The position numbers were made by a program, and so were the translations under genes. From Verrucomicrobium sp. BvORR034 (lineage in GTDB: Bacteria; Verrucomicrobiota; Verrucomicrobiia; Verrucomicrobiales; Verrucomicrobiaceae), in the NCBI RefSeq assembly GCF_000739635.1, contig NZ_BATQ01000168.1, positions 1-64,000 on the forward strand: a stretch of 64,000 bases of DNA, given 5' to 3'. Under the pieces are notes generated by a model. That model was not told the origin of the DNA, did no database searches, and saw only the letters and a program-made list of their open reading frames with translations. Below, piece after piece: positions 1 through 64,000 of the stretch. The stretch's first letter is position 1, and the number at the start of each line of letters is the position of its first letter.

Positions 1-50
1 AACACGGCAACCCTGAGCACGCCACCTCATAGGGCGGGGCGTTTTACGTT

Positions 51-1844
51 TTACAGCCCGAGCTTCCGCTCCAGCGCCGCCTCCATGGCCCGCTCCACCA
101 GGAGCACCGCCAGGGTCTGGGTGGCCTCGTCCAGGGCCTGATTCGCAGCCTTCAGGGCCCGCGCATCGTGGGGCTCCACGCCCAGCAGGCGCCTTACCTC
201 CGCATTGCACTCGCGGATCTTCACGGTTTCCGCCGGCTCAAGCAGGCCTTCACACTGGATCAGGGCCTCGTCCACCGCGGTTGTTAGCTCCTCACTCTTG
301 AGACGGGCCTCCGTCCAAATGCGCTCGTTCATGTCCTCGAAGGCGAAGTCCACGCTCTCCGCGATCATCTGCTCCACACGGGAGTCATCGACATCGACTG
401 CTGAGTTTTGAATTTCCAGCACGGTATCCGCCTGGGTGGCGGTATCGCGGGCCAGCACCTGAAGGATGCCGTTGGCATCAATGGCAAACTGCACCCCCAC
501 TCGAGCACTGCCTTTTGGTCCTGCTGGGAAGGGAACAGCCACGCGTCCGAGTTCCCAGTTGTCCTTGGCCAGCTCCCGCTCCCCCTGCAGCACGCGGATG
601 AGCATTTCAGACTGGTTGGCCACGGCATTGGTGAACATTTCCCCGGCCTTGCAGGGGATGGTCGAGTTGCGCGGGATGATCACATTCATGAGACCGCCAA
701 AGGTCTCGATGCCGAGTGAGAGCGGCGTCACATCCAGCAGCACCACCTGACGCAGTGACCCTGCCAGAATGCCGGCCTGGATGACGGCCCCCATCCCAAT
801 GGCCTCATCAGGGTTCTGGGAAACATCCGGCTCCCGCTGGAAGATGGCCCGCACGGTCGCCCGCACGAGAGGCATGCGGGTGCTGCCTCCCACCAGAATC
901 ACATCATGCAAATCGGACACCTCGCAGCGGGCATCCGCCAGGGCTCTCAGGCAATGTTTGCGGGTGCGCTCCATCAGAGGTTGGGTGAGCCCCTCCAGGT
1001 CGCTGCGCGTCACCGTGACCTGCACGCTTTGCTGTTCGAGGAAAAATGGCAGCAACACCTCCGTCGAAGAGACGGAGGAGAGATGCTTCTTTGCCTCCTC
1101 CGCAGCGGCGATCAATCGCATGCGCTGGAGGGACTGAAGGTCATCGTAGGCCCTCGCCGGATCGAGCCCGCAATTGTCCCAGATCCACGCGGCCAGGGTG
1201 CGGTCGATGTCATCGCCGCCCAGTTGGGTATCCCCGGCGGTGGAAAGCACCTGGAACACACCGTCCCGCATCTCCAGCACAGAGACGTCGAAGGTACCTC
1301 CACCCAAGTCATACACGGCAATGCGACGGTGCTCCTCCAGCTTGTCCAGCCCATAGGCCAGCGCGGCTGCGGTGGGCTCCGCAAGAATCCGCTCCACCGT
1401 CAGCCCCGCCTGCTCGCCCGCCAGCTTGGTGGCATTGCGCTGAGCATCATTGAAGAACGCCGGCACCGTGATGACCGCCCGCGTGACGGGCGCCTCCAGC
1501 GCACGTTCCGCCACCGCTTTGAGGTGCTTGAGGATGTCCGCGCTCACCTGCACCGCTGTCTTGCCCAGGCCAGCGAGATCATAAGGCGGCTGCCACGCCG
1601 ACTCCCCTGCCCGCCGCCCCATGAGGCGCTTCACCGAGGTGACCGTGTGTTGCACATCCACCGCCCGCTGGCGCACGGCCGCACTGCCCACCACCACCTC
1701 TCCGTCTGGTCCATAGTGGACCGCAGACGGTGTCATCCGGGAGCCCTCGCCATCCGCCAGGAGGATGGGAAACCCGCTGTCCACCACCCCCACAAGGGAA
1801 TTGGTGGTGCCGAGATCGATGCCGAGGATGTAGTCTGAGGCCAT
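51..1844 (-). CDS. hscA: Hsp70-family chaperone, HscA-like
   Basis: Hsp70 ATPase that most likely works with HscB in iron-sulfur cluster assembly in the cytoplasm. The 597 residues are close to usual HscA length. Nucleotide-binding motifs are clear: [10 protein letters not shown] at residues 7-16, [11 protein letters not shown] at 155-165, YDLGGGTFD at 178-186 and VGGSTRMP near 318, followed by a substrate-binding domain and a helical lid rich in Ala, Glu and Leu. The start ATG at 1844 gives the usual N-terminus. It lies 58 bp downstream of the HscB-like J-protein gene on the same strand, and this pairing is the main reason to call it HscA rather than DnaK. No iscS or iscU is visible, and the window ends just past the stop. 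The alternative is a second DnaK paralogue. Confidence 0.85.
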
Positions 1845-1902
1845 AGCACGGGCACGTTAGCGCGGGGCGCAGTCGCATCCAGCACCAATGCACTGAATGC
1901 CT

Positions 1903-2481
1903 CTACATCATCAGTTGCAGCAGCCGTTCGCGGATCTGCGCCTGCCACTTGGTCAGGTAGGCCATGCGGGCCTGCAGGGCGGCGATTTCCTTCCAGGTCT
2001 CCAGACTGGCGGGATCCGACTCCAGTCGGGTGTCCAGCACAGGCAGCGCCGTTTCCATCTCTTCCAGACGGGAAGCGATGGCGGCGCCCAGCTCCTCCAG
2101 CCGTTCGCGCTGTTGCATTTCCTCATTGGCCAGAAGGGCCTTCGCGAGCGCGCTCTGGGCGCGGCTCTTCTTCTCCACAAACTTGGCCGAGGCATCCAGC
2201 GTCTGCCCGATGCTGGAGAACAGGCTCATCATCCGCTCATCAAGCGGCACGGTGCGCCAACTCCGGGCGGCCTCCGGGGCGGCGACTTCCAGGAGATGCT
2301 TCACCCGCTTGTCCGGGGCCTTCAGCACTTCATAAGCCGCATTGACCTCTGAGGCTTCGCGATCACTGCCACCGTGATCCGGATGCGCCTGTCTGCTTCG
2401 GCTCAGATAGGCCTGTTGCAAGGTTCCTTCGTCCAGGGACAGACGGGCAGGAAGAGCGAGGATATCAAAGGCGTTGGTCAC
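1903..2481 (-). CDS. hscB: J-domain co-chaperone, HscB-like
   Basis: Co-chaperone that stimulates HscA ATPase and in the known family delivers the IscU scaffold. An N-terminal J-domain carries the catalytic HPD tripeptide at residues 33-35 in the context AHPDHGGSD. It is followed by a long charged helical C-terminal region, matching the HscB two-part layout and length (192 residues against about 170-175). The C-terminal region ends in a coiled-coil-like stretch that could form the HscB three-helix bundle. It is the first gene of a two-gene operon with the HscA-like gene. No partner genes lie upstream, because the next gene is divergent. Assignment as HscB rather than a generic DnaJ-like protein rests on size and the neighbour. 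Confidence 0.82.
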   Translation of the reverse strand: MTNAFDILALPARLSLDEGTLQQAYLSRSRQAHPDHGGSDREASEVNAAYEVLKAPDKRVKHLLEVAAPEAARSWRTVPLDERMMSLFSSIGQTLDASAKFVEKKSRAQSALAKALLANEEMQQRERLEELGAAIASRLEEMETALPVLDTRLESDPASLETWKEIAALQARMAYLTKWQAQIRERLLQLMM

Positions 2482-2725
2482 AGGGCAGCGATTTTTCAGT
2501 CCACTCAGGATGAACTACCTGGCACTAGCAGTTGCTACAAGCATTAGCAAACCAGTGGATTGCAACATGAGCCAACTTGCAGAGGATTGCACGTCGCAGC
2601 GGGGTTTTTCGCCAAATTTGTGTTGGGCTGAATGACGCGCGGTATGATTTCGGGGTAAATGGCTGTAGCCGATCCTTCGAAAGCGAGCGCGTTTCCGCAT
2701 CTTGGCAAACTCACCCCCCATCACC
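2482..2725. other. Divergent intergenic region, hscB / exported protein
   Basis: This gap separates two divergent starts and must hold both promoters. I see no clear palindrome, riboswitch or strong -35/-10 pair. A TATGAT hexamer near 2641-2646 could be a -10 for the plus-strand gene, but its spacing to upstream TTG-type hexamers is poor. Confidence 0.4.
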
Positions 2726-3388
2726 ATGAAAACCGCCAAGGTCTCTCTTGCGATCGCTGCCGCCTCTGCATTGGTCGGGATGGCTTTCCTGATAAGGGAT
2801 CGGCAGAGGGCGTCTGACCATCTGGCTGGTTCCAGCACTCCTTCCAAGCCACGGCCCTCGACCGAGTTCGCCCCTGTGGCGTCACAGAAATCAGATGCCC
2901 CTTCTTTGGAGCCGGGCGAAGCGAAGCGTTACCGTCCCGAACCTGTTTCTGAAGACGTGCGCCTCAAGGTGGATGCGCTGGTCCATCGTCTCAAGGATTT
3001 GCCTGACGAAGAGAAAATGCATGATCCGGAGCTGACCACACTCATGGATCGATTTTCCGAATTGCTGGATGCCGTTGCTGAAAACCCCCGCCTTGAGAAG
3101 GCAATGACAAGCCTGATGGGCACGAAGGGCATCGACCTCTCGAACCCTGGTTCGAAGCCCCATGAGCGCCCTGGAGTGCAGATACCCTTTAGCCGGTTTG
3201 ATGATCCCGTGGGGCGGTCATGGCTCGAAGCAGTGGTGTCCGATGATGAAAAGCGGGTTGAAGACTGGATCGTGAACCAGTTTGATGGCGCCTCATTCGA
3301 GTTTGCCCTGGATCCGGACCTGAAAAAAACGAGCAAGGGCATTACCGTGACAGCTCCTTCCGCTGGCTCGAAAGAAGCCGAAGATTAG
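2726..3388 (+). CDS. Hypothetical membrane-anchored or exported protein
   Basis: About 220 residues, not recognised as a known family. ATG at 2726 is chosen over the upstream TTG at 2702 because it puts a Lys and a hydrophobic Ala/Val/Leu stretch at the N-terminus, like a signal anchor (roughly residues 5-22). A Ser/Pro-rich linker follows, then a charged helical region and a C-terminal segment rich in Asp and Lys. No catalytic motif or cysteine pattern was seen. It is a single gene, divergent from hscB and convergent with the GNAT gene. Function unknown; a periplasmic protein tethered to the inner membrane fits the sequence. Confidence 0.6.
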   Translation: MKTAKVSLAIAAASALVGMAFLIRDRQRASDHLAGSSTPSKPRPSTEFAPVASQKSDAPSLEPGEAKRYRPEPVSEDVRLKVDALVHRLKDLPDEEKMHDPELTTLMDRFSELLDAVAENPRLEKAMTSLMGTKGIDLSNPGSKPHERPGVQIPFSRFDDPVGRSWLEAVVSDDEKRVEDWIVNQFDGASFEFALDPDLKKTSKGITVTAPSAGSKEAED

Positions 3389-3526
3389 GTTCCCCCCGCC
3401 CGGGTTCAAGCGGCCGCTCGCGCCACGCTGACGGGGCGATCGCCATCATCAGAAACAAAGCGGAATCACGGATGACCTCCGCGCTGATCCCGCACTTACC
3501 CTGCTCGTCGGGGACCGATTGGGATC

Positions 3527-4006
3527 TTATTCATTGCCGGAAGCTATCCGCTTGCTGAGGATATTTCTGTGATCGTCCTGAAAACCCCAATTCAGGTAGA
3601 TGGAACGCGCCTTTTCATTGTGGTGATTCACTTCAAGTCGAAGGATGGGGATGTTGCGCAATGCGACCCACGCTTCAGCAGCGACGAGTGCGCTCTTGCC
3701 TGCTCCCACGCCGCGTGCGGAAGGTTGTACAAAAAGTTCATCCAACAATGCAAAGCGCCCCCCGAACTCCAGGCTGAATCCTATCGTCAGGACGAAATAG
3801 CCGTGTGAGCTTCCACTGGGATCCTGGAGCAAGAAAATGGCTCCAAGGTTGGGACCAGCAAGAAGCAAGTCGAGTGCCGTGGAGGCGGTCACGCCGTCGT
3901 AGGGCAATTTTTCTTCGGCGTAGAAGCTCTGCATGAGTGATTGCACCGCGTTGATATCCTCCTGCGAAGCGAGGATCCAAACGAACTTGGGATCGGCCAC
4001 ATTCAT
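3527..4006 (-). CDS. GNAT-family N-acetyltransferase
   Basis: A 159-residue protein with the GNAT fold order: an N-terminal helix pair (DINAVQSLMQSFYAEEKL), a central strand region (FALLDELFVQPSARGVGAGKSAL) holding the acetyl-CoA pyrophosphate loop of R/Q-x-x-G-x-G/A type, and a C-terminal LRLEVNHHNEKARSIYLNWGF segment typical of motif B. The substrate cannot be read from sequence. The frame stays open to 4237, but ATG 4006 (MNVADPKFVW) is preferred because the family normally begins there. Convergent with the exported protein upstream; no operon partner. Confidence 0.75.
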   Translation of the reverse strand: MNVADPKFVWILASQEDINAVQSLMQSFYAEEKLPYDGVTASTALDLLLAGPNLGAIFLLQDPSGSSHGYFVLTIGFSLEFGGRFALLDELFVQPSARGVGAGKSALVAAEAWVALRNIPILRLEVNHHNEKARSIYLNWGFQDDHRNILSKRIASGNE

Positions 4007-4310
4007 AAGAGAACTATCGTTGATTGTCGGAATTCGGAGGTCAAGCTCCGTCTGAGACGGATCAACAAGTGCGCTAAAAAGTAGCACAGCCCTGTTTCGG
4101 GAGACGCACAAGGCAACGATTGGGAAGAGCGACTTATCGGATTGCACCGGAGCAGACCCATCCGACAACAACTCGCAATGACCTGAACTCACTCCTGTCA
4201 GGTGGAAGGTCAGGTCCATCCCGAAATGCGCAATCATTCATGCGTTTTTACGCAATCGGCACTTCCTGCAAGCGCCCTCAGTGCCTTCTTTTGCCAACCG
4301 GCCAGCATAC

Positions 4311-4796
4311 ATGAAATCCAAGCGTCCAATCCACCTCTGCGCATCTCTACTCATCCTTATTTGTGCGCTTAGCACATCGCCAGCGGAAACTCCAGAAAAA
4401 CAAGTTCAGGAATCGGGAAAGCAACCTTCCCAAGCAGCTGCGGACGAAACTGTGAAGATATATTGCGCAGCCTGGAGGGAATCCGATATCGAGCAAAGGA
4501 GGAAACTACTTGAAACTGTATGGACTCCCGAAGGCACTTATACCGATCCTTTCTCGCACGTCGAGGGTCGCGAGGCACTTGTTGAACTCATTGGAGTCTT
4601 CTTAAAGAAGTTTCCAGGAGGCCAGATCGTGCCTTCAAGCCATGCGGACTTCCATCATGGCATGCTTCGCTTCACCTGGAAGTTCATCGACAGAGATGGG
4701 AAGACTGTCGATGAAGGGATGGATTTCGGCATCATAGGGATTGATGGGAGGTTGCAGAAGATCATCGGCTTCTTTGGCGCCCTCAAGCCTCCATAG
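4311..4796 (+). CDS. Exported NTF2/SnoaL-like protein
   Basis: About 161 residues with an N-terminal signal peptide (basic KSKRP, then a Leu/Ile/Ala core ending near SPAET) and a C-terminal alpha+beta domain. The pattern YCAAWRESD...LLETVWTPEGTYTDPF...GREALVELI resembles the SnoaL/NTF2-like cone fold: helix, then TYTDP strand, then a GREAL helix. Such domains bind small hydrophobic ligands, but catalytic residues are not diagnostic. ATG 4311 is preferred over 4281 because it begins the signal peptide. It stands alone between the divergent GNAT gene and the DUF2293 gene. Likely periplasmic; ligand unknown. Confidence 0.65.
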   Translation: MKSKRPIHLCASLLILICALSTSPAETPEKQVQESGKQPSQAAADETVKIYCAAWRESDIEQRRKLLETVWTPEGTYTDPFSHVEGREALVELIGVFLKKFPGGQIVPSSHADFHHGMLRFTWKFIDRDGKTVDEGMDFGIIGIDGRLQKIIGFFGALKPP

Positions 4797-4880
4797 GCAA
4801 CGGGGGTCATGCGAATTCCTTCCAGCCGCCATTTGTCAGGCGGGCTTGGCTGTCTAAGCTGACGCCAACGCCCTCTTTCC

Positions 4881-5564
4881 ATGCCCGATACCGAGTCAGA
4901 AAGCCCCTTCATTGTCTTCTTCAGCAAACAAAACGAAAAATGCTCCCGCTGCAGCCGCCCCATCATGCAGGGCGCCCTGCTCTGCGTGTACCGGGACCAC
5001 AAACTGACTTGCACCGGTTGCGAGAGACTGGGGGACCACCTGCTGCTGCCCGCGGGTGATGTGGCCCTGACCCGCCGGGCCACGAAACACTCCAACGTCG
5101 CGCATCCGGTCTATTCACCCGAGAAGCGGCGCAATCGGTACGAGCGGCGCGGCACGCTCGTGGAAGCGCACGCTCTCCAGCTCGCGGAGGCGGAATGCGA
5201 AGCCGATGCGGCGGACCGTGAAGTGAAACGCGCCAAGGACGCCGTGCGACGGGAGAAGATGGACCAGGAGTACATCGCGGTGTTTGCGATGCGCATTCGT
5301 CAGCTCTACCCCTCCTGTCCCGAGGGGTTGGAATCAGAGATCGCGATGCACGCTTGTGAGAAACACTCAGGCCGTGTGGGCCGGCGTGAAACCGCCCGCG
5401 AGGAACTGGACGATGAGTCCCTGAAGCTCGCGGTTCGAGCCCATATCCGCCACACCGAGACGCCGTACGACAAGCTCTTCGAAAGAGGCTACAAAAAGGA
5501 ACAGGCCCGCGACGCAGTGATCGACATCGTGAACCGGGTGGAACGCAAGTGGGCGGCCGAGTGA
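4881..5564 (+). CDS. DUF2293-type zinc-binding protein
   Basis: A 227-residue soluble protein. The first ~60 residues hold two Cys pairs (CSRC and CTGC) that probably bind zinc. A charged central helix rich in Ala/Glu/Arg follows. The C-terminal segment LAVRAHIRHTETPYDKLF...ARDAVIDIVNRVERKW matches my memory of DUF2293, a conserved domain of unknown function. It ends one base before the converging end of the Verru_Chthon D gene. No signal peptide, no membrane segment. Function unknown; a nucleic-acid or metal-related role would be guesswork. Confidence 0.6.
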   Translation: MPDTESESPFIVFFSKQNEKCSRCSRPIMQGALLCVYRDHKLTCTGCERLGDHLLLPAGDVALTRRATKHSNVAHPVYSPEKRRNRYERRGTLVEAHALQLAEAECEADAADREVKRAKDAVRREKMDQEYIAVFAMRIRQLYPSCPEGLESEIAMHACEKHSGRVGRRETAREELDDESLKLAVRAHIRHTETPYDKLFERGYKKEQARDAVIDIVNRVERKWAAE

Positions 5565-5565
5565 G

Positions 5566-6192
5566 TCAATAGAGCACCACCGCCCCCGTGCTGGCATTCA
5601 GCACGAGCGTGCGATAGTTCGACGGGAGCGCGTCAGGCGTGCGCTCCCAGTCGGTGGTGAGGGCGAGGGTCACACACCACTTCGGGGCCGAAGCACCGCG
5701 GGGCAGCGTCGTGCCGCCGTCTGGTTTGAAGGCAAACAGGGGCGGGGTGGTGTCCACATCCTCCACGGCGGAGGCGTTCACCAGGGGAGAGCGGGCCAGC
5801 AGGGTGGACCAGGCCTCCTGTTCGAGCATGATGGTGGATTTCTCCAGCAGGTTAACTTCACCAAAAGGCCTCCACTTTCCGGTGATGCGGTCCGGCACCA
5901 TGAGTTGCCAGCCTTGGAAATAACTCTGCCCTGCACCCCCGCCCTCCTGCTCCCGACGGAGGAAGCGGACGCCTACCAGACGGTTCTCCCGTGCCGCCAG
6001 CTGCGCTGCATAAGCGAGCTCGTTGGTGAACCGCGCGGAAGACGAGGTGAGCTGTTGCGCAGAGAGCGCAGATCCAATGGAAGAGGATGAGAGGGCCACC
6101 AGCATCGCCACCATGGCGATGACGACCATCATCTCGATCAAGGTGAAGGCTTCACCACGCGAGGCCGGGGAGGAGGGATGCTTAGTTCTCAC
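5566..6192 (-). CDS. Verru_Chthon cassette protein D (GspH/FimT-like pseudopilin)
   Basis: Fourth protein of the Verru_Chthon cassette, 208 residues. It has a type III prepilin signal AFTLIEMMVVIAMVAML, with Ala15|Phe16 at the expected cleavage site and the conserved Glu at +5 (Glu20), followed by a hydrophobic helix and a globular beta-rich domain. The short FimT/GspH-like layout suggests a minor pseudopilin. Its start overlaps the end of protein C by 11 nt, so the two are probably translationally coupled. It is the last gene of the cassette and converges on the DUF2293 gene. The cassette families are defined in Verrucomicrobium and Chthoniobacter; their function is not established. Confidence 0.85.
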   Translation of the reverse strand: MRTKHPSSPASRGEAFTLIEMMVVIAMVAMLVALSSSSIGSALSAQQLTSSSARFTNELAYAAQLAARENRLVGVRFLRREQEGGGAGQSYFQGWQLMVPDRITGKWRPFGEVNLLEKSTIMLEQEAWSTLLARSPLVNASAVEDVDTTPPLFAFKPDGGTTLPRGASAPKWCVTLALTTDWERTPDALPSNYRTLVLNASTGAVVLY

Positions 6193-7300
6193 GGGATGAC
6201 ATCAGTTTGGCGGCCGGGATCTGCACTGCAGTGGAGAAGACGCGGAAGCCGAGTTTGAGATTGACCAGTTCGGTCTCCAGCTTCTTCACGTCGCTCTCGT
6301 ACTCCGCCGCCGTGATGAAGACCTTCGTATTGGCCACCGTGCGCAACTGGGTGGCAAGCGCATCCGTGCCCGAACTGTCCAGCTTGGACCAGTCGCGCTC
6401 ATCCAGGGCCACCAGCGTGAGGCGGATCATCGGAGGGAGTTGATGACGGCTGCGTTCCGCCATGGTGGTGGTGTCTGGCCACTGATGACGGCGGGTGTCA
6501 TAGATGTAGTTGGGCGCGGCCGTGGTGTCCGCCCCTGTGTCCTTGCCAGGCATGGGCCACACGGGCTGCACGAAGATGGCAAGGATGTTCTCCGCGACCG
6601 GCTGGGAGTCTGCCGCCAGATCAGAACGGAACCAGTCATAGAGACCATTTTGGGTGTTCTGCGCCTCCACCCACGGGATCTTCGTAGAGGTGGCACCGCC
6701 GTTGGGCGGAGTGACCAGACGGTAGAGGGAGAGCTTCTCTGTGGGCTGGCGGAATTCCATCAGGCGAAACCGCTTCCTCTGCGGGTGGGCAAGGGTGTCT
6801 TCCAAGAACGCCGGACGCCGAGGCAGGTCGCTATCATAAGTCACATACCACCCCCAGGCGTTGAGCATGGACTCCAGTCCATAAGGCTCTGTGGAAGCAG
6901 GGTTGGGACTTCCGGGATCCAGATTCTCCCCCAGCGGAGCCTGGAAGAAGACGGCGTGTCCTGCGGCCGGCACTGTATTGCCCAGCAGGGTTGTGACGGG
7001 CCCGTTCACGTAGTGCAGCTCGGACTGGCGCTGGTAGAGCAACGGGTTGCCGTTCGCATCCAGCTTGTAGCCCCAGTACGAATTGAGCGTGGCTTGAGAA
7101 AGCCGGGCAGCAATCGCTTCAAAGGCAGCCCGTGCCTCCCGGAACTCCTCCGTCCGGGCCTTGGCACGGCCCCAGGTGATCTGGGTGTCTGACAACACCT
7201 GGGACAACACCATCATGAGCACCGAGAGCACTGCCACGGATACCAGGAGCTCAATCAAGGTGAATGCCGCCGTCTTGCGGGATGGGCAGTGGCCGGACAT
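6182..7300 (-). CDS. Verru_Chthon cassette protein C (GspJ/PilW-like)
   Basis: Third cassette protein, 372 residues. The N-terminus carries a prepilin-type motif AAFTLIELLVSVAVL with Ala12|Phe13 as likely cleavage point and Glu17 at +5, then a long hydrophobic helix. The rest is a beta-rich extracytoplasmic domain with segments such as ESMLNAWGWYVTYD. Position, length and motif resemble GspJ or PilW minor pilins; this is an analogy, not shown homology. It starts 8 bp after the stop of B and overlaps D, consistent with one polycistronic message. Confidence 0.85.
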   Translation of the reverse strand: MSGHCPSRKTAAFTLIELLVSVAVLSVLMMVLSQVLSDTQITWGRAKARTEEFREARAAFEAIAARLSQATLNSYWGYKLDANGNPLLYQRQSELHYVNGPVTTLLGNTVPAAGHAVFFQAPLGENLDPGSPNPASTEPYGLESMLNAWGWYVTYDSDLPRRPAFLEDTLAHPQRKRFRLMEFRQPTEKLSLYRLVTPPNGGATSTKIPWVEAQNTQNGLYDWFRSDLAADSQPVAENILAIFVQPVWPMPGKDTGADTTAAPNYIYDTRRHQWPDTTTMAERSRHQLPPMIRLTLVALDERDWSKLDSSGTDALATQLRTVANTKVFITAAEYESDVKKLETELVNLKLGFRVFSTAVQIPAAKLMSSREN

Positions 7301-7308
7301 AGGGCGGA

Positions 7309-7827
7309 TTAGTTGGAGGCCACAGCGGCCGCGCTGGCCGTCTTGCCCGTCTGCGCCAGGAGGGTCTGCGCACGCTTGCAGGTGGCGGGTTTTTGAAAGG
7401 CAAGGTCAGGATTGGGGCTGCTGGTGACCAGGATCTGCACCGCCTTCAACCTTGGGTTCGAGGAAGACATGCCCGGCAGCGGCTTCGCGTCCGTCACTGA
7501 CACGCGTGCCGTAAAGATGGCGCTGGTGTCGCCCGTCTTCACCCGCGTGCCCTGGGCATCGAAGGCGTAGTCCTGCTGGCTCCCCTGCTGCTGCTGCTGG
7601 AGCACATCACTCCATTCCCGCATGCGGTAGTCTGAGGAAATAGACTGCACGATCCTGGCAGAGGCGGTAGTGTTGGAGGCCTCGCGCAGCGTGTCCAAAG
7701 ACACGGGGATCAGCCCCACCAGGGCCACCAGCACGGTGGCGGCGATGCCGACGGCGATGGTGGTCTCCACCAGGGAGAAGCCGCGACAGTGAGTGAATTT
7801 CTTTGAAGGTGGCAGGGTCAGTTTCAT
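7309..7827 (-). CDS. Verru_Chthon cassette protein B (GspI/PilV-like)
   Basis: Second cassette protein, 172 residues. The canonical prepilin motif CRGFSLVETTIAVGIAATVLV has Gly16|Phe17 cleavage and Glu21 at +5. The FSLVE form and short length resemble PilV/GspI minor pilins. A coil of six Gln residues occurs mid-protein (QQQQQGSQQ), an odd low-complexity patch. The start codon overlaps the stop of A in an ATGA arrangement at 7824-7827, so B is probably translated by coupling to A. Confidence 0.85.
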   Translation of the reverse strand: MKLTLPPSKKFTHCRGFSLVETTIAVGIAATVLVALVGLIPVSLDTLREASNTTASARIVQSISSDYRMREWSDVLQQQQQGSQQDYAFDAQGTRVKTGDTSAIFTARVSVTDAKPLPGMSSSNPRLKAVQILVTSSPNPDLAFQKPATCKRAQTLLAQTGKTASAAAVASN

Positions 7828-10800
7828 GGCATGAACGTTTTGCGGGTGATGACGCGGAAGCGGTAGTAGTCGTCCAGGGCTCCGCTCTGGGTGGGGTTGG
7901 CGAAGTAGTTGGGAAGCTCCGGATCGTTAGGATCGATGTAGCGCTCGATGATGGAGGAGCCGCGCTGTTCTGCGGTGACGGCATCCTTGCTCTCATCCCA
8001 CTCGTTCGCGGCGGTGGAACGGGCCTTCTTGAGCACCTGCACCCGGTAGTGCACGGTGAAGATGTTCGACTTGGTGGTGAGGCGGGGGTAGAGCTGGTTG
8101 TAGGGGGACTCGCGCACGTTGTCGCCGGTCAGCTCAAACCCGTCCTTCTGGCTGGTGAGGCTGCCGTTCCACCAGGTGACCATACTCTCATAGGTGGGCG
8201 ATGAGCTTGGCAGCCCGTCGGCACGCGGGTAGTAGGTGCGGCCCGACATCGGCTTGGGTACGAGGAAAATATCACAGATCTCCGAGGCGCTTCGGAAGAT
8301 GTCGCCCTGGTCGAACCGCTGGCGGAAGCCCTTCATGGTCTCGTCAACGTTGACGTCGTAGGTGTTCTCGTAGCGATACCAGTGCTCCCAGCTCTTGTAG
8401 CACTGCTCCATCTGGTCGGCCGTCACGGCATTGGTCGTGGTGTCCTTGGGCCAGGCGGATTCCGCGGGCAGCGCCGTGATTTTCACACTGCGGAGGGCGG
8501 CGTAGAGCCCGGTGTCCCGTTGAATGTAGGAGAAGGGCATGATCTGGGTGTTGAGATTGATCTTGCCTGCGGTGGAGAAGGGTTCGCTGATGGCATAGGG
8601 CTCCACCACGGGCATCCAGAACATGTCCAGGAGCAGGTGATCCCGCGGCGGGCGGAAGCCCCAGTGGTCCGTCTGAATGGGCTCCAGATTGGCCGCACGT
8701 ACGCGCGAAGGAGGGTTGGGACAGAAGAGCAGCGTCTGCCAGGGCCCCACGCGATTGCTGTTCGCCGGGGTGGGATGAATGCCGGTGGGCAGCGAGCCAA
8801 AGGCCACGGCCGAACAAATCTGTCGATTGGGCGAGTACGTCCTCCCATTGGTTTCCTGGTTGAACCCGTCACGGGCAAAGTACCCGACCCTCACCCCCAC
8901 CACGTCACCGGTGGCACCCGTGTCGTCCGGCTTGTTGATGTACGGCCCGTCTTCGATACGGCCCATGCCGCTGTCCCAATCACCAGGGCGGTTGGTGGCA
9001 TTGTAGGCCCCATCCAGCTGATACGGCGCGGCTGGCTGGCAGTCCTGCCAGTAGGGAATGTCCTTGAGCAAGCCGTAGGGCTTGGTCACCTTCTTGTCGT
9101 TGCCGATGGTGTAACCCGCGAGCTGCCAGATGTGCTGCTTGCCGACCGTGTTGTAAACGTTGGCATTCCCGTGAATGCGGCCGTAGTGACCGGTGAAGGT
9201 CGTACCGGCATGACGCAACGTCTGAGCCTCCTCCTTCGTGGTGCTCTGGTAGTCCGGGTGAAGCCTGTAGTAGTCCGCCGGAATGTCCCGCAGACCGCAC
9301 ATGAGGCGGAAGTCGCCCTTCATGCTGGTGTTTTGCGCATTGGTGATGACCGACCGTACGGTGTCACCCAGGACGATGAGATAGTTCTGCGGATCATTCT
9401 TGTTGAAGCGTGTTTGGAGGTCCATGCACTCCTTGGCCACGGTCCAGTTCGCGTTGGAGGGCATGCTCGAATTCACCCGCACGGTCGGAACCGGCCAGGC
9501 CCCAGTGGGGGTGGAGAAGTTCAAGGTCGCCGATTGGATCAAAGTGGTGTCATCCAGCTGCCCGGCGGCGCCGCTGCCCACATGGGTCTCGATGGTGATG
9601 GGACCGCCCGTGAACTGGAAAGTGTTCTGCGTGGAGACATCCACGTCGACACTCACAAACGGGAACGAGTTGGTCTCATCCGCGCCGACACCGCCGATGG
9701 CGATGGATTTCATCAATCCGCCCCGCGCCCGGTAGAACTGAGCATGAAAGGAGGTGTAGGCGGTGGAGTGACCACCATCCTTGGCCGAACCCGCGGGCAC
9801 CCAGACACGATTGACACCTGCCGCGGGAAAGCCCAGAGGCTGGCTGTTCACCTTCCAATTCTCCATGCCCTTGATGCGATAGCGCACGTTGGGAGAATAA
9901 GGCGGCATGCCCACCACCGGGGTGAAAGGCTGGAGCACGAGATAGGCGCGCATGCGTTTCGTCTTGTCGGCCTTGCTGTCGGCCGGGGCCACATCTTTGG
10001 GGCTGCCGTCCGGGTTGCTGTCCACCTCCGTGGCCATGAAGATGAGCGAAGCCTCGACCACCGTGGGAAAGCGGCCAAACGCCTTGAGCTTGGATCCAAA
10101 GGATTCTGCGGAAGTCCCCTGCGACACGACCGGCACGGCGGCGGCCTCCGCGAGGTACTCATTGTTCAGCCCAGTGTAGGCCCGCGGCGGGATGTAGTGG
10201 TACTTGGGCGTTTCATAGGGGTTGCTGGCGTTCACCCCCCAGCGAACGAGATCGAACATCTCCAGCAGCACCTGGTTGCGATTCATCGAACCGTACTTGT
10301 CATCAAAGGTGGCGGTGCCAAATCCGGGGATGCCCGCCTTGGTCAGCTTCTGCAGGTAGGTGAACAGGGTCTGGTTGCCCGCGAGCTGAAAATCCGCCGT
10401 GGGGCTCTGGGAAGAACCCTGCTTGCTAGAGTCATTCTCCCACGTCGAGGCGCGCTGGAAGGCACCCACCTGCCCGCCGGAGGTGGCACAGAAGGCCAGC
10501 AACTTGTCCTTGGCCGTACGCTTGGTGGTCTCCGCCTGGATGGGCCAAAGGGAGATGCGGGGACGGTTAAAGAGGTTCACCTCCGGAGCGCGACTGTGCG
10601 CGGTGAGGAAGAACCGCCCCGCTTCCAGATCCGATGCATCTACCGATCCGCCGGCTCCATTGGGAAGGCGATGCCCGGTGGCGGCATCAAAAGAAGAGCC
10701 ATAGAAGAACTCATCCACCGAGGTGAAGAGACGGTCCCTCTTGAGCGGGATGCCGGTGGCACCGGTGACGGCCTCCGTACCGCCCATGGTGCTCTCCCCG

Positions 10801-11855
10801 GTCGCGCCCAACTGGACGCGGGGCAGCAGGTCATAGATGTTACGCAGCCAGGTCTGGTAGGATGTCTTGTTGGTCACCGTGCCGTCGCTCTGGACCTGCG
10901 GGAACTGGTAGGCGTATTGGGCATCAAACCCCTGGAGCACGGTGCTCAAGCAGGTCATGGCCGGATGACCAGGAAAGCGCTGAAACTCGTTCTGGCCCGG
11001 AACGTAGTAGGCGAAGTTCCGGTCGGACCAGCCCACGGCCTTCGGCACATCCCAGCCCGTGCCTTCACCCGCGGTGTTGATGTTGACCTTGCAGCTCTCG
11101 TCATCCGTCCAGAAGGCGATGCGTCCCACGATCGGATTGTTTCCTGTGACCACGTCCTTCTTGAAGGTGGCACGCCCGCCTTCACCGCCATCCGGCGCCA
11201 CCACCGTCCCGTCCTGCAGCACGTAAAGCCAGCGCAGTGGCATGGGCATGGGCTGCTCAGCCGTCGCTCCGGGGGCAGCGACGGTGGAGGAAAGGCCGAA
11301 CCCCGCCACCTTGCCTGCCGTGATGCCGCCAGAGGTGGGCAAAGCACTGGAGTCCAGCACGGGATACACGCGACGGACATTCCCATTCGCATCCAGTCTG
11401 GCGACGGGCTCGTTCAAGTCGGTGAACTGGGCGGTGTTTTGTTTCCAGTCCGTCAGCGTGCCGACTTCGTTGCTGGCATTGAAGTCGGCCCCTGCCTCGG
11501 ACATCTTGTCTGAGGAGTAGAGCCTCCAGGCGGTCTCCAGCTTGGCCCGCCCTGCCACCGTGCCCGCCGTGGTGCCGTACACGCGAATCATGCCCGGCTG
11601 GGAGGCCCAGGTCTTGCTCAGCCCCAAGCCGGAGGTGGCCTCGCGAACCTGACCCATGACTATGCTCACTGGCATGTCAGTAAGGCTGCGCACCTGTGAG
11701 GTCTGGCTGAAGGCGGAGGAGGATCGCGCTTCAGAGGAGCCCATGGACAACAGAGCCAGCACCAAGCCCATGAGAAGGGCCACGATGGCGAGCACCATCA
11801 CCAGCGCCATCCCGGTCTGCCGGCGTTTCCAGTGAATGAAGATTCGGTTGTTCAT
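7824..11855 (-). CDS. Verru_Chthon cassette protein A (PilX/GspK-like, giant)
   Basis: First cassette protein, 1343 residues. The N-terminus reads RQTGMALVMVLAIVALLMGLVLALLSMGSSEA, a PilX/GspK-like start: a short basic leader, Gly before a hydrophobic helix, no Glu at +5 as in GspK. A very long extracytoplasmic part follows, with motifs recalling GspK such as FWTDDESCKVNINTAGEGT. It is about four times longer than GspK. Start ATG at 11855 lies 30 bp after the stop of the PATR/PEP-CTERM gene, so the five genes may share a transcript. The role is probably the large capping or adaptor subunit of a pilin-like assembly; client unknown. Confidence 0.85.
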   Translation of the reverse strand: MNNRIFIHWKRRQTGMALVMVLAIVALLMGLVLALLSMGSSEARSSSAFSQTSQVRSLTDMPVSIVMGQVREATSGLGLSKTWASQPGMIRVYGTTAGTVAGRAKLETAWRLYSSDKMSEAGADFNASNEVGTLTDWKQNTAQFTDLNEPVARLDANGNVRRVYPVLDSSALPTSGGITAGKVAGFGLSSTVAAPGATAEQPMPMPLRWLYVLQDGTVVAPDGGEGGRATFKKDVVTGNNPIVGRIAFWTDDESCKVNINTAGEGTGWDVPKAVGWSDRNFAYYVPGQNEFQRFPGHPAMTCLSTVLQGFDAQYAYQFPQVQSDGTVTNKTSYQTWLRNIYDLLPRVQLGATGESTMGGTEAVTGATGIPLKRDRLFTSVDEFFYGSSFDAATGHRLPNGAGGSVDASDLEAGRFFLTAHSRAPEVNLFNRPRISLWPIQAETTKRTAKDKLLAFCATSGGQVGAFQRASTWENDSSKQGSSQSPTADFQLAGNQTLFTYLQKLTKAGIPGFGTATFDDKYGSMNRNQVLLEMFDLVRWGVNASNPYETPKYHYIPPRAYTGLNNEYLAEAAAVPVVSQGTSAESFGSKLKAFGRFPTVVEASLIFMATEVDSNPDGSPKDVAPADSKADKTKRMRAYLVLQPFTPVVGMPPYSPNVRYRIKGMENWKVNSQPLGFPAAGVNRVWVPAGSAKDGGHSTAYTSFHAQFYRARGGLMKSIAIGGVGADETNSFPFVSVDVDVSTQNTFQFTGGPITIETHVGSGAAGQLDDTTLIQSATLNFSTPTGAWPVPTVRVNSSMPSNANWTVAKECMDLQTRFNKNDPQNYLIVLGDTVRSVITNAQNTSMKGDFRLMCGLRDIPADYYRLHPDYQSTTKEEAQTLRHAGTTFTGHYGRIHGNANVYNTVGKQHIWQLAGYTIGNDKKVTKPYGLLKDIPYWQDCQPAAPYQLDGAYNATNRPGDWDSGMGRIEDGPYINKPDDTGATGDVVGVRVGYFARDGFNQETNGRTYSPNRQICSAVAFGSLPTGIHPTPANSNRVGPWQTLLFCPNPPSRVRAANLEPIQTDHWGFRPPRDHLLLDMFWMPVVEPYAISEPFSTAGKINLNTQIMPFSYIQRDTGLYAALRSVKITALPAESAWPKDTTTNAVTADQMEQCYKSWEHWYRYENTYDVNVDETMKGFRQRFDQGDIFRSASEICDIFLVPKPMSGRTYYPRADGLPSSSPTYESMVTWWNGSLTSQKDGFELTGDNVRESPYNQLYPRLTTKSNIFTVHYRVQVLKKARSTAANEWDESKDAVTAEQRGSSIIERYIDPNDPELPNYFANPTQSGALDDYYRFRVITRKTFMP

Positions 11856-11885
11856 AGGATCGATGATTGGGCGAAGGCAGAAGGA

Positions 11886-14800
11886 TCAGAGACGGCGGCG
11901 GCGGCGCAGCACCACGCCAGCGAGAGCCATCATGAGGAGGGCGGCGCGACCAGGCTCTGGCACCACCACCACCTGGATGTAGAGGCCGTTGAGGTCGGTG
12001 GAGAGCTGCCACTTCAAGTCCTCGCCGAGATCCGGCATGTCCAGCAGACCGAGAGAGCCGGTGAACTTGGCATTGTTCGGGTTCCCACCCACAACCACGT
12101 TGCTCCAGTCGATGAGCTGCCACTTGTCCAGCTCCATCCAGAACTCGGAGGTTTCGTTGATATCCGTCACCTTCAGCGTACCTCCCAGCACGATGGCGCT
12201 GTCACTCTTCAGCACGAGCACGTCATTGGTGGCCAGCGGGGAGCTCAGGTTCGAGTCTCCGCCAAAGTTCTCCACGATGTCGAACTCCAGCGTCCCCTGA
12301 AGGGTGATGATCCCGGTTCCGCTGTTCTGCAGGGTGAAAGACTGGCCGGTGCTGTCCCCAAATTCACCCAGCTTGCCCACCTGGAGGGTGGCCCCGCTGT
12401 TGATGGAGATGTTGCGGTCGGCGGCGGTCACGACCGAGCCTGTGCCGCCGAACCTCGCGCCCGACTGCACCGTGACATGCCCCGTGCCCGTGCCGCTTCC
12501 GGCAGTGTTCTGTACCAGGTAAGTCCCGCCCGTGACGGTCGTTCCGCCTGTGTAGGTGTTGGCGGAGGAGACCGTCACCGTGCCTGCGGTGCTTTTCGTC
12601 ACCGCAGCACTGCCATCCAGGATGGCGGTCACGGTCCCGTTGCGCAGATCATAGGAGCTGGCTGTGAGCACTCCGGTGGAACCTTCGATGGTTCCATTCG
12701 TCAGCGTCACTGCGGCGACGGTCTCATTGTTGGTGCCCAGACTGAAGATCGCGCTGGCTCCGTTCACCGTCACGGCTCCGGTATCGGCGAGCACTCCGGC
12801 CGCCCCCAGCGCCAGCGTACCATCCAGAATGGTGGTGCCGCCTGTGTAGGTGTTGCCTCCTGACAGCGTCAACACACCCGCCCCACTTTTGATCAGCCCG
12901 CCACTGGAGTTGCTGCTGAGAGCCACGGTGCCCGCGCTGGCGGCCGTGGTGGCCCCACCCCCGTGCAGCGTGACCGTGAGCACATCCCCATCCACATAGC
13001 CGGTGCCGGGATTGGTGATGGTGAAACCTGTGACCACACCGTTCACCACTGTAGCCACCGCCGTGGCTCCCGTGCCCGAGCCACCGCTGATCACCACCAC
13101 CGGGGTGTCCACATAGCCGGTACCGCCACCCGCCACAGCGATGCTGCTGACGCCGCTGCCGTTGGGCGCGAGCAGCGCCTGGCCAATCGTGATGTCAAAG
13201 CCCGCGGTGTCGATCTTTGCTCCGCCCGAATAGACAAAGGCGTTGGTGAGCCCGGTCATGAAGGTGGTGTTGGTCGCATTGGCCTTCAAGGTGCCGCCAT
13301 TGAAGTTGAACAGGCCGGTGCCCGCCCCCTTGGTCACCCGGTTGGTCGTGAGGATGCCGCCCAGGAGGTTGACCGTGCCGTTGGAGGCCGCCCCGGTCTG
13401 GCCGAGCGCAAGGCCGTTGGTCGCCAGGTTGACGGCAGCGGAGCCGGAGAGGTTCAAGACGCCAACTCCATTCTCACCCACGAACATCCCACCGCTACCA
13501 CTCAGCGCGGAGAAGGTGGCGGAGCCGCTGAGGTTGTACACCCCGATGGATCCCGCGCCCCCTGCTCCGACCGTCATGCGGTTGGAATTCACAAAGACAT
13601 CACCAGCGGTCTGGTTGAAGATGGCGCGGTCGTTGTTGAAGGCTACCACGAACCAGCTGCCCGAGGTGACCGTACCGCCGCTCATGGACAGGGCAGCGAA
13701 GGCTCCGGCACCCCGCCCCAGGTGAAACTCACTGGTGGTGGTGATGCTCCCCGAGGACATCCTCACAAAGCCACGGCTACTGGCCACGGAGCCCACCGCA
13801 AAGCTGGGGCTGGTGTTCTTCGTGGCGTTCAGTGTGCCGCCTTCAACAGAGAGGATCGCGTTGAGGTTCGCGGTATCACCAATCGTGACCTGGCCGATGT
13901 TGGCTGTATTGAGGGCATTGACCGCCCCCAGCAGGCGGAGCGTCCCCTCGGTGACATTGAGGGTGCCGGTGAAGGTGCTTTGCCCGGTGAGGCTGAGCGT
14001 GCCCGTCCCGTTCTTCACCAGGCCAAAGCCGGTGCCACTGATTGCCCCGCCCACGGTCAGGGTGCCGGAGCCGTTGGTGGTGATCGTGCGGGTGGCGGAC
14101 AGCGTGACACCGCCCGTGCCCAAATTCAGGTCATGGGCGCCGCCATAGACGAAGTTGGCGTTCCACACCATCGCGTTGTTCGTGCCCACCGTCACCGCAC
14201 CACCGCTGGTGTTGTTGATCGTGCCTCCGTTGATGGTGAAGGTGCCGGTACCCAGAGCAGAGTTGCCTCCGCCTGTACCTCCCTGGTTGATGTTCAAGGT
14301 GGTGCCGGAAGACAGGTTGAGCCCGCCGGAGAAGGTGCTGTTGCCAGACAGGGTGAAGGCACCCGTGCCGGCCAGGGTGAGGGTACGGGCCCCGCTGATG
14401 ATCGAGGAAATCACCGCGGCATTGGCGGAGTTGTTGGTCCACGTCTGATTCGCCCCCAGCGCGATGCTCTGGACAGAAAGAGTGAGTGCGCCCGCCCCGG
14501 AGTTGATCGTGATGCCCGCAGGGTCAACGATCGTGAGCACATTGGCCCCACCGATGCCCACCGCGTTCGGGGTATTGATGGTGAGCGACTTGATGGAGAT
14601 GTCTGCCCCGAGGGTGGTGCTGCTTTCATTGGCCGCGCCGGTCGCGGAAAAGATCACCGCTGAAGTGCCGTCGAGCGCCTGGCCTGGATCCGTGGTCCCG
14701 GCCGCGTCACTGGTGAAGTTGGAGTTACCGCCGCTGAGGGCACTCCATACGCCGCTCACGTCTCCCTTCCAGTAGGCCACCTCAGGAGAGGTGCTTGTGA

Positions 14801-17800
14801 AGACATTCAGAGTCAGCGTATTCCCGCCGGTCACGCTGAGGGAGAGGTTGAATCCCGCCAGGGAGGCGGCCGCGAGTTCGAAGTTGGACGCACTGATGCC
14901 CGTGGCCCCGGTGATGAGCTGGTAGGAGCCCGCCCCGTAACCGGCAATGTTCACCAGGTTGATGGTGGCGACGCCGCTGGTGAAGGTGTAGGTCCCGCCG
15001 GTGAGCGCGACCTGGTCGCCTGTGGTGCCAAGGTCAAAGGAAAGTACATTCCCACCGGTGAGGGTCAGCCCGGCGGAGAGGGTGAGCGTCCCCGACTGGC
15101 CGTCCTGGAGATTGATGGCGGATCCGGCACCCGTCAAAGAAACGAGGCCTCCAATGGTTCCGTTGCCCCCCAGCGCCCCGGTGGTGGCCACAGTGACGGC
15201 CGTGTTGCCGAGACGACCGGTGATGCGCAGCAGGCCGCCGTTGATCTGGGTGGCACCGGTGTACGTGTTGTTTCCTGAGAAGGTCTGGGTGCCCGTGCCT
15301 GCCTTGATGATGCCGAGGGAGGTCGCCAGCCCGTTGCTGATCACCCCGCCAAAGGTCTCGCTGCCAGTGCCGGAGAGCGTCAACACCGGATTGCCGCCAG
15401 CGGCGTTGGAGGTGATGGTGATGGCTGATGCGTCGTCATAGGTCTTCAGCAGACCGGTGGTCTGGCTGTTGCCATTGAGGTCCAGAGTCGTACCCGCCCC
15501 CATGGTCACGGTTCCAGTTCCCAGCACTCCAGAGTTCGCGTTGTTCACCAGCAGCGTGCCGCCGGTGATGGCCAGGCCGCCGCTGTAGGTGTTGGCTGCG
15601 CCACTGAGGGTGAGCGTGCCCGCCCCGGTCTTGGTGAAGAGCCCTGCTCCAGTGATGTTTCCTGAGAGCGTGGAGGCGTTGCCATTCGTGTCAAAGGTAC
15701 CCGCCCCCGTGAGGGTGACCGCCTTGGCCGTGGTGATGCCTCCCGTGGCGGCCTGCAGGGTGCCGCCGTTGAAGACGATGCCGTTGGTGGTGTTCCCGCC
15801 GTTGATCCCCGCCGTGGCGGCACGCAGGATGCCGCCGTTGAGATTGATCACGCCCGTGAAGGTGTTGGCGTTGCTGAGATGCATCGTGCCCGCTCCGGCC
15901 TTGGTGATGCCGGCCCCGCTCAGAACACCGGAGACCAGCAGATCTACGCCGGAGGCGGTTGCGCCCTGGGCGGTGGTGAAGGTCATGGGTCCCGTATCGC
16001 GCGATACCACGTTCCCGCTCACCGTCGAGGTGACGGTGCTGGCCAGGGTGGCGATGCCGAAGCCCGTGGTGAAATTGTACGCTCCGCCACCGGTGGAGGA
16101 CATGGTGGCCCCGGTGAGGTTGAAGTTTGTCCGGTACCCCTGATTGCCCACCACCGTGTTGTTCACCGTTCCGCCCACCACGTTGACCGTGGAAACCCGG
16201 GTGGCATCGTTGTTGAACCCAAGCGAGTCGGCAAAGGACAGATTGAGCTGAGCGCCGGAGTTCACGGTGACGGTTCCTCGAACCGCACCCGCTCCGCCAC
16301 CGGCCGACAGCACCAGCGTGCCGGAGTTCACCACCGTGTTGCCAGTGTAGGTGTTGATCTGGTTGAAGGTGGCCACTCCGCTGAAGACATCCCCGCCGAT
16401 CACGCCAAACGTCACGCCGCCCGTGCCGCTGATGACTCCGGTCTGGGCGACATTCCCGTTGCCCGTGAAGGTCACTCCGAATCCTCCATTGGTCACGGCC
16501 CCGAGGGTCAGCAATGTGGTGCCGCCGATGGTGGGGTTCACGATATGGAACGTGGGGGCCGCCGTGAAGGTGGTGGCTCCAAAGGTGATGCCTGCCGTGC
16601 CGCTGCTAACATTCGCACCACCTGCCACCACGAGGCGCTGCGCCCCGATGGAAAGCGTTCCCAGCGTGTGAGTCACGCCCGCCCCGGCCGTGAGGCGGTC
16701 CGAGGTGACTCTGGCATCGCCGGTCACCGTGGTGTTGCGCCCAAAGTTCAAGGCGGTGTCATTGGCAAGCTGCAGCTCCCCGCCTGCCAGCGTCAGAGCG
16801 CCTGCCCCGAGCGCCGAGGCGCTGGTGGTAGCGCGCAACACCCCGGCGTTCACCGTGGTCGCCCCGGAGTAGGTGTTGACTCCTGAAAGCGTCACCGTGC
16901 CCAGCCCGCTTTTCGTCAGCGAGCTGGCTCCGTTGGCCAGAATGTTCGTGGTGATGGCGAGGCTGTCATTAAGCTGATCCGCGCGGATCACGAGCTCTGC
17001 ACCGCTGGCAGCCTGGATGCCCGTGCCGCCCGAGAGGGTGGCCCCACCAGCGACATTGCCTGATTTCAGGATGCCATTGACCGTCAGGGTCGCACCAGTG
17101 TTGAGGGTGAAGCCTGTGTTCCCGCTGAGGTTCAAGGTGGTGAAGGTGGCCGTGTCCTGAGCGGTGACGGCTCCAGTCGTCTGCACATGCGTTCCAGTCA
17201 GCGTGGTGCCTCCCGCAAAAGTAAAGGCCCCGGAATCAAACCCGTACTGGAGATCACGAACATAGCCGGTGGCATCATAGAAAGCGTAGGCGCTCCCGCC
17301 GTAGAACGTGCCTTGATCGATGAACGACCCGGCGGGGACGCCACTGGCAAGGACAATCTTGTTGGTTGTGCCGTTGGCACCTCCAGAGATCACAAAATTG
17401 GCCGCGGCCCCGGCGGTGCGGACGAAGGAGGCAAACGTGAGCGTGGTATTGCCACTGCCTCCATAAGTGGAGGTCACCGTCCCCTCGCCCACTGAGAAGA
17501 TCAAAGCCCCCATGCCCTGGCTGCTGCCAGCCGCTTCGTTGAACTCGATGCCACCGGTTCCTGCAAAGGTCAGAGCCGTACCTGTGATGCCATTCAGGGA
17601 TCCCGTAGTACCGTTGCCCACCTTCAAGAGACCGCCGCGAACGGTCGTGAGGCCGGTGTACGTGTTGGCTCCTGTAAGCTGCATGGTGCCAGCGCCTGCC
17701 TTGGTCAATGCTCCCCCTGTGGTGACACCTTGGGCCCAAACCAGCCTGGCAGACACCAGCAGGTCTGTGCTTGCGCTCGCAGTGGCATCTGCCACCTGAA

Positions 17801-19217
17801 AGGTGATGGTCCCGTTCAGCATGACCCCGTTGGCCACCGTATCCGCCACGTCCGTGTTGATCGTGGATACGCTGGTGCCACCCACAGTGACGGTGTTGGA
17901 CAAGATGATGCCCTGATAGAGGTTGCTGAAGCCATTGCCGGTGGTCAGCGTGCCGCCGTTCATGGTGATAGGCCCGAGGGCATTTGCATCCCCTCCACTC
18001 ACTCCGCCGCTGACGGTGGTCACGGCCGTCCGAACCACGCCGCCCTGATTGATTACAATCCGCAATTGTGGAGTCGATGTGGCATTGCCCATGGTGTTGC
18101 CATTGGCCAGGAGCAAGGTTCCACCACTGTTGACGGTCAAGACGCGTCCCGCAGTCTGGGTGTTGCCCAGGGCTGTTGTCGTGGGATTTGCCGCGTTGCG
18201 ATTCAGCGCCGTGGTGAGGGTACCGCCATCCACCACAATGTTGCCTGTGAACGTACTGAGAGCGTTGAGCGTCAAAGTGCCTGTCCCTGTCTTGATCAGA
18301 TTTCCCGCTCCACTGATCACTCCGGTGAAAGTCGTGGAGGCATTGTTGGCCCCGACGATCAGGTTCACGTTGGCGGTGTTCACATCCGTCAGCGCGAGAG
18401 CTCCGCTGCCTGCGAGACCACCCACGTTGAAGTTCAGCACACCCCCGCCGAAGGCCACACCGTTGGCCACGTTGTTGGTCAGGGTGCTGTTCTGCACGGC
18501 ATTGGCATTCGCGAGCCGGAGCACGCCAGCCGTGACGGTGGTGGCACCCGTGTGAGTATTGGCCCCGGCCAGCACCCAGGTGCCTGCGCCGGTCTTCGTA
18601 ACGCCCACAGAGGTCGCGCCGCTATTGGAAATAACTCCGCTTAAAGTGCCTCCGCCTGCGCCTGTCAGCGTCAGGGCCTTCACCCCGGCCGTGCCGCCAG
18701 CGCCGCCGCTGATGGCCCCTGCAAAATTGAGCAGGGCCGTCGTGTTGTTGTTGGTGAAGGTGTAACTCTGGGTGGTGGCATCTGTGCCCAGCAGGAGGGC
18801 GGCATTGATGAGCTGGTTGTTGATGAGGGCGGCATTCATCGTGATGCTGCCTCCGTTGCCCAGCGTAAGCGTTTGACTGCCCACCGCGTCTGACCCCAGC
18901 ACATAGGCGGAAGCCTGATTGGTGTCGAAGATCACCGACTGGATCGTCACCCCGGCACCGAGATTGATGACCGTGTTACCACTGCCTGCACCATTGAAGG
19001 TGGCGGCATCTCCTGCTCCTGGAACGGCATTGATATCCCAGTTGGCAGCACCTGCCCAGGTGTTGTCCTGGCTGCCGTCCCACACGCCTGTCGCAGCCTG
19101 GGCGAGCCCTGCTGCACCCAACGCCGCCGCGAGAAGGATGGCCACCACAGCGCGCAGGGGACGCCGCGTGGTATCATTTCGCCAATCGCGATTCCCGACC
19201 GTTGTCAGGCTCGTCAT
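11886..19217 (-). CDS. Giant autotransporter-repeat (PATR) surface protein with PEP-CTERM tail
   Basis: About 2443 residues. ATG 19217 is chosen over 19307 because it gives a clean signal peptide (basic RRPLR, Ala/Leu core, AQA cleavage near residue 41). At least 12 passenger-associated transport repeats are visible, each of the form K-x-G-x-G-T-x-x-L-x-G-x-N-T-Y-T-G-x-T-x-x-x-G-G-x-L. A GVWDG...NWD...FNGAG opening module near residue 43 recurs in altered form near residue 1480 (YWKGDVSGVW), so the protein looks like two tandem passengers. The C-terminus is a PEP-CTERM sorting signal: VPEPGRAALL, a hydrophobic helix, then RRRRRL. There is no beta-barrel, so it is not a classical autotransporter; exosortase sorting is expected. 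Directly upstream of Verru_Chthon A. Confidence 0.9.
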   Translation of the reverse strand: MTSLTTVGNRDWRNDTTRRPLRAVVAILLAAALGAAGLAQAATGVWDGSQDNTWAGAANWDINAVPGAGDAATFNGAGSGNTVINLGAGVTIQSVIFDTNQASAYVLGSDAVGSQTLTLGNGGSITMNAALINNQLINAALLLGTDATTQSYTFTNNNTTALLNFAGAISGGAGGTAGVKALTLTGAGGGTLSGVISNSGATSVGVTKTGAGTWVLAGANTHTGATTVTAGVLRLANANAVQNSTLTNNVANGVAFGGGVLNFNVGGLAGSGALALTDVNTANVNLIVGANNASTTFTGVISGAGNLIKTGTGTLTLNALSTFTGNIVVDGGTLTTALNRNAANPTTTALGNTQTAGRVLTVNSGGTLLLANGNTMGNATSTPQLRIVINQGGVVRTAVTTVSGGVSGGDANALGPITMNGGTLTTGNGFSNLYQGIILSNTVTVGGTSVSTINTDVADTVANGVMLNGTITFQVADATASASTDLLVSARLVWAQGVTTGGALTKAGAGTMQLTGANTYTGLTTVRGGLLKVGNGTTGSLNGITGTALTFAGTGGIEFNEAAGSSQGMGALIFSVGEGTVTSTYGGSGNTTLTFASFVRTAGAAANFVISGGANGTTNKIVLASGVPAGSFIDQGTFYGGSAYAFYDATGYVRDLQYGFDSGAFTFAGGTTLTGTHVQTTGAVTAQDTATFTTLNLSGNTGFTLNTGATLTVNGILKSGNVAGGATLSGGTGIQAASGAELVIRADQLNDSLAITTNILANGASSLTKSGLGTVTLSGVNTYSGATTVNAGVLRATTSASALGAGALTLAGGELQLANDTALNFGRNTTVTGDARVTSDRLTAGAGVTHTLGTLSIGAQRLVVAGGANVSSGTAGITFGATTFTAAPTFHIVNPTIGGTTLLTLGAVTNGGFGVTFTGNGNVAQTGVISGTGGVTFGVIGGDVFSGVATFNQINTYTGNTVVNSGTLVLSAGGGAGAVRGTVTVNSGAQLNLSFADSLGFNNDATRVSTVNVVGGTVNNTVVGNQGYRTNFNLTGATMSSTGGGAYNFTTGFGIATLASTVTSTVSGNVVSRDTGPMTFTTAQGATASGVDLLVSGVLSGAGITKAGAGTMHLSNANTFTGVINLNGGILRAATAGINGGNTTNGIVFNGGTLQAATGGITTAKAVTLTGAGTFDTNGNASTLSGNITGAGLFTKTGAGTLTLSGAANTYSGGLAITGGTLLVNNANSGVLGTGTVTMGAGTTLDLNGNSQTTGLLKTYDDASAITITSNAAGGNPVLTLSGTGSETFGGVISNGLATSLGIIKAGTGTQTFSGNNTYTGATQINGGLLRITGRLGNTAVTVATTGALGGNGTIGGLVSLTGAGSAINLQDGQSGTLTLSAGLTLTGGNVLSFDLGTTGDQVALTGGTYTFTSGVATINLVNIAGYGAGSYQLITGATGISASNFELAAASLAGFNLSLSVTGGNTLTLNVFTSTSPEVAYWKGDVSGVWSALSGGNSNFTSDAAGTTDPGQALDGTSAVIFSATGAANESSTTLGADISIKSLTINTPNAVGIGGANVLTIVDPAGITINSGAGALTLSVQSIALGANQTWTNNSANAAVISSIISGARTLTLAGTGAFTLSGNSTFSGGLNLSSGTTLNINQGGTGGGNSALGTGTFTINGGTINNTSGGAVTVGTNNAMVWNANFVYGGAHDLNLGTGGVTLSATRTITTNGSGTLTVGGAISGTGFGLVKNGTGTLSLTGQSTFTGTLNVTEGTLRLLGAVNALNTANIGQVTIGDTANLNAILSVEGGTLNATKNTSPSFAVGSVASSRGFVRMSSGSITTTSEFHLGRGAGAFAALSMSGGTVTSGSWFVVAFNNDRAIFNQTAGDVFVNSNRMTVGAGGAGSIGVYNLSGSATFSALSGSGGMFVGENGVGVLNLSGSAAVNLATNGLALGQTGAASNGTVNLLGGILTTNRVTKGAGTGLFNFNGGTLKANATNTTFMTGLTNAFVYSGGAKIDTAGFDITIGQALLAPNGSGVSSIAVAGGGTGYVDTPVVVISGGSGTGATAVATVVNGVVTGFTITNPGTGYVDGDVLTVTLHGGGATTAASAGTVALSSNSSGGLIKSGAGVLTLSGGNTYTGGTTILDGTLALGAAGVLADTGAVTVNGASAIFSLGTNNETVAAVTLTNGTIEGSTGVLTASSYDLRNGTVTAILDGSAAVTKSTAGTVTVSSANTYTGGTTVTGGTYLVQNTAGSGTGTGHVTVQSGARFGGTGSVVTAADRNISINSGATLQVGKLGEFGDSTGQSFTLQNSGTGIITLQGTLEFDIVENFGGDSNLSSPLATNDVLVLKSDSAIVLGGTLKVTDINETSEFWMELDKWQLIDWSNVVVGGNPNNAKFTGSLGLLDMPDLGEDLKWQLSTDLNGLYIQVVVVPEPGRAALLMMALAGVVLRRRRRL

Positions 19218-19557
19218 GGCATCATCATTACATTGGCAACTGCGGAAGAGCATTGAAGGGCAGGTTGGAGTCGTTCCTTGAGGATTCAGTGAAGTAACCT
19301 GGATCATAGGGAACCCAGGCCCGGTCCGTCTCTAGAACATATGTTCTACCGGGCTCGGGAGCGGCAGGCGCCACACCGCACACAGATGGCGAACGCCCTG
19401 TAAAGATGTGAATGCCTGCATGACACGATCATCGCGGCCCCGTGTCGAAATGGCTTGGACCCGTCAGTCCACTTTTGGTATGGATCCGCCTTCCCCGGAC
19501 GAACCATCCTCCCCGCCCTTCGTTTTCTATTTCATATAACCCATGCTCCGCACAGAT
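19218..19557. other. Control region upstream of the PATR gene
   Basis: 340 bp between the PATR start and the end of the AraC-type gene. It contains the perfect 16-bp palindrome listed separately at 19333-19348. I see no other gene, terminator hairpin or repeat. Confidence 0.5.
19333..19348. promoter_or_regulatory. Perfect 16-bp palindrome, candidate operator
   Basis: TAGAACATATGTTCTA is a perfect palindrome 116 bp upstream of the PATR start. Its core AGAAC-N4-GTTCT recurs at 20482-20499 ahead of the histidine kinase. The shared core and the placement in the two control regions around AraC regulator 1 suggest one binding protein for both. Which protein is inference. Confidence 0.5.
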
Positions 19558-20379
19558 CTATGAAGCCTGACGGCGGCGCTTGCGGAAGGCCAGCGGCGTC
19601 TCACCCGTATGGATGCGAAACTGCCGCGTGAAGGCACTCTGGTCATAGAAGCCGTTGTCCTGGGCCACCTCCGCCACCGTCTTGTCAGAGCCCAGCAGTT
19701 CATCACTGGCCGCCTGGATGCGGGTGCGGATGATGAACTCCTGGACACTCATGCGGAAGATCTCTTGGAATCTCCGGTTCAACTGCCGCTCGGAGATGCT
19801 GGCCAGACGGGCCATGTCCTCCACAGGAATGCGATCCCGGTAGTGGGCATGGACATAGGCCACCACCCGCTGGACCTGCAGGTCAGACGCAGCACTTCCC
19901 GGCGCACCAAAATAAGGCCGAACGATCCCCATCACCCCCACCGCCGCTCCGGATGCGTCGTAAATGGGCAGCTTCGTGGTCAGGAACCAGTCCTTGGCCC
20001 GGGTGCGGGCGTACAGGGCCTCCACCTTGTTGATGATGGGCTGCCCGGTGCTCATCACCCGAAGATCATCCTCACGAATGACGCGGGCCACAGTGACGGG
20101 ATGGATGCTCTCATCGCTGGCCCCCAGGAGCTCCTCCTCATCTCTCACCCCGATCCTGTCCAGCGTGCCCCGGCTTACGGCGATGAACCGGCTCTCGCGG
20201 TCTTTGGCAAAGAAGTCTGTGTCCGGCAGGTACTCAAACAACGTGCCCAGTTGCCGGGCCACACCGGGCTGAGCCAGGAAGCGCGCCTGGAAGTCGCGGG
20301 GCGACACCTTGGCAGCACTGCCTGAGGTAGCGTAGGATTCATGGCTGCGGAAGGGAGGAGAAGGCAGGCTGATGCTCAT
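19558..20379 (-). CDS. PAS-AraC transcriptional regulator 1
   Basis: A 273-residue cytoplasmic regulator. Residues ~30-155 form a PAS-like sensor (LFEYLPDTDFFAKDRESRFIAVS...GASDESIHP...FLTTKLPIYD...GVMGIVRPY); the C-terminal ~100 residues are a two-helix-turn-helix AraC/XylS domain (ARLASISERQLNRRFQEIF and VAQDNGFYDQSAFTRQFR...TGETPLAFRKRR). It is paralogous to regulators 2 and 3, which are closer to each other. It lies between the PATR gene and the divergent histidine kinase, and both flanking gaps hold AGAAC-N4-GTTCT palindromes. It may control either. The signal is unknown. Confidence 0.88.
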   Translation of the reverse strand: MSISLPSPPFRSHESYATSGSAAKVSPRDFQARFLAQPGVARQLGTLFEYLPDTDFFAKDRESRFIAVSRGTLDRIGVRDEEELLGASDESIHPVTVARVIREDDLRVMSTGQPIINKVEALYARTRAKDWFLTTKLPIYDASGAAVGVMGIVRPYFGAPGSAASDLQVQRVVAYVHAHYRDRIPVEDMARLASISERQLNRRFQEIFRMSVQEFIIRTRIQAASDELLGSDKTVAEVAQDNGFYDQSAFTRQFRIHTGETPLAFRKRRRQAS

Positions 20380-20481
20380 GCGACTGCTGGGTGAGGGGCG
20401 ACTGCGTGCTTTCGGTCCCTTCCTCCAACCCGCGCCCGACAGGTTCGATCACCAGCGTAAGCTGACCCGCCGTGGGTCTCT

Positions 20482-20499
20482 ACAGAACGAATGTTCTGT
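20482..20499. promoter_or_regulatory. Inverted repeat ACAGAAC-GAAT-GTTCTGT, candidate operator
   Basis: Seven-bp arms around GAAT in the divergent gap between AraC regulator 1 (start 20379) and the histidine kinase (start 20554). It is 55 bp upstream of the kinase, where an operator or -35 region would lie. It shares AGAAC-N4-GTTCT with the palindrome at 19333-19348. Confidence 0.5.
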
Positions 20500-20553
20500 T
20501 TTTTCGAAGTCTGGTATGATGCAGAATCGACGTTTCATATTCCCCCTCCCGCC

Positions 20554-23553
20554 ATGCCAGACAACCACCCCCGCCGCCCTTCCCTGTTGATGATGCTGGG
20601 AGCGGCATGGATTCTGGCGGCGCTGACCGGGGTCTGCCGGGGGCAGCTTCCCATGACTGGAGATTCCCCGTGGCTTTCCCGCGTGTGGAAGGTGGATGAC
20701 GGCCTGCCGAACAACGATGTGACGGCCGTGGCCCAGGCGGCGGACGGGGCCATGCTCTTTGCCACACCCAACGGTCTGGCCCGCTACGATGGCTGGCGCA
20801 TGCAGGATAAGACCAGCCTGCTGGAGGGCATCCCCAGATCCGGGGTCAAAGGCCTGCTCTCCGCCCGGGACGGGGCCTTGTGGGTCATCCGGAAGGACTT
20901 GAGCCGTCACAAGGATGGGATCACCACCGTCATCGACAAGCAGGACGTCGGCTCCGCCCGGGGCCCGAACGCTTTCTTCGAAGCCGTGGACGGCACGATC
21001 TGGATCAGCTACGAGAATGGCTGGATCTTCCGGGTGGAGAGTGGGCAACTGCACGTGGCTGCGGTCGCGATCGGCTACAGCCAGCCTCATCAGCAACCGC
21101 CCGTGACCATGGTGGCCGAGGCCCCAGACGGCACCATCTGGGCCACGGGCCCGCAGACACTGTCGAAGTGGGACAGGGACCGGTTCGTGAATGTCGCGTC
21201 TCTCCCCACCGGGCCCAACATCGTGGCGGGGGCGAGAGACGGCGGCGTGTGGATCGTCAACCAGGGGGAACTGCTGCGGTTCACGGAAAAACAAGGCATC
21301 ACCCCTGTGGCCCGGTTGACGCCCCAGCCCCCCGGTTACCGTCCGTTTGCCCTGCTGGAAGATGCGCGGCACCGGGTGTGGATTGGCAGCTACGTGGGAG
21401 GCCTCTACTGCTGGGAGGACGGCAAACTCCAGACGGTGCCCATCTCCAACTCAGACGTGTGGTCGATGAAGGAGGACCACGAAGGGAACATCTGGGTGGG
21501 CACGGGCGGAGGGGGCGTGTGTCTGGTGCACCGGCGGCTGCTGGAACTGCTGCATGAACCGGAGTCGCCCGTCTCTCAGACCGCGCGCAGCATGTGCCTG
21601 GACCGCCAGGGCAACATCTGGATGGCGATGCAGACAGGAGAGCTCTACACCCGGCAGGCGGGCCAGTGGAAGCATCTGACCGCCCCCCGGGACTGGCCCG
21701 GCCCCCTGGCCACCTGTGTCACGACCGATCCCTCGGGCAATGTCTGGATCGCCTCCAGCCAGGACAGACTGGTTCGATGGAATGACAACCAGTTTCACGT
21801 GGAGCCACTGCCACCAGCATCCCCGGGGAAATCACGCATTCGCGCCATTCACGCCTCCACCACCGGACGTCTCTGGCTCTTCCGCAGCGATGCCGTGGTC
21901 ACGGGCTGGCCCGGACGCTGGCAGCAGCTCCTCACACCCGGTGGATGCGGAGACGTCACCTCGCTGGTCGAAGCGGGAGAAGAGACACTCTGGGGCGGCA
22001 CGAACAAAGGCCGGCTGCTCAAGCTCACACCCACAGGGGTGGCAGATCTCACGCCTCCCGGTCTGGCGAGCAACTCCCTGCGCACGTTGTTGAGCGCACA
22101 GGACGGTGCGCTGTGGATGGGGACAGATGGCAGTGGCATCTGCCGATGGAAGGACGGCAGGCTCTCCGTGATCGGACCCGCACAGGGGTTGCGTCATGAG
22201 GTTGTCTCCCAGATGGTGCTGGATGGCAGGAACCGTCTCTGGGCGGCCGGAGACCGGGGCATCTTCCTCCTCGCCATGGAGGACCTCAATGCGGTTGCCG
22301 ACGGCGTGAAACCCACGGTACGCTGTCTGGCATTCGGCACGGACGATGGCATCCCCAGCATGCAGGCCAACAGCGGCTACCACCCCAACACCCTGACGGA
22401 CGCCGACGGACGCATCTGGTTCGCGTCCCGCAGCGGGGTGGTCATTGCCGATCCCTCCGTCCCGGGTGGCAACACAGCCCCGCCACCGGTTGGTATCGAG
22501 GAAATAGCAGCCAACGGCACCCTGGCATGGGAGAACACCCCCGCGGCGGGCCAGACCGTGCAAATCGGCCCGAGCATCCAGAGCCTGCGGGTGCAGGTGA
22601 GCGCGAAGAGCTTCACGGCGCCGGACAATGTGCTGCTCCAGCACCGCCTCTCCGGGGTGGACGAGGATTGGGTCAGCACCCCGCGCGACCGGGTTGCCGT
22701 GTATCACAGGCTGGGTCCTGGAAACTACACCTTTGAAGCCCGGGCGATGAACAACGACGGTGTCTGGAGCCGGAAGAATGCCGTCATGGGCGTCATCATC
22801 GCGCCCGCGCTGTGGGAGCGGACGTGGATCCAGGTTCTGGCCGGGACCCTGGCGGCAGGGATGCTGGCGCTCGTGGTCAACGCGATCAGCACCTGGCGCA
22901 TTCGCCGGCAGAATGAAATCCTCAGACACGAGGTCGGGCTGCGGGAGGAAAGAGCCCGCATCGCGCGCGACATGCATGACCAGGTGGGCGCCAGTCTCAC
23001 GGAGCTCTGCATGCTGTCTGATCTGGCTCAGGAGGACCGGAACAATCCCGCCCACCTGGACCGCCTGGCCCGCACCGCTCGCAAGGCAGTCGCGGACATG
23101 GATGAGATCGTCTGGGCGGTGAATCCGGAGCACGATGATCTGGCCAGTCTGCTGGACTACATCGCACAGCAGGCGCTGGATCAGACGGGCCCTGCCGGAC
23201 TGCGCTGCCGGCTGGACATTCCAGAAGCCTCCCCCAACAGGGCTCTCACGGCGGACTTTCGTCATCACACCCTGCTCATCGTGCGTGAGGCCGTGAACAA
23301 TGCCATCAAGCATGCCCAAGCCACGGAGGTGCGGATCCAGGCCAGCCTGGGCGGGCAGTCACTCTCCCTTTCCATCACGGACGACGGGCGGGGCATAACC
23401 TCTCAACTACCGGCCGCACCGGGCAACGGGCTCAAGAACATGAACGCCCGCGCAGCAACTCTGGGCGGCAGTTTGAAGGTCGCCAGTAGCACGGAAGGCG
23501 GCACTGCTATTCACCTCGAACTTCCCTGGCCGCAACGACCACCTCTCACATGA
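20554..23553 (+). CDS. Periplasmic-propeller sensor histidine kinase (Reg_prop/Y_Y_Y/HisKA_3)
   Basis: About 999 residues. ATG 20554 follows a short run of non-coding sequence and starts a signal segment (LLMMLGAAWILAALTGVCRG). Many two-component-regulator propeller repeats follow (WKVDDGLPNNDVTAVAQ, DGALWV, GNIWVGTGGGGV, GRLWLF), then a Y_Y_Y domain (LQHRLSGVDEDWV...GNYTFEARAMNNDG), a membrane helix near 758-780, a HisKA_3 dimerisation helix with phosphoacceptor His ~808 (RIARDMHDQVGASLTEL) and a HATPase domain (REAVNNAIKHA ~910, DDGRGI ~943). It probably senses an extracytoplasmic ligand, possibly a carbohydrate by analogy with Bacteroides sensors, and phosphorylates the next gene product, which overlaps it by 4 nt. 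Confidence 0.92.
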   Translation: MPDNHPRRPSLLMMLGAAWILAALTGVCRGQLPMTGDSPWLSRVWKVDDGLPNNDVTAVAQAADGAMLFATPNGLARYDGWRMQDKTSLLEGIPRSGVKGLLSARDGALWVIRKDLSRHKDGITTVIDKQDVGSARGPNAFFEAVDGTIWISYENGWIFRVESGQLHVAAVAIGYSQPHQQPPVTMVAEAPDGTIWATGPQTLSKWDRDRFVNVASLPTGPNIVAGARDGGVWIVNQGELLRFTEKQGITPVARLTPQPPGYRPFALLEDARHRVWIGSYVGGLYCWEDGKLQTVPISNSDVWSMKEDHEGNIWVGTGGGGVCLVHRRLLELLHEPESPVSQTARSMCLDRQGNIWMAMQTGELYTRQAGQWKHLTAPRDWPGPLATCVTTDPSGNVWIASSQDRLVRWNDNQFHVEPLPPASPGKSRIRAIHASTTGRLWLFRSDAVVTGWPGRWQQLLTPGGCGDVTSLVEAGEETLWGGTNKGRLLKLTPTGVADLTPPGLASNSLRTLLSAQDGALWMGTDGSGICRWKDGRLSVIGPAQGLRHEVVSQMVLDGRNRLWAAGDRGIFLLAMEDLNAVADGVKPTVRCLAFGTDDGIPSMQANSGYHPNTLTDADGRIWFASRSGVVIADPSVPGGNTAPPPVGIEEIAANGTLAWENTPAAGQTVQIGPSIQSLRVQVSAKSFTAPDNVLLQHRLSGVDEDWVSTPRDRVAVYHRLGPGNYTFEARAMNNDGVWSRKNAVMGVIIAPALWERTWIQVLAGTLAAGMLALVVNAISTWRIRRQNEILRHEVGLREERARIARDMHDQVGASLTELCMLSDLAQEDRNNPAHLDRLARTARKAVADMDEIVWAVNPEHDDLASLLDYIAQQALDQTGPAGLRCRLDIPEASPNRALTADFRHHTLLIVREAVNNAIKHAQATEVRIQASLGGQSLSLSITDDGRGITSQLPAAPGNGLKNMNARAATLGGSLKVASSTEGGTAIHLELPWPQRPPLT

Positions 23554-24218
23554 GCCATCCCCAACCTGTCACCGTCATGCCCATCCAAGTATCCATCGTT
23601 GAGGACGACAAAACCACCCGGGAGCACTTGATGTCCATCATCAATCGCGGTGAGGGGCTCGTGTGCACGCGGGCTTACAGCTCTGCGGAGGAAGCCATCC
23701 GCGAGGTCCCAGGAGCCCCTCCTGACGTGCTGTTGGTGGACATCAATCTGGGCGGGCGCTCAGGGATCGAATGCACCGCCGTGCTCAAGTCCACCCTGCC
23801 CAAGCTCCAGGTGCTGATGGTGACCACTTATGATGACACGAAGATGATCTTCGAAGCCCTGCGCGCCGGAGCCAGCGGCTACATCCTGAAGCGCACGCCC
23901 GCGGCTGGCATCGTGGAGGCCGTGGTCGAGATCCACAACGGTGGCGCGCCGATGTCCGTCCCCATCGCCCGCAAGGTGGTCTCCCACTTTCACAACGAGA
24001 GCCGCCGCGACGTGCGGGACCGCCCTGAGTTCTCCGGGCTCACACCGCGGGAGTTTGAGATCCTCACCCAGCTGGCCAAGGGGCTCCAGTACAAGGAAAT
24101 AGCCGACCAGCTTGGGATCAGCACCAGCACAGTGCGCGGGCACCTGCACGTCATCTACGGGAAGCTCCATGTGCAGACCCGCACGGAGGCCGTCATCAAG
24201 TATCTGGGCCACCGGTAG
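23550..24218 (+). CDS. NarL/FixJ-type response regulator
   Basis: 222 residues. The receiver domain has VEDD at 17-20, the phosphoacceptor Asp64 in LLVDINLGG, a conserved Thr in MVTTYDD and Lys in YILKR. A C-terminal LuxR/NarL HTH follows (SGLTPREFEILTQLAKGLQYKEIADQLGISTSTVRGHLHVIYGKL). Its ATG overlaps the kinase stop (ATGA at 23550), so pairing with that kinase is near certain. A start at Met10 (23577) is an alternative that fits receiver domains slightly better. The 3' end overlaps the converging AraC regulator 2 by 23 bp. Targets are unknown; the AGAAC palindromes are candidates. Confidence 0.93.
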   Translation: MSHPQPVTVMPIQVSIVEDDKTTREHLMSIINRGEGLVCTRAYSSAEEAIREVPGAPPDVLLVDINLGGRSGIECTAVLKSTLPKLQVLMVTTYDDTKMIFEALRAGASGYILKRTPAAGIVEAVVEIHNGGAPMSVPIARKVVSHFHNESRRDVRDRPEFSGLTPREFEILTQLAKGLQYKEIADQLGISTSTVRGHLHVIYGKLHVQTRTEAVIKYLGHR

Positions 24219-25059
24219 CCACCGCCTCCACCACCCGCCCGGGCTTCAGCTCCCGGGAGAGCCGGCGGTACTGCCGGAAGGCCAGCGGGGTCTCCCCTGT
24301 GTGGTTGCGGAAGTGCTTGGTAAAGGAGCTCTGGTCGTAGAAACCGTGCTCATGCGCGATCTCCGCCACCGCCTTGTCCGTCACCAGCAGATCGTCACTG
24401 GCCGCCTGGATGCGGGTGCGCATGATGAACTCCTGCAGGCTCATCCGGAAAGTTTCCTGAAACCTCCTGTTGAGCTGCCGCTCTGAGAGATGGGCAATGC
24501 GGGCATACTCGGACACGGGGATGCGCTCGCGGTAGTGCTCATGGATGTGGGACACGACCCGCTGCACCTGCACATCCTGCACCCCGCTGCTGGACCCGGG
24601 GCGATACGGTCGCACAAAACCCATCACGCCGATAACCTCCCCGGCGGCGTCATAGACTGGGAGCTTGGTGGTGAGGAACCAGTCCTTGGCCCGCGTTCGG
24701 GCAAAGAGGGCCTCCACGCGGTCCACAATGGGCTTGCCCGTGCGCATGACGTGGAGGTCATCCTCCCGGATGCTCCGGGCCACCGAGGGCGGATGAATGA
24801 CGGAGTCCGCAATCCCCAGATACTCCTCCTCCGCCGAGGCCCCGATGCGCCTCAGCATGCCCCGGCTGATGGCGACAAAGCGCCCCTCGAGATCCTTGGC
24901 AAAGTACTCCACATCAGGCAGGTACTCGAGAAGATCGAGAAGCTGCCGGGAGTTGCCCAGCCGCTTGAAAAAGCGGGACTGGAACGCGAGCCCGTCCTCC
25001 TCCTGAGAAACGCGGCGGGGGTTCCTTCCTACAACTATTTCATCAGGCAGTCTCTTCAT
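24196..25059 (-). CDS. PAS-AraC transcriptional regulator 2
   Basis: 287 residues from ATG 25059 (MKRLPDEIVV), chosen because it leaves about 26 residues before the conserved FQSRFF block, as in the paralogues; an upstream in-frame start at 25176 would give 326 residues. PAS-like sensor (LEYLPDVEYFAKDLEGRFVAISRGMLRRIG, then FLTTKLPVYDAAGEVIGVMGFVRPY) followed by an AraC HTH domain (ARIAHLSERQLNRRFQETFRMSLQEFIMRTRIQAASDDLL). Closest paralogue is regulator 3, with long identical stretches. It runs tail-to-tail into the response regulator. A MITE-like element lies upstream. Confidence 0.87.
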   Translation of the reverse strand: MKRLPDEIVVGRNPRRVSQEEDGLAFQSRFFKRLGNSRQLLDLLEYLPDVEYFAKDLEGRFVAISRGMLRRIGASAEEEYLGIADSVIHPPSVARSIREDDLHVMRTGKPIVDRVEALFARTRAKDWFLTTKLPVYDAAGEVIGVMGFVRPYRPGSSSGVQDVQVQRVVSHIHEHYRERIPVSEYARIAHLSERQLNRRFQETFRMSLQEFIMRTRIQAASDDLLVTDKAVAEIAHEHGFYDQSSFTKHFRNHTGETPLAFRQYRRLSRELKPGRVVEAVATGGPDT

Positions 25060-25497
25060 CTTGGGGCACTTTGCCCCGGACCGGCTGGACGAGCGGACCG
25101 GGCACGACACCACCTTGAAGGGGAAGCGCCTCCGTTTCTTGGTGAATTCCGACAAGCCGTTGGCAAAGTCGGACACATTGTGGAGGGGAGGAAATTGCGA
25201 CTGAAAGGCGGGAGCGGGCCTGAAGAAGCTTTAGCCAGTGCCTCCTCACGTCGACAACTACGACCGCTGATTTTCACGATTTGGCAGAAGTCATCACAAA
25301 CAGCCTCTGCATCCGCACACCGCCCGACGGCTCACCCCTCAACTCTCACCCACTGGTTTTTGATCATCAACCACGCAGCGCCCCTGTAGTTGTCGACGTG
25401 AGGAGGCACTAACTGCTGCGTCTGCAAGGCACATCCCTGCGCATGAATCTCCAGGTTTCAAACCGCTCTTCCTCTCCCCTCCCAACACAGGTCCCCC
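25060..25497. other. Intergenic region between AraC regulators 2 and 3
   Basis: 438 bp with no convincing gene. It holds the 174-bp inverted-repeat element at 25237-25410. A short inverted repeat, GGGGCA-CTT-TGCCCC, at 25062-25076 sits directly before the chosen start of regulator 2 and could be a regulatory hairpin. Confidence 0.5.
25237..25410. mobile_element. 174-bp MITE-like element with perfect 25-bp terminal inverted repeats
   Basis: The terminal repeats are 25237-25261 and 25386-25410, exact reverse complements over 25 bp, starting AGTGCCTCC and containing GTCGAC. The 124-bp interior has no ORF of its own. No clear target-site duplication flanks it. Length, perfect ends and lack of coding content fit a non-autonomous miniature transposable element. 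It lies ~180 bp upstream of AraC regulator 2. Confidence 0.7.
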
Positions 25498-26307
25498 CTA
25501 CCCCGTGATTCGTCGCCGCCGCCGAAACGCCAGGGGCGTCTCCCCGGTGTGCTGGCGGAACTGGCGGGTGAAGGCGCTCTGGTCGCAGAACCCGTATTCC
25601 CCGGCGATCTGGGCCACGGACTTGTCTGACACCACCAGCTCATCACTGGCCGCCTGGATGCGGGTGCGCATGACGAACTCCTGCACGCTCATCCGGAAAG
25701 TTTCCTGAAACCTCCGGTTGAGCTGGCGGTCGGAGAGGTGGGCGATCCGGGCCAGGGTGGAGACGGGCAGGCGCTCGCGGTAGTTCTCGTGGATGTGCTC
25801 CACCACGCGCTGAAGCTGCTGATCCTCCACCCCACGGCGGGCACCGCCGCGATAGGGCCGCACGAAGCCCATCACGCCGATGATGTGACCATGTTCGTCA
25901 TAGACCGGAAGCTTGGTGGTGAGGAACCAATCCTTGGCCCGTGTCCGGGCAAAGAGCGCCTCCACGCGGTCCACGATCGGTTTGCCCGTGCGCATGACGT
26001 GGAGGTCATCTTCGCGGATCGCCTGGGCGATGTAGGGCGGGTGGATGGTGGAGTCCAGCACCCCCAGATAGTCCTCCTCCTTCTCCCCGCCAAACCGCTT
26101 CAGCATCCCGGCACTGATGGCGACAAAACGGCCATCCGCATCCTTGGCAAAGTACTCCACTTCAGGCAGAAATTCCAGCATGGCGCGGAACTGCTGGTTG
26201 GTGCCCATGCGCTTGAAAAAGCGCGCTTGAAAAGAGCGGGGCGTGAGACTGTTTCCCGGGTGGCTGGGTTTCTTGGCAGGTTCTGCGGCACTTGGATTGG
26301 CTTTCAT
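25498..26307 (-). CDS. PAS-AraC transcriptional regulator 3
   Basis: 269 residues from ATG 26307 (MKANPSAAEPAKK); the frame is open to 26841 but that runs into the propeller gene and lacks family similarity. PAS-like sensor (LEFLPEVEYFAKDADGRFVAIS...VLDSTIHPPYIAQAIREDDLHVM...FLTTKLPVYDEHGHIIGVMGFVRPY) and an AraC HTH domain (ARIAHLSDRQLNRRFQETFRMSVQEFVMRTRIQAASDELV...CDQSAFTRQFRQHTGETPLAFRRRRR). Very close to regulator 2. A 7-bp inverted repeat lies 27 bp upstream. Targets unknown. Confidence 0.88.
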   Translation of the reverse strand: MKANPSAAEPAKKPSHPGNSLTPRSFQARFFKRMGTNQQFRAMLEFLPEVEYFAKDADGRFVAISAGMLKRFGGEKEEDYLGVLDSTIHPPYIAQAIREDDLHVMRTGKPIVDRVEALFARTRAKDWFLTTKLPVYDEHGHIIGVMGFVRPYRGGARRGVEDQQLQRVVEHIHENYRERLPVSTLARIAHLSDRQLNRRFQETFRMSVQEFVMRTRIQAASDELVVSDKSVAQIAGEYGFCDQSAFTRQFRQHTGETPLAFRRRRRITG

Positions 26308-26333
26308 GACAATGAGCGGACGGCCTCCAGCGC

Positions 26334-26352
26334 GACAACGACATCCGTTGTC
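26334..26352. promoter_or_regulatory. Inverted repeat GACAACG-ACATC-CGTTGTC upstream of regulator 3
   Basis: Perfect 7-bp arms with a 5-bp spacer, 27 bp upstream of the chosen ATG (26307) of the third AraC regulator. Position suits an operator, perhaps autoregulatory. No second copy was seen in the window. Confidence 0.4.
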
Positions 26353-26483
26353 CCACCGGGAGCCACCCCTTCCGCAATTAAATGGTATGCCGGAACAAAT
26401 TGCCAGCAAATCCCAGTTGGGACGCCATTTCCCCCTCCTCCTTTTGGTCCATTGTGAGTACCCGCCCCAGCCCCAAGAAGCGA

Positions 26484-28073
26484 TCACTTCTGACGCAGGT
26501 CCAGACAGACAACGCGGTCTTTCCGGCGCAGAATGAGCCTGCCTTCCGCGATCAAGGGAGTGGGACACCAGAGGGCTTCCACCTTGGTGCGCCCGGAGAG
26601 ATGGTAGGCAGCGGGGTCTGCTGCGATGCCGCGAAGGAACATCCCATTTTGTTCGAGACTCCAGAGGCGGCCGTCTGCCAACACGGGTGAGGAGATGGTG
26701 CTTTCCACCTTCTCGTCCCAACTCAACGCCCCGTTTTCCAGGCTGGCGCAGAAGTGGCGGCCGCCCTCCATGAGATAGATGTGTCCGCCATAGATCACGG
26801 GGGACGAGGAATAGCGCGAAGCAAGCCAGAAGTGACTCCACTGCCGACTGGGAGGACCTTCAGGTTGCGCACGGAAGGCCTGCAATCCAGCCTCTTTATC
26901 ATCACTTAGGAACACCAGCCACTCCCTCTGAACCACCGGCGTGGACGGTCCGCCGCCGGGCAACTCCCAGCGCACTTCCCCGGAGGCAGGATCCACTCCG
27001 CTTAGTTTGTCTCCGGAGGCGCACAGCAGCACGCTCCCTTGAGATCCAACCTTCCACAGCACGGGGCTGGAGTGACCGCCCTTAAGCTTGGGCTTCTGCC
27101 AGAGCACGGCACCATCCCGCGTGGAAAGACAGTAAAGCCCCTCCGCGACATACCACAGCTTGTCCCCCTCCACCAGAGGCGAACTGCCCTGGCTCTTCCC
27201 CACCTCGCGCCTCCAGCGCACGACCCCGGTCTGCGCATCCACCGCATGCAGATGGGTGCTGCCCAGGGCGTACACCGTGCCATCAACGACCGTGCAGGTG
27301 GAGGATGCAGCCCGGTCCACCAGCTTGCCGGGAGCCTGGTATTTCCATAGCGCGCTGCCGGTGGCCAGATCCAGACAAAGGATCACATCCTGCGCCTCCT
27401 TGACGGTGGCCGGAACGAGCTTCAAGAGTTTTTCCTGAACCTCCGGTTTGATCCCGGCATCCGTCAGCCATTGCACCATCTCTTCGTGAGAAGCAAAGGG
27501 TTGCTCCACCTTGGGCCGGATCCTGCCCAAGACCTCCAGATCCACCGCCGCGGACTTCTGCCCCAGCCGCCACTCGGCCCAGGAGCCGAGGATGAGCCGC
27601 TGTTCGTCATTGAAGTGCTCCTGCACCCACTCCCGGACCTTGGTGTTCAATGCTTCCCCCCGAAGACCCGCTGGCAGCGTCTTGCGCACCTGCTCCAGCT
27701 CCGCCGTGAGCGCCGGCCCCAGGAGCCCGGTATCGCGATAGCCCAGTGAAACGAGGTGCTCGTCCTCAATGACGCGCCGGGCGGATGGCACATGGACATG
27801 CCACACCAGGCTCAGGTACACGCGCCCCTTGGCCACCACGGGGCTGCCGTGACCGCCATCGTGATCACTGGGAATGACATCGCTCTGCCAGAGGACGGGC
27901 AGACCTGCGTCAGGAATGGATCGAACCAATGGGGTCCGGTCGTCGCTGATGCCATTGCGCTCTGCGCCACGCCACTGGTGCCACTCCGCCTGCGAGAACG
28001 CCGAGGAGGTGACCAGCGTCAGCAGCGCCGCCATCCTGAATGATAATGCGTGGGAATCCGGGAGAAGTGCCAT
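26484..28073 (-). CDS. Exported PQQ-type beta-propeller protein
   Basis: 529 residues with an N-terminal signal peptide (hydrophobic stretch ending SSAFSQAEW). Propeller blades of the PQQ/WD40-like kind are visible: HGSPVVAKGRVYLSL, DLATGSALWKYQAPG, VDGTVYALGSTHLHAVDAQTGVVRWRREVG, LSTRDGAVLWQKP, VDPASGEVRWELPGGGPSTPVV. A helical insertion (residues ~95-215) interrupts the blades. Such proteins are abundant in Planctomycetes and Verrucomicrobia; they resemble BamB or quinoprotein dehydrogenases, but no catalytic residues can be assigned. It begins 40 bp downstream of the UdgX fusion stop on the same strand and could be the tail of that transcript. Function unknown. Confidence 0.8.
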   Translation of the reverse strand: MALLPDSHALSFRMAALLTLVTSSAFSQAEWHQWRGAERNGISDDRTPLVRSIPDAGLPVLWQSDVIPSDHDGGHGSPVVAKGRVYLSLVWHVHVPSARRVIEDEHLVSLGYRDTGLLGPALTAELEQVRKTLPAGLRGEALNTKVREWVQEHFNDEQRLILGSWAEWRLGQKSAAVDLEVLGRIRPKVEQPFASHEEMVQWLTDAGIKPEVQEKLLKLVPATVKEAQDVILCLDLATGSALWKYQAPGKLVDRAASSTCTVVDGTVYALGSTHLHAVDAQTGVVRWRREVGKSQGSSPLVEGDKLWYVAEGLYCLSTRDGAVLWQKPKLKGGHSSPVLWKVGSQGSVLLCASGDKLSGVDPASGEVRWELPGGGPSTPVVQREWLVFLSDDKEAGLQAFRAQPEGPPSRQWSHFWLASRYSSSPVIYGGHIYLMEGGRHFCASLENGALSWDEKVESTISSPVLADGRLWSLEQNGMFLRGIAADPAAYHLSGRTKVEALWCPTPLIAEGRLILRRKDRVVCLDLRQK

Positions 28074-28112
28074 GGTAATGCCGGGAAGAGGGACGCGCGG
28101 ATATCAGTCACA

Positions 28113-29537
28113 TCAAAGCAGCGCCTTCGCAACCTGCGCCAGATCCGCCACGAAGCGCGCCATTTCGCGCTCGCGGGTCTCCGGGTCCGGCTGGCGCAGG
28201 AGGGAGGAGGGGTGCACCGTCACCAGGGTCTTTGCACACCACGTGGTTTCCATGAACTCCCCGCGGATGTCGCCTATTTTCACCGGATGCTCCAGCACGG
28301 TTTTGGCGGCCGTGGCCCCCAGGCAGACGAGGATGCGCGGTTTGATGATGACCAGCTCCGCCTTCCACCAGGGTTTGCACGCGTGAATCTCCGCCTGCAC
28401 CGGCGTCTGGTGGAGGCGCCGTTTGCCCTGCCGTTTCCATTTGAAGTGCTTCACGGCATTGGTCACATAGCAGGACTTGCGGTCAATCCCCGCTTCTGCA
28501 AGTGCCTTGTCCAGCAGCTTCCCGGCAGGACCGACAAACGGCCTGCCCGCCAGGTCCTCCTGATCCCCGGGCTGCTCACCGATGAAGACGATCTCTGCCG
28601 ACACGCTGCCTTCGCCAAACACGGTCTGCGTGGCGTTCCTGTACAGCGGGCAGGCTTTGCAGGTGGCCGCCGCATCACGAAGCACCTCCAGGTCATCCGT
28701 ATCCGGCACATCGGCAGGATGAGCCTGTTGCAGTCGCGATTGCAGGGCATGACTTCGAGCCATCATGGTCTCCACTCGGGGTGAGGCCTGCTGGAGCAGG
28801 GTCGGGATGATGGCGGCCTCCGGCAGGTTTCGCCAGTATTTCATCGGCATCTCCGCCAGCATGGCGTGGGTCTTGACGCGGGCGGGATTGAAAATGTGCG
28901 CATAGTACTGGAGCCAGAGAGACTCCATGGCATCTCCGGTTGGGGCCTCATGGCGGCTCACCCCCGGTGTGTAGGTGGCCTTCACGCCATCCCAGTGGAG
29001 GCAGCGCTCTGGCGTGAGGATGGACCACTGCATGCCGGCGAAGCGGTCAATGAAGAAGGGGGCATTGAGCTCCAGGATGTGGTGTTGAGGTTCGAACCAC
29101 GCAACGTACAGCACCTGCCCCTCATGCACCACCTCACGAAAGCGGACAAAGGCCCGCATCTTGTGCACATCCCGCTGCACGGACTTCTCCATCGTGTACA
29201 GCTCATGCACATCCGGGTCCACCCTCACCTTGAGCAGGTGGTGCTCGCCATGGGTGATCCGCCAGAGCACGCGGTACAGGAGGCTCCAGCGATGCGCAGA
29301 GTGATGACAGGCCACGGTGCGCGCCATTTCCATGAAGGCCTTGGGCACGTTGTAGGTGGGGGCGGAGACGGCTGCCTGCGCGACACGCGCGGGCGTTTCA
29401 TCCAGCAGCCCCAGCGCCGGCTGGCTGTCAGAGGCATCCTCCCAGAGCACCGTGTCCCAGGCCCACTCCGCCTGCAGCGCCCGTCGCGCCACCCGATGCC
29501 AGGCGGCAAAACTGGGCTCGAGCGTGAGCAGGTGCAT
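28113..29537 (-). CDS. DUF4130-UdgX fusion, uracil-DNA-binding repair protein
   Basis: 474 residues from ATG 29537. The N-terminal half (to ~250) matches the DUF4130/SAM-link family found next to the radical-SAM partner (VHKMRAFVRFREV...WFEPQHHILELNAPFFIDRFAGMQWSILTP). The C-terminal half is a family-4-type uracil-DNA glycosylase of UdgX type: CKACPLYRNA (Fe-S ligands), IGEQPGDQEDLAGRPFVGPAGKLLDKAL, then KRQGKRRLHQTP with the loop His ~371 that in UdgX forms a covalent bond to uracil-DNA sites, and VTVHPSSLL. It lies 35 bp after the radical-SAM gene. Likely role: tight, possibly covalent, binding of uracil-containing or abasic DNA. The covalent mechanism is known for UdgX and inferred here. 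Confidence 0.88.
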   Translation of the reverse strand: MHLLTLEPSFAAWHRVARRALQAEWAWDTVLWEDASDSQPALGLLDETPARVAQAAVSAPTYNVPKAFMEMARTVACHHSAHRWSLLYRVLWRITHGEHHLLKVRVDPDVHELYTMEKSVQRDVHKMRAFVRFREVVHEGQVLYVAWFEPQHHILELNAPFFIDRFAGMQWSILTPERCLHWDGVKATYTPGVSRHEAPTGDAMESLWLQYYAHIFNPARVKTHAMLAEMPMKYWRNLPEAAIIPTLLQQASPRVETMMARSHALQSRLQQAHPADVPDTDDLEVLRDAAATCKACPLYRNATQTVFGEGSVSAEIVFIGEQPGDQEDLAGRPFVGPAGKLLDKALAEAGIDRKSCYVTNAVKHFKWKRQGKRRLHQTPVQAEIHACKPWWKAELVIIKPRILVCLGATAAKTVLEHPVKIGDIRGEFMETTWCAKTLVTVHPSSLLRQPDPETREREMARFVADLAQVAKALL

Positions 29538-29572
29538 AAGGGTTGGAGGGTTCAGCCAACTACCGTGTTCAT

Positions 29573-30820
29573 TCAGAGTTCGCCAGTCACCACGCCTATG
29601 GCCGGGGCAAAGAGTTCCAGCTGCTGCGCCGGCTTCAGCGTTTGCTGCCATTGGGCGGAGCCGATTTCGCGCGGATGGTGATCAGCAGTCTGCACAAAGG
29701 GGAGCACTTTTTTTAAAGACACACGCAGGCGCTGCAGGTCCGCGAGCGTCACACGGTGCCAGCGGCGAATCTGCAGGATCCGATCCACATTGCGCACGCC
29801 CAGGCCGGGGATGCGCCAGAGCATCTCCCGGGAAGCGGTGTTGACATCCACGGGAAAACTCTGGGGATGACGCATGGCCCAAGCCATCTTCGGATCCATC
29901 TCCAGCGACAACTGCGGAGCCTCCGGAGTGGTCAACTCCTGTGCCTGAAAGCCGTAGAAGCGCATGAGCCAGTCTGCCTGGTATAGACGATGCTCCCGCA
30001 CCAGGGGCGGGGCCATGAGCGGGAGACGCTGTGAGGCATCCGGAATGGGGCTGAAGGCTGAGTAATACACCCGCCGCAGCTTGTGGTGCCGGTACAGCGA
30101 TGAGGACTGGTCTAGGATCTCCCGATCCTGCGCCGCCGTGGCACCAATGATCATCTGGGTGCTCTGCCCGGCCGGAGCAAAGGGCGGCGCTTTGGTAGTT
30201 TCCTTAACCTCCGCCTTGGCCTGGTCGATGCGTCTCTGAATGGTCGTCATCGCGCCACGAATGCGCCCCAGGTTCTTTTCCGGAGCCAGACGCTCCAGGT
30301 CCGCCGGGGTGGGCAGCTCGACATTGATGCTGATGCGGTCCGCCCACCTGCCCGCCTGGGCGATCAGCTCCGGTGAGGCCTCTGGAATGGTCTTGAGATG
30401 CAGGTAGCCCTTGAACCCCTGCTCCTCACGCAACATCCGCGCCACCCTCACCACCTGTTCCATGGTGTAGTCGGCATTGCGAATGATGCCGGAACTGAGG
30501 AAGAGCCCTTCGATGTAGTTCCGCCGATAGAAGTCCATCGTGAGCTTCACCACCTCCTCTGCGGTGAACCGGGCCCGCCGCACATCGCTGGAGACGCGGT
30601 TGATGCAGTACTGGCAGTCGTAGATGCAATAGTTTGTCAGGAGTATCTTGAGCAGCGAGACACAGCGCCCGTCCGGCGTGTAGCTGTGGCAGATCCCAGC
30701 GCCTGTGGTGGAGCCCAGCCCCCCCTCGCGGGAGTTGCGCTTACTGGTGCCGCTGCTGGCGCACGAGGCGTCATACTTGGCAGCATCCGCCAGGATCGAG
30801 AGTTTCTGGGCTATATCCAT
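29573..30820 (-). CDS. Putative DNA modification/repair radical SAM protein
   Basis: 415 residues from ATG 30820 (MDIAQKLSILADAAKYDAS). The radical-SAM Fe-S motif CIYDCQYC (C-x3-C-x2-C) lies near residues 63-70, in a TIM-barrel-like region (LKILLTNYCIYDCQYCINR, IIRNADYTMEQVVRVARML, HLKTIPEASPELI). The C-terminus has a helix-hairpin-helix DNA-binding motif (NTASREMLWRIPGLGVRNVDRILQIRRW). This matches the radical-SAM family that is regularly encoded with DUF4130/UdgX proteins. It is 70 bp after dnaE2. The chemical reaction and substrate are unknown; DNA contact is supported by the HhH motif. Confidence 0.88.
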   Translation of the reverse strand: MDIAQKLSILADAAKYDASCASSGTSKRNSREGGLGSTTGAGICHSYTPDGRCVSLLKILLTNYCIYDCQYCINRVSSDVRRARFTAEEVVKLTMDFYRRNYIEGLFLSSGIIRNADYTMEQVVRVARMLREEQGFKGYLHLKTIPEASPELIAQAGRWADRISINVELPTPADLERLAPEKNLGRIRGAMTTIQRRIDQAKAEVKETTKAPPFAPAGQSTQMIIGATAAQDREILDQSSSLYRHHKLRRVYYSAFSPIPDASQRLPLMAPPLVREHRLYQADWLMRFYGFQAQELTTPEAPQLSLEMDPKMAWAMRHPQSFPVDVNTASREMLWRIPGLGVRNVDRILQIRRWHRVTLADLQRLRVSLKKVLPFVQTADHHPREIGSAQWQQTLKPAQQLELFAPAIGVVTGEL

Positions 30821-30890
30821 TTGATGATGATTCGCGGGACGACTGATTTTGCGGTTTAAAGGAAAAGGGGCCGGACGCACTTGCCCGCCT

Positions 30891-33800
30891 TCAATGGAAG
30901 TCATGCGACTCAGCGTGGAGCATGACATCGAAATGCAGGGCCTCGATCTTCAGCGCATAAATGGAAATGACATTGTCCACGATCTGAAGGCGGCCGTGAA
31001 TTTGCAGGAAAGGCTCCTGGGTAATCACGAGCCGGTTGGCCTCAAAGGTGGCGGAGGGTACAAAGGCATTGGCGATGCCGGTCTCGTCTTCCAGGCTGAT
31101 GAACATGTGCCCCTTGGCCGTGCCGGGACGCTGACGGCAGATCACCAGACCCCCAACGAAAATCCGCTGCCCATGCCTGCCGTTTGCCAGTTCGCAGGCA
31201 GGCCAGAGATGCGGCAACTGGACCCGGTGGTGGGCCATGGGATGCGGCCCGGTGGTCAGCCTCTGGGTCTGATAGTCGGCATTCAGCCGCTCCATCGCGT
31301 TCATGGGAAAAAGCGGCATCTCCTGTTGCACCTCTTTGGAGGTGAAAAGATCTTCCTCCAGACGGGCCAGCTCCACCTGCCACAAGGCGCTGCGACGATG
31401 CAGACCAAGCTGGTTGAGAGCACCCGCCTGCGCCAGCACACGACGCTCCTTCTTGTCCAGACCACTGCGACGCAGGAAGTCATCAAGATCCCGCCAGGGT
31501 CTCACAGTCCGCTCGGCGATGATGCGCTCCTGACTGCCCCTGCTGAGCCCGCGAAACTGGTTCAACCCGAGTCGCAGAGTCTGGTCATCCTCCACCGTGC
31601 AGAGGACATCTGAAACCACCACACACGCGGGGCGAATGCGGAGGCCATGCTGTTTTGCATCCCGCACCAGGGTGGACGTGGAGTAGAAGCCCATGGGCTG
31701 GTTGTTGAGCAGAGCAGCATAGAACTCCACTGCACGGTGGGCCTTCAGCCACACACTGGCATTGGCCAGAATGGCAAAACTGATGGCATGCGATTCCGGA
31801 AAGCCATAGAGGGCAAACGAGGAGATGCAGGCGGTGATTTTTTCCTGAACCCCCTGCGCCACCCCACGCTCTTCCATCGCAGCCTGCAGCTTGTCCATGA
31901 CCTTGTTCATGCGCTCCTCAGAGCGATGGAAGCTCATGGCCCGGCGCAGCTCCTCCGCCTCGCTGCCCGAGAACCCGGCAATGATCATGGCCATGCGCAG
32001 CAGTTGCTCCTGAAACAGCGGCACTCCCAACGTACGCTCGAGAATTTCCTGAAACTCTGGATGAATGCAGTCGGGTGCCTCCTTGCCCTGACGTCGTCGG
32101 ATGTAGGGATGCACCATGTTCCCGACGATGGGTCCCGGGCGGATGATGGCGACTTCGATGACCAAATCGTAGAAGCACTCAGGCTTCAGCCGTGGCAGGG
32201 TGGCCATCTGGGCCCGGCTCTCGATCTGAAACACGCCGATGGTGTCCGCCTTCTGCATCATCTCATACGTGGCAGGATCATCCTTGGGAATCTCATGCAG
32301 ACCATAAGGCCCCTGCCGGCCGCGGGCTTTGCAAAGGGTGAGCGAGTCCTGCAGCACGGCCATCATGCCCAGGCCGAGCAGGTCCACCTTGATGATGCCG
32401 AGGTCTTCACAGTCGTCCTTGTCCCACTGCACCACCACGCGCCCCGGCATGGTGGCGGGCTCCAGAGGGACAATGCTGTCGAGCCCCTTCGTGCACAGCA
32501 CCATACCCCCACTGTGCTGGCCCAGATGGCGAGGGAGCCCATACACCTGGTGATACAGACGCACCATGGCGGCAAGCCGGGGATGATCCATGGGCAACCC
32601 CGCCTGGCGGATCTGGTCCTTGAGTTGCAGTGTGTGGGGAAAGTCCCCGTTGGCATAGAGATCACTGAAGCGGCCCATCACATCTTCAGGCAGGTTCAGC
32701 ACCTTGCCCATCTCCCGCATGGCACTGCGGCCGCGGTACGTGATGACGTTGGCCGTCATGGCCGCCCCATAGGGGGCATAGCGGCGGTACAGTTCCTGGA
32801 TGACCTGCTCGCGGCGGTCACCGCTGGGCAGGTCCAGATCAATGTCCGGCCAGGAGTTGCGGCCTTCGCTCAGGAACCGCTCAAAGAGCAGCTTGCCCGC
32901 GATGGGATCGGCATGAGTGATGCCCAGGCTGTAGCAGACAGCACTGTTGGCGGCGCTGCCCCGGCCCTGAATGAGAATGTCGCTGTCACAGGCATACCTG
33001 ACCAGGCTCCACACGATGAGGAAATAACCTGAAAATTTCAACCTGGAGATGAGGCCAAGCTCCTTCTCAAGCTGTTCCCTGACCTTCGCATTTACACCGT
33101 CAGGGAACCGCTCGCGGGCACCTTCATAGGTCAGCTCCCGCAGGTAGGAATCCTGGTCATGGCCGGACGGCACATCGTAACACGGGAATTCATAGCCCAG
33201 GTTCTCCAGGCCAAACTCAAGCTGGTCTGAGAGCCGTCGAGTATTTTCCACCGCCTCCGGCAGATCGGCAAAGAGCGCCTTCATGTCGCCGTGGTTTTTG
33301 AGATGACGTTGTGAGTTGGGGGCCAGCAGCAGGCCCGCCGCATCCAGATGCGTGTGATGCCGCAGGCAGGTGAAGGCATCCATGAGCATGCGCCCCTCCT
33401 GCCGGGCGTGACCGGGGCCGTTGCTGGCCAGCAGGGGCAGTTTGCACAGCTCCGCCAGATCCCTGACCTGACGGTTGCGCAGGGTCTCGCCCCGCATCCG
33501 ATGGCGCTGCAACTCCATCCACACCCGGTTGCGGCCGAAGATGCGGCAGAGCTTTTCCACCACGGCTGGGGCCTCCGCGGCTTGTTGTTGCAGCGCCCGG
33601 TGCACAGGCCCCTCCTCGTCCCCGCTCAAGACCACCACGCCCTCTGCATACTCCGGCAGCTCGCTCCAGAGCACGCGGCTCTGCCCCTTGGTGGTGCGCA
33701 GCTTGGCCCGGGTCATGAGACGGGCCAGGTTTTGATACCCCTGCTGCGTGGCCACGAGCAGAGGCAGCACCGTCTCGTCCTCCATGGTTATTTCCATGCC

Positions 33801-33989
33801 CGTGATGGCCCGCAGCCCCAGTTCCTTCGCCTTGTAGTGGGCTCGTGCCGAGCCGTAGTAGCCGTCGCGGTCGGTGATGGCCACGCAATCCATGCCTAGA
33901 TCCGCGGCCCGGGTCATCATCTCCTCCGGCGAGGAGGCTCCGCGCAAAAAGCTGAAGGCCGTGCGCGCATGGAGTTCCACAAACGACAT
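30891..33989 (-). CDS. dnaE2: Error-prone DNA polymerase III alpha, DnaE2/ImuC
   Basis: 1032 residues from ATG 33989 (MSFVELHARTAFSFLRGASSPEEMM), the typical DnaE2 start; an upstream in-frame extension overlaps imuB and is not needed. N-terminal PHP domain, then C-family polymerase blocks including PDIDLDLPSGDRRE with catalytic Asp residues, GRGSAANSAVCYSLGITHADP and SGGMVLC, tandem HhH, and a C-terminal OB-fold (GHMFISLEDETGIANAFV). It is the polymerase of the ImuABC mutasome for error-prone translesion synthesis. It starts 5 bp after the imuB stop. It is likely under LexA control from the site upstream of imuA. Confidence 0.95.
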   Translation of the reverse strand: MSFVELHARTAFSFLRGASSPEEMMTRAADLGMDCVAITDRDGYYGSARAHYKAKELGLRAITGMEITMEDETVLPLLVATQQGYQNLARLMTRAKLRTTKGQSRVLWSELPEYAEGVVVLSGDEEGPVHRALQQQAAEAPAVVEKLCRIFGRNRVWMELQRHRMRGETLRNRQVRDLAELCKLPLLASNGPGHARQEGRMLMDAFTCLRHHTHLDAAGLLLAPNSQRHLKNHGDMKALFADLPEAVENTRRLSDQLEFGLENLGYEFPCYDVPSGHDQDSYLRELTYEGARERFPDGVNAKVREQLEKELGLISRLKFSGYFLIVWSLVRYACDSDILIQGRGSAANSAVCYSLGITHADPIAGKLLFERFLSEGRNSWPDIDLDLPSGDRREQVIQELYRRYAPYGAAMTANVITYRGRSAMREMGKVLNLPEDVMGRFSDLYANGDFPHTLQLKDQIRQAGLPMDHPRLAAMVRLYHQVYGLPRHLGQHSGGMVLCTKGLDSIVPLEPATMPGRVVVQWDKDDCEDLGIIKVDLLGLGMMAVLQDSLTLCKARGRQGPYGLHEIPKDDPATYEMMQKADTIGVFQIESRAQMATLPRLKPECFYDLVIEVAIIRPGPIVGNMVHPYIRRRQGKEAPDCIHPEFQEILERTLGVPLFQEQLLRMAMIIAGFSGSEAEELRRAMSFHRSEERMNKVMDKLQAAMEERGVAQGVQEKITACISSFALYGFPESHAISFAILANASVWLKAHRAVEFYAALLNNQPMGFYSTSTLVRDAKQHGLRIRPACVVVSDVLCTVEDDQTLRLGLNQFRGLSRGSQERIIAERTVRPWRDLDDFLRRSGLDKKERRVLAQAGALNQLGLHRRSALWQVELARLEEDLFTSKEVQQEMPLFPMNAMERLNADYQTQRLTTGPHPMAHHRVQLPHLWPACELANGRHGQRIFVGGLVICRQRPGTAKGHMFISLEDETGIANAFVPSATFEANRLVITQEPFLQIHGRLQIVDNVISIYALKIEALHFDVMLHAESHDFH

Positions 33990-33994
33990 GAGGG

Positions 33995-35491
33995 TCAGCC
34001 CAGCAGGCCCTCCATCACCCATTCGCCATTCCGGTGCCGGGCCAGTTGATAGAGCCCGCCATCCTCCCCAGTCACGATCCAGATCTCCCGCCGCCATGCC
34101 TGGGTGACGTCCCACCAGTCTCCCGACACCAGCCACGGACCGTCGCAGGCTGTCACCGCCTGACTGTACCGGGCATTGCGAAAGGCGGCCGGTTTCTGAT
34201 CCACCAGAAACACCTGGGTCACGGGGGCTGGCCGCAGACGGCGCAGAGGCAGGCCTGCACAGGTGGACTCCTCCAGCGCCCGGGGCGGCACGGCGGACTT
34301 CTCATTCTCAAAAAAACCCGTCACCGCAAAGGCATCAAGACGGCGGCTGGGCAGCAGCCTGACCCTGCCGACATTGCCCGCCCCCACCACGGCCTCCAGG
34401 TGGGCCAGTGTTTCCGCGAACCGGTTGGGGTCCTTGAGCGTCCGCTCAAACAGCAGGCTCTGGCTGCCCGCCGGCGTCACGGCCCGGAACTCCAGACCCA
34501 GCCCCCGGATAGGGGCCGCCGCCGTGACCCCTTCCAGCGCGGTATGGATGACGCGGAAGAGCATCTCCACATCCCTAGTTGGCTCCGCGATCCGCAACTC
34601 CCTGCGGTGCTGGGAGCCATCTTCAAAACACAGCTCCACCACGGCGGCGGCCGCCACCCGCCACGTGGCCCCCAGACGGTCGCACAGGCTCTGCAAATGA
34701 CGCCGCAAAATGAAAAGCAGCGGCTCCAGGCATTCAATCGAATGCTCAAAGTCCTCCTCCACCCGATAGCCCGGGGCTGGCCGCACCAGCTTGAGCAGAC
34801 GGTCCCGCCCCCCAGTGGCCAGATCCCAGAGCAGCATGCCCTCCCTGCCCAGCCGCTCCGTCACCCCGGCGCGGGGCAGCTTGCAAAGATCCCCCACCGT
34901 CTTCACCCCCCACAGGGCAAACACCTCTGCCGTCTGCCAGGTGGGCTGTAGGACCGCCAGAGGCAGCGCCCCCAGACACGCACGGTCATCCTCCTCCCCC
35001 CGCATGACCCGGACGGGCGCAGCCGTGTGGGCCGCCAGGATGGCGAGATCCGCCTGCCTGGCAAAGCCAACGCGGGCCGTCAGTTTTGACTGAGCCAGTT
35101 CCTCACAGATGGTTTTCCCATAAGCCAGCTCACCGCCCTTCACCCCCGGCAGGCTGGAGAGATCCAGCACACAGAGCCCGGGAGAGGTGGATTCATAAAA
35201 GGGGGTGCGGTTCGAGGAACATTGCACCAGCACCTCCTGGGCGGCCACCTCCGCCTCGGCATCGCGATACAGAAACTGGAGGGTCGCGCACCGGGCCCGC
35301 GCCATGCTGGCAGTCATGCCCGGGTGCACCAGCAGGCGCTCCGCCCCGGCATTCACCTGCAGCACACAGGCCTGCTCCCGCGCCAGAGGGGTGCCGGTGA
35401 CCACCTCATCCAGCAGTGCCGCCGGCCCGGTCGTCCCCCCAAGGGTGATGGCCTGAAACTGGAAACACGGAAGATGGATGGCGGCAAACAT
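33995..35491 (-). CDS. imuB: ImuB, catalytically dead Y-family polymerase
   Basis: 498 residues from ATG 35491 (MFAAIHLPCFQFQAITLG), preferred over 35551 because ImuB proteins start this way. It has Y-family palm/finger features (LAREQACVLQVNAGAERLLVHPGM, LDLSSLPGVKGGELAYGKTICEEL, VARQADLAILAAHTAAPVRV-like region, LWGVKTVGDLCKLPRAGVTERLG helix-hairpin-helix) and a little-finger region. The catalytic DxD motif expected near the N-terminus is replaced by HLP. ImuB in other bacteria is an inactive hub that links DnaE2 to the beta clamp through a C-terminal motif. It has an unusual C-terminal TQVFLVDQKPAAF...DGPWLVSGDWWD region. An AT-rich spacer separates it from imuA. Confidence 0.93.
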   Translation of the reverse strand: MFAAIHLPCFQFQAITLGGTTGPAALLDEVVTGTPLAREQACVLQVNAGAERLLVHPGMTASMARARCATLQFLYRDAEAEVAAQEVLVQCSSNRTPFYESTSPGLCVLDLSSLPGVKGGELAYGKTICEELAQSKLTARVGFARQADLAILAAHTAAPVRVMRGEEDDRACLGALPLAVLQPTWQTAEVFALWGVKTVGDLCKLPRAGVTERLGREGMLLWDLATGGRDRLLKLVRPAPGYRVEEDFEHSIECLEPLLFILRRHLQSLCDRLGATWRVAAAAVVELCFEDGSQHRRELRIAEPTRDVEMLFRVIHTALEGVTAAAPIRGLGLEFRAVTPAGSQSLLFERTLKDPNRFAETLAHLEAVVGAGNVGRVRLLPSRRLDAFAVTGFFENEKSAVPPRALEESTCAGLPLRRLRPAPVTQVFLVDQKPAAFRNARYSQAVTACDGPWLVSGDWWDVTQAWRREIWIVTGEDGGLYQLARHRNGEWVMEGLLG

Positions 35492-35514
35492 GGCGGTGAC
35501 ATTGCTGGCGGTTG

Positions 35515-35549
35515 AATTTTGATTTTTGAGATTTGGGATTTGAAGTTTC
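35515..35549. repeat. AT-rich oligomer between imuA and imuB
   Basis: A run of GATTT/GAGATTT/GGGATTT words (minus-strand reading CAAATCCCAAATCTCAAAAATC) sits at the imuA stop and before the imuB start. It is unlike the surrounding GC-rich sequence and resembles the other AT-rich intergenic oligomers in the window, though it is not the same word. Confidence 0.4.
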
Positions 35550-36204
35550 ACCCCGCCCTCCGGCCATGGTACCGGGCCCCTTCCGTACTCGTCCGCAGGG
35601 CGAGCACCAGATCCGCCCTGTCCCGGTACTGATCCTCAGCGGCGAGCGACGGCTCCAGGACCAGCCGGGACGCCGCACAAGAAATGAGAGGCCCCGGCGT
35701 GAAGATGCAGGTGGTGACACCGCTCTGCTCTCCCAGCATGCGAAGGCGATGCCACACACTACTGGGCAGTCGCAGCAGATCCCTGGCGGCGTAGAGCTGC
35801 AGATCCAGCAACACCAGAGGGATGTTGCCGTCCCGCAGCAGCAGATCCGCCGCCTTGATGGCCTGAGTGACCTGCTGGCACCGCACCCAGAGCAGCCGCT
35901 CCAGGCTCAGGGCGGGCACGCTCCAGGGGTCAAATGCATCACAGCCATCCACCATGGCCGTGTACTCCGCCACCGCAGACTCCCGTTGCAAGAGCGCCGC
36001 CAGCAGCAGTCCCACGCCCGAGGACGCCCTCTCCCCGACAATCTCCATCACCGCCCCCTTGGACAGCCGTACCGCATCCACACAGGCCACCCCCGTGATC
36101 AGCGCCTCCCCTTCCTCCTTCCGCGAGGGATGCGCCCCGGGGAACTTGCTCTGCAAGAGCTCCCGGAAGGCAATGACATTGGCAGGCAAAAGCAAAGTGT
36201 TCAC
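35548..36204 (-). CDS. imuA: ImuA, RecA-like mutasome accessory protein
   Basis: 218 residues from GTG 36204. ImuA-type RecA-fold features: ALITGVACVDAVRLSKGAVMEIVGERASSGVGLLLAALLQ (degenerate Walker A region), then a long helical/strand part ending in a conserved QSGVTTCIFTPG-like strand. In the mutasome it connects RecA to ImuB. It is the first gene of the cluster. The GTG start lies inside the LexA box, and the putative -10 element is immediately upstream, so the mRNA may be leaderless or the true start may be a few codons downstream (Leu TTG codons at 4 and 6 exist). Confidence 0.9.
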   Translation of the reverse strand: MNTLLLPANVIAFRELLQSKFPGAHPSRKEEGEALITGVACVDAVRLSKGAVMEIVGERASSGVGLLLAALLQRESAVAEYTAMVDGCDAFDPWSVPALSLERLLWVRCQQVTQAIKAADLLLRDGNIPLVLLDLQLYAARDLLRLPSSVWHRLRMLGEQSGVTTCIFTPGPLISCAASRLVLEPSLAAEDQYRDRADLVLALRTSTEGARYHGRRAG

Positions 36205-36213
36205 ATGAACACT
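36196..36213. promoter_or_regulatory. LexA operator overlapping imuA start
   Basis: AGTGTTCACATGAACACT: 8-bp arms around CA, containing TGTTC-ACAT-GAACA, an exact match to the Verrucomicrobia LexA motif TGTTC-N4-GAACA known from Verrucomicrobium spinosum. It covers the imuA GTG start codon and abuts a putative -10, so a bound repressor would block RNA polymerase. Confidence 0.88.
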
Positions 36214-36241
36214 ATTTTCTTTAAAAGATGCCCTTTGGCAA
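36214..36241 (-). promoter_or_regulatory. Putative imuA promoter
   Basis: On the minus strand TTGCCA (36236-36241) and GAAAAT (36214-36219) are separated by 16 bp. The -10 ends where the LexA box begins. Five of six and four of six matches to sigma-70 consensus hexamers; a prediction only. Confidence 0.45.
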
Positions 36242-36272
36242 GCCCGGGAAGGATATAATTTTTAAAACTCGG

Positions 36273-36325
36273 CCCCGCTTCGCGGGGAGACACCAGACTA
36301 GAAGACGCCAGACAAAAGACCTGAA
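36273..36325. repeat. Repeat family C, copy 1
   Basis: A hairpin CCCCGC-TTC-GCGGGG (36273-36287) followed by GAC-rich text (AGACACCAGACTAGAAGAC...). The same architecture recurs at 60974-61063 and, inverted and weaker, at 54425-54477. Confidence 0.65.
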
Positions 36326-36391
36326 CAAAGGGGTGAAGTCCGCTTTCAAACGATGCGGCTCTTCTCCCACCCCCTCAAGCCACTCCAGCGC

Positions 36392-36446
36392 GCCCAACAC
36401 CTTGACCACTGCCCGCCGACGCACTGCCCACCGGCCCTCCCCTCGC
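36392..36446 (-). repeat. Repeat family B tract after stop codon, copy 1
   Basis: Begins directly after the stop (36447-36449) of the exported-protein gene and, read in its sense, runs GGTGGGCAGTGCGTC...GGGCAGTGGTCAAGGTGTTGG. Related tracts follow the stops at 39389, 44709, 48500, 52258 and 63828. Confidence 0.7.
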
Positions 36447-37043
36447 TCAGTTGAAGTCTTTTGGGAACTCTGTCCCTGCCGCCAGCTTGAGGATCTCCTC
36501 ACGCTTTTCCGGCTTCAATTTCACCATGCGATCCAGCTGAGGGTTGTTGGTCTCAAAGTGCACGATCATCTTGCTGGCGGGGTCCCGTAGGCCAAAGACG
36601 AAATACTTGTACACGGCTCCGCCGACGTTGGTCTTGTCCCGCCAGGCGTCGAAGGAAGTTCTGGATTCCTTGAACTCAATGGTGCGCCGCGCGCCCTTGT
36701 CCACGGCGGGGATGGTGACGGTCTCCCGGGCGTGCACGTCGTATTTTTCACGCCGTTGCGTGTACTTGGCCGCGGTGTCCATGGTGACGATGAGCATGGT
36801 GGCTTCCAGAGCCGGGAGTGGCTGGGTACTGGCGCCCTCGATGACGACCTCGGGTGAGATGGTCATCGTCTGCATGTAGGAGGAATTGGCCTGCTGGTCG
36901 CGCTTCGTAGCCACCTTGGGCTGGACCTTGAGCGAGGGCAGCTTGGGCGGGGCCAGTCCACCTCCAGTTGCCTGGGCGGAGGCCGGGGTCGCGCAGAGGG
37001 CGCTCAGGGCACAGACAGCAAGAAGGGTGATCGGAGTTTTCAT
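36447..37043 (-). CDS. Hypothetical exported protein
   Basis: 198 residues from ATG 37043 (MKTPITLLAVCALSALCATPASAQA), a clear signal peptide with an AxA cleavage site near residue 24. The mature part is a charged beta-rich domain (EVVIEGASTQPLPALEATMLIVTMDTAAKYTQRREKYDV...GGAVYKYFVFGLRDPASKMIVHFETNNPQLDRMVKL). No cysteine pair, no catalytic motif. The family is not recognised. Divergent from prolyl oligopeptidase; a family B tract follows its stop. Confidence 0.65.
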   Translation of the reverse strand: MKTPITLLAVCALSALCATPASAQATGGGLAPPKLPSLKVQPKVATKRDQQANSSYMQTMTISPEVVIEGASTQPLPALEATMLIVTMDTAAKYTQRREKYDVHARETVTIPAVDKGARRTIEFKESRTSFDAWRDKTNVGGAVYKYFVFGLRDPASKMIVHFETNNPQLDRMVKLKPEKREEILKLAAGTEFPKDFN

Positions 37044-37250
37044 GGGCAAAAAGCAGGATGAGGGTTCTCTTTCAGCATTACGCGCCACCATCAGGAATAT
37101 TTAACACATCCATTAGCGTTTTTCCTTATATTTTTCTCTGCGCAATCCCCCTGGTGGAGCCGACTTCCTGTCGCCATCTGCGAATGCCCCTGCGCCATTC
37201 CCCCCTTGGAAGTGCTTGACGGATGTCTGGCGTCCCGGTGATTAGGCCTC

Positions 37251-39389
37251 ATGCGTGCCATCGCGCCTTTCGCCCTGCTCCCTCTCGTCATGTCCATGAC
37301 CCTCCCCTTTTCCGTTCTCCACGGCGCAGCTGACGAGGCTCCGCTGACCTACCCAAAGACCCGCCACGCCGAGGTGGTAGACACCTATCACGGGGTGAAG
37401 GTGCCGGATCCTTTCCGCTGGTTGGAGGATGACAACAGCGAGGAGACCAAGGCCTGGGTGAAGGCGCAGAATGAGGTGACGTTTGGTTACCTGAACAAGC
37501 TGCCCCGGCGGGCCGCCCTGCGCGAACGCCTGCAGAAGCTGTGGAACTTCGAGCGCTTCGGCGTGCCCTACAAAAGGGGAGACCGGTATTTCTTCTCCCG
37601 CAACAGCGGTCTGCAGAACCAGAGCGTGCTGTACGTGGCAGACTCCCTCACCGCCGAGCCCAAAGTCCTGCTGGATCCCAACACTCTCTCGAAGGACGGC
37701 ACCGTCTCTCTCACAGAAAGCGAACCCAGCGAGGATGGCAAACTGCTCGTCTGGGGAACCTCCGGCGGCGGCAGCGACTGGCAGGAGTTTCGCATCAAGA
37801 ACATCGACACCGGCGAGGACCTGCCCGAGACACTGAAGTGGATCAAGTTCAGCGGGGCTTCCTGGGCAAAAGACGGCAGCGGCTTCTACTACAGTCGTTA
37901 CCCTGAACCCAAGACCGGTGCCGCGCTGACGCAGGCGAACAAGAACAAGACGGTTTATTTCCACAAACTGAACACCCCGCAGTCTGAGGACAAGCTGGTG
38001 TATGCCCGCCCGGACCAGCCGGACTGGGGGCTCAACGCCGGGGTCACGGATGACGGACGCTATCTCATCTTCCACATCTCCCTGGGTACGGATCCCAAGT
38101 CGCGGGTGTACTACAAGGACCTCCAGACAGACGGTCCGGTGGTGGAGCTGCTCAATGACTTCGACGCCGCCTACGGCTTTGTGGAGAACGTCGGTCCAGT
38201 CTTCTACTTCCACACGGATCTGGATGCACCGCGCTACCGCGTGATCGCGATCGATACCACCAAGCCCGGGAAGACTGGCTGGCGCGAGGTAATTCCTCAA
38301 ACCGAGAACAAGCTGGAAGGTGCCTCCGTGGTGGGTGACCAGCTCATCTGCGAATACCTTCAGGATGCCCGCTCCGTGGTGAAGGCGTACGACCTCGAAG
38401 GCAAGTGGCTGCGTGATGTGGCCCTGCCGGGACTGGGCAGCGTGGGCGGCTTCGGCGGCCGCAAGGAGGACAGGGAGACCTTCTACGCCTACTCCAGCTT
38501 CACCTCCCCTTCCACGATCTACCGCTATGACGTGGCCACGGGCACCAGCACGCCGTATCGCGTGCCCAAGCTGGACTTCGACGGCAGCCCGTATGAGACG
38601 AAGCAGGTCTTCTTCACCAGCAAGGACGGCACGCGGGTGCCGATGTTCCTGGTGCACAAGAAGGGGATCAAGCTGGATGGCTCCAACCCCACCCTGCTCT
38701 ATGGCTACGGCGGCTTCGACATCAGCCTCAGCCCCGGCTTCTCCGTGAGCCGCGCTGTGTGGCTGGAGATGGGCGGCGTCTTTGCCCTGGCCAACCTGCG
38801 CGGCGGTGGCGAATACGGCTCGGCGTGGCATGACGCCGGCATCAAGCTGAAGAAGCAGAATGTGTTCGATGACTTCATCAGTGCCGCCGAGTGGCTGGTG
38901 AAAGAAGGCTACACCCGCCCGGCCAAACTGGCCATCCAGGGCGGCAGCAACGGCGGCCTGCTCGTAGGTGCCTGCATGGCGCAGCGTCCGGATCTCTTCG
39001 GAGCCGCGCTACCGGCGGTGGGCGTCATGGACATGCTCCGCTTCCACGAGTTCACCATCGGTTGGGCCTGGAAATCCGACTACGGCAGCAGCGAGGACCC
39101 GGCCGAGTTCAAGGCGTTGTACGCCTACTCCCCGCTCCACAACCTGAAGCCCGGCACCCGCTATCCCGCCACGCTGGTGACCACCGCGGATCACGATGAC
39201 CGTGTCGTGCCCGCCCACAGCTTCAAGTTCGCCGCCCGACTCCAAGAGTGCCAGGCCAAAGACGGCCCGCCCGTCCTCATCCGCATCGAAACCAGCGCCG
39301 GCCACGGGGCCGGCACTGCGCTCACGAAGGTGATGGACGAGACCGCAGATGCCTGGGCGTTCCTGGCGAAGGAACTGGGGATTCAGTAG
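37251..39389 (+). CDS. Prolyl oligopeptidase (peptidase family S9A)
   Basis: 712 residues. An N-terminal signal peptide (MRAIAPFALLPLVMSMTLPFSVLHGAA) targets it to the periplasm or outside. A seven-bladed propeller (PFRWLEDDNSEETKAWV, VLYVADSL) precedes an alpha/beta-hydrolase domain with catalytic Ser566 in GGSNGG, the Asp in DHDDRVVP (about 647-650) and His685 in SAGHGAG. It cleaves short peptides after proline (EC 3.4.21.26). Length equals the usual ~700. The start at 37251 gives the signal peptide; no good ribosome-binding site is visible. Not in an operon; repeats follow. Confidence 0.95.
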   Translation: MRAIAPFALLPLVMSMTLPFSVLHGAADEAPLTYPKTRHAEVVDTYHGVKVPDPFRWLEDDNSEETKAWVKAQNEVTFGYLNKLPRRAALRERLQKLWNFERFGVPYKRGDRYFFSRNSGLQNQSVLYVADSLTAEPKVLLDPNTLSKDGTVSLTESEPSEDGKLLVWGTSGGGSDWQEFRIKNIDTGEDLPETLKWIKFSGASWAKDGSGFYYSRYPEPKTGAALTQANKNKTVYFHKLNTPQSEDKLVYARPDQPDWGLNAGVTDDGRYLIFHISLGTDPKSRVYYKDLQTDGPVVELLNDFDAAYGFVENVGPVFYFHTDLDAPRYRVIAIDTTKPGKTGWREVIPQTENKLEGASVVGDQLICEYLQDARSVVKAYDLEGKWLRDVALPGLGSVGGFGGRKEDRETFYAYSSFTSPSTIYRYDVATGTSTPYRVPKLDFDGSPYETKQVFFTSKDGTRVPMFLVHKKGIKLDGSNPTLLYGYGGFDISLSPGFSVSRAVWLEMGGVFALANLRGGGEYGSAWHDAGIKLKKQNVFDDFISAAEWLVKEGYTRPAKLAIQGGSNGGLLVGACMAQRPDLFGAALPAVGVMDMLRFHEFTIGWAWKSDYGSSEDPAEFKALYAYSPLHNLKPGTRYPATLVTTADHDDRVVPAHSFKFAARLQECQAKDGPPVLIRIETSAGHGAGTALTKVMDETADAWAFLAKELGIQ

Positions 39390-39614
39390 TTCAGTGGGCA
39401 GTGGGCAGTAGGCAGTGGTCAAGGTGTTGGACGCTCTGTGATGACAGAGCGTCACGACGGCTTGTAGAGGCAGTGGACAGTGGGAGAAATGACTGTTCTG
39501 CGCACAGGACAGTCTTCTCACCCTGTGAGATCCGCAAACAGGGTTGGAGTACCGCTTTTAAGCGGCTGCAGCCCTTTCACCGCCCCCCTGATTCGTCTTC
39601 CTGCACGGAGATGA
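39390..39614. repeat. Composite intergenic repeat after prolyl oligopeptidase (B + hairpins + A)
   Basis: Family B tract 39390-39430 directly follows the stop. Then a perfect 10-bp stem GACGCTCTGT/ACAGAGCGTC (39430-39453, loop GATG), a 24-bp imperfect palindrome (39491-39514, 9 of 10 pairs) and a family A module GTTGGAGTACCGCTTTTAAGCGG (39543-39565). No gene. The first stem may act as a terminator, but there is no U-tract. Confidence 0.7.
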
Positions 39615-40124
39615 TCAGGCGGAAAGGTCTCGAAACTCTCTCCGAACATCCCTGAGTGGATAAATCGAACGGCAACCTGGTCCGCGCATTGCGAGGTGCT
39701 GCTGGTAGCAACGCATGGTTCGCGCCTGATTGCCGAGCTTTCGCTCACAATGAGCGAGACGATACCAGCAGTCGGCGATGAGGCCACGTGACCACGCTAG
39801 GCCCTCACCGCAGTCGCCATAGGCAACGGTCTCTACACCGCGTCTGATCAGTCCCTGAAAAATGGCCGCGGCATCACTGTGACGACCAAGCGTGTCGAGC
39901 GTACCTCCCAATCCCCAAAGAACCAACGGACAGTGAGGCGCTAGCTCATATGCCTGCTGGCCGATGACAAGCGCTCGCTCGTAGTCGAACTCCTCATAGT
40001 AAGTGAGCGCCAGACGTGTGAGCAACCAATGTGACTCAGGCTCTCTACGAAGTGCAGCACGAGCCAGTCGGCGTGCCCGCTTCCAGTCGTCTTGCTTGAT
40101 TGCGTCTTCAATTTCACGGGACAC
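39615..40124 (-). CDS. TPR-like protein
   Basis: 169 residues from GTG 40124, preferred because GGAG lies ~11 nt upstream and the N-terminal extension to 40211 is unlike coding sequence. Three or so tetratricopeptide-like helical pairs are visible: DDWKRARRLARAALRREPESHWLLTRLALTYYEEFDYERALVIGQQAYELAPHCPLVLWGLGGTLDTLGRHSDAAAIFQGLI and RLAHCERKLGNQARTMRCYQQHL. Soluble; no signal peptide. Likely a small protein-interaction adaptor. No operon link apparent. Confidence 0.65.
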   Translation of the reverse strand: MSREIEDAIKQDDWKRARRLARAALRREPESHWLLTRLALTYYEEFDYERALVIGQQAYELAPHCPLVLWGLGGTLDTLGRHSDAAAIFQGLIRRGVETVAYGDCGEGLAWSRGLIADCWYRLAHCERKLGNQARTMRCYQQHLAMRGPGCRSIYPLRDVRREFRDLSA

Positions 40125-40229
40125 AGAAAAATCATCTCCAAAGCCGCAGCACCGGTCAACGCAATTGTGGTTGGACGACCAAGACAGGGAGAAACCTCCG
40201 CCCCTCCCCATCTTGTAAATCTGATCTAA

Positions 40230-40246
40230 ATCTTGTTAATCCTGTC
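40230..40246. repeat. AT-rich oligomer ATCTTGTTAATCCTGTC, copy 1
   Basis: The 17-bp word is exactly repeated in inverted orientation at 54115-54131 (GACAGGATTAACAAGAT). It lies in the 149-bp gap between the TPR-like and the next minus-strand gene, next to similar words. Confidence 0.55.
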
Positions 40247-40273
40247 TGAAAATCTCTCTCGCTTCTTTTCTCC

Positions 40274-40951
40274 TCAATTTCCAAGATTCAAATACTCGCT
40301 CAACGTGTAGTTCATCGCCCTCCGCACGGGCGGGAAGTTCCCGGCCAGACGCAGGAGCACATCATGCAGGGCGAACTCCTGCGACAGCACATGTCGTCCC
40401 GCAGCATCCAGGTGGCTCACCACGACTTGCTCGTAGTAATTCACATCCGGAGCGCCGCGACGCTCGGCACGCCGGTGCAGGAACGAGGGGAACAGGCACG
40501 TGAGTACCAGGAACTGGTTGGCACACTGGATGTGGATGAAGAACTTCTCGCGGCTGCGGGCGTTCTCCAGCGCCTGCACATAGTCCACACTGTAGAGGCC
40601 CTCGGCCTCTGCTTTCTCCGCGCAGCCTCGCGATCCCGAAAGACCGAAGTCGGAACAGACCACCGCCATGTAGTCGGCCACCTCAATGTCATCCACCCCG
40701 ATGCGCTTCAACGTGTGTCGCACCGTCACCAGGAAGAAGAGCTCCGGGGAGACCATGGCCGCCTGTCGTCCCATGAGCAACGCCTCAAAAAGCCGGGGTT
40801 GATCCACAACGAAACGTACCGCGTCCGGATCGTCAGCCAGGGAGGCGAGACTGTTGCGGCTGCCTTCAGTGAGGGCCAGACAACGTCCGATGAACTCCCA
40901 GTCCGCCGGGGTGAAACGATACCAACAACCAGTTCGAGGAAACCTCATCAT
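40274..40951 (-). CDS. Conserved-looking hypothetical protein
   Basis: About 225 residues from ATG 40951 (MMRFPRTGCWYRFTPADWEF); the frame continues to 41044 but the extra residues look non-coding. Mostly helical, no signal peptide or zinc motif. Notable segments: FLVTVRHTLKRIGVDDIEVADYMAVVCSDFG and EYLNLGN at the C-terminus. I do not recognise the family. It is divergent from the DCC1-type gene. Coding potential is supported by length and even amino-acid composition. Confidence 0.6.
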   Translation of the reverse strand: MMRFPRTGCWYRFTPADWEFIGRCLALTEGSRNSLASLADDPDAVRFVVDQPRLFEALLMGRQAAMVSPELFFLVTVRHTLKRIGVDDIEVADYMAVVCSDFGLSGSRGCAEKAEAEGLYSVDYVQALENARSREKFFIHIQCANQFLVLTCLFPSFLHRRAERRGAPDVNYYEQVVVSHLDAAGRHVLSQEFALHDVLLRLAGNFPPVRRAMNYTLSEYLNLGN

Positions 40952-41127
40952 ATGGATGGAATTGGTTAGACACGAAGTTCTCAAGCATGGGGTATGCCAG
41001 ATCTCTTCGGCATGTTGGACGAGAGAACCCTTCCAGTTGTTCAAGCGTTGACGCAGAATCGTTTACAGCCCCTTCCCCCAGCAGATTGATTTGCAGAATC
41101 GATAAAAGCGGACGATCTTGGGTTCCC

Positions 41128-41562
41128 GTGAGTGACTCCCCCCCTCCCGATCCCGCCGGGCAATCTGCCAGCCCGGTGGTCCTCTTCGATGGCGTTTGCA
41201 ATCTCTGCGCCTGGGCCGTGCAGTTCATCATCAGCCGCGATCCCGCTGGCAAGTTCCGCTTTGCCTCGCTCCAGTCCGACACGGGACGCCGCCTCATGGA
41301 GGAGCATGGCCTGAACCCTGGGCAACTCGACAGCTTTGTCCTGGTAGAAGACGGCCGGGCCTACACGGAGAGCACGGCAGCGCTGAAGGTGAGCCGCCAC
41401 CTGTCTGGCCCCTGGCCGATCTGTCATATTTGTATTATTCTGCCGCACTTTGTGCGGGATCCCCTGTATCGGTTCATTGCCCGCAACCGCTACCGGTGGT
41501 TCGGTAAAAAGGACTCTTGCCTTATGCCGACGCCAGAATTGCGGACCAGATTCCTTTCCTGA
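41128..41562 (+). CDS. DCC1-like thiol-disulfide oxidoreductase family (DUF393)
   Basis: 144 residues from GTG 41128. The family signature VVLFDGVCNLCAWAVQFIISRD has the CxxC redox pair near residues 25-28, then FRFASLQSDTGRRLM and a C-terminal DPLYRFIARNRYRWFGKKDSC. These small thioredoxin-fold-like proteins have an unsettled function. The upstream extension of the frame to 40987 is not convincing. No operon partner; the PVC heme protein gene follows 84 bp later on the same strand and could be co-transcribed. Confidence 0.82.
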   Translation: MSDSPPPDPAGQSASPVVLFDGVCNLCAWAVQFIISRDPAGKFRFASLQSDTGRRLMEEHGLNPGQLDSFVLVEDGRAYTESTAALKVSRHLSGPWPICHICIILPHFVRDPLYRFIARNRYRWFGKKDSCLMPTPELRTRFLS

Positions 41563-41646
41563 CGGTGCCAAAATGCCGGGCCCTGATGAAATTCTCATAT
41601 TCCGCATTCTGATACAAGAATGCTCGAAGCTTGGCGTATCCCTGCC

Positions 41647-44600
41647 ATGCCGAGACTAGTTCCGTTTCTCCTTTGCACCCCCATTTTGAGCGCCGCGCTT
41701 CTGGCGCAAGCCTCCGCCGCTGATGCCGACGGCCAGCCCCCCGCAGGCAATGACGAAGTGCGGAAGATCATGGAGACCTTCACTGGCAGGGGCACGCTCA
41801 AGGACGGCACGCCCCCGACGCCGTCCAAGGAGGCCCTGAGCAAGTTCCAGCTTCGCAAGGGGCTGACGATCGATCTGATGGCCGCCGAGCCGGGTGTGGA
41901 GCAACCGCTCTGCATGACCTGGGACTCCCGCGGCCGCCTCTGGGTGACGCTTTACCGCCAGTACCAGTTCCCCGCCGGGCTGAAGATCGTGAAGTATGAC
42001 CAGCACCTCCGGGCTGTCTTTGACCGCGTGCCGGAACCGCCGCCGAAGGGGCCCAAGGGGGCCGACAAGGTGGTGGTGCTGGAGGATACCAACGGCGATG
42101 GGGAGCTGGACTCCCAAAAGACCGTGATCGAGGGCCTGAACATCGCCACCTCGGCCCTGGCGGGGAATGGCGGCATCTGGGTGATGAATCCGCCCTACCT
42201 GCTCTTCTACCCGGATGCGAACCGGGACGACGTCCCCGATGGCGATCCCGAGGTGCACCTGAGCGGCTTCGGCCTGGAGGACACGCACGCGGTGGCCAAC
42301 AGCCTGCGCTTTGGTCCGGACGGCTGGCTGTATGGAGCCAATGGCAGCACCACCACGGGCAATGTCAGCAGCAAGGTGAGCAAGAACGTGAAGTGGGAGG
42401 GCCAGTGCCTGTGGCGCTACCACCCCGGCACGCATGTCTTTGAGATCTACGGTGAAGGCTCAGGCAACCCTTTCAGCCTGGAGATCGATGCCAAGGGGCG
42501 CTACTTTGCCAGCACCAACGGCAGCCAGCGCGGCATGCACTATGACCAGGGCATGTACGGGGAGAAGAACTTCGGCAAACACGGGCCGCTCACGAACTCA
42601 TACGCCTTTGGCTGGTTCCCCCACATGGAGACCAAGGGTGATGGGAAGCGCTTCTCCCAGGCGATCTGTGTGTACGACGGCGACCTCATGGCCGACACGC
42701 TGGGCGGGCGCTACATCGCGGCCAACTCGCTCCAGAACATGATCTATGTGAGCCAGTTGATTCCTACAACCTCCACCTATCGCGCCGAGGATGAACCAGC
42801 CCTGCTCACCAGCACGGACCGCTGGTTCCGCCCCGTGGATTGCAAGGTGGGCCCCGACGGCGGCATCTACCTGGCCGACTGGTATGACACCCGCCTGAGC
42901 CACGTGCGACCGGTGGATGACTGGCACAAGACCAGCGGGCGCATCTACCGCATCCGCCCGGAGAACAAGAAGCCAGCGCTGAAGCCGTTCGATTTGCACA
43001 CACTCCCGGCTTCTGATCTGGTGGCGAAGCTCGACCACCCGAACCGTTGGTTCCGCCAGCAGGCCGCGCTGGAGTTGGGCTGGAGAAAGGAGGGCAGCGT
43101 GGTGGCCGCAGTGAAGACGAAGGCGCTCGATCCAAAGAACGCGCATGCCTTTGACGCGCTCTCCGCCCTGCTGATGCTCGGCGGGCTGGATGAGGAAACG
43201 GCGCTGGATCTGCTGCGCCATCCCGATCCTTACGTCCGCCGCTGGACGATACACAGCCTGGGAGACCGGGGAAATTTGAGCACGCAGACGGTGGCAGCGA
43301 TGAAACAACTCGCCGCGACCGATCCGCACCCCGAGGTGCGCACCCAGCTTCTCAGCAGTGCCAAGCGCCTGCCGGCGGAAGCCTGCCTGGCCATCACCCA
43401 TGCGAGCCTGCTGCGGGCCGATGCCGCGGAGGATGCGCGCCTGCCCCTCATGATCTGGTGGGCGGTGGAGAGCAAGGCGGAGTCGGATCGTGAGGCGGTA
43501 CTGGCGCTGCTCAAGGACAACCAGCTCTGGAGTCTTCCGGTGACTCAGAAACAAGTGATCTCCCACCTCGCCCAGCGCTGGGCGATGGCCGGTGGCCCGG
43601 AGAACTACGATGCCTGCGCCAAACTGCTGACCCTGGCCAAGGGGGAGAAGAATCGCTCGCTCGTGGTAGAGGGCATAGCCGCCGCGTTTGAAGGCGGCAA
43701 GATGCCAGAGCTTCCCCCCGCCATTCAAGAACCCATGCAGGCCTTCTTGAAGAGCCGGCTGGACACGGATCTAAGTCTGGCGGTGAAGGGCGGGAATGCC
43801 GAGGCAGCCGCCAAGGCGCTGAAGATTGTGCAAGACAAGACCGCTCCCACAGAGAAGCGTGCCGCGCTGATCCAGGCGCTGGCCGATACTGGCAATGCCG
43901 CCGTGGTACCCGCGATGCTGAGCATTCTGAGTGATGCGAGCAGCACCGGACTGAAGAAGGCCGTGCTCCCCCTGGCAGCGAAGTTTGATGAACGTCGGCT
44001 GCCCCAGGCGGTGATCAAGGGCTATGAGTCCAAGTATGCCGGTGACAAGACCCTGCGCGACGCGGCTCATCGCATGCTCATCAGCCGTCGTGAATGGGCG
44101 GGACTCTTCCTCAAGGAAGTGGATGAGTGGCGCATCAAGAGCGCGGACGTGGCTCCCGATGTGGTGAGCCAGTTGGCGGCGTATTCGGCACCGGAGTTTG
44201 ACGCCCCCATCAAGAAACACTGGCCGCCCAAGAGCGCGGCACTGACGGACAGCCAGAAACAGGCGGACCTGCAGCGTATCAAGACCGCGCTGGCAGGTGG
44301 TGCCGGGGATGTCGAGAAAGGCAAGGTGCACTACGCCCAACGCTGCGCCGTCTGCCACACCCTCTTCAACGAAGGCGGCAAGATTGGCCCTGACCTTACC
44401 GGCTATGAGCGCGGCAATGTCGAGTTCTGGCTCACTGGCGTGCTCGCACCGAGCATCGAGATTCGCGAAGGGTTCGGCGCGTACATCGCCAAGCTCAAGA
44501 ACGGCCAGGTCATGATGGGCATCATGGAAAAGCAGGACGCCGGCGGAGTCACGCTCAAGGACATGGCCGGTCAACGCCACACCGCAAGGGCTGAGGAATT

Positions 44601-44709
44601 GGAAAGCCTGGAAGCCTCTCCGATGTCCATGATGCCGGAAGGATTATTCGGAGGCATGAGCGACGCCGATCTGCGGGACTTCTTTGCGTATCTGATGAAG
44701 GAAAGCTGA
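41647..44709 (+). CDS. PVC-type heme-binding CxxCH protein with dehydrogenase-like propeller
   Basis: 1020 residues from ATG 41647, beginning with a signal peptide (FLLCTPILSAALLAQASA). Residues ~60-430 form a membrane-bound dehydrogenase-type propeller (CMTWDSRGRLWVTLYRQYQ, EDTNGDGELDSQK, FGPDGWLYGANG, GGIYLADWYDTRLSH), followed by HEAT-like helical repeats and a C-terminal c-type cytochrome with CAVCH at 900-904 and PDLTGYERGNVEFWLTGVLAPS. This composite is characteristic of Planctomycetes and Verrucomicrobia. It probably oxidises a sugar or alcohol in the periplasm with electron transfer through heme c; substrate unknown. Confidence 0.93.
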   Translation: MPRLVPFLLCTPILSAALLAQASAADADGQPPAGNDEVRKIMETFTGRGTLKDGTPPTPSKEALSKFQLRKGLTIDLMAAEPGVEQPLCMTWDSRGRLWVTLYRQYQFPAGLKIVKYDQHLRAVFDRVPEPPPKGPKGADKVVVLEDTNGDGELDSQKTVIEGLNIATSALAGNGGIWVMNPPYLLFYPDANRDDVPDGDPEVHLSGFGLEDTHAVANSLRFGPDGWLYGANGSTTTGNVSSKVSKNVKWEGQCLWRYHPGTHVFEIYGEGSGNPFSLEIDAKGRYFASTNGSQRGMHYDQGMYGEKNFGKHGPLTNSYAFGWFPHMETKGDGKRFSQAICVYDGDLMADTLGGRYIAANSLQNMIYVSQLIPTTSTYRAEDEPALLTSTDRWFRPVDCKVGPDGGIYLADWYDTRLSHVRPVDDWHKTSGRIYRIRPENKKPALKPFDLHTLPASDLVAKLDHPNRWFRQQAALELGWRKEGSVVAAVKTKALDPKNAHAFDALSALLMLGGLDEETALDLLRHPDPYVRRWTIHSLGDRGNLSTQTVAAMKQLAATDPHPEVRTQLLSSAKRLPAEACLAITHASLLRADAAEDARLPLMIWWAVESKAESDREAVLALLKDNQLWSLPVTQKQVISHLAQRWAMAGGPENYDACAKLLTLAKGEKNRSLVVEGIAAAFEGGKMPELPPAIQEPMQAFLKSRLDTDLSLAVKGGNAEAAAKALKIVQDKTAPTEKRAALIQALADTGNAAVVPAMLSILSDASSTGLKKAVLPLAAKFDERRLPQAVIKGYESKYAGDKTLRDAAHRMLISRREWAGLFLKEVDEWRIKSADVAPDVVSQLAAYSAPEFDAPIKKHWPPKSAALTDSQKQADLQRIKTALAGGAGDVEKGKVHYAQRCAVCHTLFNEGGKIGPDLTGYERGNVEFWLTGVLAPSIEIREGFGAYIAKLKNGQVMMGIMEKQDAGGVTLKDMAGQRHTARAEELESLEASPMSMMPEGLFGGMSDADLRDFFAYLMKES

Positions 44710-44930
44710 GGAACGGTAGTTCGGTAATTCAGTGATTCGGTAATTCAGTAGTTCAGTGGACTGCCTGAGCCGACTGGATGTGAAACTCCTCCTTTAAAGG
44801 TGGAACGGAGAGGGTTGGAGTACCGCCTTTAGGCGGCTCAGGAAACAACCCTCCCAGGACATCCTTTGCTCCCGGCGAACTGACTTGCGCCTCACAGTTG
44901 CCTTTCGGAGAAAAAACGCCACCATCGCGC
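44710..44930. repeat. Composite repeat after the heme protein (B + paired A)
   Basis: Family B tract 44710-44764 directly after the TGA, made of GTAGTTC/GGTAATTC/AGTGATTC words with stops in several frames. Then a weakly preserved inverted module around 44787-44808 and family A module GGGTTGGAGTACCGCCTTTAGGCGG (44812-44836). No gene before 44931. Confidence 0.65.
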
Positions 44931-46487
44931 ATGCGTTGGTGGCCCCATCTCACGTCCACTTCAGTCCTGCTCATCCCCTGTTTGGTCGCACTGTGCTTCG
45001 TGACTCCAGCCCCGGCGCAGGCCCCAGGAGTTTCCCCAGATCGCAGATTTGCCGTTGAACGAACCTTCTCCCCTGCGGAGGTGGCGACTTTCTTTGAAGC
45101 TATTGAGGATGGGGATACCGCCGCAGTGAAGCGTCAGCTTGATGCAGGCATCTCCCCGGACGTCACAGATGCCAAGGGGGTGAACGCGCTCTACTTCGCC
45201 TGTGACAAAGAGCAGCCCGCGATGGCTCAGCTTCTTATCGCCCAGGGCGCGAATGTCAATCTCACGCCCCGGCATCGCAGCACGGCGTTGCAGGTCTCGA
45301 TTTACCGGGGGTTTGACTCGTATGAGCTCAAGCCCAAGGCGGGATACCCGGAGCTCATCCAGACGCTGCTTACCAAAGGGGCGGACGTGAACGCGGTGGA
45401 CGCGGATGGCAACACGCCGTTGATCGCGGCGGCGGAGAAGGACGATGTGACCACCCTGAACCTCCTCCTGGAGCGCGGGGCGGACTTGAGCCATGCCAAT
45501 GAGAACGGCTGGACGGCGCTGGATCGCGCCGTGAGTTACCGCCGTCGCACTATCGCCCGTAAGCTGGTGGCTGCCGGGGCTCCGCTGGATGAGGCGCAAC
45601 AGCAGCACCTGGCCAACTATCAGTTTGCCCGCCGGGCAGGCGGCTGGTTTCCGGTGATTCTGGTGGGCAGCTTCGTACTGGCGGGTTTGATGCACCAGCG
45701 TTTTAAGGCGTTGCCGAAGCCCTCTGAGGCCCCTGGCGGCGGTGACAGCCTGCCCAACCTGCAGCCGCTCAAGTGCAACGCTTGCGGCGGCAGTGCGTCT
45801 TTACGGCCGGGAAAGGCGACGTGCTCACACTGTCACGAGCCCGTGCCGGTCCCGGAGGACTATGTGGAGACGCTGAAGCTGAGGGAGCGCACCTTCAAGC
45901 TGCTGAAGAAAGCGGAAAGGATGTGGAAACGGGTGCGGCTGCTTTCCATCGCGCCGATCCGCTGGGTGCTCTGGCTGGCAGCGGGCTGGTTTGTCTGGCG
46001 CATGTCAAAGGGGTTGTTTCCTCACTTTGTCCGGGATGCCCTCTATGATCTCATGACGTTCAAGGGCACCATGGCCTGGGCCCTTGGGGTGCTGGCCATG
46101 TCCGCCATCGCGATTGCTCTGGCGGGCTATGCCATCTATCTGGCCAGTGTCCGTGCGGCTCTGCCGGATCTGCCCGTGCAGAAGGCTGCGAACGGCAAGG
46201 AGGAAGACGTGCCCTGCCCGAACTGCGGTGGAGACGTGAACTTGCAGCCAAGCGATCTGGTCGGCGTCTGCGGCTACTGCGGCAGCGAGACGTATCGCAC
46301 TGCGTTGGCGAGGGAAGCGCGGTCAACAGCGACCGGGGAGAAACACGCGGCAGCGAGCTCGCTGCACGAGGCGATGGTGCGGGTGTATGAGATGCGGGAG
46401 AACGCGGCGCTGGCCGTGCCGATGGCAATCCTGGCGATTGGATTTGTGCTGGTGCTGGTGTTATATGTGGTGCTGTTGATTGTGTGA
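44931..46487 (+). CDS. Ankyrin-repeat membrane protein with two zinc ribbons
   Basis: 518 residues from ATG 44931 (MRWWPHLTSTSVLL), a signal peptide ending near APAQA. Three to four ankyrin repeats cover ~60-215 (ALYFACDKEQPAMAQLLIAQGANVN, NTPLIAAAEKDDVTTLNLLLERGADLS, GWTALDRAVSYRRRTIARKLVAAGA). A transmembrane helix (FPVILVGSFVLAGLM) leads to a zinc ribbon (CNACGG...CSHC), two or more helices (IRWVLWLAAGWFVW, MAWALGVLAMSAIAIALAGYAIYLA), a second ribbon (CPNCGG...CGYC) and a C-terminal helix. Ankyrin repeats are outside and zinc ribbons probably cytoplasmic. An unusual combination; function unknown. Confidence 0.78.
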   Translation: MRWWPHLTSTSVLLIPCLVALCFVTPAPAQAPGVSPDRRFAVERTFSPAEVATFFEAIEDGDTAAVKRQLDAGISPDVTDAKGVNALYFACDKEQPAMAQLLIAQGANVNLTPRHRSTALQVSIYRGFDSYELKPKAGYPELIQTLLTKGADVNAVDADGNTPLIAAAEKDDVTTLNLLLERGADLSHANENGWTALDRAVSYRRRTIARKLVAAGAPLDEAQQQHLANYQFARRAGGWFPVILVGSFVLAGLMHQRFKALPKPSEAPGGGDSLPNLQPLKCNACGGSASLRPGKATCSHCHEPVPVPEDYVETLKLRERTFKLLKKAERMWKRVRLLSIAPIRWVLWLAAGWFVWRMSKGLFPHFVRDALYDLMTFKGTMAWALGVLAMSAIAIALAGYAIYLASVRAALPDLPVQKAANGKEEDVPCPNCGGDVNLQPSDLVGVCGYCGSETYRTALAREARSTATGEKHAAASSLHEAMVRVYEMRENAALAVPMAILAIGFVLVLVLYVVLLIV

Positions 46488-46590
46488 GGCCACATCACCA
46501 CGCCACAGGTAAACGAGCGGGAGCTTTTTCCGATAAGTCAGTCAGGCTGATCTCGCCTGACACCGCTGGCTTTCTTGTCCAAATAGGTTC

Positions 46591-47142
46591 TCAGGCCTTT
46601 TTCGTCGGCAGATATGGCCTCTTCACGGGACGGGCCTCCCTATTTCGAGCGTGATTGGCCGATGTAGCAGGCAAACGACGAACAAGGATGGGAGCCCTGG
46701 GCCTGTCTGCCACGAGATCTTGTGGGAGGCGGCGGAGAAGCAAGATGAATGACAGCAAGATGCCAGCGGCAGCCAAGGGCCCAAGGCCGTACGTCTCCAC
46801 GTAGTTCTTGGTCGTCCACTCAATCCCAGAGAATGAGCGCCTCATGGCATCATCCACGATGTTGTAGGCACCAGTCCCCAACATCAAGGTCCCAGCAAGC
46901 AATCCGAAAATCGTGAACCCATCTCGAAGGTCAAACCACAAGCTGGTTGCCATGCTGTAGAGGAACAATATCCCGAGCGCCGCCAGGGCGATAAACAGGA
47001 TGCCCATCGGGATACTCGCAATCCCCAGAAACAGAGCCATGAGTGACATGCCTCCCACCGCGACACAGAGTGGCAAGATGACCACCGTGCTGATGACGAT
47101 CTTTCCTAGGTGAATTTTCGCGTCCCGGCTTTCGTTCTTCAC
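46591..47142 (-). CDS. Hypothetical four-helix membrane protein
   Basis: 183 residues. Four hydrophobic segments: IVISTVVILPLCVAVGGMSLMALFLG, ASIPMGILFIALAALGILFLYSM, FTIFGLLAGTLMLGTGAYNIV and GPLAAAGILLSFILLL, then a basic Arg-rich tail. No catalytic motif; family not recognised. It is the last gene in a minus-strand run of nine small genes. Confidence 0.6.
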   Translation of the reverse strand: MKNESRDAKIHLGKIVISTVVILPLCVAVGGMSLMALFLGIASIPMGILFIALAALGILFLYSMATSLWFDLRDGFTIFGLLAGTLMLGTGAYNIVDDAMRRSFSGIEWTTKNYVETYGLGPLAAAGILLSFILLLRRLPQDLVADRPRAPILVRRLPATSANHARNREARPVKRPYLPTKKA

Positions 47143-47249
47143 GGCGGATCAATCCCTATTTCTGCATACGGTAGTGTGAAGCAGATCTGAGGGCAAGGAA
47201 CTTGCCAGATCAGGACCGCCCTCCTGTCCGCATGAGAATCAGTGAGCTT

Positions 47250-47669
47250 TCATCGCCCTGTCTCCCCCTCAACCCCAAAATAGCCCCTCCGAAGCGGCGC
47301 AAAGAAAGCCCGTTCTCCTAGCTCGACCCCCAGGTGTAAAAGTAAACGACGGAGAGGAACATCGCTCTCCGTGAATTCGATCTCTTCCCGAACCTGCCCG
47401 TCACGAAATGCAAAACCAGCGTGGTCACATACACCTCCAAAGCACTCCACATACAAATACACGAAAGTAGCTGATGGGAATCGGTGACTCCAGTCGACCA
47501 GGACTAGATCCCGTGCTGCCTGGTTGCCAGCACGCTCGGTGCCGAATTTAACGCCGAAGCCCCAAAACGGCTGCTCCACCTTCCGCCCCACCCCTGGCAC
47601 TTGAGAGAGCAAATCATTCATGACCCCCTCGTCTCCATTCGAAAAGACTCCTGAAAAGTTGAATGCCAT
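47250..47669 (-). CDS. Hypothetical small protein
   Basis: 139 residues, no recognised family. Contains aromatic-rich strand-like segments (FWGFGVKFGTERAGNQAARDLVLVDWSHRFPSATFVYLYVECFGG). No signal peptide. Its size and lack of family are typical of the neighbouring run of orphan genes. The frame and sensible start support coding status, but another frame cannot be wholly excluded. Confidence 0.45.
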   Translation of the reverse strand: MAFNFSGVFSNGDEGVMNDLLSQVPGVGRKVEQPFWGFGVKFGTERAGNQAARDLVLVDWSHRFPSATFVYLYVECFGGVCDHAGFAFRDGQVREEIEFTESDVPLRRLLLHLGVELGERAFFAPLRRGYFGVEGETGR

Positions 47670-47758
47670 GTGCTGAGTTCGCGAGTTATTTTGTATAGCC
47701 TATGCCAGGCGCGGTCAGCCACTTGACTAGACAAGCATAAATCTCCATCCACGCCAAC

Positions 47759-48172
47759 TCACAGGCAGAAATAGAGATACATGGATTGCTTTAGGTCAAT
47801 CGCCCTTTGGGCAACTGCGGCAATCATCTTGATGACATCTTCGGCTTCCTCGGCACTGCACTGCATTTCCTCGGTCGCAGCCCACGCCTTGGATGCCTCC
47901 CACATTCTGGCGGCATCCAGTGAAGCAATCTTTCGCACAAGATCTTCAGGCACAATGTTGAGCCATTCTTCATCATGGGCAAAGACTTCCGTAAACTCGT
48001 CGATCGATGCAACATCCCATTCTTTGCCATCGATGATGGCCCAGAGCATCGATAGCTTCAAGGGCTCCATCGCGCTCATCTCTGCAACATCCTCCTGTGG
48101 CAGGTCATGATTCAGTTCGATTCGCACTGCGGTCATCTCGTCAGCAGTGAAGAATATTGAAAGCAGGCTCAT
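47759..48172 (-). CDS. Hypothetical small acidic protein
   Basis: 137 residues, acidic, helical (IDEFTEVFAHDEEWLNIVPEDLVRKIASLDAARMWEASKAWAATEEMQCSAEEAEDVIKMIAAVAQ). No signal peptide. Acidic all-helical proteins of this size are common among immunity proteins; no family is recognised. Separated from the next upstream gene by repeats. Confidence 0.5.
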   Translation of the reverse strand: MSLLSIFFTADEMTAVRIELNHDLPQEDVAEMSAMEPLKLSMLWAIIDGKEWDVASIDEFTEVFAHDEEWLNIVPEDLVRKIASLDAARMWEASKAWAATEEMQCSAEEAEDVIKMIAAVAQRAIDLKQSMYLYFCL

Positions 48173-48499
48173 AGAGGGAATATTTTGGGGGCAAGTTTAC
48201 ATGGTGGTTGAGATCTTGTAGCAAAAATTGAACTCCAACTCGCTTCGTTCGAGTGCCAAGGTCGAAGATGAGCAGTTCGCGAACTGAACGACTTGGATAC
48301 TTGCTTCCTGAGCCGACTAAAGTCGGTACTCCAACCCGGCTCGCGATGCCTTGGATCTGCATGGTTACACCTTCGTGCCTTTGTGCCTTTGTGTGAGGAT
48401 AGAACCCGATCCCCGCAAGCCGAAGCCTGAACCCCTTACCACTACGAGCCCAACACCTTGATCACTGACGCACTGTCCACTGACGTACTGATTACCACC
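48173..48499. repeat. Composite intergenic repeat, copy k1 (B + A)
   Basis: Region 48257-48499 is clearly similar to 52028-52257. It holds family A hairpin CCGACTAAAGTCGG (48313-48326), a GTGCCTTTGTGTGAGG block, and family B tract 48450-48499 that abuts the stop of the adjacent minus-strand gene. A palindromic AGTTCGCGAACT lies at its start. No gene in the gap. Confidence 0.7.
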
Positions 48500-49147
48500 C
48501 TACTCGTGAAGATACGCCCAGTCTCGAATCCTCTGGAGGCTGCCGCCGTAGCCTTTGGTGGGATAGTTCTGGAGAGGGAAGTACATGAACTCATCGAAGT
48601 TGATACCGCCACGTGGGGTGTTGATGATGATGACCCAAGGATTGCCTTCTTTTTCGCTGAGGTCTTGGGAGACAAAGTAACCGTACTCAGGATAGGCAGC
48701 CATACCGGTGCCGGGGATCGAGGGAAGAAAGCCAGGTACGAGCGCCGCGAGATCGCGTGGTGGTGATCCGTGCTGGGATTCATAAGCGCGAATGGCTTGA
48801 ATCAGTGGAGCGCTGCGCTCCGCAAGACGGTGAAAGGCGGTCATCCGGATATGCCAGCCCCATTGAATACCCATCAAGACCGCCGCCGAGAGAATGACCG
48901 CCGCAATCAAGGTTCGAATCGCGACAGGCCGAAACCGACGATTCACAAGCAACACCAGTGAGACAACCATACCTCCCAATGCCAGGGAAAATGCCAAAAA
49001 AAGAGGCAACTCCAGCCAGAGAAAGACGGTGGAGCCAAAAGGGGCGACGGCAAGAAAGTGCACCAGCGGTGCCACAAAAACCGGCAGAGCACAGAGAGCA
49101 ACAAGCCCGGTGAATTTCCAGCGTCGAAGAATGCCTTTGTGCGTCAT
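48500..49147 (-). CDS. Membrane protein with type-II-pilin-like C-terminal region, unknown
   Basis: 215 residues from ATG 49147 (MTHKGILRRWKF); the frame extends to 49327 without support. Three to four hydrophobic segments (LVALCALPVFVAPLVHFLAVA, VFLWLELPLFLAFSLALGGMVVSLVLLV, IRTLIAAVILSAAVLMGIQWGW) precede a soluble region (HRLAERSAPLIQAIRAYESQHGSPPRDLAALVPGFLPSIPGTG) resembling the pseudopilin-like extracellular helix and loop with a PPxxLxxLVP motif. Function unknown. A family B tract follows its stop in sense direction. Confidence 0.6.
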   Translation of the reverse strand: MTHKGILRRWKFTGLVALCALPVFVAPLVHFLAVAPFGSTVFLWLELPLFLAFSLALGGMVVSLVLLVNRRFRPVAIRTLIAAVILSAAVLMGIQWGWHIRMTAFHRLAERSAPLIQAIRAYESQHGSPPRDLAALVPGFLPSIPGTGMAAYPEYGYFVSQDLSEKEGNPWVIIINTPRGGINFDEFMYFPLQNYPTKGYGGSLQRIRDWAYLHE

Positions 49148-49202
49148 GAACGGAACAAGCAGTGAGCACGCGTTGAGTCCAACACCTCTGATAGCAGCGA
49201 CA

Positions 49203-49604
49203 TTAGCTCGCCAATCGTAGGCGCAGATCGGCCATGGCGTCCTTCCAATCTGCACTGTCATCCCAAAGCTCGAGCAGTTCAGACGGTGGCCGCTGGATGC
49301 GATCCAAGACTGACAACGCCTCTGCAATCAGGGCTGAGGATGGCTGCAAAGGATGCGCCGCAACCCAGGCTTCGATCTTTTCGGTGTAGGCGTCAACAGG
49401 CGAAGGACGGCCACGCAGCCAAGCCAGAACCTCCGCAGCTGCAATCGCCTTCTCTGCCTCGTTGGAATCGAGATAGTCACCTTCAACGTCGATTACCTTC
49501 TGGAAGGCAGATTCGATGTGAGAAAGATCATCGCACTCCTCCAGGTCGTAGGCCCAGTCATTCGCGGTATCGTTACCGAAGCTTGTTGCATCCCATGCGC
49601 CCAT
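49203..49604 (-). CDS. DUF4259-type protein
   Basis: 133 residues. The start MGAWDATSFGNDTANDWAYDLEE is typical of the DUF4259 family (MGAWGxGSFxNDxAxDWxxxL), followed by an all-helical acidic body. Function unknown; similar small proteins occur in arrays of orphan genes. It lies 55 bp upstream of the membrane protein gene, with which it may be co-transcribed. Confidence 0.75.
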   Translation of the reverse strand: MGAWDATSFGNDTANDWAYDLEECDDLSHIESAFQKVIDVEGDYLDSNEAEKAIAAAEVLAWLRGRPSPVDAYTEKIEAWVAAHPLQPSSALIAEALSVLDRIQRPPSELLELWDDSADWKDAMADLRLRLAS

Positions 49605-49763
49605 TGTCAGCAGTAAGGTGTGTGGTTAAAGTTGGAGTTTAGTTTTGCGGGATGCCCGCCAGCACATTGATTGCCTCGTCCATTTACCATTTTGCGGTCC
49701 CGCCGGTCGTCCACAATGCCAGGCGGTGCGCGCACGGCGAGGGGCCAGGCAGGTGGTCAGGAC

Positions 49764-50264
49764 TCATGGTCGTGTCACTTTCCCCGCTTTGAGGATCTTG
49801 GTGAGAAGTCCGTCGAGTTCGGGAGTGTAGTGCCAGCCATCGCCGGTTCCCAGGAGGAATTTTTCCAACTGGTAGTCATCAAGCATGAGAAAGGTCAAAC
49901 CACCCACCTCAAGTGCTGCTGGAGGGATGCGGTCCTCGCAAAGGATGTAGTAACTGAGGCGATCGCCAACCACTCCCTGCCCCTTGACGATGCGGACCAC
50001 GGTCGCGGTTACGTGGACCTCATGGTACGTGCCCGGGCGTTCAGCAGCCTTCGCCGTCTTCTGCACCTCGCAAACCAGAACGACATGCTTGGAGTTCTTG
50101 ATGTAGTCGCCGAAGGTTTCTGCCTTCCCTGCGGGAATCTCGCCAAAGCATCCGCTCGGGTGCGTCAGCAGGATGGCCCAGAGCGCAAGGATGAGGAGGG
50201 CGGTCTGCAAGGGCGGGAAGCAACGCCCATCACCCACATCCGCTTGTTCGCTATTGGTTTTCAT
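49764..50264 (-). CDS. Hypothetical exported or anchored protein
   Basis: 166 residues. A hydrophobic segment (LQTALLILALWAILLTHPSGCFG) near residues 19-41 acts as signal peptide or anchor, with a Cys after it that could be a lipobox-type site (PSGC). The mature domain is beta-rich (KHVVLVCEVQKTAK...YHEVHVTATVVRIVKGQGVVGDRLSYYIL). Its start overlaps the end of the DUF1877 gene by 4 nt, so the two form an operon. Family not recognised. Confidence 0.6.
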   Translation of the reverse strand: MKTNSEQADVGDGRCFPPLQTALLILALWAILLTHPSGCFGEIPAGKAETFGDYIKNSKHVVLVCEVQKTAKAAERPGTYHEVHVTATVVRIVKGQGVVGDRLSYYILCEDRIPPAALEVGGLTFLMLDDYQLEKFLLGTGDGWHYTPELDGLLTKILKAGKVTRP

Positions 50265-50758
50265 TGGTCAACGGTGAAGATCACGTGGCGACCAGACTTC
50301 TCAGCCCGGTCAAAAAACGCTGGCAGATCGGAAAACCAGTCCCAGGTGTACTGGCAGTCTTCCCGGCTCTTTTCCATGGCGTAGTCGTCGGGCAGTTGCG
50401 AGTAGCGCAGACCCACAAGTTCCGGGGTGACTTGTGCCAATGCATCCGCCAGAGGACGCAACTTCTCGTGTGTGACGAGCGACACGATGTAGTCTTCGCC
50501 TGAGTAGAGTTGTTCCCCGCCCAAGATGCAGAGACGAAGCGGTTCAGTGCCGCTATCGAAGGTCAGCCGTCCGTCCGTCAAACAGCGATGAATGGCATCC
50601 CATGCCTTGTCGGTTTCACACACGAATCCCGCCTCCTTTTCCCATCGGCTCTCGATATCTTCCTGCACGATTTCGATGAGCGCATCATCCGATTCAGCCC
50701 CTCGCAGGGCATTGAGATCGATGTCAGTGATCGCGAAGTGGACGCCTCTACATGCCAT
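50261..50758 (-). CDS. DUF1877/YfbM-like protein
   Basis: 165 residues. The pattern MACRGVHFAI...DLNALR...ESRWEKE...CETDKAWDAIHRCLTDGRLTFDSGTEPLRLCILGGEQLYSGEDYIVSLVTHEKL and the end ...VIFTVDQ agree with DUF1877 (E. coli YfbM family), of unknown function. Soluble, no signal peptide. It overlaps the next gene by 4 nt and lies 9 bp downstream of the zinc-ribbon gene, so the three are probably one transcript. Confidence 0.78.
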   Translation of the reverse strand: MACRGVHFAITDIDLNALRGAESDDALIEIVQEDIESRWEKEAGFVCETDKAWDAIHRCLTDGRLTFDSGTEPLRLCILGGEQLYSGEDYIVSLVTHEKLRPLADALAQVTPELVGLRYSQLPDDYAMEKSREDCQYTWDWFSDLPAFFDRAEKSGRHVIFTVDQ

Positions 50759-50767
50759 GGCAGCAGT

Positions 50768-51208
50768 TTATCCATTGATGAATGGTTTGTCTGGCAATTT
50801 CTTGCCGCACCATGGGCAAAAGGAGATGAACGACCTCTTGCCGTTTATTCTCCAGCACGGATCTTCGCCCCTATAGAGCTCGAAATCGATCTTGTTCTTT
50901 TCGCCAGACTCCTCAACCGCGACAAACATCCCGGCACAACAATAGCGGGAGAGACGGTACTGCCTTCGCATTACAGCCTCCGGAATCGCGGAGTGAATCC
51001 ACGTGCGACACTTCGGACATGTCCTGATGTGCCGTTTTGCCTTCTGGTCTGCTTCCAGATCCCGATCTGATGCAGGCGCTTCATCCGAGTAGTAGCACAG
51101 GGCAATCATCGCATCGATCTGGTATCGGTCGATCAGCCATGTACGGTGACCCCGACATATCGCAAGAGGCCCTGAACCGTCAGGTTCTGACAAGGGGATG
51201 GAGTTCAT
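50768..51208 (-). CDS. Zinc-ribbon hypothetical protein
   Basis: 146 residues. Two Cys pairs, CPKC (in TCPKCRTWIH) and CPWC (in FCPWCGKKL), plus a CC pair, suggest zinc binding. No signal peptide. Family not recognised. It heads the three-gene group with the DUF1877 protein and the anchored protein. Confidence 0.55.
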   Translation of the reverse strand: MNSIPLSEPDGSGPLAICRGHRTWLIDRYQIDAMIALCYYSDEAPASDRDLEADQKAKRHIRTCPKCRTWIHSAIPEAVMRRQYRLSRYCCAGMFVAVEESGEKNKIDFELYRGEDPCWRINGKRSFISFCPWCGKKLPDKPFING

Positions 51209-51315
51209 GACTGTTTAGCGGACGATTGAGCACGAGAGTCGTCTGACCAGACAAGCGCTCGTTGATGCAGTAGAAAGGTTGGTTTTGGGGTAGATCATTG
51301 GACGCCGGGAACAGG

Positions 51316-51933
51316 TCAGCCGTTCCTCTCCATGCGCTTGTTTTGCGCTTCTATGTACAACTCCGATAACGGGCGGTCAAAGGGCGGGTAGATATCCACT
51401 AGATCAGGAAGGTCGGCAACGAGGGCGTCGAACGACTTACGGCTGATCCGATGAGATCCTTGGAGATCAATCGTCTGCAATCGGTGCAGCCGCGCAATGT
51501 CTTCAAGGCATCTATCAGTGACAAGCGGCGAATAGATCAGCAAGTGTCGCAGCTCCGCAATCTGAGGAACAAAACTGACACCTCGATCAGTCAGGTGATC
51601 GGCGTGCGAGTGAATTCTCTTTAATTCAGGAAGGTGCTTGAGACGACGCAGATCGTCATCAACGAAGTCCACCCGCTGGTCCAGAATGAGCATTGACCAT
51701 TGCTCCTGGATTGGATGAGCATCCAAATACACTTGGGCGGCGCTCTCCGACATCTGATCGAGTGCATCCGGCAGATTCATCGTGGGAATGAGCGCTCTAC
51801 CGAAAAAGGCTACGGCATCAGCCCGCTCGGGAGAATCGTCAGTGTAGGTAACACGGTATTCTCGTTTGTGTTTGCGGACCCGAAAAACGCCCTTCTCCTC
51901 CCACGATCTAGTGATGATTTGGCACCTTGTCAT
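51316..51933 (-). CDS. LRR-like hypothetical protein
   Basis: 205 residues from ATG 51933 (MTRCQIITRSWEEK). The C-terminal half holds leucine-rich-repeat-like text: LRRLKHLPELKRIHSHADHLTDRGVSFVPQIAELRHLLIYSPLVTDRCLEDIARLHRLQTIDLQGSHRISRKSFDALVADLPDL, about five short units. No signal peptide. Likely a protein-interaction module. First gene of the nine-gene minus-strand run; the upstream gap holds a composite repeat. Confidence 0.6.
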   Translation of the reverse strand: MTRCQIITRSWEEKGVFRVRKHKREYRVTYTDDSPERADAVAFFGRALIPTMNLPDALDQMSESAAQVYLDAHPIQEQWSMLILDQRVDFVDDDLRRLKHLPELKRIHSHADHLTDRGVSFVPQIAELRHLLIYSPLVTDRCLEDIARLHRLQTIDLQGSHRISRKSFDALVADLPDLVDIYPPFDRPLSELYIEAQNKRMERNG

Positions 51934-52257
51934 CTCGCAACAGAAGATACAGATGAGCTGCGAAAATGCAGACAAATTTATCCCCTCCCAGCCTGTTCAG
52001 CACCTTCTAGTCCATCTTCGTTCAAGCGCTGGGGTTGAAGATTTGACGTCGGCGAACTGGACGATGAGGAAGCTGCCTTCTTGAGCCGACTAAAGTCGGT
52101 ACTCCAACCCGGCTGGCGATGGCTGGTTGTTGCTTGGTTTTTCTTTGTGCCTTCGTGTGAGGAATATCAAATTTCCGCAGGCTGAAGCCTGTACTCCGTA
52201 CAATTTCGGATCCAACACCTTGACCACTGACGCACTGCCCACTGACGCACTGGCTCC
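51934..52257. repeat. Composite intergenic repeat, copy k2 (A + A variant + B)
   Basis: Region 52028-52257 resembles k1 (48257-48499). It contains family A hairpin CCGACTAAAGTCGG (52086-52099), a variant CAGGCTGAAGCCTG + TACTCC (52178-52191) and family B tract 52212-52257 adjoining the stop of the alcohol dehydrogenase in its sense direction. No gene. Confidence 0.72.
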
Positions 52258-53271
52258 TCACTGGACCTGCACCACAGCCTTGACCACGCCGCTGCCGGGC
52301 TTGCTCCAGGAGGCGAATTTCTTCGGGGCTTCTTCGAAACTTGCACGGTGGGTGATCCAGGGCGTGGTGTCGAGATGGCCTTCCTTCATCAGGCGCAGGA
52401 TGCGGTTGAAGTCGCTGGGGATGGCGTTGCGGGAGGCGAGGAGGGTGAGTTCACGTCGATGGAACAGGGCGTCATCGAACGGCACCGTTTTGGCGGTGAT
52501 GCCGACCCAGACCAATGCACCGGCGAAGGCGGCGTATTCAAAACTGCGGGCCATGCTATCGGCGTTGCCGGTGGCATCAAAGACGATGTCCGCACCGCGG
52601 CCGTCGTTCTGCTTGAAAAAGTCTTCCGGTTCCAGGGGGGCATGAACCTTGGCCTTGGGATGGTTCTTTGAAACAAACGCCCGGCGGGTTTCATCTGGCT
52701 CAACGACATGCATCTTTGCCCCCGCCAGCCGGACGAACTCCATGACGCTCAGCCCTATGGGGCCAGCGCCCAGCACCAGCACGCTTTCGTCAGAGTGCGG
52801 GCACACGCGGTTCACGGCGTGGCAGCCGATGCCAAGGGTTTCCACCAGGGCGAGTTGCTCGTAGCTCAGCCCTTCCGCCGGATGGAGCTTGTCGGCAGGC
52901 AGCACGAGAAGGGGGCGCAAGCCGCCATCGGTGTGTACGCCAAGCACCTTGAGGTTTTCGCAGCAGTTGGTGTGCCCCCGGGCGCAGGCGTGGCACTCAC
53001 CACAGTTGAGATAGGGCTCCACGGCGCAGCGGTCACCGGGCTTCACATCCGTGACCTCATCCCCCACGGCCACCACTTCCACACCGAGCTCGTGACCAAG
53101 GATGCGGGGATGCTGGATAAAGGGCATCTTCCCCAAATAGCCGCTGATGTCCGTGCCACACACGCCGACAGCGTGAATCCTCACCAGCGCTTCATACGGG
53201 CCCAGTTCGGCGGGCTCCGGGAGATCGATGACGTCAAATTTACGTGGGGCGGAAAGGGAAAGGGCCTTCAT
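52258..53271 (-). CDS. Zinc-dependent alcohol dehydrogenase (MDR family)
   Basis: 337 residues, usual length. The catalytic zinc site is visible (Cys38 in GVCGTD, His60-Glu61 in GHEL), the structural zinc lobe has Cys90, Cys93, Cys96 and Cys103/104, and a Rossmann motif GAGPIG lies at 168-173. Closest to sorbitol/threonine/galactitol-type polyol dehydrogenases; the exact substrate is unknown. The SDR gene starts upstream on the same strand with a 44-bp gap, so both probably act in one sugar- or polyol-oxidation pathway. A repeat tract follows its stop. Confidence 0.88.
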   Translation of the reverse strand: MKALSLSAPRKFDVIDLPEPAELGPYEALVRIHAVGVCGTDISGYLGKMPFIQHPRILGHELGVEVVAVGDEVTDVKPGDRCAVEPYLNCGECHACARGHTNCCENLKVLGVHTDGGLRPLLVLPADKLHPAEGLSYEQLALVETLGIGCHAVNRVCPHSDESVLVLGAGPIGLSVMEFVRLAGAKMHVVEPDETRRAFVSKNHPKAKVHAPLEPEDFFKQNDGRGADIVFDATGNADSMARSFEYAAFAGALVWVGITAKTVPFDDALFHRRELTLLASRNAIPSDFNRILRLMKEGHLDTTPWITHRASFEEAPKKFASWSKPGSGVVKAVVQVQ

Positions 53272-53315
53272 GAAGACTAAAAAGCGATGCAGAAAGGAAG
53301 GGGCTAAACCTTCGC

Positions 53316-54071
53316 CTAAAAACTGGCATGTCCACCCCCATCAATGGGGAGAATGACACCGGTGACATACCGGGCCGCCTCAGAACAGAGGTACACCACG
53401 GCCCAGCCGACATCTTCTGGAGCGCCAAATCCTTCAATTTGAATGCGCCCGCGGATCTTGCGTTCCCGTTCGGCATCGGCGCTGATGGCTTTGCGCAGCA
53501 TGGGCGTATCAATCCAGCCAGGGGCGACGGCATTCACCCGTACGCCTTTGGGGGCAAATTCCGCGGACAGCGTCCGCACCATGCCGATGACGCCTGTTTT
53601 GGCGGTGGCGTAGCCAGTGACCAGGGGCATGCCCATGTAAGCGGTCATGGAGCTGACAAACACCAAGCTGCCCCGCTGCTGCGCGAGCATGCCGGGAGCG
53701 ACAGCGCGAGTAAGGGCAAAGGCGCCGGTCAGGTGCGTGCGCAATACGGAATCGAAGTCTTCATCCGTCATTTCCAGGGCGGGTTTCTTCACATGCACGC
53801 CAGCGTTGTTCACCAGGATGGACGGGGTGCCAACCTGGGTCTCCACCTCACGGACAAAATCCGGCAGCAACTTGGTGTCGGTCACATCCACGACCATCGG
53901 CACTACGGCATCGCCGAGCTGGGCTGCGCCCTCTTGGAGCACCTCTGGACGACGCCCGGTGATAACCACCCGCGCCCCGGCCTGGACCAGACAACGGGTA
54001 ATGCCAAGACCAAGCCCGGTACCGCCGCCCGTGACGATGGCAGTCTGACCAGTGAGGGAAAACGGAAGCAT
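53316..54071 (-). CDS. Short-chain dehydrogenase/reductase (gluconate 5-dehydrogenase-like)
   Basis: 251 residues, typical classical SDR length. Cofactor motif TGGGTGLG at 14-21, NNAG at 88-91, catalytic Ser141, Tyr154 and Lys158 in YxxxK (YATAK). The C-terminus ends in LPIDGGGHASF. The overall form is like gluconate 5-dehydrogenase or 3-oxoacyl reductases, but the substrate cannot be fixed. It is the first gene of a two-gene unit with the zinc dehydrogenase. Confidence 0.88.
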   Translation of the reverse strand: MLPFSLTGQTAIVTGGGTGLGLGITRCLVQAGARVVITGRRPEVLQEGAAQLGDAVVPMVVDVTDTKLLPDFVREVETQVGTPSILVNNAGVHVKKPALEMTDEDFDSVLRTHLTGAFALTRAVAPGMLAQQRGSLVFVSSMTAYMGMPLVTGYATAKTGVIGMVRTLSAEFAPKGVRVNAVAPGWIDTPMLRKAISADAERERKIRGRIQIEGFGAPEDVGWAVVYLCSEAARYVTGVILPIDGGGHASF

Positions 54072-54114
54072 GCCCTAACGTGGGCGGGAGCCGAGGGGGT
54101 GCCACCAATTTTGA

Positions 54115-54152
54115 GACAGGATTAACAAGATTTTTGGAGGATTAACAAGATG
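54115..54152. repeat. AT-rich oligomer GGATTAACAAGAT, copy 2
   Basis: GACAGGATTAACAAGAT at 54115-54131 is exactly inverted at 40230-40246; a shorter GGATTAACAAGATG lies at 54139-54152. Related AT-rich words continue to about 54240. No gene. Confidence 0.6.
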
Positions 54153-54356
54153 GGGACTGGGGTGAGGCGGCGGGGGAAGGGATGAGCGGGAGGGTTGGGT
54201 TTGGACAGAATTAACAGAATTTACGGAATTGGGTTTTTGAGGGGTGGGTGGTTTGAAGACGCTGGAAAGGCGAGGATTCGAGGGATTTTGGATGAGGGGT
54301 TCCACCCCTGTCTGCGCCCCTCCCATCTCAAAAGGTCAACGAAGCAAGTTGGAGTA

Positions 54357-54370
54357 CCGTCTTGAGACGG
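54357..54370. repeat. Family A hairpin CCGTCTTGAGACGG
   Basis: Preceded by GTTGGAGTA, as in the other family A modules. Stem pairs CCGTCT/AGACGG with loop TG. Confidence 0.65.
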
Positions 54371-54424
54371 CTCACGCCCCAAACGTCCCATCACCCCGCC
54401 CTGCCCCCGACACCCGATCCACTC

Positions 54425-54477
54425 CTCATGTCTGGCGTCTGGTGTCTGGCAGTCTTCTGTCTCTCGCGCAGCGGGAC
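54425..54477. repeat. Repeat family C, copy 3 (inverted, degenerate)
   Basis: Reads CATGTCTGGCGTCTGGTGTC, continuing to GTCTTCTGTCTC. Its complement is the GAC-rich text of copies at 36273 and 60974. The hairpin end is degraded. Confidence 0.5.
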
Positions 54478-54480
54478 GCA

Positions 54481-54511
54481 AAAAGGGCACCGGAGTGACC
54501 GGTGCCCTTTT
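54481..54511 (-). terminator. Rho-independent terminator after clpC
   Basis: AAAAGGGCACCGG, loop AGTGA, CCGGTGCCCTTTT: a perfect 13-bp stem with A/T tracts, located 30 bp after the clpC stop. Symmetric, so it could stop transcription from both sides; only clpC reads into it. Confidence 0.92.
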
Positions 54512-54540
54512 CGTCAAATGGCTATCGCCAGCTCAGTGTC

Positions 54541-57057
54541 TTACGCGTTCCCCTCAGGGTTCGAGGAAGCAGCGGCGTGCTCTTCGGGGTCGATCTCGCC
54601 CAGGCTGATGAACTTCAGGACCTTCGCCCCGGGTTCATTGATGACCTTGACGGTATCCCCTTCTTTCACCTCACCCCGCAGCAAGCCTTCGGCGAGCGGG
54701 TCTTCGATGTTCTTCTCCACCGCACGACGCATCGGACGCGCGCCGTACTGGGGATCGTAGCCCTCCTTCATAAGGAACTCGCGGGCGCTTTCCTCGAGGG
54801 TCAGCGTGATACGCTTGTTCTTCAGACGGGCGAGCACCTTGGAGATCTCCAGGTCCACGATCTGGCTGAGTTCGGTGCGCTCCAGCATGTGGAACACCAC
54901 GATGTCGTCCAGACGGTTGATGAACTCCGGCTTGAAGAACTTCTTCGCGGCCTCCATCACCTTGTCCTTCATCCCGCCGTGGTCGGCCACATCCTGCTGG
55001 ATGGCACCGAAGCCGAGGCTGGTCTGGCGCTTGATGGTCTCAGCACCGATGTTGGACGTGAGGATGATGACCGTGTTCCGGAAGTCGATCTTGCGACCGA
55101 AGTTGTCCGTGATCTGGCCTTCTTCCAGGATCTGAAGCAGCAGGTGCATCACATCCGGGTGGGCTTTCTCCACTTCGTCAAAGAGCACCACGCTGTAGGG
55201 GCGGCGACGAACCGCCTCGGAGAGCTGACCGCCCTCTTCATACCCCACATATCCGGGAGGCGCTCCGATGAGGCGGCTCGCGGTGTGTTTCTCCATGTAC
55301 TCGGACATGTCGAGCTGGATGAGCGACTCCGCGGAGCCGAACATGAACTCGGCGAGGTTCTTCGCCAGGAAGGTTTTGCCCACGCCCGTCGGCCCAAGGA
55401 AGATGAACGACCCGATGGGGCGCTTGGGATCCTTGAGGTCCGCACGGCTGCGGCGCAGCGCCTTGCTGATGGCGATGACGGCTTCGTCCTGGCCAATGAT
55501 GCGCTTCTTGAGCTCTTCTTCCATGCGGAGAAGCTTCTCGGCCTCGGCCTGCTCCATGCGTTGAAGCGGCACGCCGGTCCACTTGCTCACCACGGCCATG
55601 ATGTCCTCTTCGGTCACGTCCACGATGCGCTCCGTGTTGTTGGTGCGCCATTTGTCGAGCACGTCATCGTGACGCTTCTTGGCGGCCTTCTCCTTGTCGC
55701 GCAGGTGCGCGGCTTTCTCGAAGTCCTGCTCCTTGATGGCCACTTCCTTCTCACCGCGGATCTCTTCGATCTCGGCTTCGATGACCTTCAACTCTGGTGG
55801 CCGGGTCATGGCGGAGATACGGGCCTTGGCACCGGCCTCATCCATGATGTCAATGGCCTTGTCCGGCAGGAAGCGCGCGGGCAGGTAGCGGCTGCTGAGA
55901 TGCACCGCTGTCGAGAGGGCCTTGGGACCGTACTTGGCCTTGTGGTGGCTTTCGTACTTGCCTTTCAGGCCTTCCAGAATGCGAATCGCGTCTTCCACGC
56001 TGGGCTCATCCACCTTCACCTGCTGGAAGCGGCGCTCGAGGGCGGCGTCCTTCTCAATGTACTTGCGGTACTCATTGAGGGTCGTCGCGCCCACGCACTG
56101 CAGCTCACCACGGCTCAGGGAGGGTTTCAAAATGTTGCTGGCGTCCATCGCGCCTTCCGCGCTGCCCGCACCCACGATGGTGTGCAGCTCGTCCAGGAAG
56201 AGGATGACGTTCTTCGTGCGGCGGATCTCGTCCATGACCGCCTTGATGCGCTCCTCGAACTGACCGCGGTACTTGGTGCCCGCCACCATGAGGGCGAGGT
56301 CCAGCACGATCACCTTCTTGTCGCGCAGAATTTCCGGCACGTTGCCCTGGGCGATTTCCTGGGCCAGACCTTCCACGATGGCGGTCTTGCCCACGCCCGC
56401 CTCACCGATCAACACAGGGTTGTTCTTCGTGCGGCGGCACAGGATCTGGATGACGCGCTCGATCTCACCGGCACGGCCGATGACGGGATCCAGCTCGCCT
56501 TTCTGGGCGAGCTCGGTCAGGTCACGACCAAAGGCGCGGAGGGCCGGGGTCTTGCTATCCTTCTTGGAGCCACCGACGGAGGGGGCGTTTTCGCTCTCCT
56601 CTTCTTCCTCTTCGTTGCCGAAGTTGGGGTCGAGCTCTTTGAGGATCTCGTTGCGGGCTTTTTCGAGATTCACGTCGAGGCTGCGCAGCACCTGCGCGGC
56701 CACGCCCTCACCTTCACGCAGAAGGCCGAGGAGGAGGTGTTCCGTGCCCACGTAGGAGTGGTTCAGCGCCTTGGCCTCTTTCGAAGCGAGGGCGAGCACT
56801 TTCTTGACGCGGGGGGTGTAGGGGATGTTGCCCACCATCTTGGTGTCAGGGCCGCTTCCTACTTGTTGCTCCACCTGCATGCGGACCGTGTCCAGGTCCA
56901 CACCCAGCTTGGTAAGCACGTTGACAGCGACACCCTGCCCTAGCTTGATCAGGCCGAGCAGGAGATGCTCCGTCCCCACATAATTGTGGTTGAAGCGGTC
57001 CGCTTCTTTGCGGGCCAGCGCCAGCACTTGCTGGGCGCGAGGGGTAAAGTTATTCAT
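54541..57057 (-). CDS. clpC: ClpC-type AAA+ unfoldase
   Basis: 838 residues from ATG 57057 ([35 protein letters not shown]), the typical ClpC start; Met at 57060 precedes it and either is possible. N-terminal double Clp repeat, first AAA+ Walker A (GEAGVGKT, ~215), a middle domain with a UVR-type coiled segment ([21 protein letters not shown], ~435) that distinguishes ClpC from ClpB, second AAA+ (GPTGVGKT, ~555) and a C-terminal domain. With ClpP (not in the window) it degrades proteins, including arginine-phosphorylated ones in Bacillus. It overlaps the end of mcsB by 8 bp. Confidence 0.95.
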
Positions 57058-58168
57058 CATCGGATTCAGGGGGTGGCGCATTTTCAGCGCTGTCTAAGGA
57101 TACGTTAAGAGGCTCAGGAACGGATTTCAATAGCTGACGGGTAATTTCAGCTCGACGCGTGTCCCGCTCTTCCGGGGAGAGCTCACGCTGGGCGGCAAGC
57201 TGCAGGTGCGCGGGCTGGATCTCCAGCAGCAGGGCATCCAGCAGGCCTCGGTCACACTCTGTGACGAGGTCCAGATCGGCCCCCAGACGCAGCAGCGAGA
57301 GCTGGGTGAGCGCCTCCTTGGAGTTCAAGATATGGGCGAAACGCAGCGTGGCATAGGCACGGCCCACCTGATCCCGCAGCATGGTGGGGCTCTCGTGGAG
57401 GAGCTTCTCGCGGGCGTTGTTCTCCGCCTGCACGATGTGCTCCGCCACCCCTTCGATGCGACTGATGAGTTCGGACTCGGTTTCTCCCAGAGTGTGTTGG
57501 TTGGACACTTGGAAAAGGTTGCCCAGGGCCTCCGTGCCCTCGCCATAGAGCCCCCGCACGGCCAGGCCGATCTTGCTGACGGCATTCATCACCTGCTTGA
57601 TCTGCTCCGTGAGCACGAGCGCGGGCAGGTGCAGCATGGCAGAGGCACGCATGCCGGTGCCCACGTTGGTGGGGCAGGCGGTGAGGTAGCCCAGACGGGA
57701 ATCGTAGGCGTAGGGGAGAAAGTTCTCCAACTCCGAGTCCACGCGGTTCACCAGCTCATACGCGGTGCGCAGATCCAGGCCGGCGCGGATCCCTTGCATG
57801 CGGAAATGGTCTTCCTCGTTGACCATGATGGCCAGGCTCTGGCGGCGGTCGATGAGGATGGCGCAGCCCGTGGACCGGGCCGCATGCTCACGGCTCACAA
57901 GGTGACGCTCCACGAGCACCTGCTTCTTGGTCTTCGTGAGATTGGGGTACTCCTCATTGAAGCCGTCCTTCATCTCCGGCAGGCCGGCCACGACAGGACG
58001 CACCTCGTTCATGAGGTCCACCCGCTGGCGCTCAGAAGACCAGCCCGGGAACGACCAGCCGCGCAGATTGCGCGCCAGACGGATCCGCGACGTCATGACG
58101 ATGTCGGAATGCGGTCCGCGGCCCTGCATCCAGTCTGCGGGGTTCTTCAGGAGGGTGGTAAATCGCAT
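57050..58168 (-). CDS. mcsB: Protein-arginine kinase McsB
   Basis: 372 residues from ATG 58168 (MRFTTLLKNPADWMQG); the frame is open to 58333 but the extra residues lack similarity. An ATP:guanido phosphotransferase fold is evident: VMTSRIRLARNL, VNEEDHFRMQ, and the signature CPTNVGTG with catalytic Cys (about residues 162-169). McsB phosphorylates arginine residues of client proteins and, in Bacillus, marks them for ClpCP. It follows mcsA and overlaps clpC, the same order as in Firmicutes. The C-terminal extension [11 protein letters not shown] is acidic. No ctsR gene is present. Confidence 0.95.
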   Translation of the reverse strand: MRFTTLLKNPADWMQGRGPHSDIVMTSRIRLARNLRGWSFPGWSSERQRVDLMNEVRPVVAGLPEMKDGFNEEYPNLTKTKKQVLVERHLVSREHAARSTGCAILIDRRQSLAIMVNEEDHFRMQGIRAGLDLRTAYELVNRVDSELENFLPYAYDSRLGYLTACPTNVGTGMRASAMLHLPALVLTEQIKQVMNAVSKIGLAVRGLYGEGTEALGNLFQVSNQHTLGETESELISRIEGVAEHIVQAENNAREKLLHESPTMLRDQVGRAYATLRFAHILNSKEALTQLSLLRLGADLDLVTECDRGLLDALLLEIQPAHLQLAAQRELSPEERDTRRAEITRQLLKSVPEPLNVSLDSAENAPPPESDDE

Positions 58169-58314
58169 GTCAGGTGAAAGAAACGTTGCTCTGCAAATAT
58201 AGACTACGCACGATGGCAAAGCGATGAGAAGAAATCTACTGCGAGGCTCGCAAAGATGCCTTTCAGAGTCAGGAGAGCAGCCATAACGCCAAGACGCCAG
58301 AACGAAATGTCTCC

Positions 58315-58332
58315 TGACGCAACTTTGCGTCA
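58315..58332. promoter_or_regulatory. Inverted repeat TGACGCAACTTTGCGTCA between mcsA and mcsB
   Basis: Arms TGACGCAA/TTGCGTCA around CT, in the 205-bp gap between the mcsA stop and mcsB start. It could be an operator, an attenuating hairpin or a processing site. No second copy was seen. Confidence 0.4.
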
Positions 58333-58373
58333 AATCACTCCAAGCCGGGGCAATCCAGCTCTGAGGTCAGGCA

Positions 58374-58952
58374 TCAGGCCTTGCTTTCGATGGCCTTCAC
58401 CTCATCACGGAGGCGGGCGGCATCTTCATAGCGCTCCTCCATCACGGCCAGATCGATGGCAGCCTTGAGGTCAGCGAGTTTTTTCTTGGGGCTCACAGGA
58501 GCCGGAGCAGGGGGTGGCGTCGGGGCAGCGGATGCGGTCGCAGCTGCCGGGGCGGGGCGTTCCGCCTTGGGACTGGGGACAGGCAGGCTGACCTGACGTC
58601 CCGGCACCTTGCCCACATGGCGGGTGCCCTTGTGCATGGCGCGCAGCATGTTGTCCATGTCGTCACCAAACGTCAGGTAGCACTCCGGGCAGCCCATGCG
58701 GCCGATCTTCTTGAGATGGGCACGGGTGAAGCCGCACTCCGGACAGGCCAGGGTGTCATCCTCCGCCGTGCTCTGGCGGGTCTTCTTCTGCGCGGCATTT
58801 CCCAGGAGGAAATCCGCCAGTTGAAATCCGGTCGGGTCCGTAACCCCCTTCTCCTTGGAGCACTTGTCGCACAAATTCACCTGCGTCATTTTCCCGTCCA
58901 CAATCTGGGTCAGGAAAACGGTCGCTTCGTTATCGCACATGTCGCACTTCAT
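58374..58952 (-). CDS. mcsA: McsA, McsB activator with zinc fingers and UVR motif
   Basis: 192 residues from ATG 58952 (MKCDMCDNEATVFLTQIVDGK). Four Cys pairs (CDMC, CDKC, CPEC, CPEC) form two zinc-binding units typical of McsA. A Pro/Ala-rich linker (PAPAAATASAAPTPPPAPAPVS) leads to a C-terminal UVR motif (LKAAIDLAVMEERYEDAARLRDEVKAIE). McsA activates McsB in Bacillus. It is first in the mcsA-mcsB-clpC unit, 80 bp after the aminotransferase gene on the same strand. Linker length is larger than in Bacillus. Confidence 0.93.
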   Translation of the reverse strand: MKCDMCDNEATVFLTQIVDGKMTQVNLCDKCSKEKGVTDPTGFQLADFLLGNAAQKKTRQSTAEDDTLACPECGFTRAHLKKIGRMGCPECYLTFGDDMDNMLRAMHKGTRHVGKVPGRQVSLPVPSPKAERPAPAAATASAAPTPPPAPAPVSPKKKLADLKAAIDLAVMEERYEDAARLRDEVKAIESKA

Positions 58953-59031
58953 GGCCGGAGGGGGGAACAGGAGAGGTTGGAGCGCCGCGATTTGATTTTT
59001 GACCGAAAGCGGGCGCTCCCTCAACTATTCA

Positions 59032-59922
59032 TTACGCAGGATAGACGACTGGCGTTCCGGTGGAGTTGGCCAGAGCCTTGAATTTGGCCACCAGCTTCTG
59101 CGTCAGGGCTCCAGGCTTGCCATCGCCGATGATGCGACGGTCCAGCACCACGGCGGCGATCACTTCAGCGGCGGTGCCGGTGAGGAAGCACTCCTCTGCC
59201 ACGAAAATGTCGTGACGGGTGAGGTTGGATTCGATGACGGGCACACCCAGCTCGGTAAGCAGCTCGATGGCCACGCCGCGCGTGATGCCGTCCAGGCCGC
59301 CCGCGGAGATCGGGGGGGTGTACACCTTCCCTTTTTTCACGATGAAAAGATTGTCCCCCGTGCACTCGGCCACATAGCCCTGCTCGTTGAGCATCACGCC
59401 TTCCTCACCGCCGCCCTGGATGGCCTCAATTTTGGCCATGACGTTGTTGAGGTAGTTCAAGGATTTCACCTGCGGGCTGAGCGCTGCGGGAGCCGGGCGA
59501 CGGGTCGCGCAGGTCACCATGGTGAGGCCTTTTTCGTATTTCTCAGCGGGATAGAGGCTGATGGAACCCGCGATGATGAACACGCTGGCCTTCGGGCACT
59601 GGTAGGGATTCAGGCCCAGGGAGCCCACGCCGCGGGTCACCACGAGGCGGATGTAGCCATCGCGCAGATTGTTGGCCGCCACCGTGTCCAGCGTGGCCTT
59701 CTCCAGCTCCTCAAACGTGAGCGGCATGTTCAGACAGATGGAGCGGGCGGACTCGAAAAGCCGCACCAAGTGCTCGGTAAGGCGGAAGACACGACCGTTG
59801 TAAAAGCGAATGCCCTCAAAGACGCCGTCCCCATACAGAAGACCGTGGTCGAACACGCTGATCTTCGCTTCCGACTCGGGAAGGAGTTTGCCGTCAAGAT
59901 AGATGAGGGGAGCCTGGGACAT
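59032..59922 (-). CDS. Class IV PLP aminotransferase (branched-chain type)
   Basis: 296 residues from ATG 59922 (MSQAPLIYLDGKLLPESEAKISVFDHGLLYGDGVFEG), an IlvE-like start. PLP Lys is in VKSLNYLNNVMAK; EGVMLNEQGYVAECTGDNLFIVKKGKVYTPP and GITRGVAIELL are further family blocks. It likely makes branched-chain amino acids from 2-oxo acids with glutamate; D-amino-acid transaminase or aminodeoxychorismate lyase cannot be excluded. Possibly co-transcribed with mcsA-mcsB-clpC, though their link is not functional. Confidence 0.9.
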   Translation of the reverse strand: MSQAPLIYLDGKLLPESEAKISVFDHGLLYGDGVFEGIRFYNGRVFRLTEHLVRLFESARSICLNMPLTFEELEKATLDTVAANNLRDGYIRLVVTRGVGSLGLNPYQCPKASVFIIAGSISLYPAEKYEKGLTMVTCATRRPAPAALSPQVKSLNYLNNVMAKIEAIQGGGEEGVMLNEQGYVAECTGDNLFIVKKGKVYTPPISAGGLDGITRGVAIELLTELGVPVIESNLTRHDIFVAEECFLTGTAAEVIAAVVLDRRIIGDGKPGALTQKLVAKFKALANSTGTPVVYPA

Positions 59923-60279
59923 GGAGAGCCCGCAGCATGCCTGATATGGGAGGAAGTGCAAGCTTTTCGACCGCTGCGCGGCAGACTGAAGATGCCGGTG
60001 CGTCAGTAGGCGGTGCGTCAGTGCGTCAAGACGCTGGGGGCTGCATGACGAAGCAACCTCGTGGGACGGGACGCCCTGACCGTCTACTGACCGTCTAAAG
60101 ACGGAACTCCAACCCTCTCCGGTCCTCCAGCAGGGTTGGAGGACCGCATTTATGCGGTCAGGACCCGCGGGACCCAGTGCGTCGGTGCGTCAGAGGGCAG
60201 CGTCTCAACCATCCCGCTTGCGGGAGCCTCAACCAGCGCAGCGTCTCAACGTGCCGCTTGCGGCACATCTCAACCGCCG
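59923..60279. other. Repeat-rich gap between aminotransferase and ABC ATPase genes
   Basis: 357 bp with no gene. Family B-like tract near 59994-60040 and 60173-60205; a paired family A unit 60091-60159 (CCGTCTAAAGACGG, then GACCGCATTTATGCGGTC); and a tandem series of hairpins preceded by TCTCAAC/CTCAACC (60207-60289), separately listed. Confidence 0.7.
60091..60159. repeat. Paired family A module (inverted pair)
   Basis: Hairpin CCGTCTAAAGACGG, then GGAACTCCAACCC, a spacer, GGGTTGGAG and hairpin GACCGCATTTATGCGGTC. The GTTGGAG arms face each other, so the whole can form one long stem as well as two small ones. Confidence 0.75.
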
Positions 60280-60289
60280 CTACGCGGCG
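60207..60289 (-). repeat. Tandem hairpins with GTTGAGA spacers (family D)
   Basis: Three hairpins: TCCCGC-TT-GCGGGA (60212-60225), GTGCCGC-TT-GCGGCAC (60251-60266) and CGCCGC-TAC-GCGGCG (60275-60289), each preceded on the minus strand by GTTGAG. The last spans the stop codon of the ABC ATPase gene. They could terminate or stabilise that transcript. Confidence 0.65.
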
Positions 60290-60951
60290 AGCTCCCCCTT
60301 GTTCAGCACCAATTTGCGGTCGCCGCGCTCGGCGAGATTCGCATCGTGCGTCACGACCACGAGCGTCTTTTTGGACTCCGCCACCACCTCGAAGAGGAGG
60401 TCCATGATCTGCTTGCCGGTGGCAGCGTCCAGGTTGCCCGTAGGCTCATCGGCAAGGATGATCGGCGGGTCGTTGATGAGCGCCCGGGCCAGCGCCACGC
60501 GCTGCTGCTCGCCGCCGGAGAGTTCTGTAGGCAGGTGGTAGAGACGCTCGCCGAGACCGACCCGGGAGAGCAGTTCTTTGGCGCGGGATTCCGCTGGGGT
60601 GCCGCTGATCAAGGACGGCAGCACCACATTCTCCATCGCGGTGAGCTCCGGCAGCAGGTGGTAGTTCTGGAAGACGAAGCCAAGACCCTTGTTCCTCACC
60701 ATGGCACGGGTGTTGGTGGATCCTTTGTACAGAGAGGTGCCCCCGACGGAGACATCTCCCTCTGAGGGCTTCTCCAGCCCGCCCAGAATGTAGAGCAAGG
60801 TGGTCTTTCCTGAACCTGAGGCCCCGCAGAGGAACAGCCTCTCCCCATGGCCTACAGTCAAGGACACGCCCTTGAGCGCATGCACCTCATGCCCGGCAAG
60901 GCGGTAGCGGCGGTGAACATTATGAACCTCAAGAGCGGGGGCGTCAGGCAT
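60280..60951 (-). CDS. LolD/MacB-type ABC transporter ATP-binding protein
   Basis: 223 residues. Walker A GASGSGKT at 43-50, Q-loop near FVFQNYHLLPELTAMENV (92-109), signature LSGGEQQ at 143-149, Walker B ILADEPT at 164-170, H-loop THD. Sequence type is LolD/MacB-like: energises a type VII ABC exporter or lipoprotein release. No permease gene is adjacent, so the partner is not in view. The gene ends inside the family D hairpin at 60275-60289. Confidence 0.92.
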   Translation of the reverse strand: MPDAPALEVHNVHRRYRLAGHEVHALKGVSLTVGHGERLFLCGASGSGKTTLLYILGGLEKPSEGDVSVGGTSLYKGSTNTRAMVRNKGLGFVFQNYHLLPELTAMENVVLPSLISGTPAESRAKELLSRVGLGERLYHLPTELSGGEQQRVALARALINDPPIILADEPTGNLDAATGKQIMDLLFEVVAESKKTLVVVTHDANLAERGDRKLVLNKGELAA

Positions 60952-61390
60952 GGCGCGCCAACAGTCGGCGGGAGACTCAAGACTTCAAGACACAAGACTC
61001 AAGACTTGAGCCCGCCTTCGGCGGGAGACCCCAGACTAGAAGACTCCAGACGCAAGACCTGAGACAGACGGCAGAGAGAGGGTCTGAGGCGGGGCGACGA
61101 GGAGCTTCACCGCTTAAAAGCGGAACTCCAACCCACTCCGGTCATCCAGCAGGGTTGGAGTTCCGCATTTATGCGGTCAGGACACTAGGATCCAGCGCAG
61201 CACTCCGCCCCTGATTCCCTCAAAAGGACAAGCCACGCCGTGCCAATGAAAGCCAGCTAAAGCCCCAAGAACCCCGCCCCCCATCCAACACCTTGACCAC
61301 TGACGCACTGCCCACTGACGCACTGGCTCCCGCCCACTGACGCACTGGAAAAGCTTGTCCAAACCTCCAAACTCGCTTCGTTTCTTCATC
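60952..61390. repeat. Repeat-rich gap between ABC ATPase and cupin genes (C + paired A + B)
   Basis: 439 bp without a gene. Family C copy 60974-61063 (hairpin CCCGCC-TTC-GGCGGG 61011-61025), paired family A unit 61110-61176 (CCGCTTAAAAGCGG and CCGCATTTATGCGG around facing GTTGGAG arms), and family B tract 61285-61348, here not after a stop but between divergent starts. Confidence 0.75.
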
Positions 61391-61774
61391 ATGTCCGTCG
61401 CCGAGCCTGTCACTGCCCCCGCCCCAGCCACTGAGCCCCGTTTTGCCGTCGCCCAGTTGGATGAGATCCCGCCGACCCCCTGCCCCTGTGGTCAGGCTCG
61501 CCGGGCGTTTAAGGAGCCGTGGAACACCCTGGCCAGCGTGCACCTCACGGACATTCACGTGGACAGCAAGCTGCACTACCACAAGAAGATGACGGAGATC
61601 TACATCGTGCTCGAAGGCGAAGGGCACCTGGAGATCGACGGCCAGATCGTCCCCCTCAAGCCCATGACCTCGGTGATGATCCGGCCCGGCTGCGTCCATC
61701 GCGCCGTGGGGAAACTTCGCATCATCAACGTGCCCATGCCGCCGTTTGACCCCGCAGACGAGTTTGAAGTCTGA
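61391..61774 (+). CDS. Small cupin-domain protein
   Basis: 127 residues from ATG 61391 (MSVAEPVTAPAPATEP). A single cupin barrel with metal-ligand motif HVDSKLHYHKKMTEIYIVLEGEG (His, His, Glu) and second motif PGCVHRAVG. A CPCG pair near residue 31 is an addition. Substrate unknown; many such proteins are small-molecule isomerases or dioxygenase-like. It starts 60 bp after a repeat array and is followed by an AT-rich inverted repeat. Confidence 0.8.
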   Translation: MSVAEPVTAPAPATEPRFAVAQLDEIPPTPCPCGQARRAFKEPWNTLASVHLTDIHVDSKLHYHKKMTEIYIVLEGEGHLEIDGQIVPLKPMTSVMIRPGCVHRAVGKLRIINVPMPPFDPADEFEV

Positions 61775-61781
61775 GGGTCGA

Positions 61782-61890
61782 CAAATTAGGAATGAGGAAT
61801 TCTGAATTAGGAATGGTCTCCTATCACATCCTAACAGACACCCTCGTTCGTCGCGCCCGCCACATTCCTAATTCCTAATTCCTAATTCAT
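61782..61890. repeat. AT-rich AATTAGGAAT inverted repeat (family E)
   Basis: Left arm 61782-61816 (AAATTAGGAATGAGGAAT then CTGAATTAGGAATGG) and right arm 61864-61890 (ATTCCTAATTCCTAATTC, an oligomer of the complement). The arms can pair across ~50 bp. It lies between the cupin stop and the redoxin start. Confidence 0.75.
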
Positions 61891-61897
61891 CATTGTA

Positions 61898-63094
61898 ATG
61901 AAGCTCCTCACCCTCCTCTTCCTCGGTGTCGGACTCGCCACCTCCCCCGCCTTTTCGGCTGCAAAAAAGTCCAACGGTCTGCCCGAAGATGCGCAGGAGC
62001 TGGCCATTGGCAGCCCGGCTCCGGATTTCAAGCTTCCGGGCATTGATGGCAAGACGCACACGCTGGCAGACTACAAGGACGCCAAGCTGTTGATGGTTGC
62101 TTTCATCTCGAACCACTGCCCGGATTCGCAGGCCTCAGAGGAGCGCATCAAGAAGCTGGTGGCGGATCTGAAGGAGAAGGGCGCGAGCTTTGCCCTGGTG
62201 GCGATCAACCCCAACAACCCGGCCTCGCTGCGCCCGGATGAGCTGGGGTACTCCAAGTACAACGACAGCTTCGATGAGATGAAGCTCCACGCCAAGGAGC
62301 AGAACTTCAACTTCCCGTATCTCTACGACGGCGAGGCTCAAACTGCAGCCAAGGCCTATGGCTGCCTGGCCACGCCGCATGTGTTCCTCTTCGATGCGGA
62401 CCGCAAGCTCCGCTACAAAGGCGCGTTCGACGACTCCCGCTTCGCCGATCCCGCCACAGTGAAGTCCCATGACGCCCGCAATGCGGTGGAAGCGCTGCTG
62501 GCAGGCAAGCCGGTACCGGCGGAGACCTCCAAGGTGCATGGCTGCTCCACCAAGTGGCTGGGCAAGAAGGCCAACGTGGCCGAGGACGACAAGAAATGGG
62601 CCCATGCCCCGGTGGATGTGGAGAACATCGATGCCGCCGGCGTGGCCGCGATCCGGAAGAACGGCACCAAGAAGGTGCGCCTCATCAACGTGTGGGCCAC
62701 GTGGTGCATCTCATGTGTGGAGGAGTTTCCTGAACTCGCCAAGACGGCCCGCAAGTTCGGCCTGCGTGACTTTGAGTTTATCACCCTGAGCCTGGACCAG
62801 CCAGAATCCAAGGCCAAGGTGAAGGAGTTCCTCGAATCCCAGGGCGCGGCCATCCCGGACAAGATCAAACCCAGCGTGAAGGCGGAGGGCCGCACCACCA
62901 ACAGCTACATCTACACCGGCAGCCACGAAGACCTCATCAAGGCGCTGGATCCCGAGTGGCAGGGCCCCACGCCGCACACCGTGCTGGTGGCGCCGAATGG
63001 CGACATCATCTGGCGGCACAACGGCGAGGTGGATGGTGAAGAAATGCGCGACGCCATCCTCAAATTCATGGGCCGCTACTACAAGCCCGAGTAA
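61898..63094 (+). CDS. Exported double-thioredoxin-fold redoxin
   Basis: 398 residues with a signal peptide (MKLLTLLFLGVGLATSPAFSA). The first thioredoxin-fold domain (to ~200) opens with GSPAPDFKLPGIDGK and has only one Cys in the active-site loop (SNHCPDSQASEER), so it is a peroxiredoxin-like or degenerate site. The second domain (~225-395) has a full CxxC (WATWCISCVEEFPEL, ~270). A CLATPHVFLF motif gives the cis-Pro. Likely periplasmic disulfide exchange or reduction. Uncoupled from the cupin by family E repeat and followed 17 bp later by the TPR gene. Confidence 0.88.
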   Translation: MKLLTLLFLGVGLATSPAFSAAKKSNGLPEDAQELAIGSPAPDFKLPGIDGKTHTLADYKDAKLLMVAFISNHCPDSQASEERIKKLVADLKEKGASFALVAINPNNPASLRPDELGYSKYNDSFDEMKLHAKEQNFNFPYLYDGEAQTAAKAYGCLATPHVFLFDADRKLRYKGAFDDSRFADPATVKSHDARNAVEALLAGKPVPAETSKVHGCSTKWLGKKANVAEDDKKWAHAPVDVENIDAAGVAAIRKNGTKKVRLINVWATWCISCVEEFPELAKTARKFGLRDFEFITLSLDQPESKAKVKEFLESQGAAIPDKIKPSVKAEGRTTNSYIYTGSHEDLIKALDPEWQGPTPHTVLVAPNGDIIWRHNGEVDGEEMRDAILKFMGRYYKPE

Positions 63095-63111
63095 CCTTCC
63101 TTTGCCAATCC

Positions 63112-63828
63112 ATGCGTCTTCCGTCCCCCTCCCGCCCGCCTCTGCGTCCCGCCCTTGCCGGGGCGCTGTTGCTGTTGATTCCTCTTACCGCCGCCCCTCT
63201 TGTGCACGCACAGGCAGAGGCCCAGACGCCGGCCAGCAACTCCAGTCCGGAGGCGATGGCTGATTCGTGGTTCGGAGACGGGGTGGCACTCTTCTTTGCC
63301 GGGAAGGCGAAGGAGAGCGTGGAGGCCTTTGACCAGGCCATCAAGCTCCAGCCAAAGATCGCCCCGCAGCTCTGGCAGCGGGGTCTGGCGCAGTATTATG
63401 CAGAGGACTACGCGGGTGGCAGGAAACAATTCGAGCTGCACCAGACCGTGAACCCCAATGACGTGGAGAACGCCGCCTGGCACTTCATCTGCGTGGCGAA
63501 GAAGGACGGCGCCGAGGCCGCCCGCAAGGTGCTGATCCCGATCGAGGGCGACACCCGTGTGCCCATGAAACAGGTGCACGATCTCTTTGCCGGGAAAGGC
63601 AGTGAAGAAGAGGTGCTGAAGGCCGCCGCCAAAGGTGAGAAAGGCAGCGAGGCACTGCGCAACCAACTGTGCTACGCCCATCTGTACCTGGGCTTGTACG
63701 AAGAAGCGCTCGGCAATGTGGACAAAGCCAAGGCCCACATGGTGAAAGCCGCCACCGAGTACAAGATGGACCACTACATGGGCAAGGTGGCGCAGGTGCA
63801 TGTGAAGCTGCGCTCTTGGGGCCAGTAG
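63112..63828 (+). CDS. Exported TPR protein
   Basis: 238 residues with a signal peptide (ALAGALLLLIPLTAAPLVHAQA). TPR-like helices follow: ADSWFGDGVALFFAGKAKESVEAFDQAIKLQPKIAPQLWQRGLAQYYAEDYAGGRKQFELHQTVNP, and later NQLCYAHLYLGLYEEALGNVDKAKAHMVKAA. Probably periplasmic and protein-binding. It is 17 bp after the redoxin stop, so the two may be co-transcribed and act together. Confidence 0.85.
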   Translation: MRLPSPSRPPLRPALAGALLLLIPLTAAPLVHAQAEAQTPASNSSPEAMADSWFGDGVALFFAGKAKESVEAFDQAIKLQPKIAPQLWQRGLAQYYAEDYAGGRKQFELHQTVNPNDVENAAWHFICVAKKDGAEAARKVLIPIEGDTRVPMKQVHDLFAGKGSEEEVLKAAAKGEKGSEALRNQLCYAHLYLGLYEEALGNVDKAKAHMVKAATEYKMDHYMGKVAQVHVKLRSWGQ

Positions 63829-64000
63829 TTCGGTGCGTCAGTGGAAGGTACCGTCCTGACCGTCCCGCATGCGGGACGGAACTCCAACCCTGCCATTGGA
63901 CCGGAGAGGAGTTGGAGTTCCGCTTTTAAGCGGTCCGGCACCACATTCCCTGCAGCATCGCAACGGGCGTAGTCCGGTTGTGCCAACCGGCTCAGGCAAC
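63829..64000. repeat. Composite repeat after the TPR gene (B + paired A)
   Basis: Family B tract (63829-63848) directly after TAG, then palindrome CCGTCCCGCATGCGGGACGG (63860-63879), GAACTCCAACCC, a spacer, GTTGGAGTTCCG and hairpin CCGCTTTTAAGCGG (63920-63933). The window ends 67 bp later with no further gene. Confidence 0.75.

Follow-up and report, generated by a model that had tools for sequence, protein, structure and literature searches.

Several described systems bear on the locus reported here. The minor pseudopilins GspH, GspI, GspJ and GspK form the tip complex of the type II secretion system (T2SS; PDB entries 3ci0, 5vtm and 9a1f). In M. xanthus, clusters 1-3 of type IVa minor pilin and PilY1 genes combine four minor pilins with a large surface protein, and the clusters share one machine (PMC7541494). 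According to PMC11980579, surface proteins of the MYXO-CTERM/myxosortase and GlyGly-CTERM/rhombosortase types carry a C-terminal sorting tag; their processing takes place at the inner membrane, and the T2SS exports them across the outer membrane. Within the Verrucomicrobiota, a pseudopilin of Verruconatronum alginivorum is induced on alginate (PMC13274419). The four Verru_Chthon families A to D (TIGR02600, TIGR02598, TIGR02599 and TIGR02596) had been described in the original prediction as defined but of no established function; our literature searches found no paper on their function, nor any on PEP-CTERM with prepilin-type proteins in Verrucomicrobiota.

The window analysed, a stretch of 64,000 nucleotides of Verrucomicrobium sp. 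BvORR034, carries a Verru_Chthon A-B-C-D cassette at positions 5566-11855 of the minus strand, identified by NCBIfam matches and ORF junctions. All four genes are adjacent on one strand, with gaps of -4, 8 and -11: A (7824-11855, 1343 aa) overlaps B (7309-7827, 172 aa) by 4 nt (ATGA), 8 bp separate B from C (6182-7300, 372 aa), and the last 11 nt of C are shared with D (5566-6192, 208 aa, GTG start). The ORFs and junctions first reported for the cassette were thus all reproduced; the span first given for it omits the giant gene at 11886-19307. This gene, on the same strand and ending 30 bp upstream of A, encodes a PATR-repeat protein of 2473 aa and probably heads the cassette operon. Upstream of it lies a gene for a protein with PAS and AraC-type domains (19558-20379, minus strand; PF08448, PF12833 and PF00165), a possible regulator of the cassette operon. 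The divergent Reg_prop sensor histidine kinase gene (20491-23553, plus strand; PF07494, PF07495, PF07730 and PF02518) may provide input to the locus.

Each protein is a clear member of its NCBIfam family, A with 1704.7 bits against a cut-off of 332, B with 172 against 51, C with 453 against 256 and D with 252 against 70. D also matches GspH (3e-13). The paralogues link the families to T2SS subunits: the sole other NCBIfam family matched by A is GspK, seen in 20 of 24 paralogues, while GspJ is matched by 16 of 22 C proteins and GspH by 21 of 22 D proteins. B paralogues are divided between PilV (11/22), XpsI (5/22) and GspI (3/22). Prepilin cleavage sites are present in B (G|FSLVE), C (A|FTLIE), D (A|FTLIE) and A (G|MALVM), the last without Glu5. 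That B, C and D but not A carry Glu5 had been proposed from this one cassette, and the pattern holds across relatives (B 22/22, C 75/75, D 22/22, A 0/75). The curated equivalog cut-offs are missed by A for GspK (23.9/130 bits), by D for GspH (50.1/80) and by C for GspJ (24.7/64.85), so that these proteins are homologues rather than equivalogs. A Pfam search with A gave no match at E<=0.01. PDB sequence searches returned nothing for the A profile, matches to the N-terminal helix for B and C, and for D mostly N-helix matches to pilins, a weak match to FimU (E 0.06) and artefacts from repeats, WD40 among them.

Structure models extend the comparison. The model of C (pLDDT 90.5) matches EpsJ, GspJ and XcpW with Z of 9.1-10.3 over residues 44-369, and C is predicted to have the GspJ fold beyond the N-helix. 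For A we used a relative of 1080 aa, for which the best of 998 chains was GspK (3ci0_K) at a moderate Z of 6.8 (VIA; next 4.9), with an rmsd of 3.0 over 164 residues spread across model residues 48-1080, whereas the sequence profile covers 60 residues only: a full-length alignment of the A and GspK profiles was tried, and only the first 60 residues aligned (E 7.5e-8). These fold matches came from VIA; Foldseek gave none at E<=0.001 for either model. Since the match to GspK includes both ends of the model, A appears to be a GspK enlarged by very large insertions. One of these, at about 507-723 of the model, is a beta-sandwich, whose fold matches, weak at Z under 5, do not point specifically to carbohydrate binding. 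A carries two KxNxN and two SxxE motifs, which raised the possibility of a tandem duplication of the GspK domain. This was rejected, as the halves could not be aligned as profiles (5 columns); the verrucomicrobial GspK consensus itself holds two KxNxN/SxxE pairs, so that a single GspK expanded by insertions explains A more simply. Only 7 of 75 A proteins have the strict form of each of the five motifs, arranged in order. The original prediction would have been overturned by the lack of a pseudopilin fold beyond the N-helix; such a fold is clear in the C model and probable for A. Together with the profiles and the Glu5 pattern, these matches make the K-I-J-H reading of A-B-C-D well supported, B and D being assigned from sequence profiles, and the structural half of the proposal, pseudopilin identity, is solid.

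Searches and fetched genome stretches indicate about 23 such cassettes in the genome. Gene order is shuffled among paralogues, seven of which have D-B-C-A, the canonical H-I-J-K, and junctions overlapping or under 60 bp at many loci suggest co-transcription. As had been noted for the immediate neighbourhood, no machinery accompanies the cassette: genome-wide searches placed no secretin, GspE-type ATPase, GspF or A24 peptidase on its contig, and two separate T2SS, each with a GspG, lie elsewhere (C116 and C24).

The giant protein matches TIGR02601 (3e-66) and carries a PEP-CTERM tag (TIGR02595, 19.1 bits against a cut-off of 16). Its only Pfam match is PATR (PF12951), with no PilY1/PilC propeller domain. 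We considered a classical type V autotransporter and rejected it, because the protein has no C-terminal beta-barrel and ends in the sorting tag. A 90% identical orthologue lies beside the orthologue of A in Verrucomicrobium sp. BvORR106, which indicates that cassette and candidate client have been kept together between species. The genome-wide check of co-occurrence that had been suggested revealed a non-random association: a PEP-CTERM/PATR gene adjoins 17 of 23 cassettes on the same strand, where about 0.5 would be expected, and in 268 kb taken from elsewhere none of 214 genes is tagged. The client may lie upstream, downstream or divergently. Five of the 23 cassettes lack a tagged neighbour altogether, and beside one more the tagged gene is divergent. 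Of the PEP-CTERM genes, about two thirds, some encoding proteins as large as 7040 and 5103 aa, stand without a cassette, and the flanks examined hold no pseudopilin gene. Co-variation between A and the C-termini of the clients within the genome is weak and not significant (rho 0.26, p 0.07). Three PF09721 matches represent the exosortase in the genome; as a marker of cassettes it was discarded, being present in 7/7 cassette genomes but also in 17/26 others.

Across the phylum, 7 of 289 genomes exceeded the cut-off; a further 149 weak matches, mostly to the N-terminal 60 or so residues, were left out of the cassette count. Distant relatives keep the order (G)-H-I-J-K. Outside the Verrucomicrobiaceae the cassettes often have glycoside hydrolase and LacI regulator genes next to them. 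Among 108 genes flanking the cassettes of relatives, no domain is more frequent than LacI (8/108), and GH2, GH3, GH5, GH106, GH130 and BNR proteins also occur. Some of these hydrolases seem to have no signal peptide.

The original prediction was of a dedicated tip complex that borrows a housekeeping machine and selects a client, possibly the giant protein. Pseudopilin identity, the location of the machinery and the PEP-CTERM/PATR link speak for it. The role of the neighbour as selected client is weakened by the cassettes that lack one, the tagged genes that lack a cassette, the poor A-client correlation and the different neighbours in other classes. More than 20 tip-like sets, most of them next to a large surface-protein gene, suggest that different tips serve a shared export machine with different cargoes. 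The most likely reading, to which we give about an even chance, is that the cassettes supply the T2SS with exchangeable tip complexes, each specific to certain conditions, for the export of large proteins. The presence of an exosortase, the joint retention of cassette and client in two species and the precedent of T2SS export of MYXO-CTERM and GlyGly-CTERM proteins also favour it. We infer the following course. A, B, C and D, as a complete minor-pseudopilin tip, would be cleaved by a prepilin peptidase encoded elsewhere and assemble at the inner membrane as an I-J-K core plus H. The tip would then start a pseudopilus on a separately encoded T2SS in place of that system's own tip. Contact with a particular large exported protein, here probably the neighbouring PATR protein, would be made by the oversized A with its roughly 1000 extra periplasmic residues. 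An exosortase would process the PEP-CTERM tail of the PATR protein, and the folded body would be driven out through the secretin onto the cell surface. With many cassettes, several having their own regulators, one machine could be re-tipped for each cargo and condition. Whether the cassette itself selects the client we regard as evenly balanced.

The giant protein might alternatively be an adhesin held on a filament tip, as PilY1 is with FimU-PilV-PilW-PilX, rather than a released substrate. The gene content resembles that of the M. xanthus clusters, several of which likewise depend on one machine, B scores best with PilV, and BvORR034 encodes PilB-type ATPases as well as GspF/PilC-type proteins (C154). 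This is nevertheless distinctly unlikely, given a giant protein with PATR in place of the propeller, an A protein that matches GspK but no PilX family in Pfam or NCBIfam and whose relative fits GspK at both ends, a PEP-CTERM tail that predicts membrane sorting and not incorporation into a filament, and a client position that varies. The neighbours in other classes invite a different explanation, in which the cassette builds the tip of a glycan-facing pseudopilus at carbohydrate-responsive loci, the giant A is the polysaccharide-binding part that serves capture or uptake, and the PEP-CTERM proteins or enzymes nearby are co-regulated rather than cargo. The LacI and hydrolase genes, the enzymes apparently without signal peptides, the beta-sandwich of A and the alginate-induced pseudopilin are consistent with this. 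Set against them are the unspecific fold matches of the beta-sandwich and the tight PEP-CTERM link in BvORR034, which such a role would leave unexplained, and we consider it unlikely.

A neighbourhood without functional meaning would arise if two amplified families had been brought together by shared duplication or insertion, the role of the cassette being unrelated to its neighbours. Amplification of both families, the varying client position, the shuffled gene order and the absence of clear A-client co-variation would fit. Yet cassettes remain beside their clients from one species to another and the close junctions suggest co-transcription; moreover, the diversity of gene orders and the occurrence of clients on either side imply that the link has survived rearrangement or been restored after it, a pattern that passive co-duplication does not favour. 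We judge this explanation quite improbable and retain interchangeable tip complexes as the preferred reading.

Substrate recognition by the T2SS and the exit of PEP-CTERM proteins from the periplasm are both unsettled questions. Both become amenable to gene deletion in a genome with about 23 natural tip sets, the majority of which have a single obvious candidate cargo next to them, and four families for which we found no functional paper gain a concrete, testable role. In its broadest form the idea is a modular T2SS, in which more than 20 GspH-I-J-K sets, exchangeable with one another and expressed each for a cargo or condition of its own, serve one or two machines and the giant GspK-like protein selects the cargo; this would also supply the missing outer-membrane route for PEP-CTERM proteins. 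We put it forward tentatively, as a possible but rather doubtful generalization.

Among known systems, the T2SS tip is matched subunit for subunit in profiles, in the Glu5 pattern, in the GspJ fold of C and GspK as best match for A, and in the canonical order of some paralogues. The cassette differs in scoring below the equivalog cut-offs, in lying outside any gsp operon, in its copy number and in an A protein about four times the length of GspK. The M. xanthus clusters share the plan of four minor pilins and a large surface protein, whereas here the giant protein has no PilY1 domain and bears a PEP-CTERM tag, A is of GspK and not PilX type, and the clusters are far more numerous. With the MYXO-CTERM and GlyGly-CTERM proteins the likeness lies in the C-terminal sorting tag; the present system pairs PEP-CTERM with exosortase, for which the outer-membrane route is not established, and the accessible text of PMC11980579 does not mention dedicated pseudopilin sets. 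V. alginivorum likewise shows strong amplification of pseudopilins in this phylum and a link to polysaccharide loci (PMC13274419), there as single PulG-like proteins and here as H-I-J-K sets. Relative to the Verru_Chthon families as defined, of which all four are present in cassette order, what is new is the assignment of subunits by profile and fold, the alternative gene orders including H-I-J-K, and the genome-wide link to PEP-CTERM proteins.

The four genes of the cassette run on the minus strand as A (11855–7824), B (7827–7309), C (7300–6182) and, last, D (6192–5566), with a 4 nt overlap between A and B, 8 bp between B and C and an 11 nt overlap between C and D. All four products far exceed the respective NCBIfam cut-offs of the families Verru_Chthon A to D, which confirms the cassette as first observed. 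Past D and outside the set lies a convergent DUF2293 gene (4881–5564). Separated from A by 30 bp, also on the minus strand, is a giant gene (19307–11886) encoding 2473 residues with PATR repeats and a PEP-CTERM tag; NCBIfam and Pfam domain scans found no autotransporter barrel in this protein. Regulators adjoin several cassettes, including this one (PAS-AraC and a Reg_prop kinase, 19558–23553). HisKA_3 kinases and response regulators adjoin those at loci L012 (9564–12379) and L013 (439–3300), the L013 response regulator being called from sequence alone.

The order A-B-C-D had been suggested to read K-I-J-H in terms of the type II secretion system (T2SS). Every member in alignments of 22–24 paralogues was scanned against NCBIfam. 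GspK was the sole match to A besides its own family (20 of 24 paralogues, best 2.8e-11), while GspH was matched by D in 21/22 paralogues, GspJ by C in 16/22, beside other pilin families, and PilV by B in 11/22, with XpsI and GspI also matched. Glu5 is typical of all pseudopilins except GspK; it is present in B (22/22), C (75/75) and D (22/22) and absent from A (0/75). All scores fall short of the equivalog cut-offs, which makes the proteins homologues of Gsp subunits and not equivalogs: judged from sequence, A is homologous to GspK, B to GspI/PilV, C to GspJ and D to GspH.

Folds were predicted for C and for a relative of A. The model of C (pLDDT 90.5), in a second-look structural comparison (VIA), matches EpsJ, GspJ and XcpW over residues 44–369 with Z scores of 9.1–10.3; a Thermus pilin ties with this GspJ group (Z = 10.7) and the first unrelated row has Z = 4.8. 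The K-I-J-H reading is well supported by the NCBIfam matches, the Glu5 pattern and the fold of C. For A, whose copy in the window is longer, a complete 1080-residue relative (L137; 75 aligned sequences) was modelled. The best of 998 chains for this model (pLDDT 88, pTM 0.88) is GspK (3ci0_K; Z = 6.8, rmsd 3.0, 164 residues), with model residues 48 to 1080 set against GspK 29 to 315; the next row has Z = 4.9. Since both ends align to a single small protein, A reads as a GspK enlarged by inserted segments, among them a beta-sandwich at about 507–723. At the level of sequence profiles the match between A and GspK extends over the first 60 residues only, with short GspK-like motifs beyond. Taken with the moderate Z score, this makes a GspK fold for A probable, short of proof.

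Other cassettes in the genome have the orders D-B-C-A, B-C-D-A and B-C-A-D, the first being H-I-J-K, the canonical gsp order. In two distant relatives (L156 and L169) the order is (G)-H-I-J-K, the last gene encoding roughly 1000 residues; in L169 the opening gene is scored as a GspG. These orders connect the cassettes with a pseudopilin operon of the ordinary kind. On contig C38 (106298–125294; L017, L018) three A genes go with a single B-C-D set and a single PATR/PEP-CTERM gene, an arrangement that would suit A as the variable part. A-like proteins that stand alone, about 1150–1470 residues long and ending in FGR(R/K)F..(S/R)F(R/K)WL, occur in Akkermansia-like and other Verrucomicrobiota genomes, usually adjoining a small secreted protein of about 190–300 residues, with B, C and D absent (L150, 4610–18143, with three copies within 19 kb; also L151, L154, L155, L157, L160, L161, L162, L165, L166 and L167).

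Genome-wide searches gave 15 secretin and 14 T2SSE-type ATPase matches. GspF-type genes are spread over five contigs, the A24 peptidase is encoded on C110 and C111, and GspG exceeds its cut-off at just two sites, C116 and C24. None of the five was found on the contig of the window. The cassette therefore has no machinery gene adjacent, as had been noted, every match lying on other contigs. Because the T2SS at C116 carries GspH-, GspJ- and GspK-like genes of its own and the one at C24 a run reading G-H-I-J, the cassettes are additional tips, not missing parts. No GspK was seen beside the C24 run, and we speculate that this T2SS might take A proteins.

We counted 23 loci in the genome that contain A or the greater part of the set. 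A PEP-CTERM/PATR gene adjoins 17 on the same strand, including L025 (a 409-residue gene between), L017 (a gap of 553 bp) and L029 (A only, the neighbour's end lying beyond the contig). With 72 tagged sites over cut-off and about 6900 genes, estimated from a genome size of 8.58 Mb, the 46 neighbouring positions would hold 0.48 tagged genes by chance (binomial 3e-22 for the 17 observed); the tag was found in 0 of 214 genes in 268 kb of other regions. No such neighbour was found at L014, L016, L019, L022 and L030 (5/23), and at L020 it is divergent only. Downstream of the set are a sulfatase at L030 and an aminotransferase at L022. The reverse does not hold: most other tagged genes examined adjoin no pseudopilin gene; four adjoin a single D- or B-like one, 3–25 bp apart or overlapping, with the full cassette absent (L201, 6187–8147; L214, 12–3397; L243, 7063–8232; L244, 7110–8741). 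Within the genome A similarity correlates weakly, and not significantly, with client C-terminal similarity; L021 and L026 are mutual best pairs for both.

Among the tagged genes, one of 7801 residues (PATR/PEP-CTERM) adjoins a cassette on C145 (1729–25134; L021 with L043), and a 7040-residue PATR/PEP-CTERM open frame lies at C82:30043, no cassette being found in the flanks examined. On C23 (29826–35066; L012 with L036) a PATR/PEP-CTERM frame with its tag at residue 969 continues in frame into a second protein (1746 residues in total), which could be a fusion or could come from an error in assembly or frame. On C70 (40384–41252; L249) a PEP-CTERM tag is followed directly, in the same orientation, by an exosortase gene.

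Among GTDB contigs, the closest relatives belong to Verrucomicrobium sp. BvORR106 and to a Prosthecobacter MAG. Cassette and client are kept as a unit between species: in four between-species pairs A is 81–97% and the client 90–96% identical. In the Prosthecobacter MAG A is 70% identical and the best client segment is the last 270 or so residues only (51%), a lead to where recognition might lie. Among 80 further loci from other lineages the tag frequently accompanies Verrucomicrobium cassettes, occurs beside some Chthoniobacter ones and is often missing elsewhere. LacI is the commonest domain in untagged flanking genes (8/108), with GH130, GH2, GH16, GH3, GH5, GH106 and BNR proteins also present. 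Cassettes beside LacI and GH2/GH3/GH5/GH106 in Chthoniobacter/Spartobacteria-type genomes (L108, L117, L118, L121, L122, L129, L135 and L141) suggest carbohydrate-responsive loci. Some flanking enzymes have an N-terminal hydrophobic stretch; the GH2 proteins of L122 and L129 seem to have none, so some neighbours cannot be clients. Another Verrucomicrobiota genome has 67 PulG-like pseudopilins, and one pseudopilin was over-expressed on alginate (PMC13274419, 2026). What the lineages have in common is a link of pseudopilin sets with large surface proteins or polysaccharide-active ones.

The cassette is best read as a T2SS tip that can be exchanged, with a giant GspK-like protein facing the cargo. 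GspK caps the T2SS tip. A–D would form a complex that uses the T2SS, the giant A would contact the cargo and tips would be exchanged; these steps we infer. Subunit identity, the fold of C, separation from the machinery and adjacency are shown, and the fold of A is probable. The original proposal of a tip that borrows a machine and selects a client is supported in part and sharpened, with the neighbouring PEP-CTERM/PATR protein as a candidate cargo. The T2SS tip is built on an indispensable core of GspI and GspJ, with GspH at the bottom of the tip (PMC6211770). Haft and colleagues proposed that PEP-CTERM proteins are outer-membrane-targeted and counted 65 in Verrucomicrobium spinosum (PMC1569441), and tagged surface proteins in Myxococcus and Vibrio undergo C-terminal processing and then pass the outer membrane through the T2SS (PMC11980579). 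The closest organisational parallel to the cassettes is M. xanthus, in which three minor pilin/PilY1 clusters have a single machine in common (PMC7541494).
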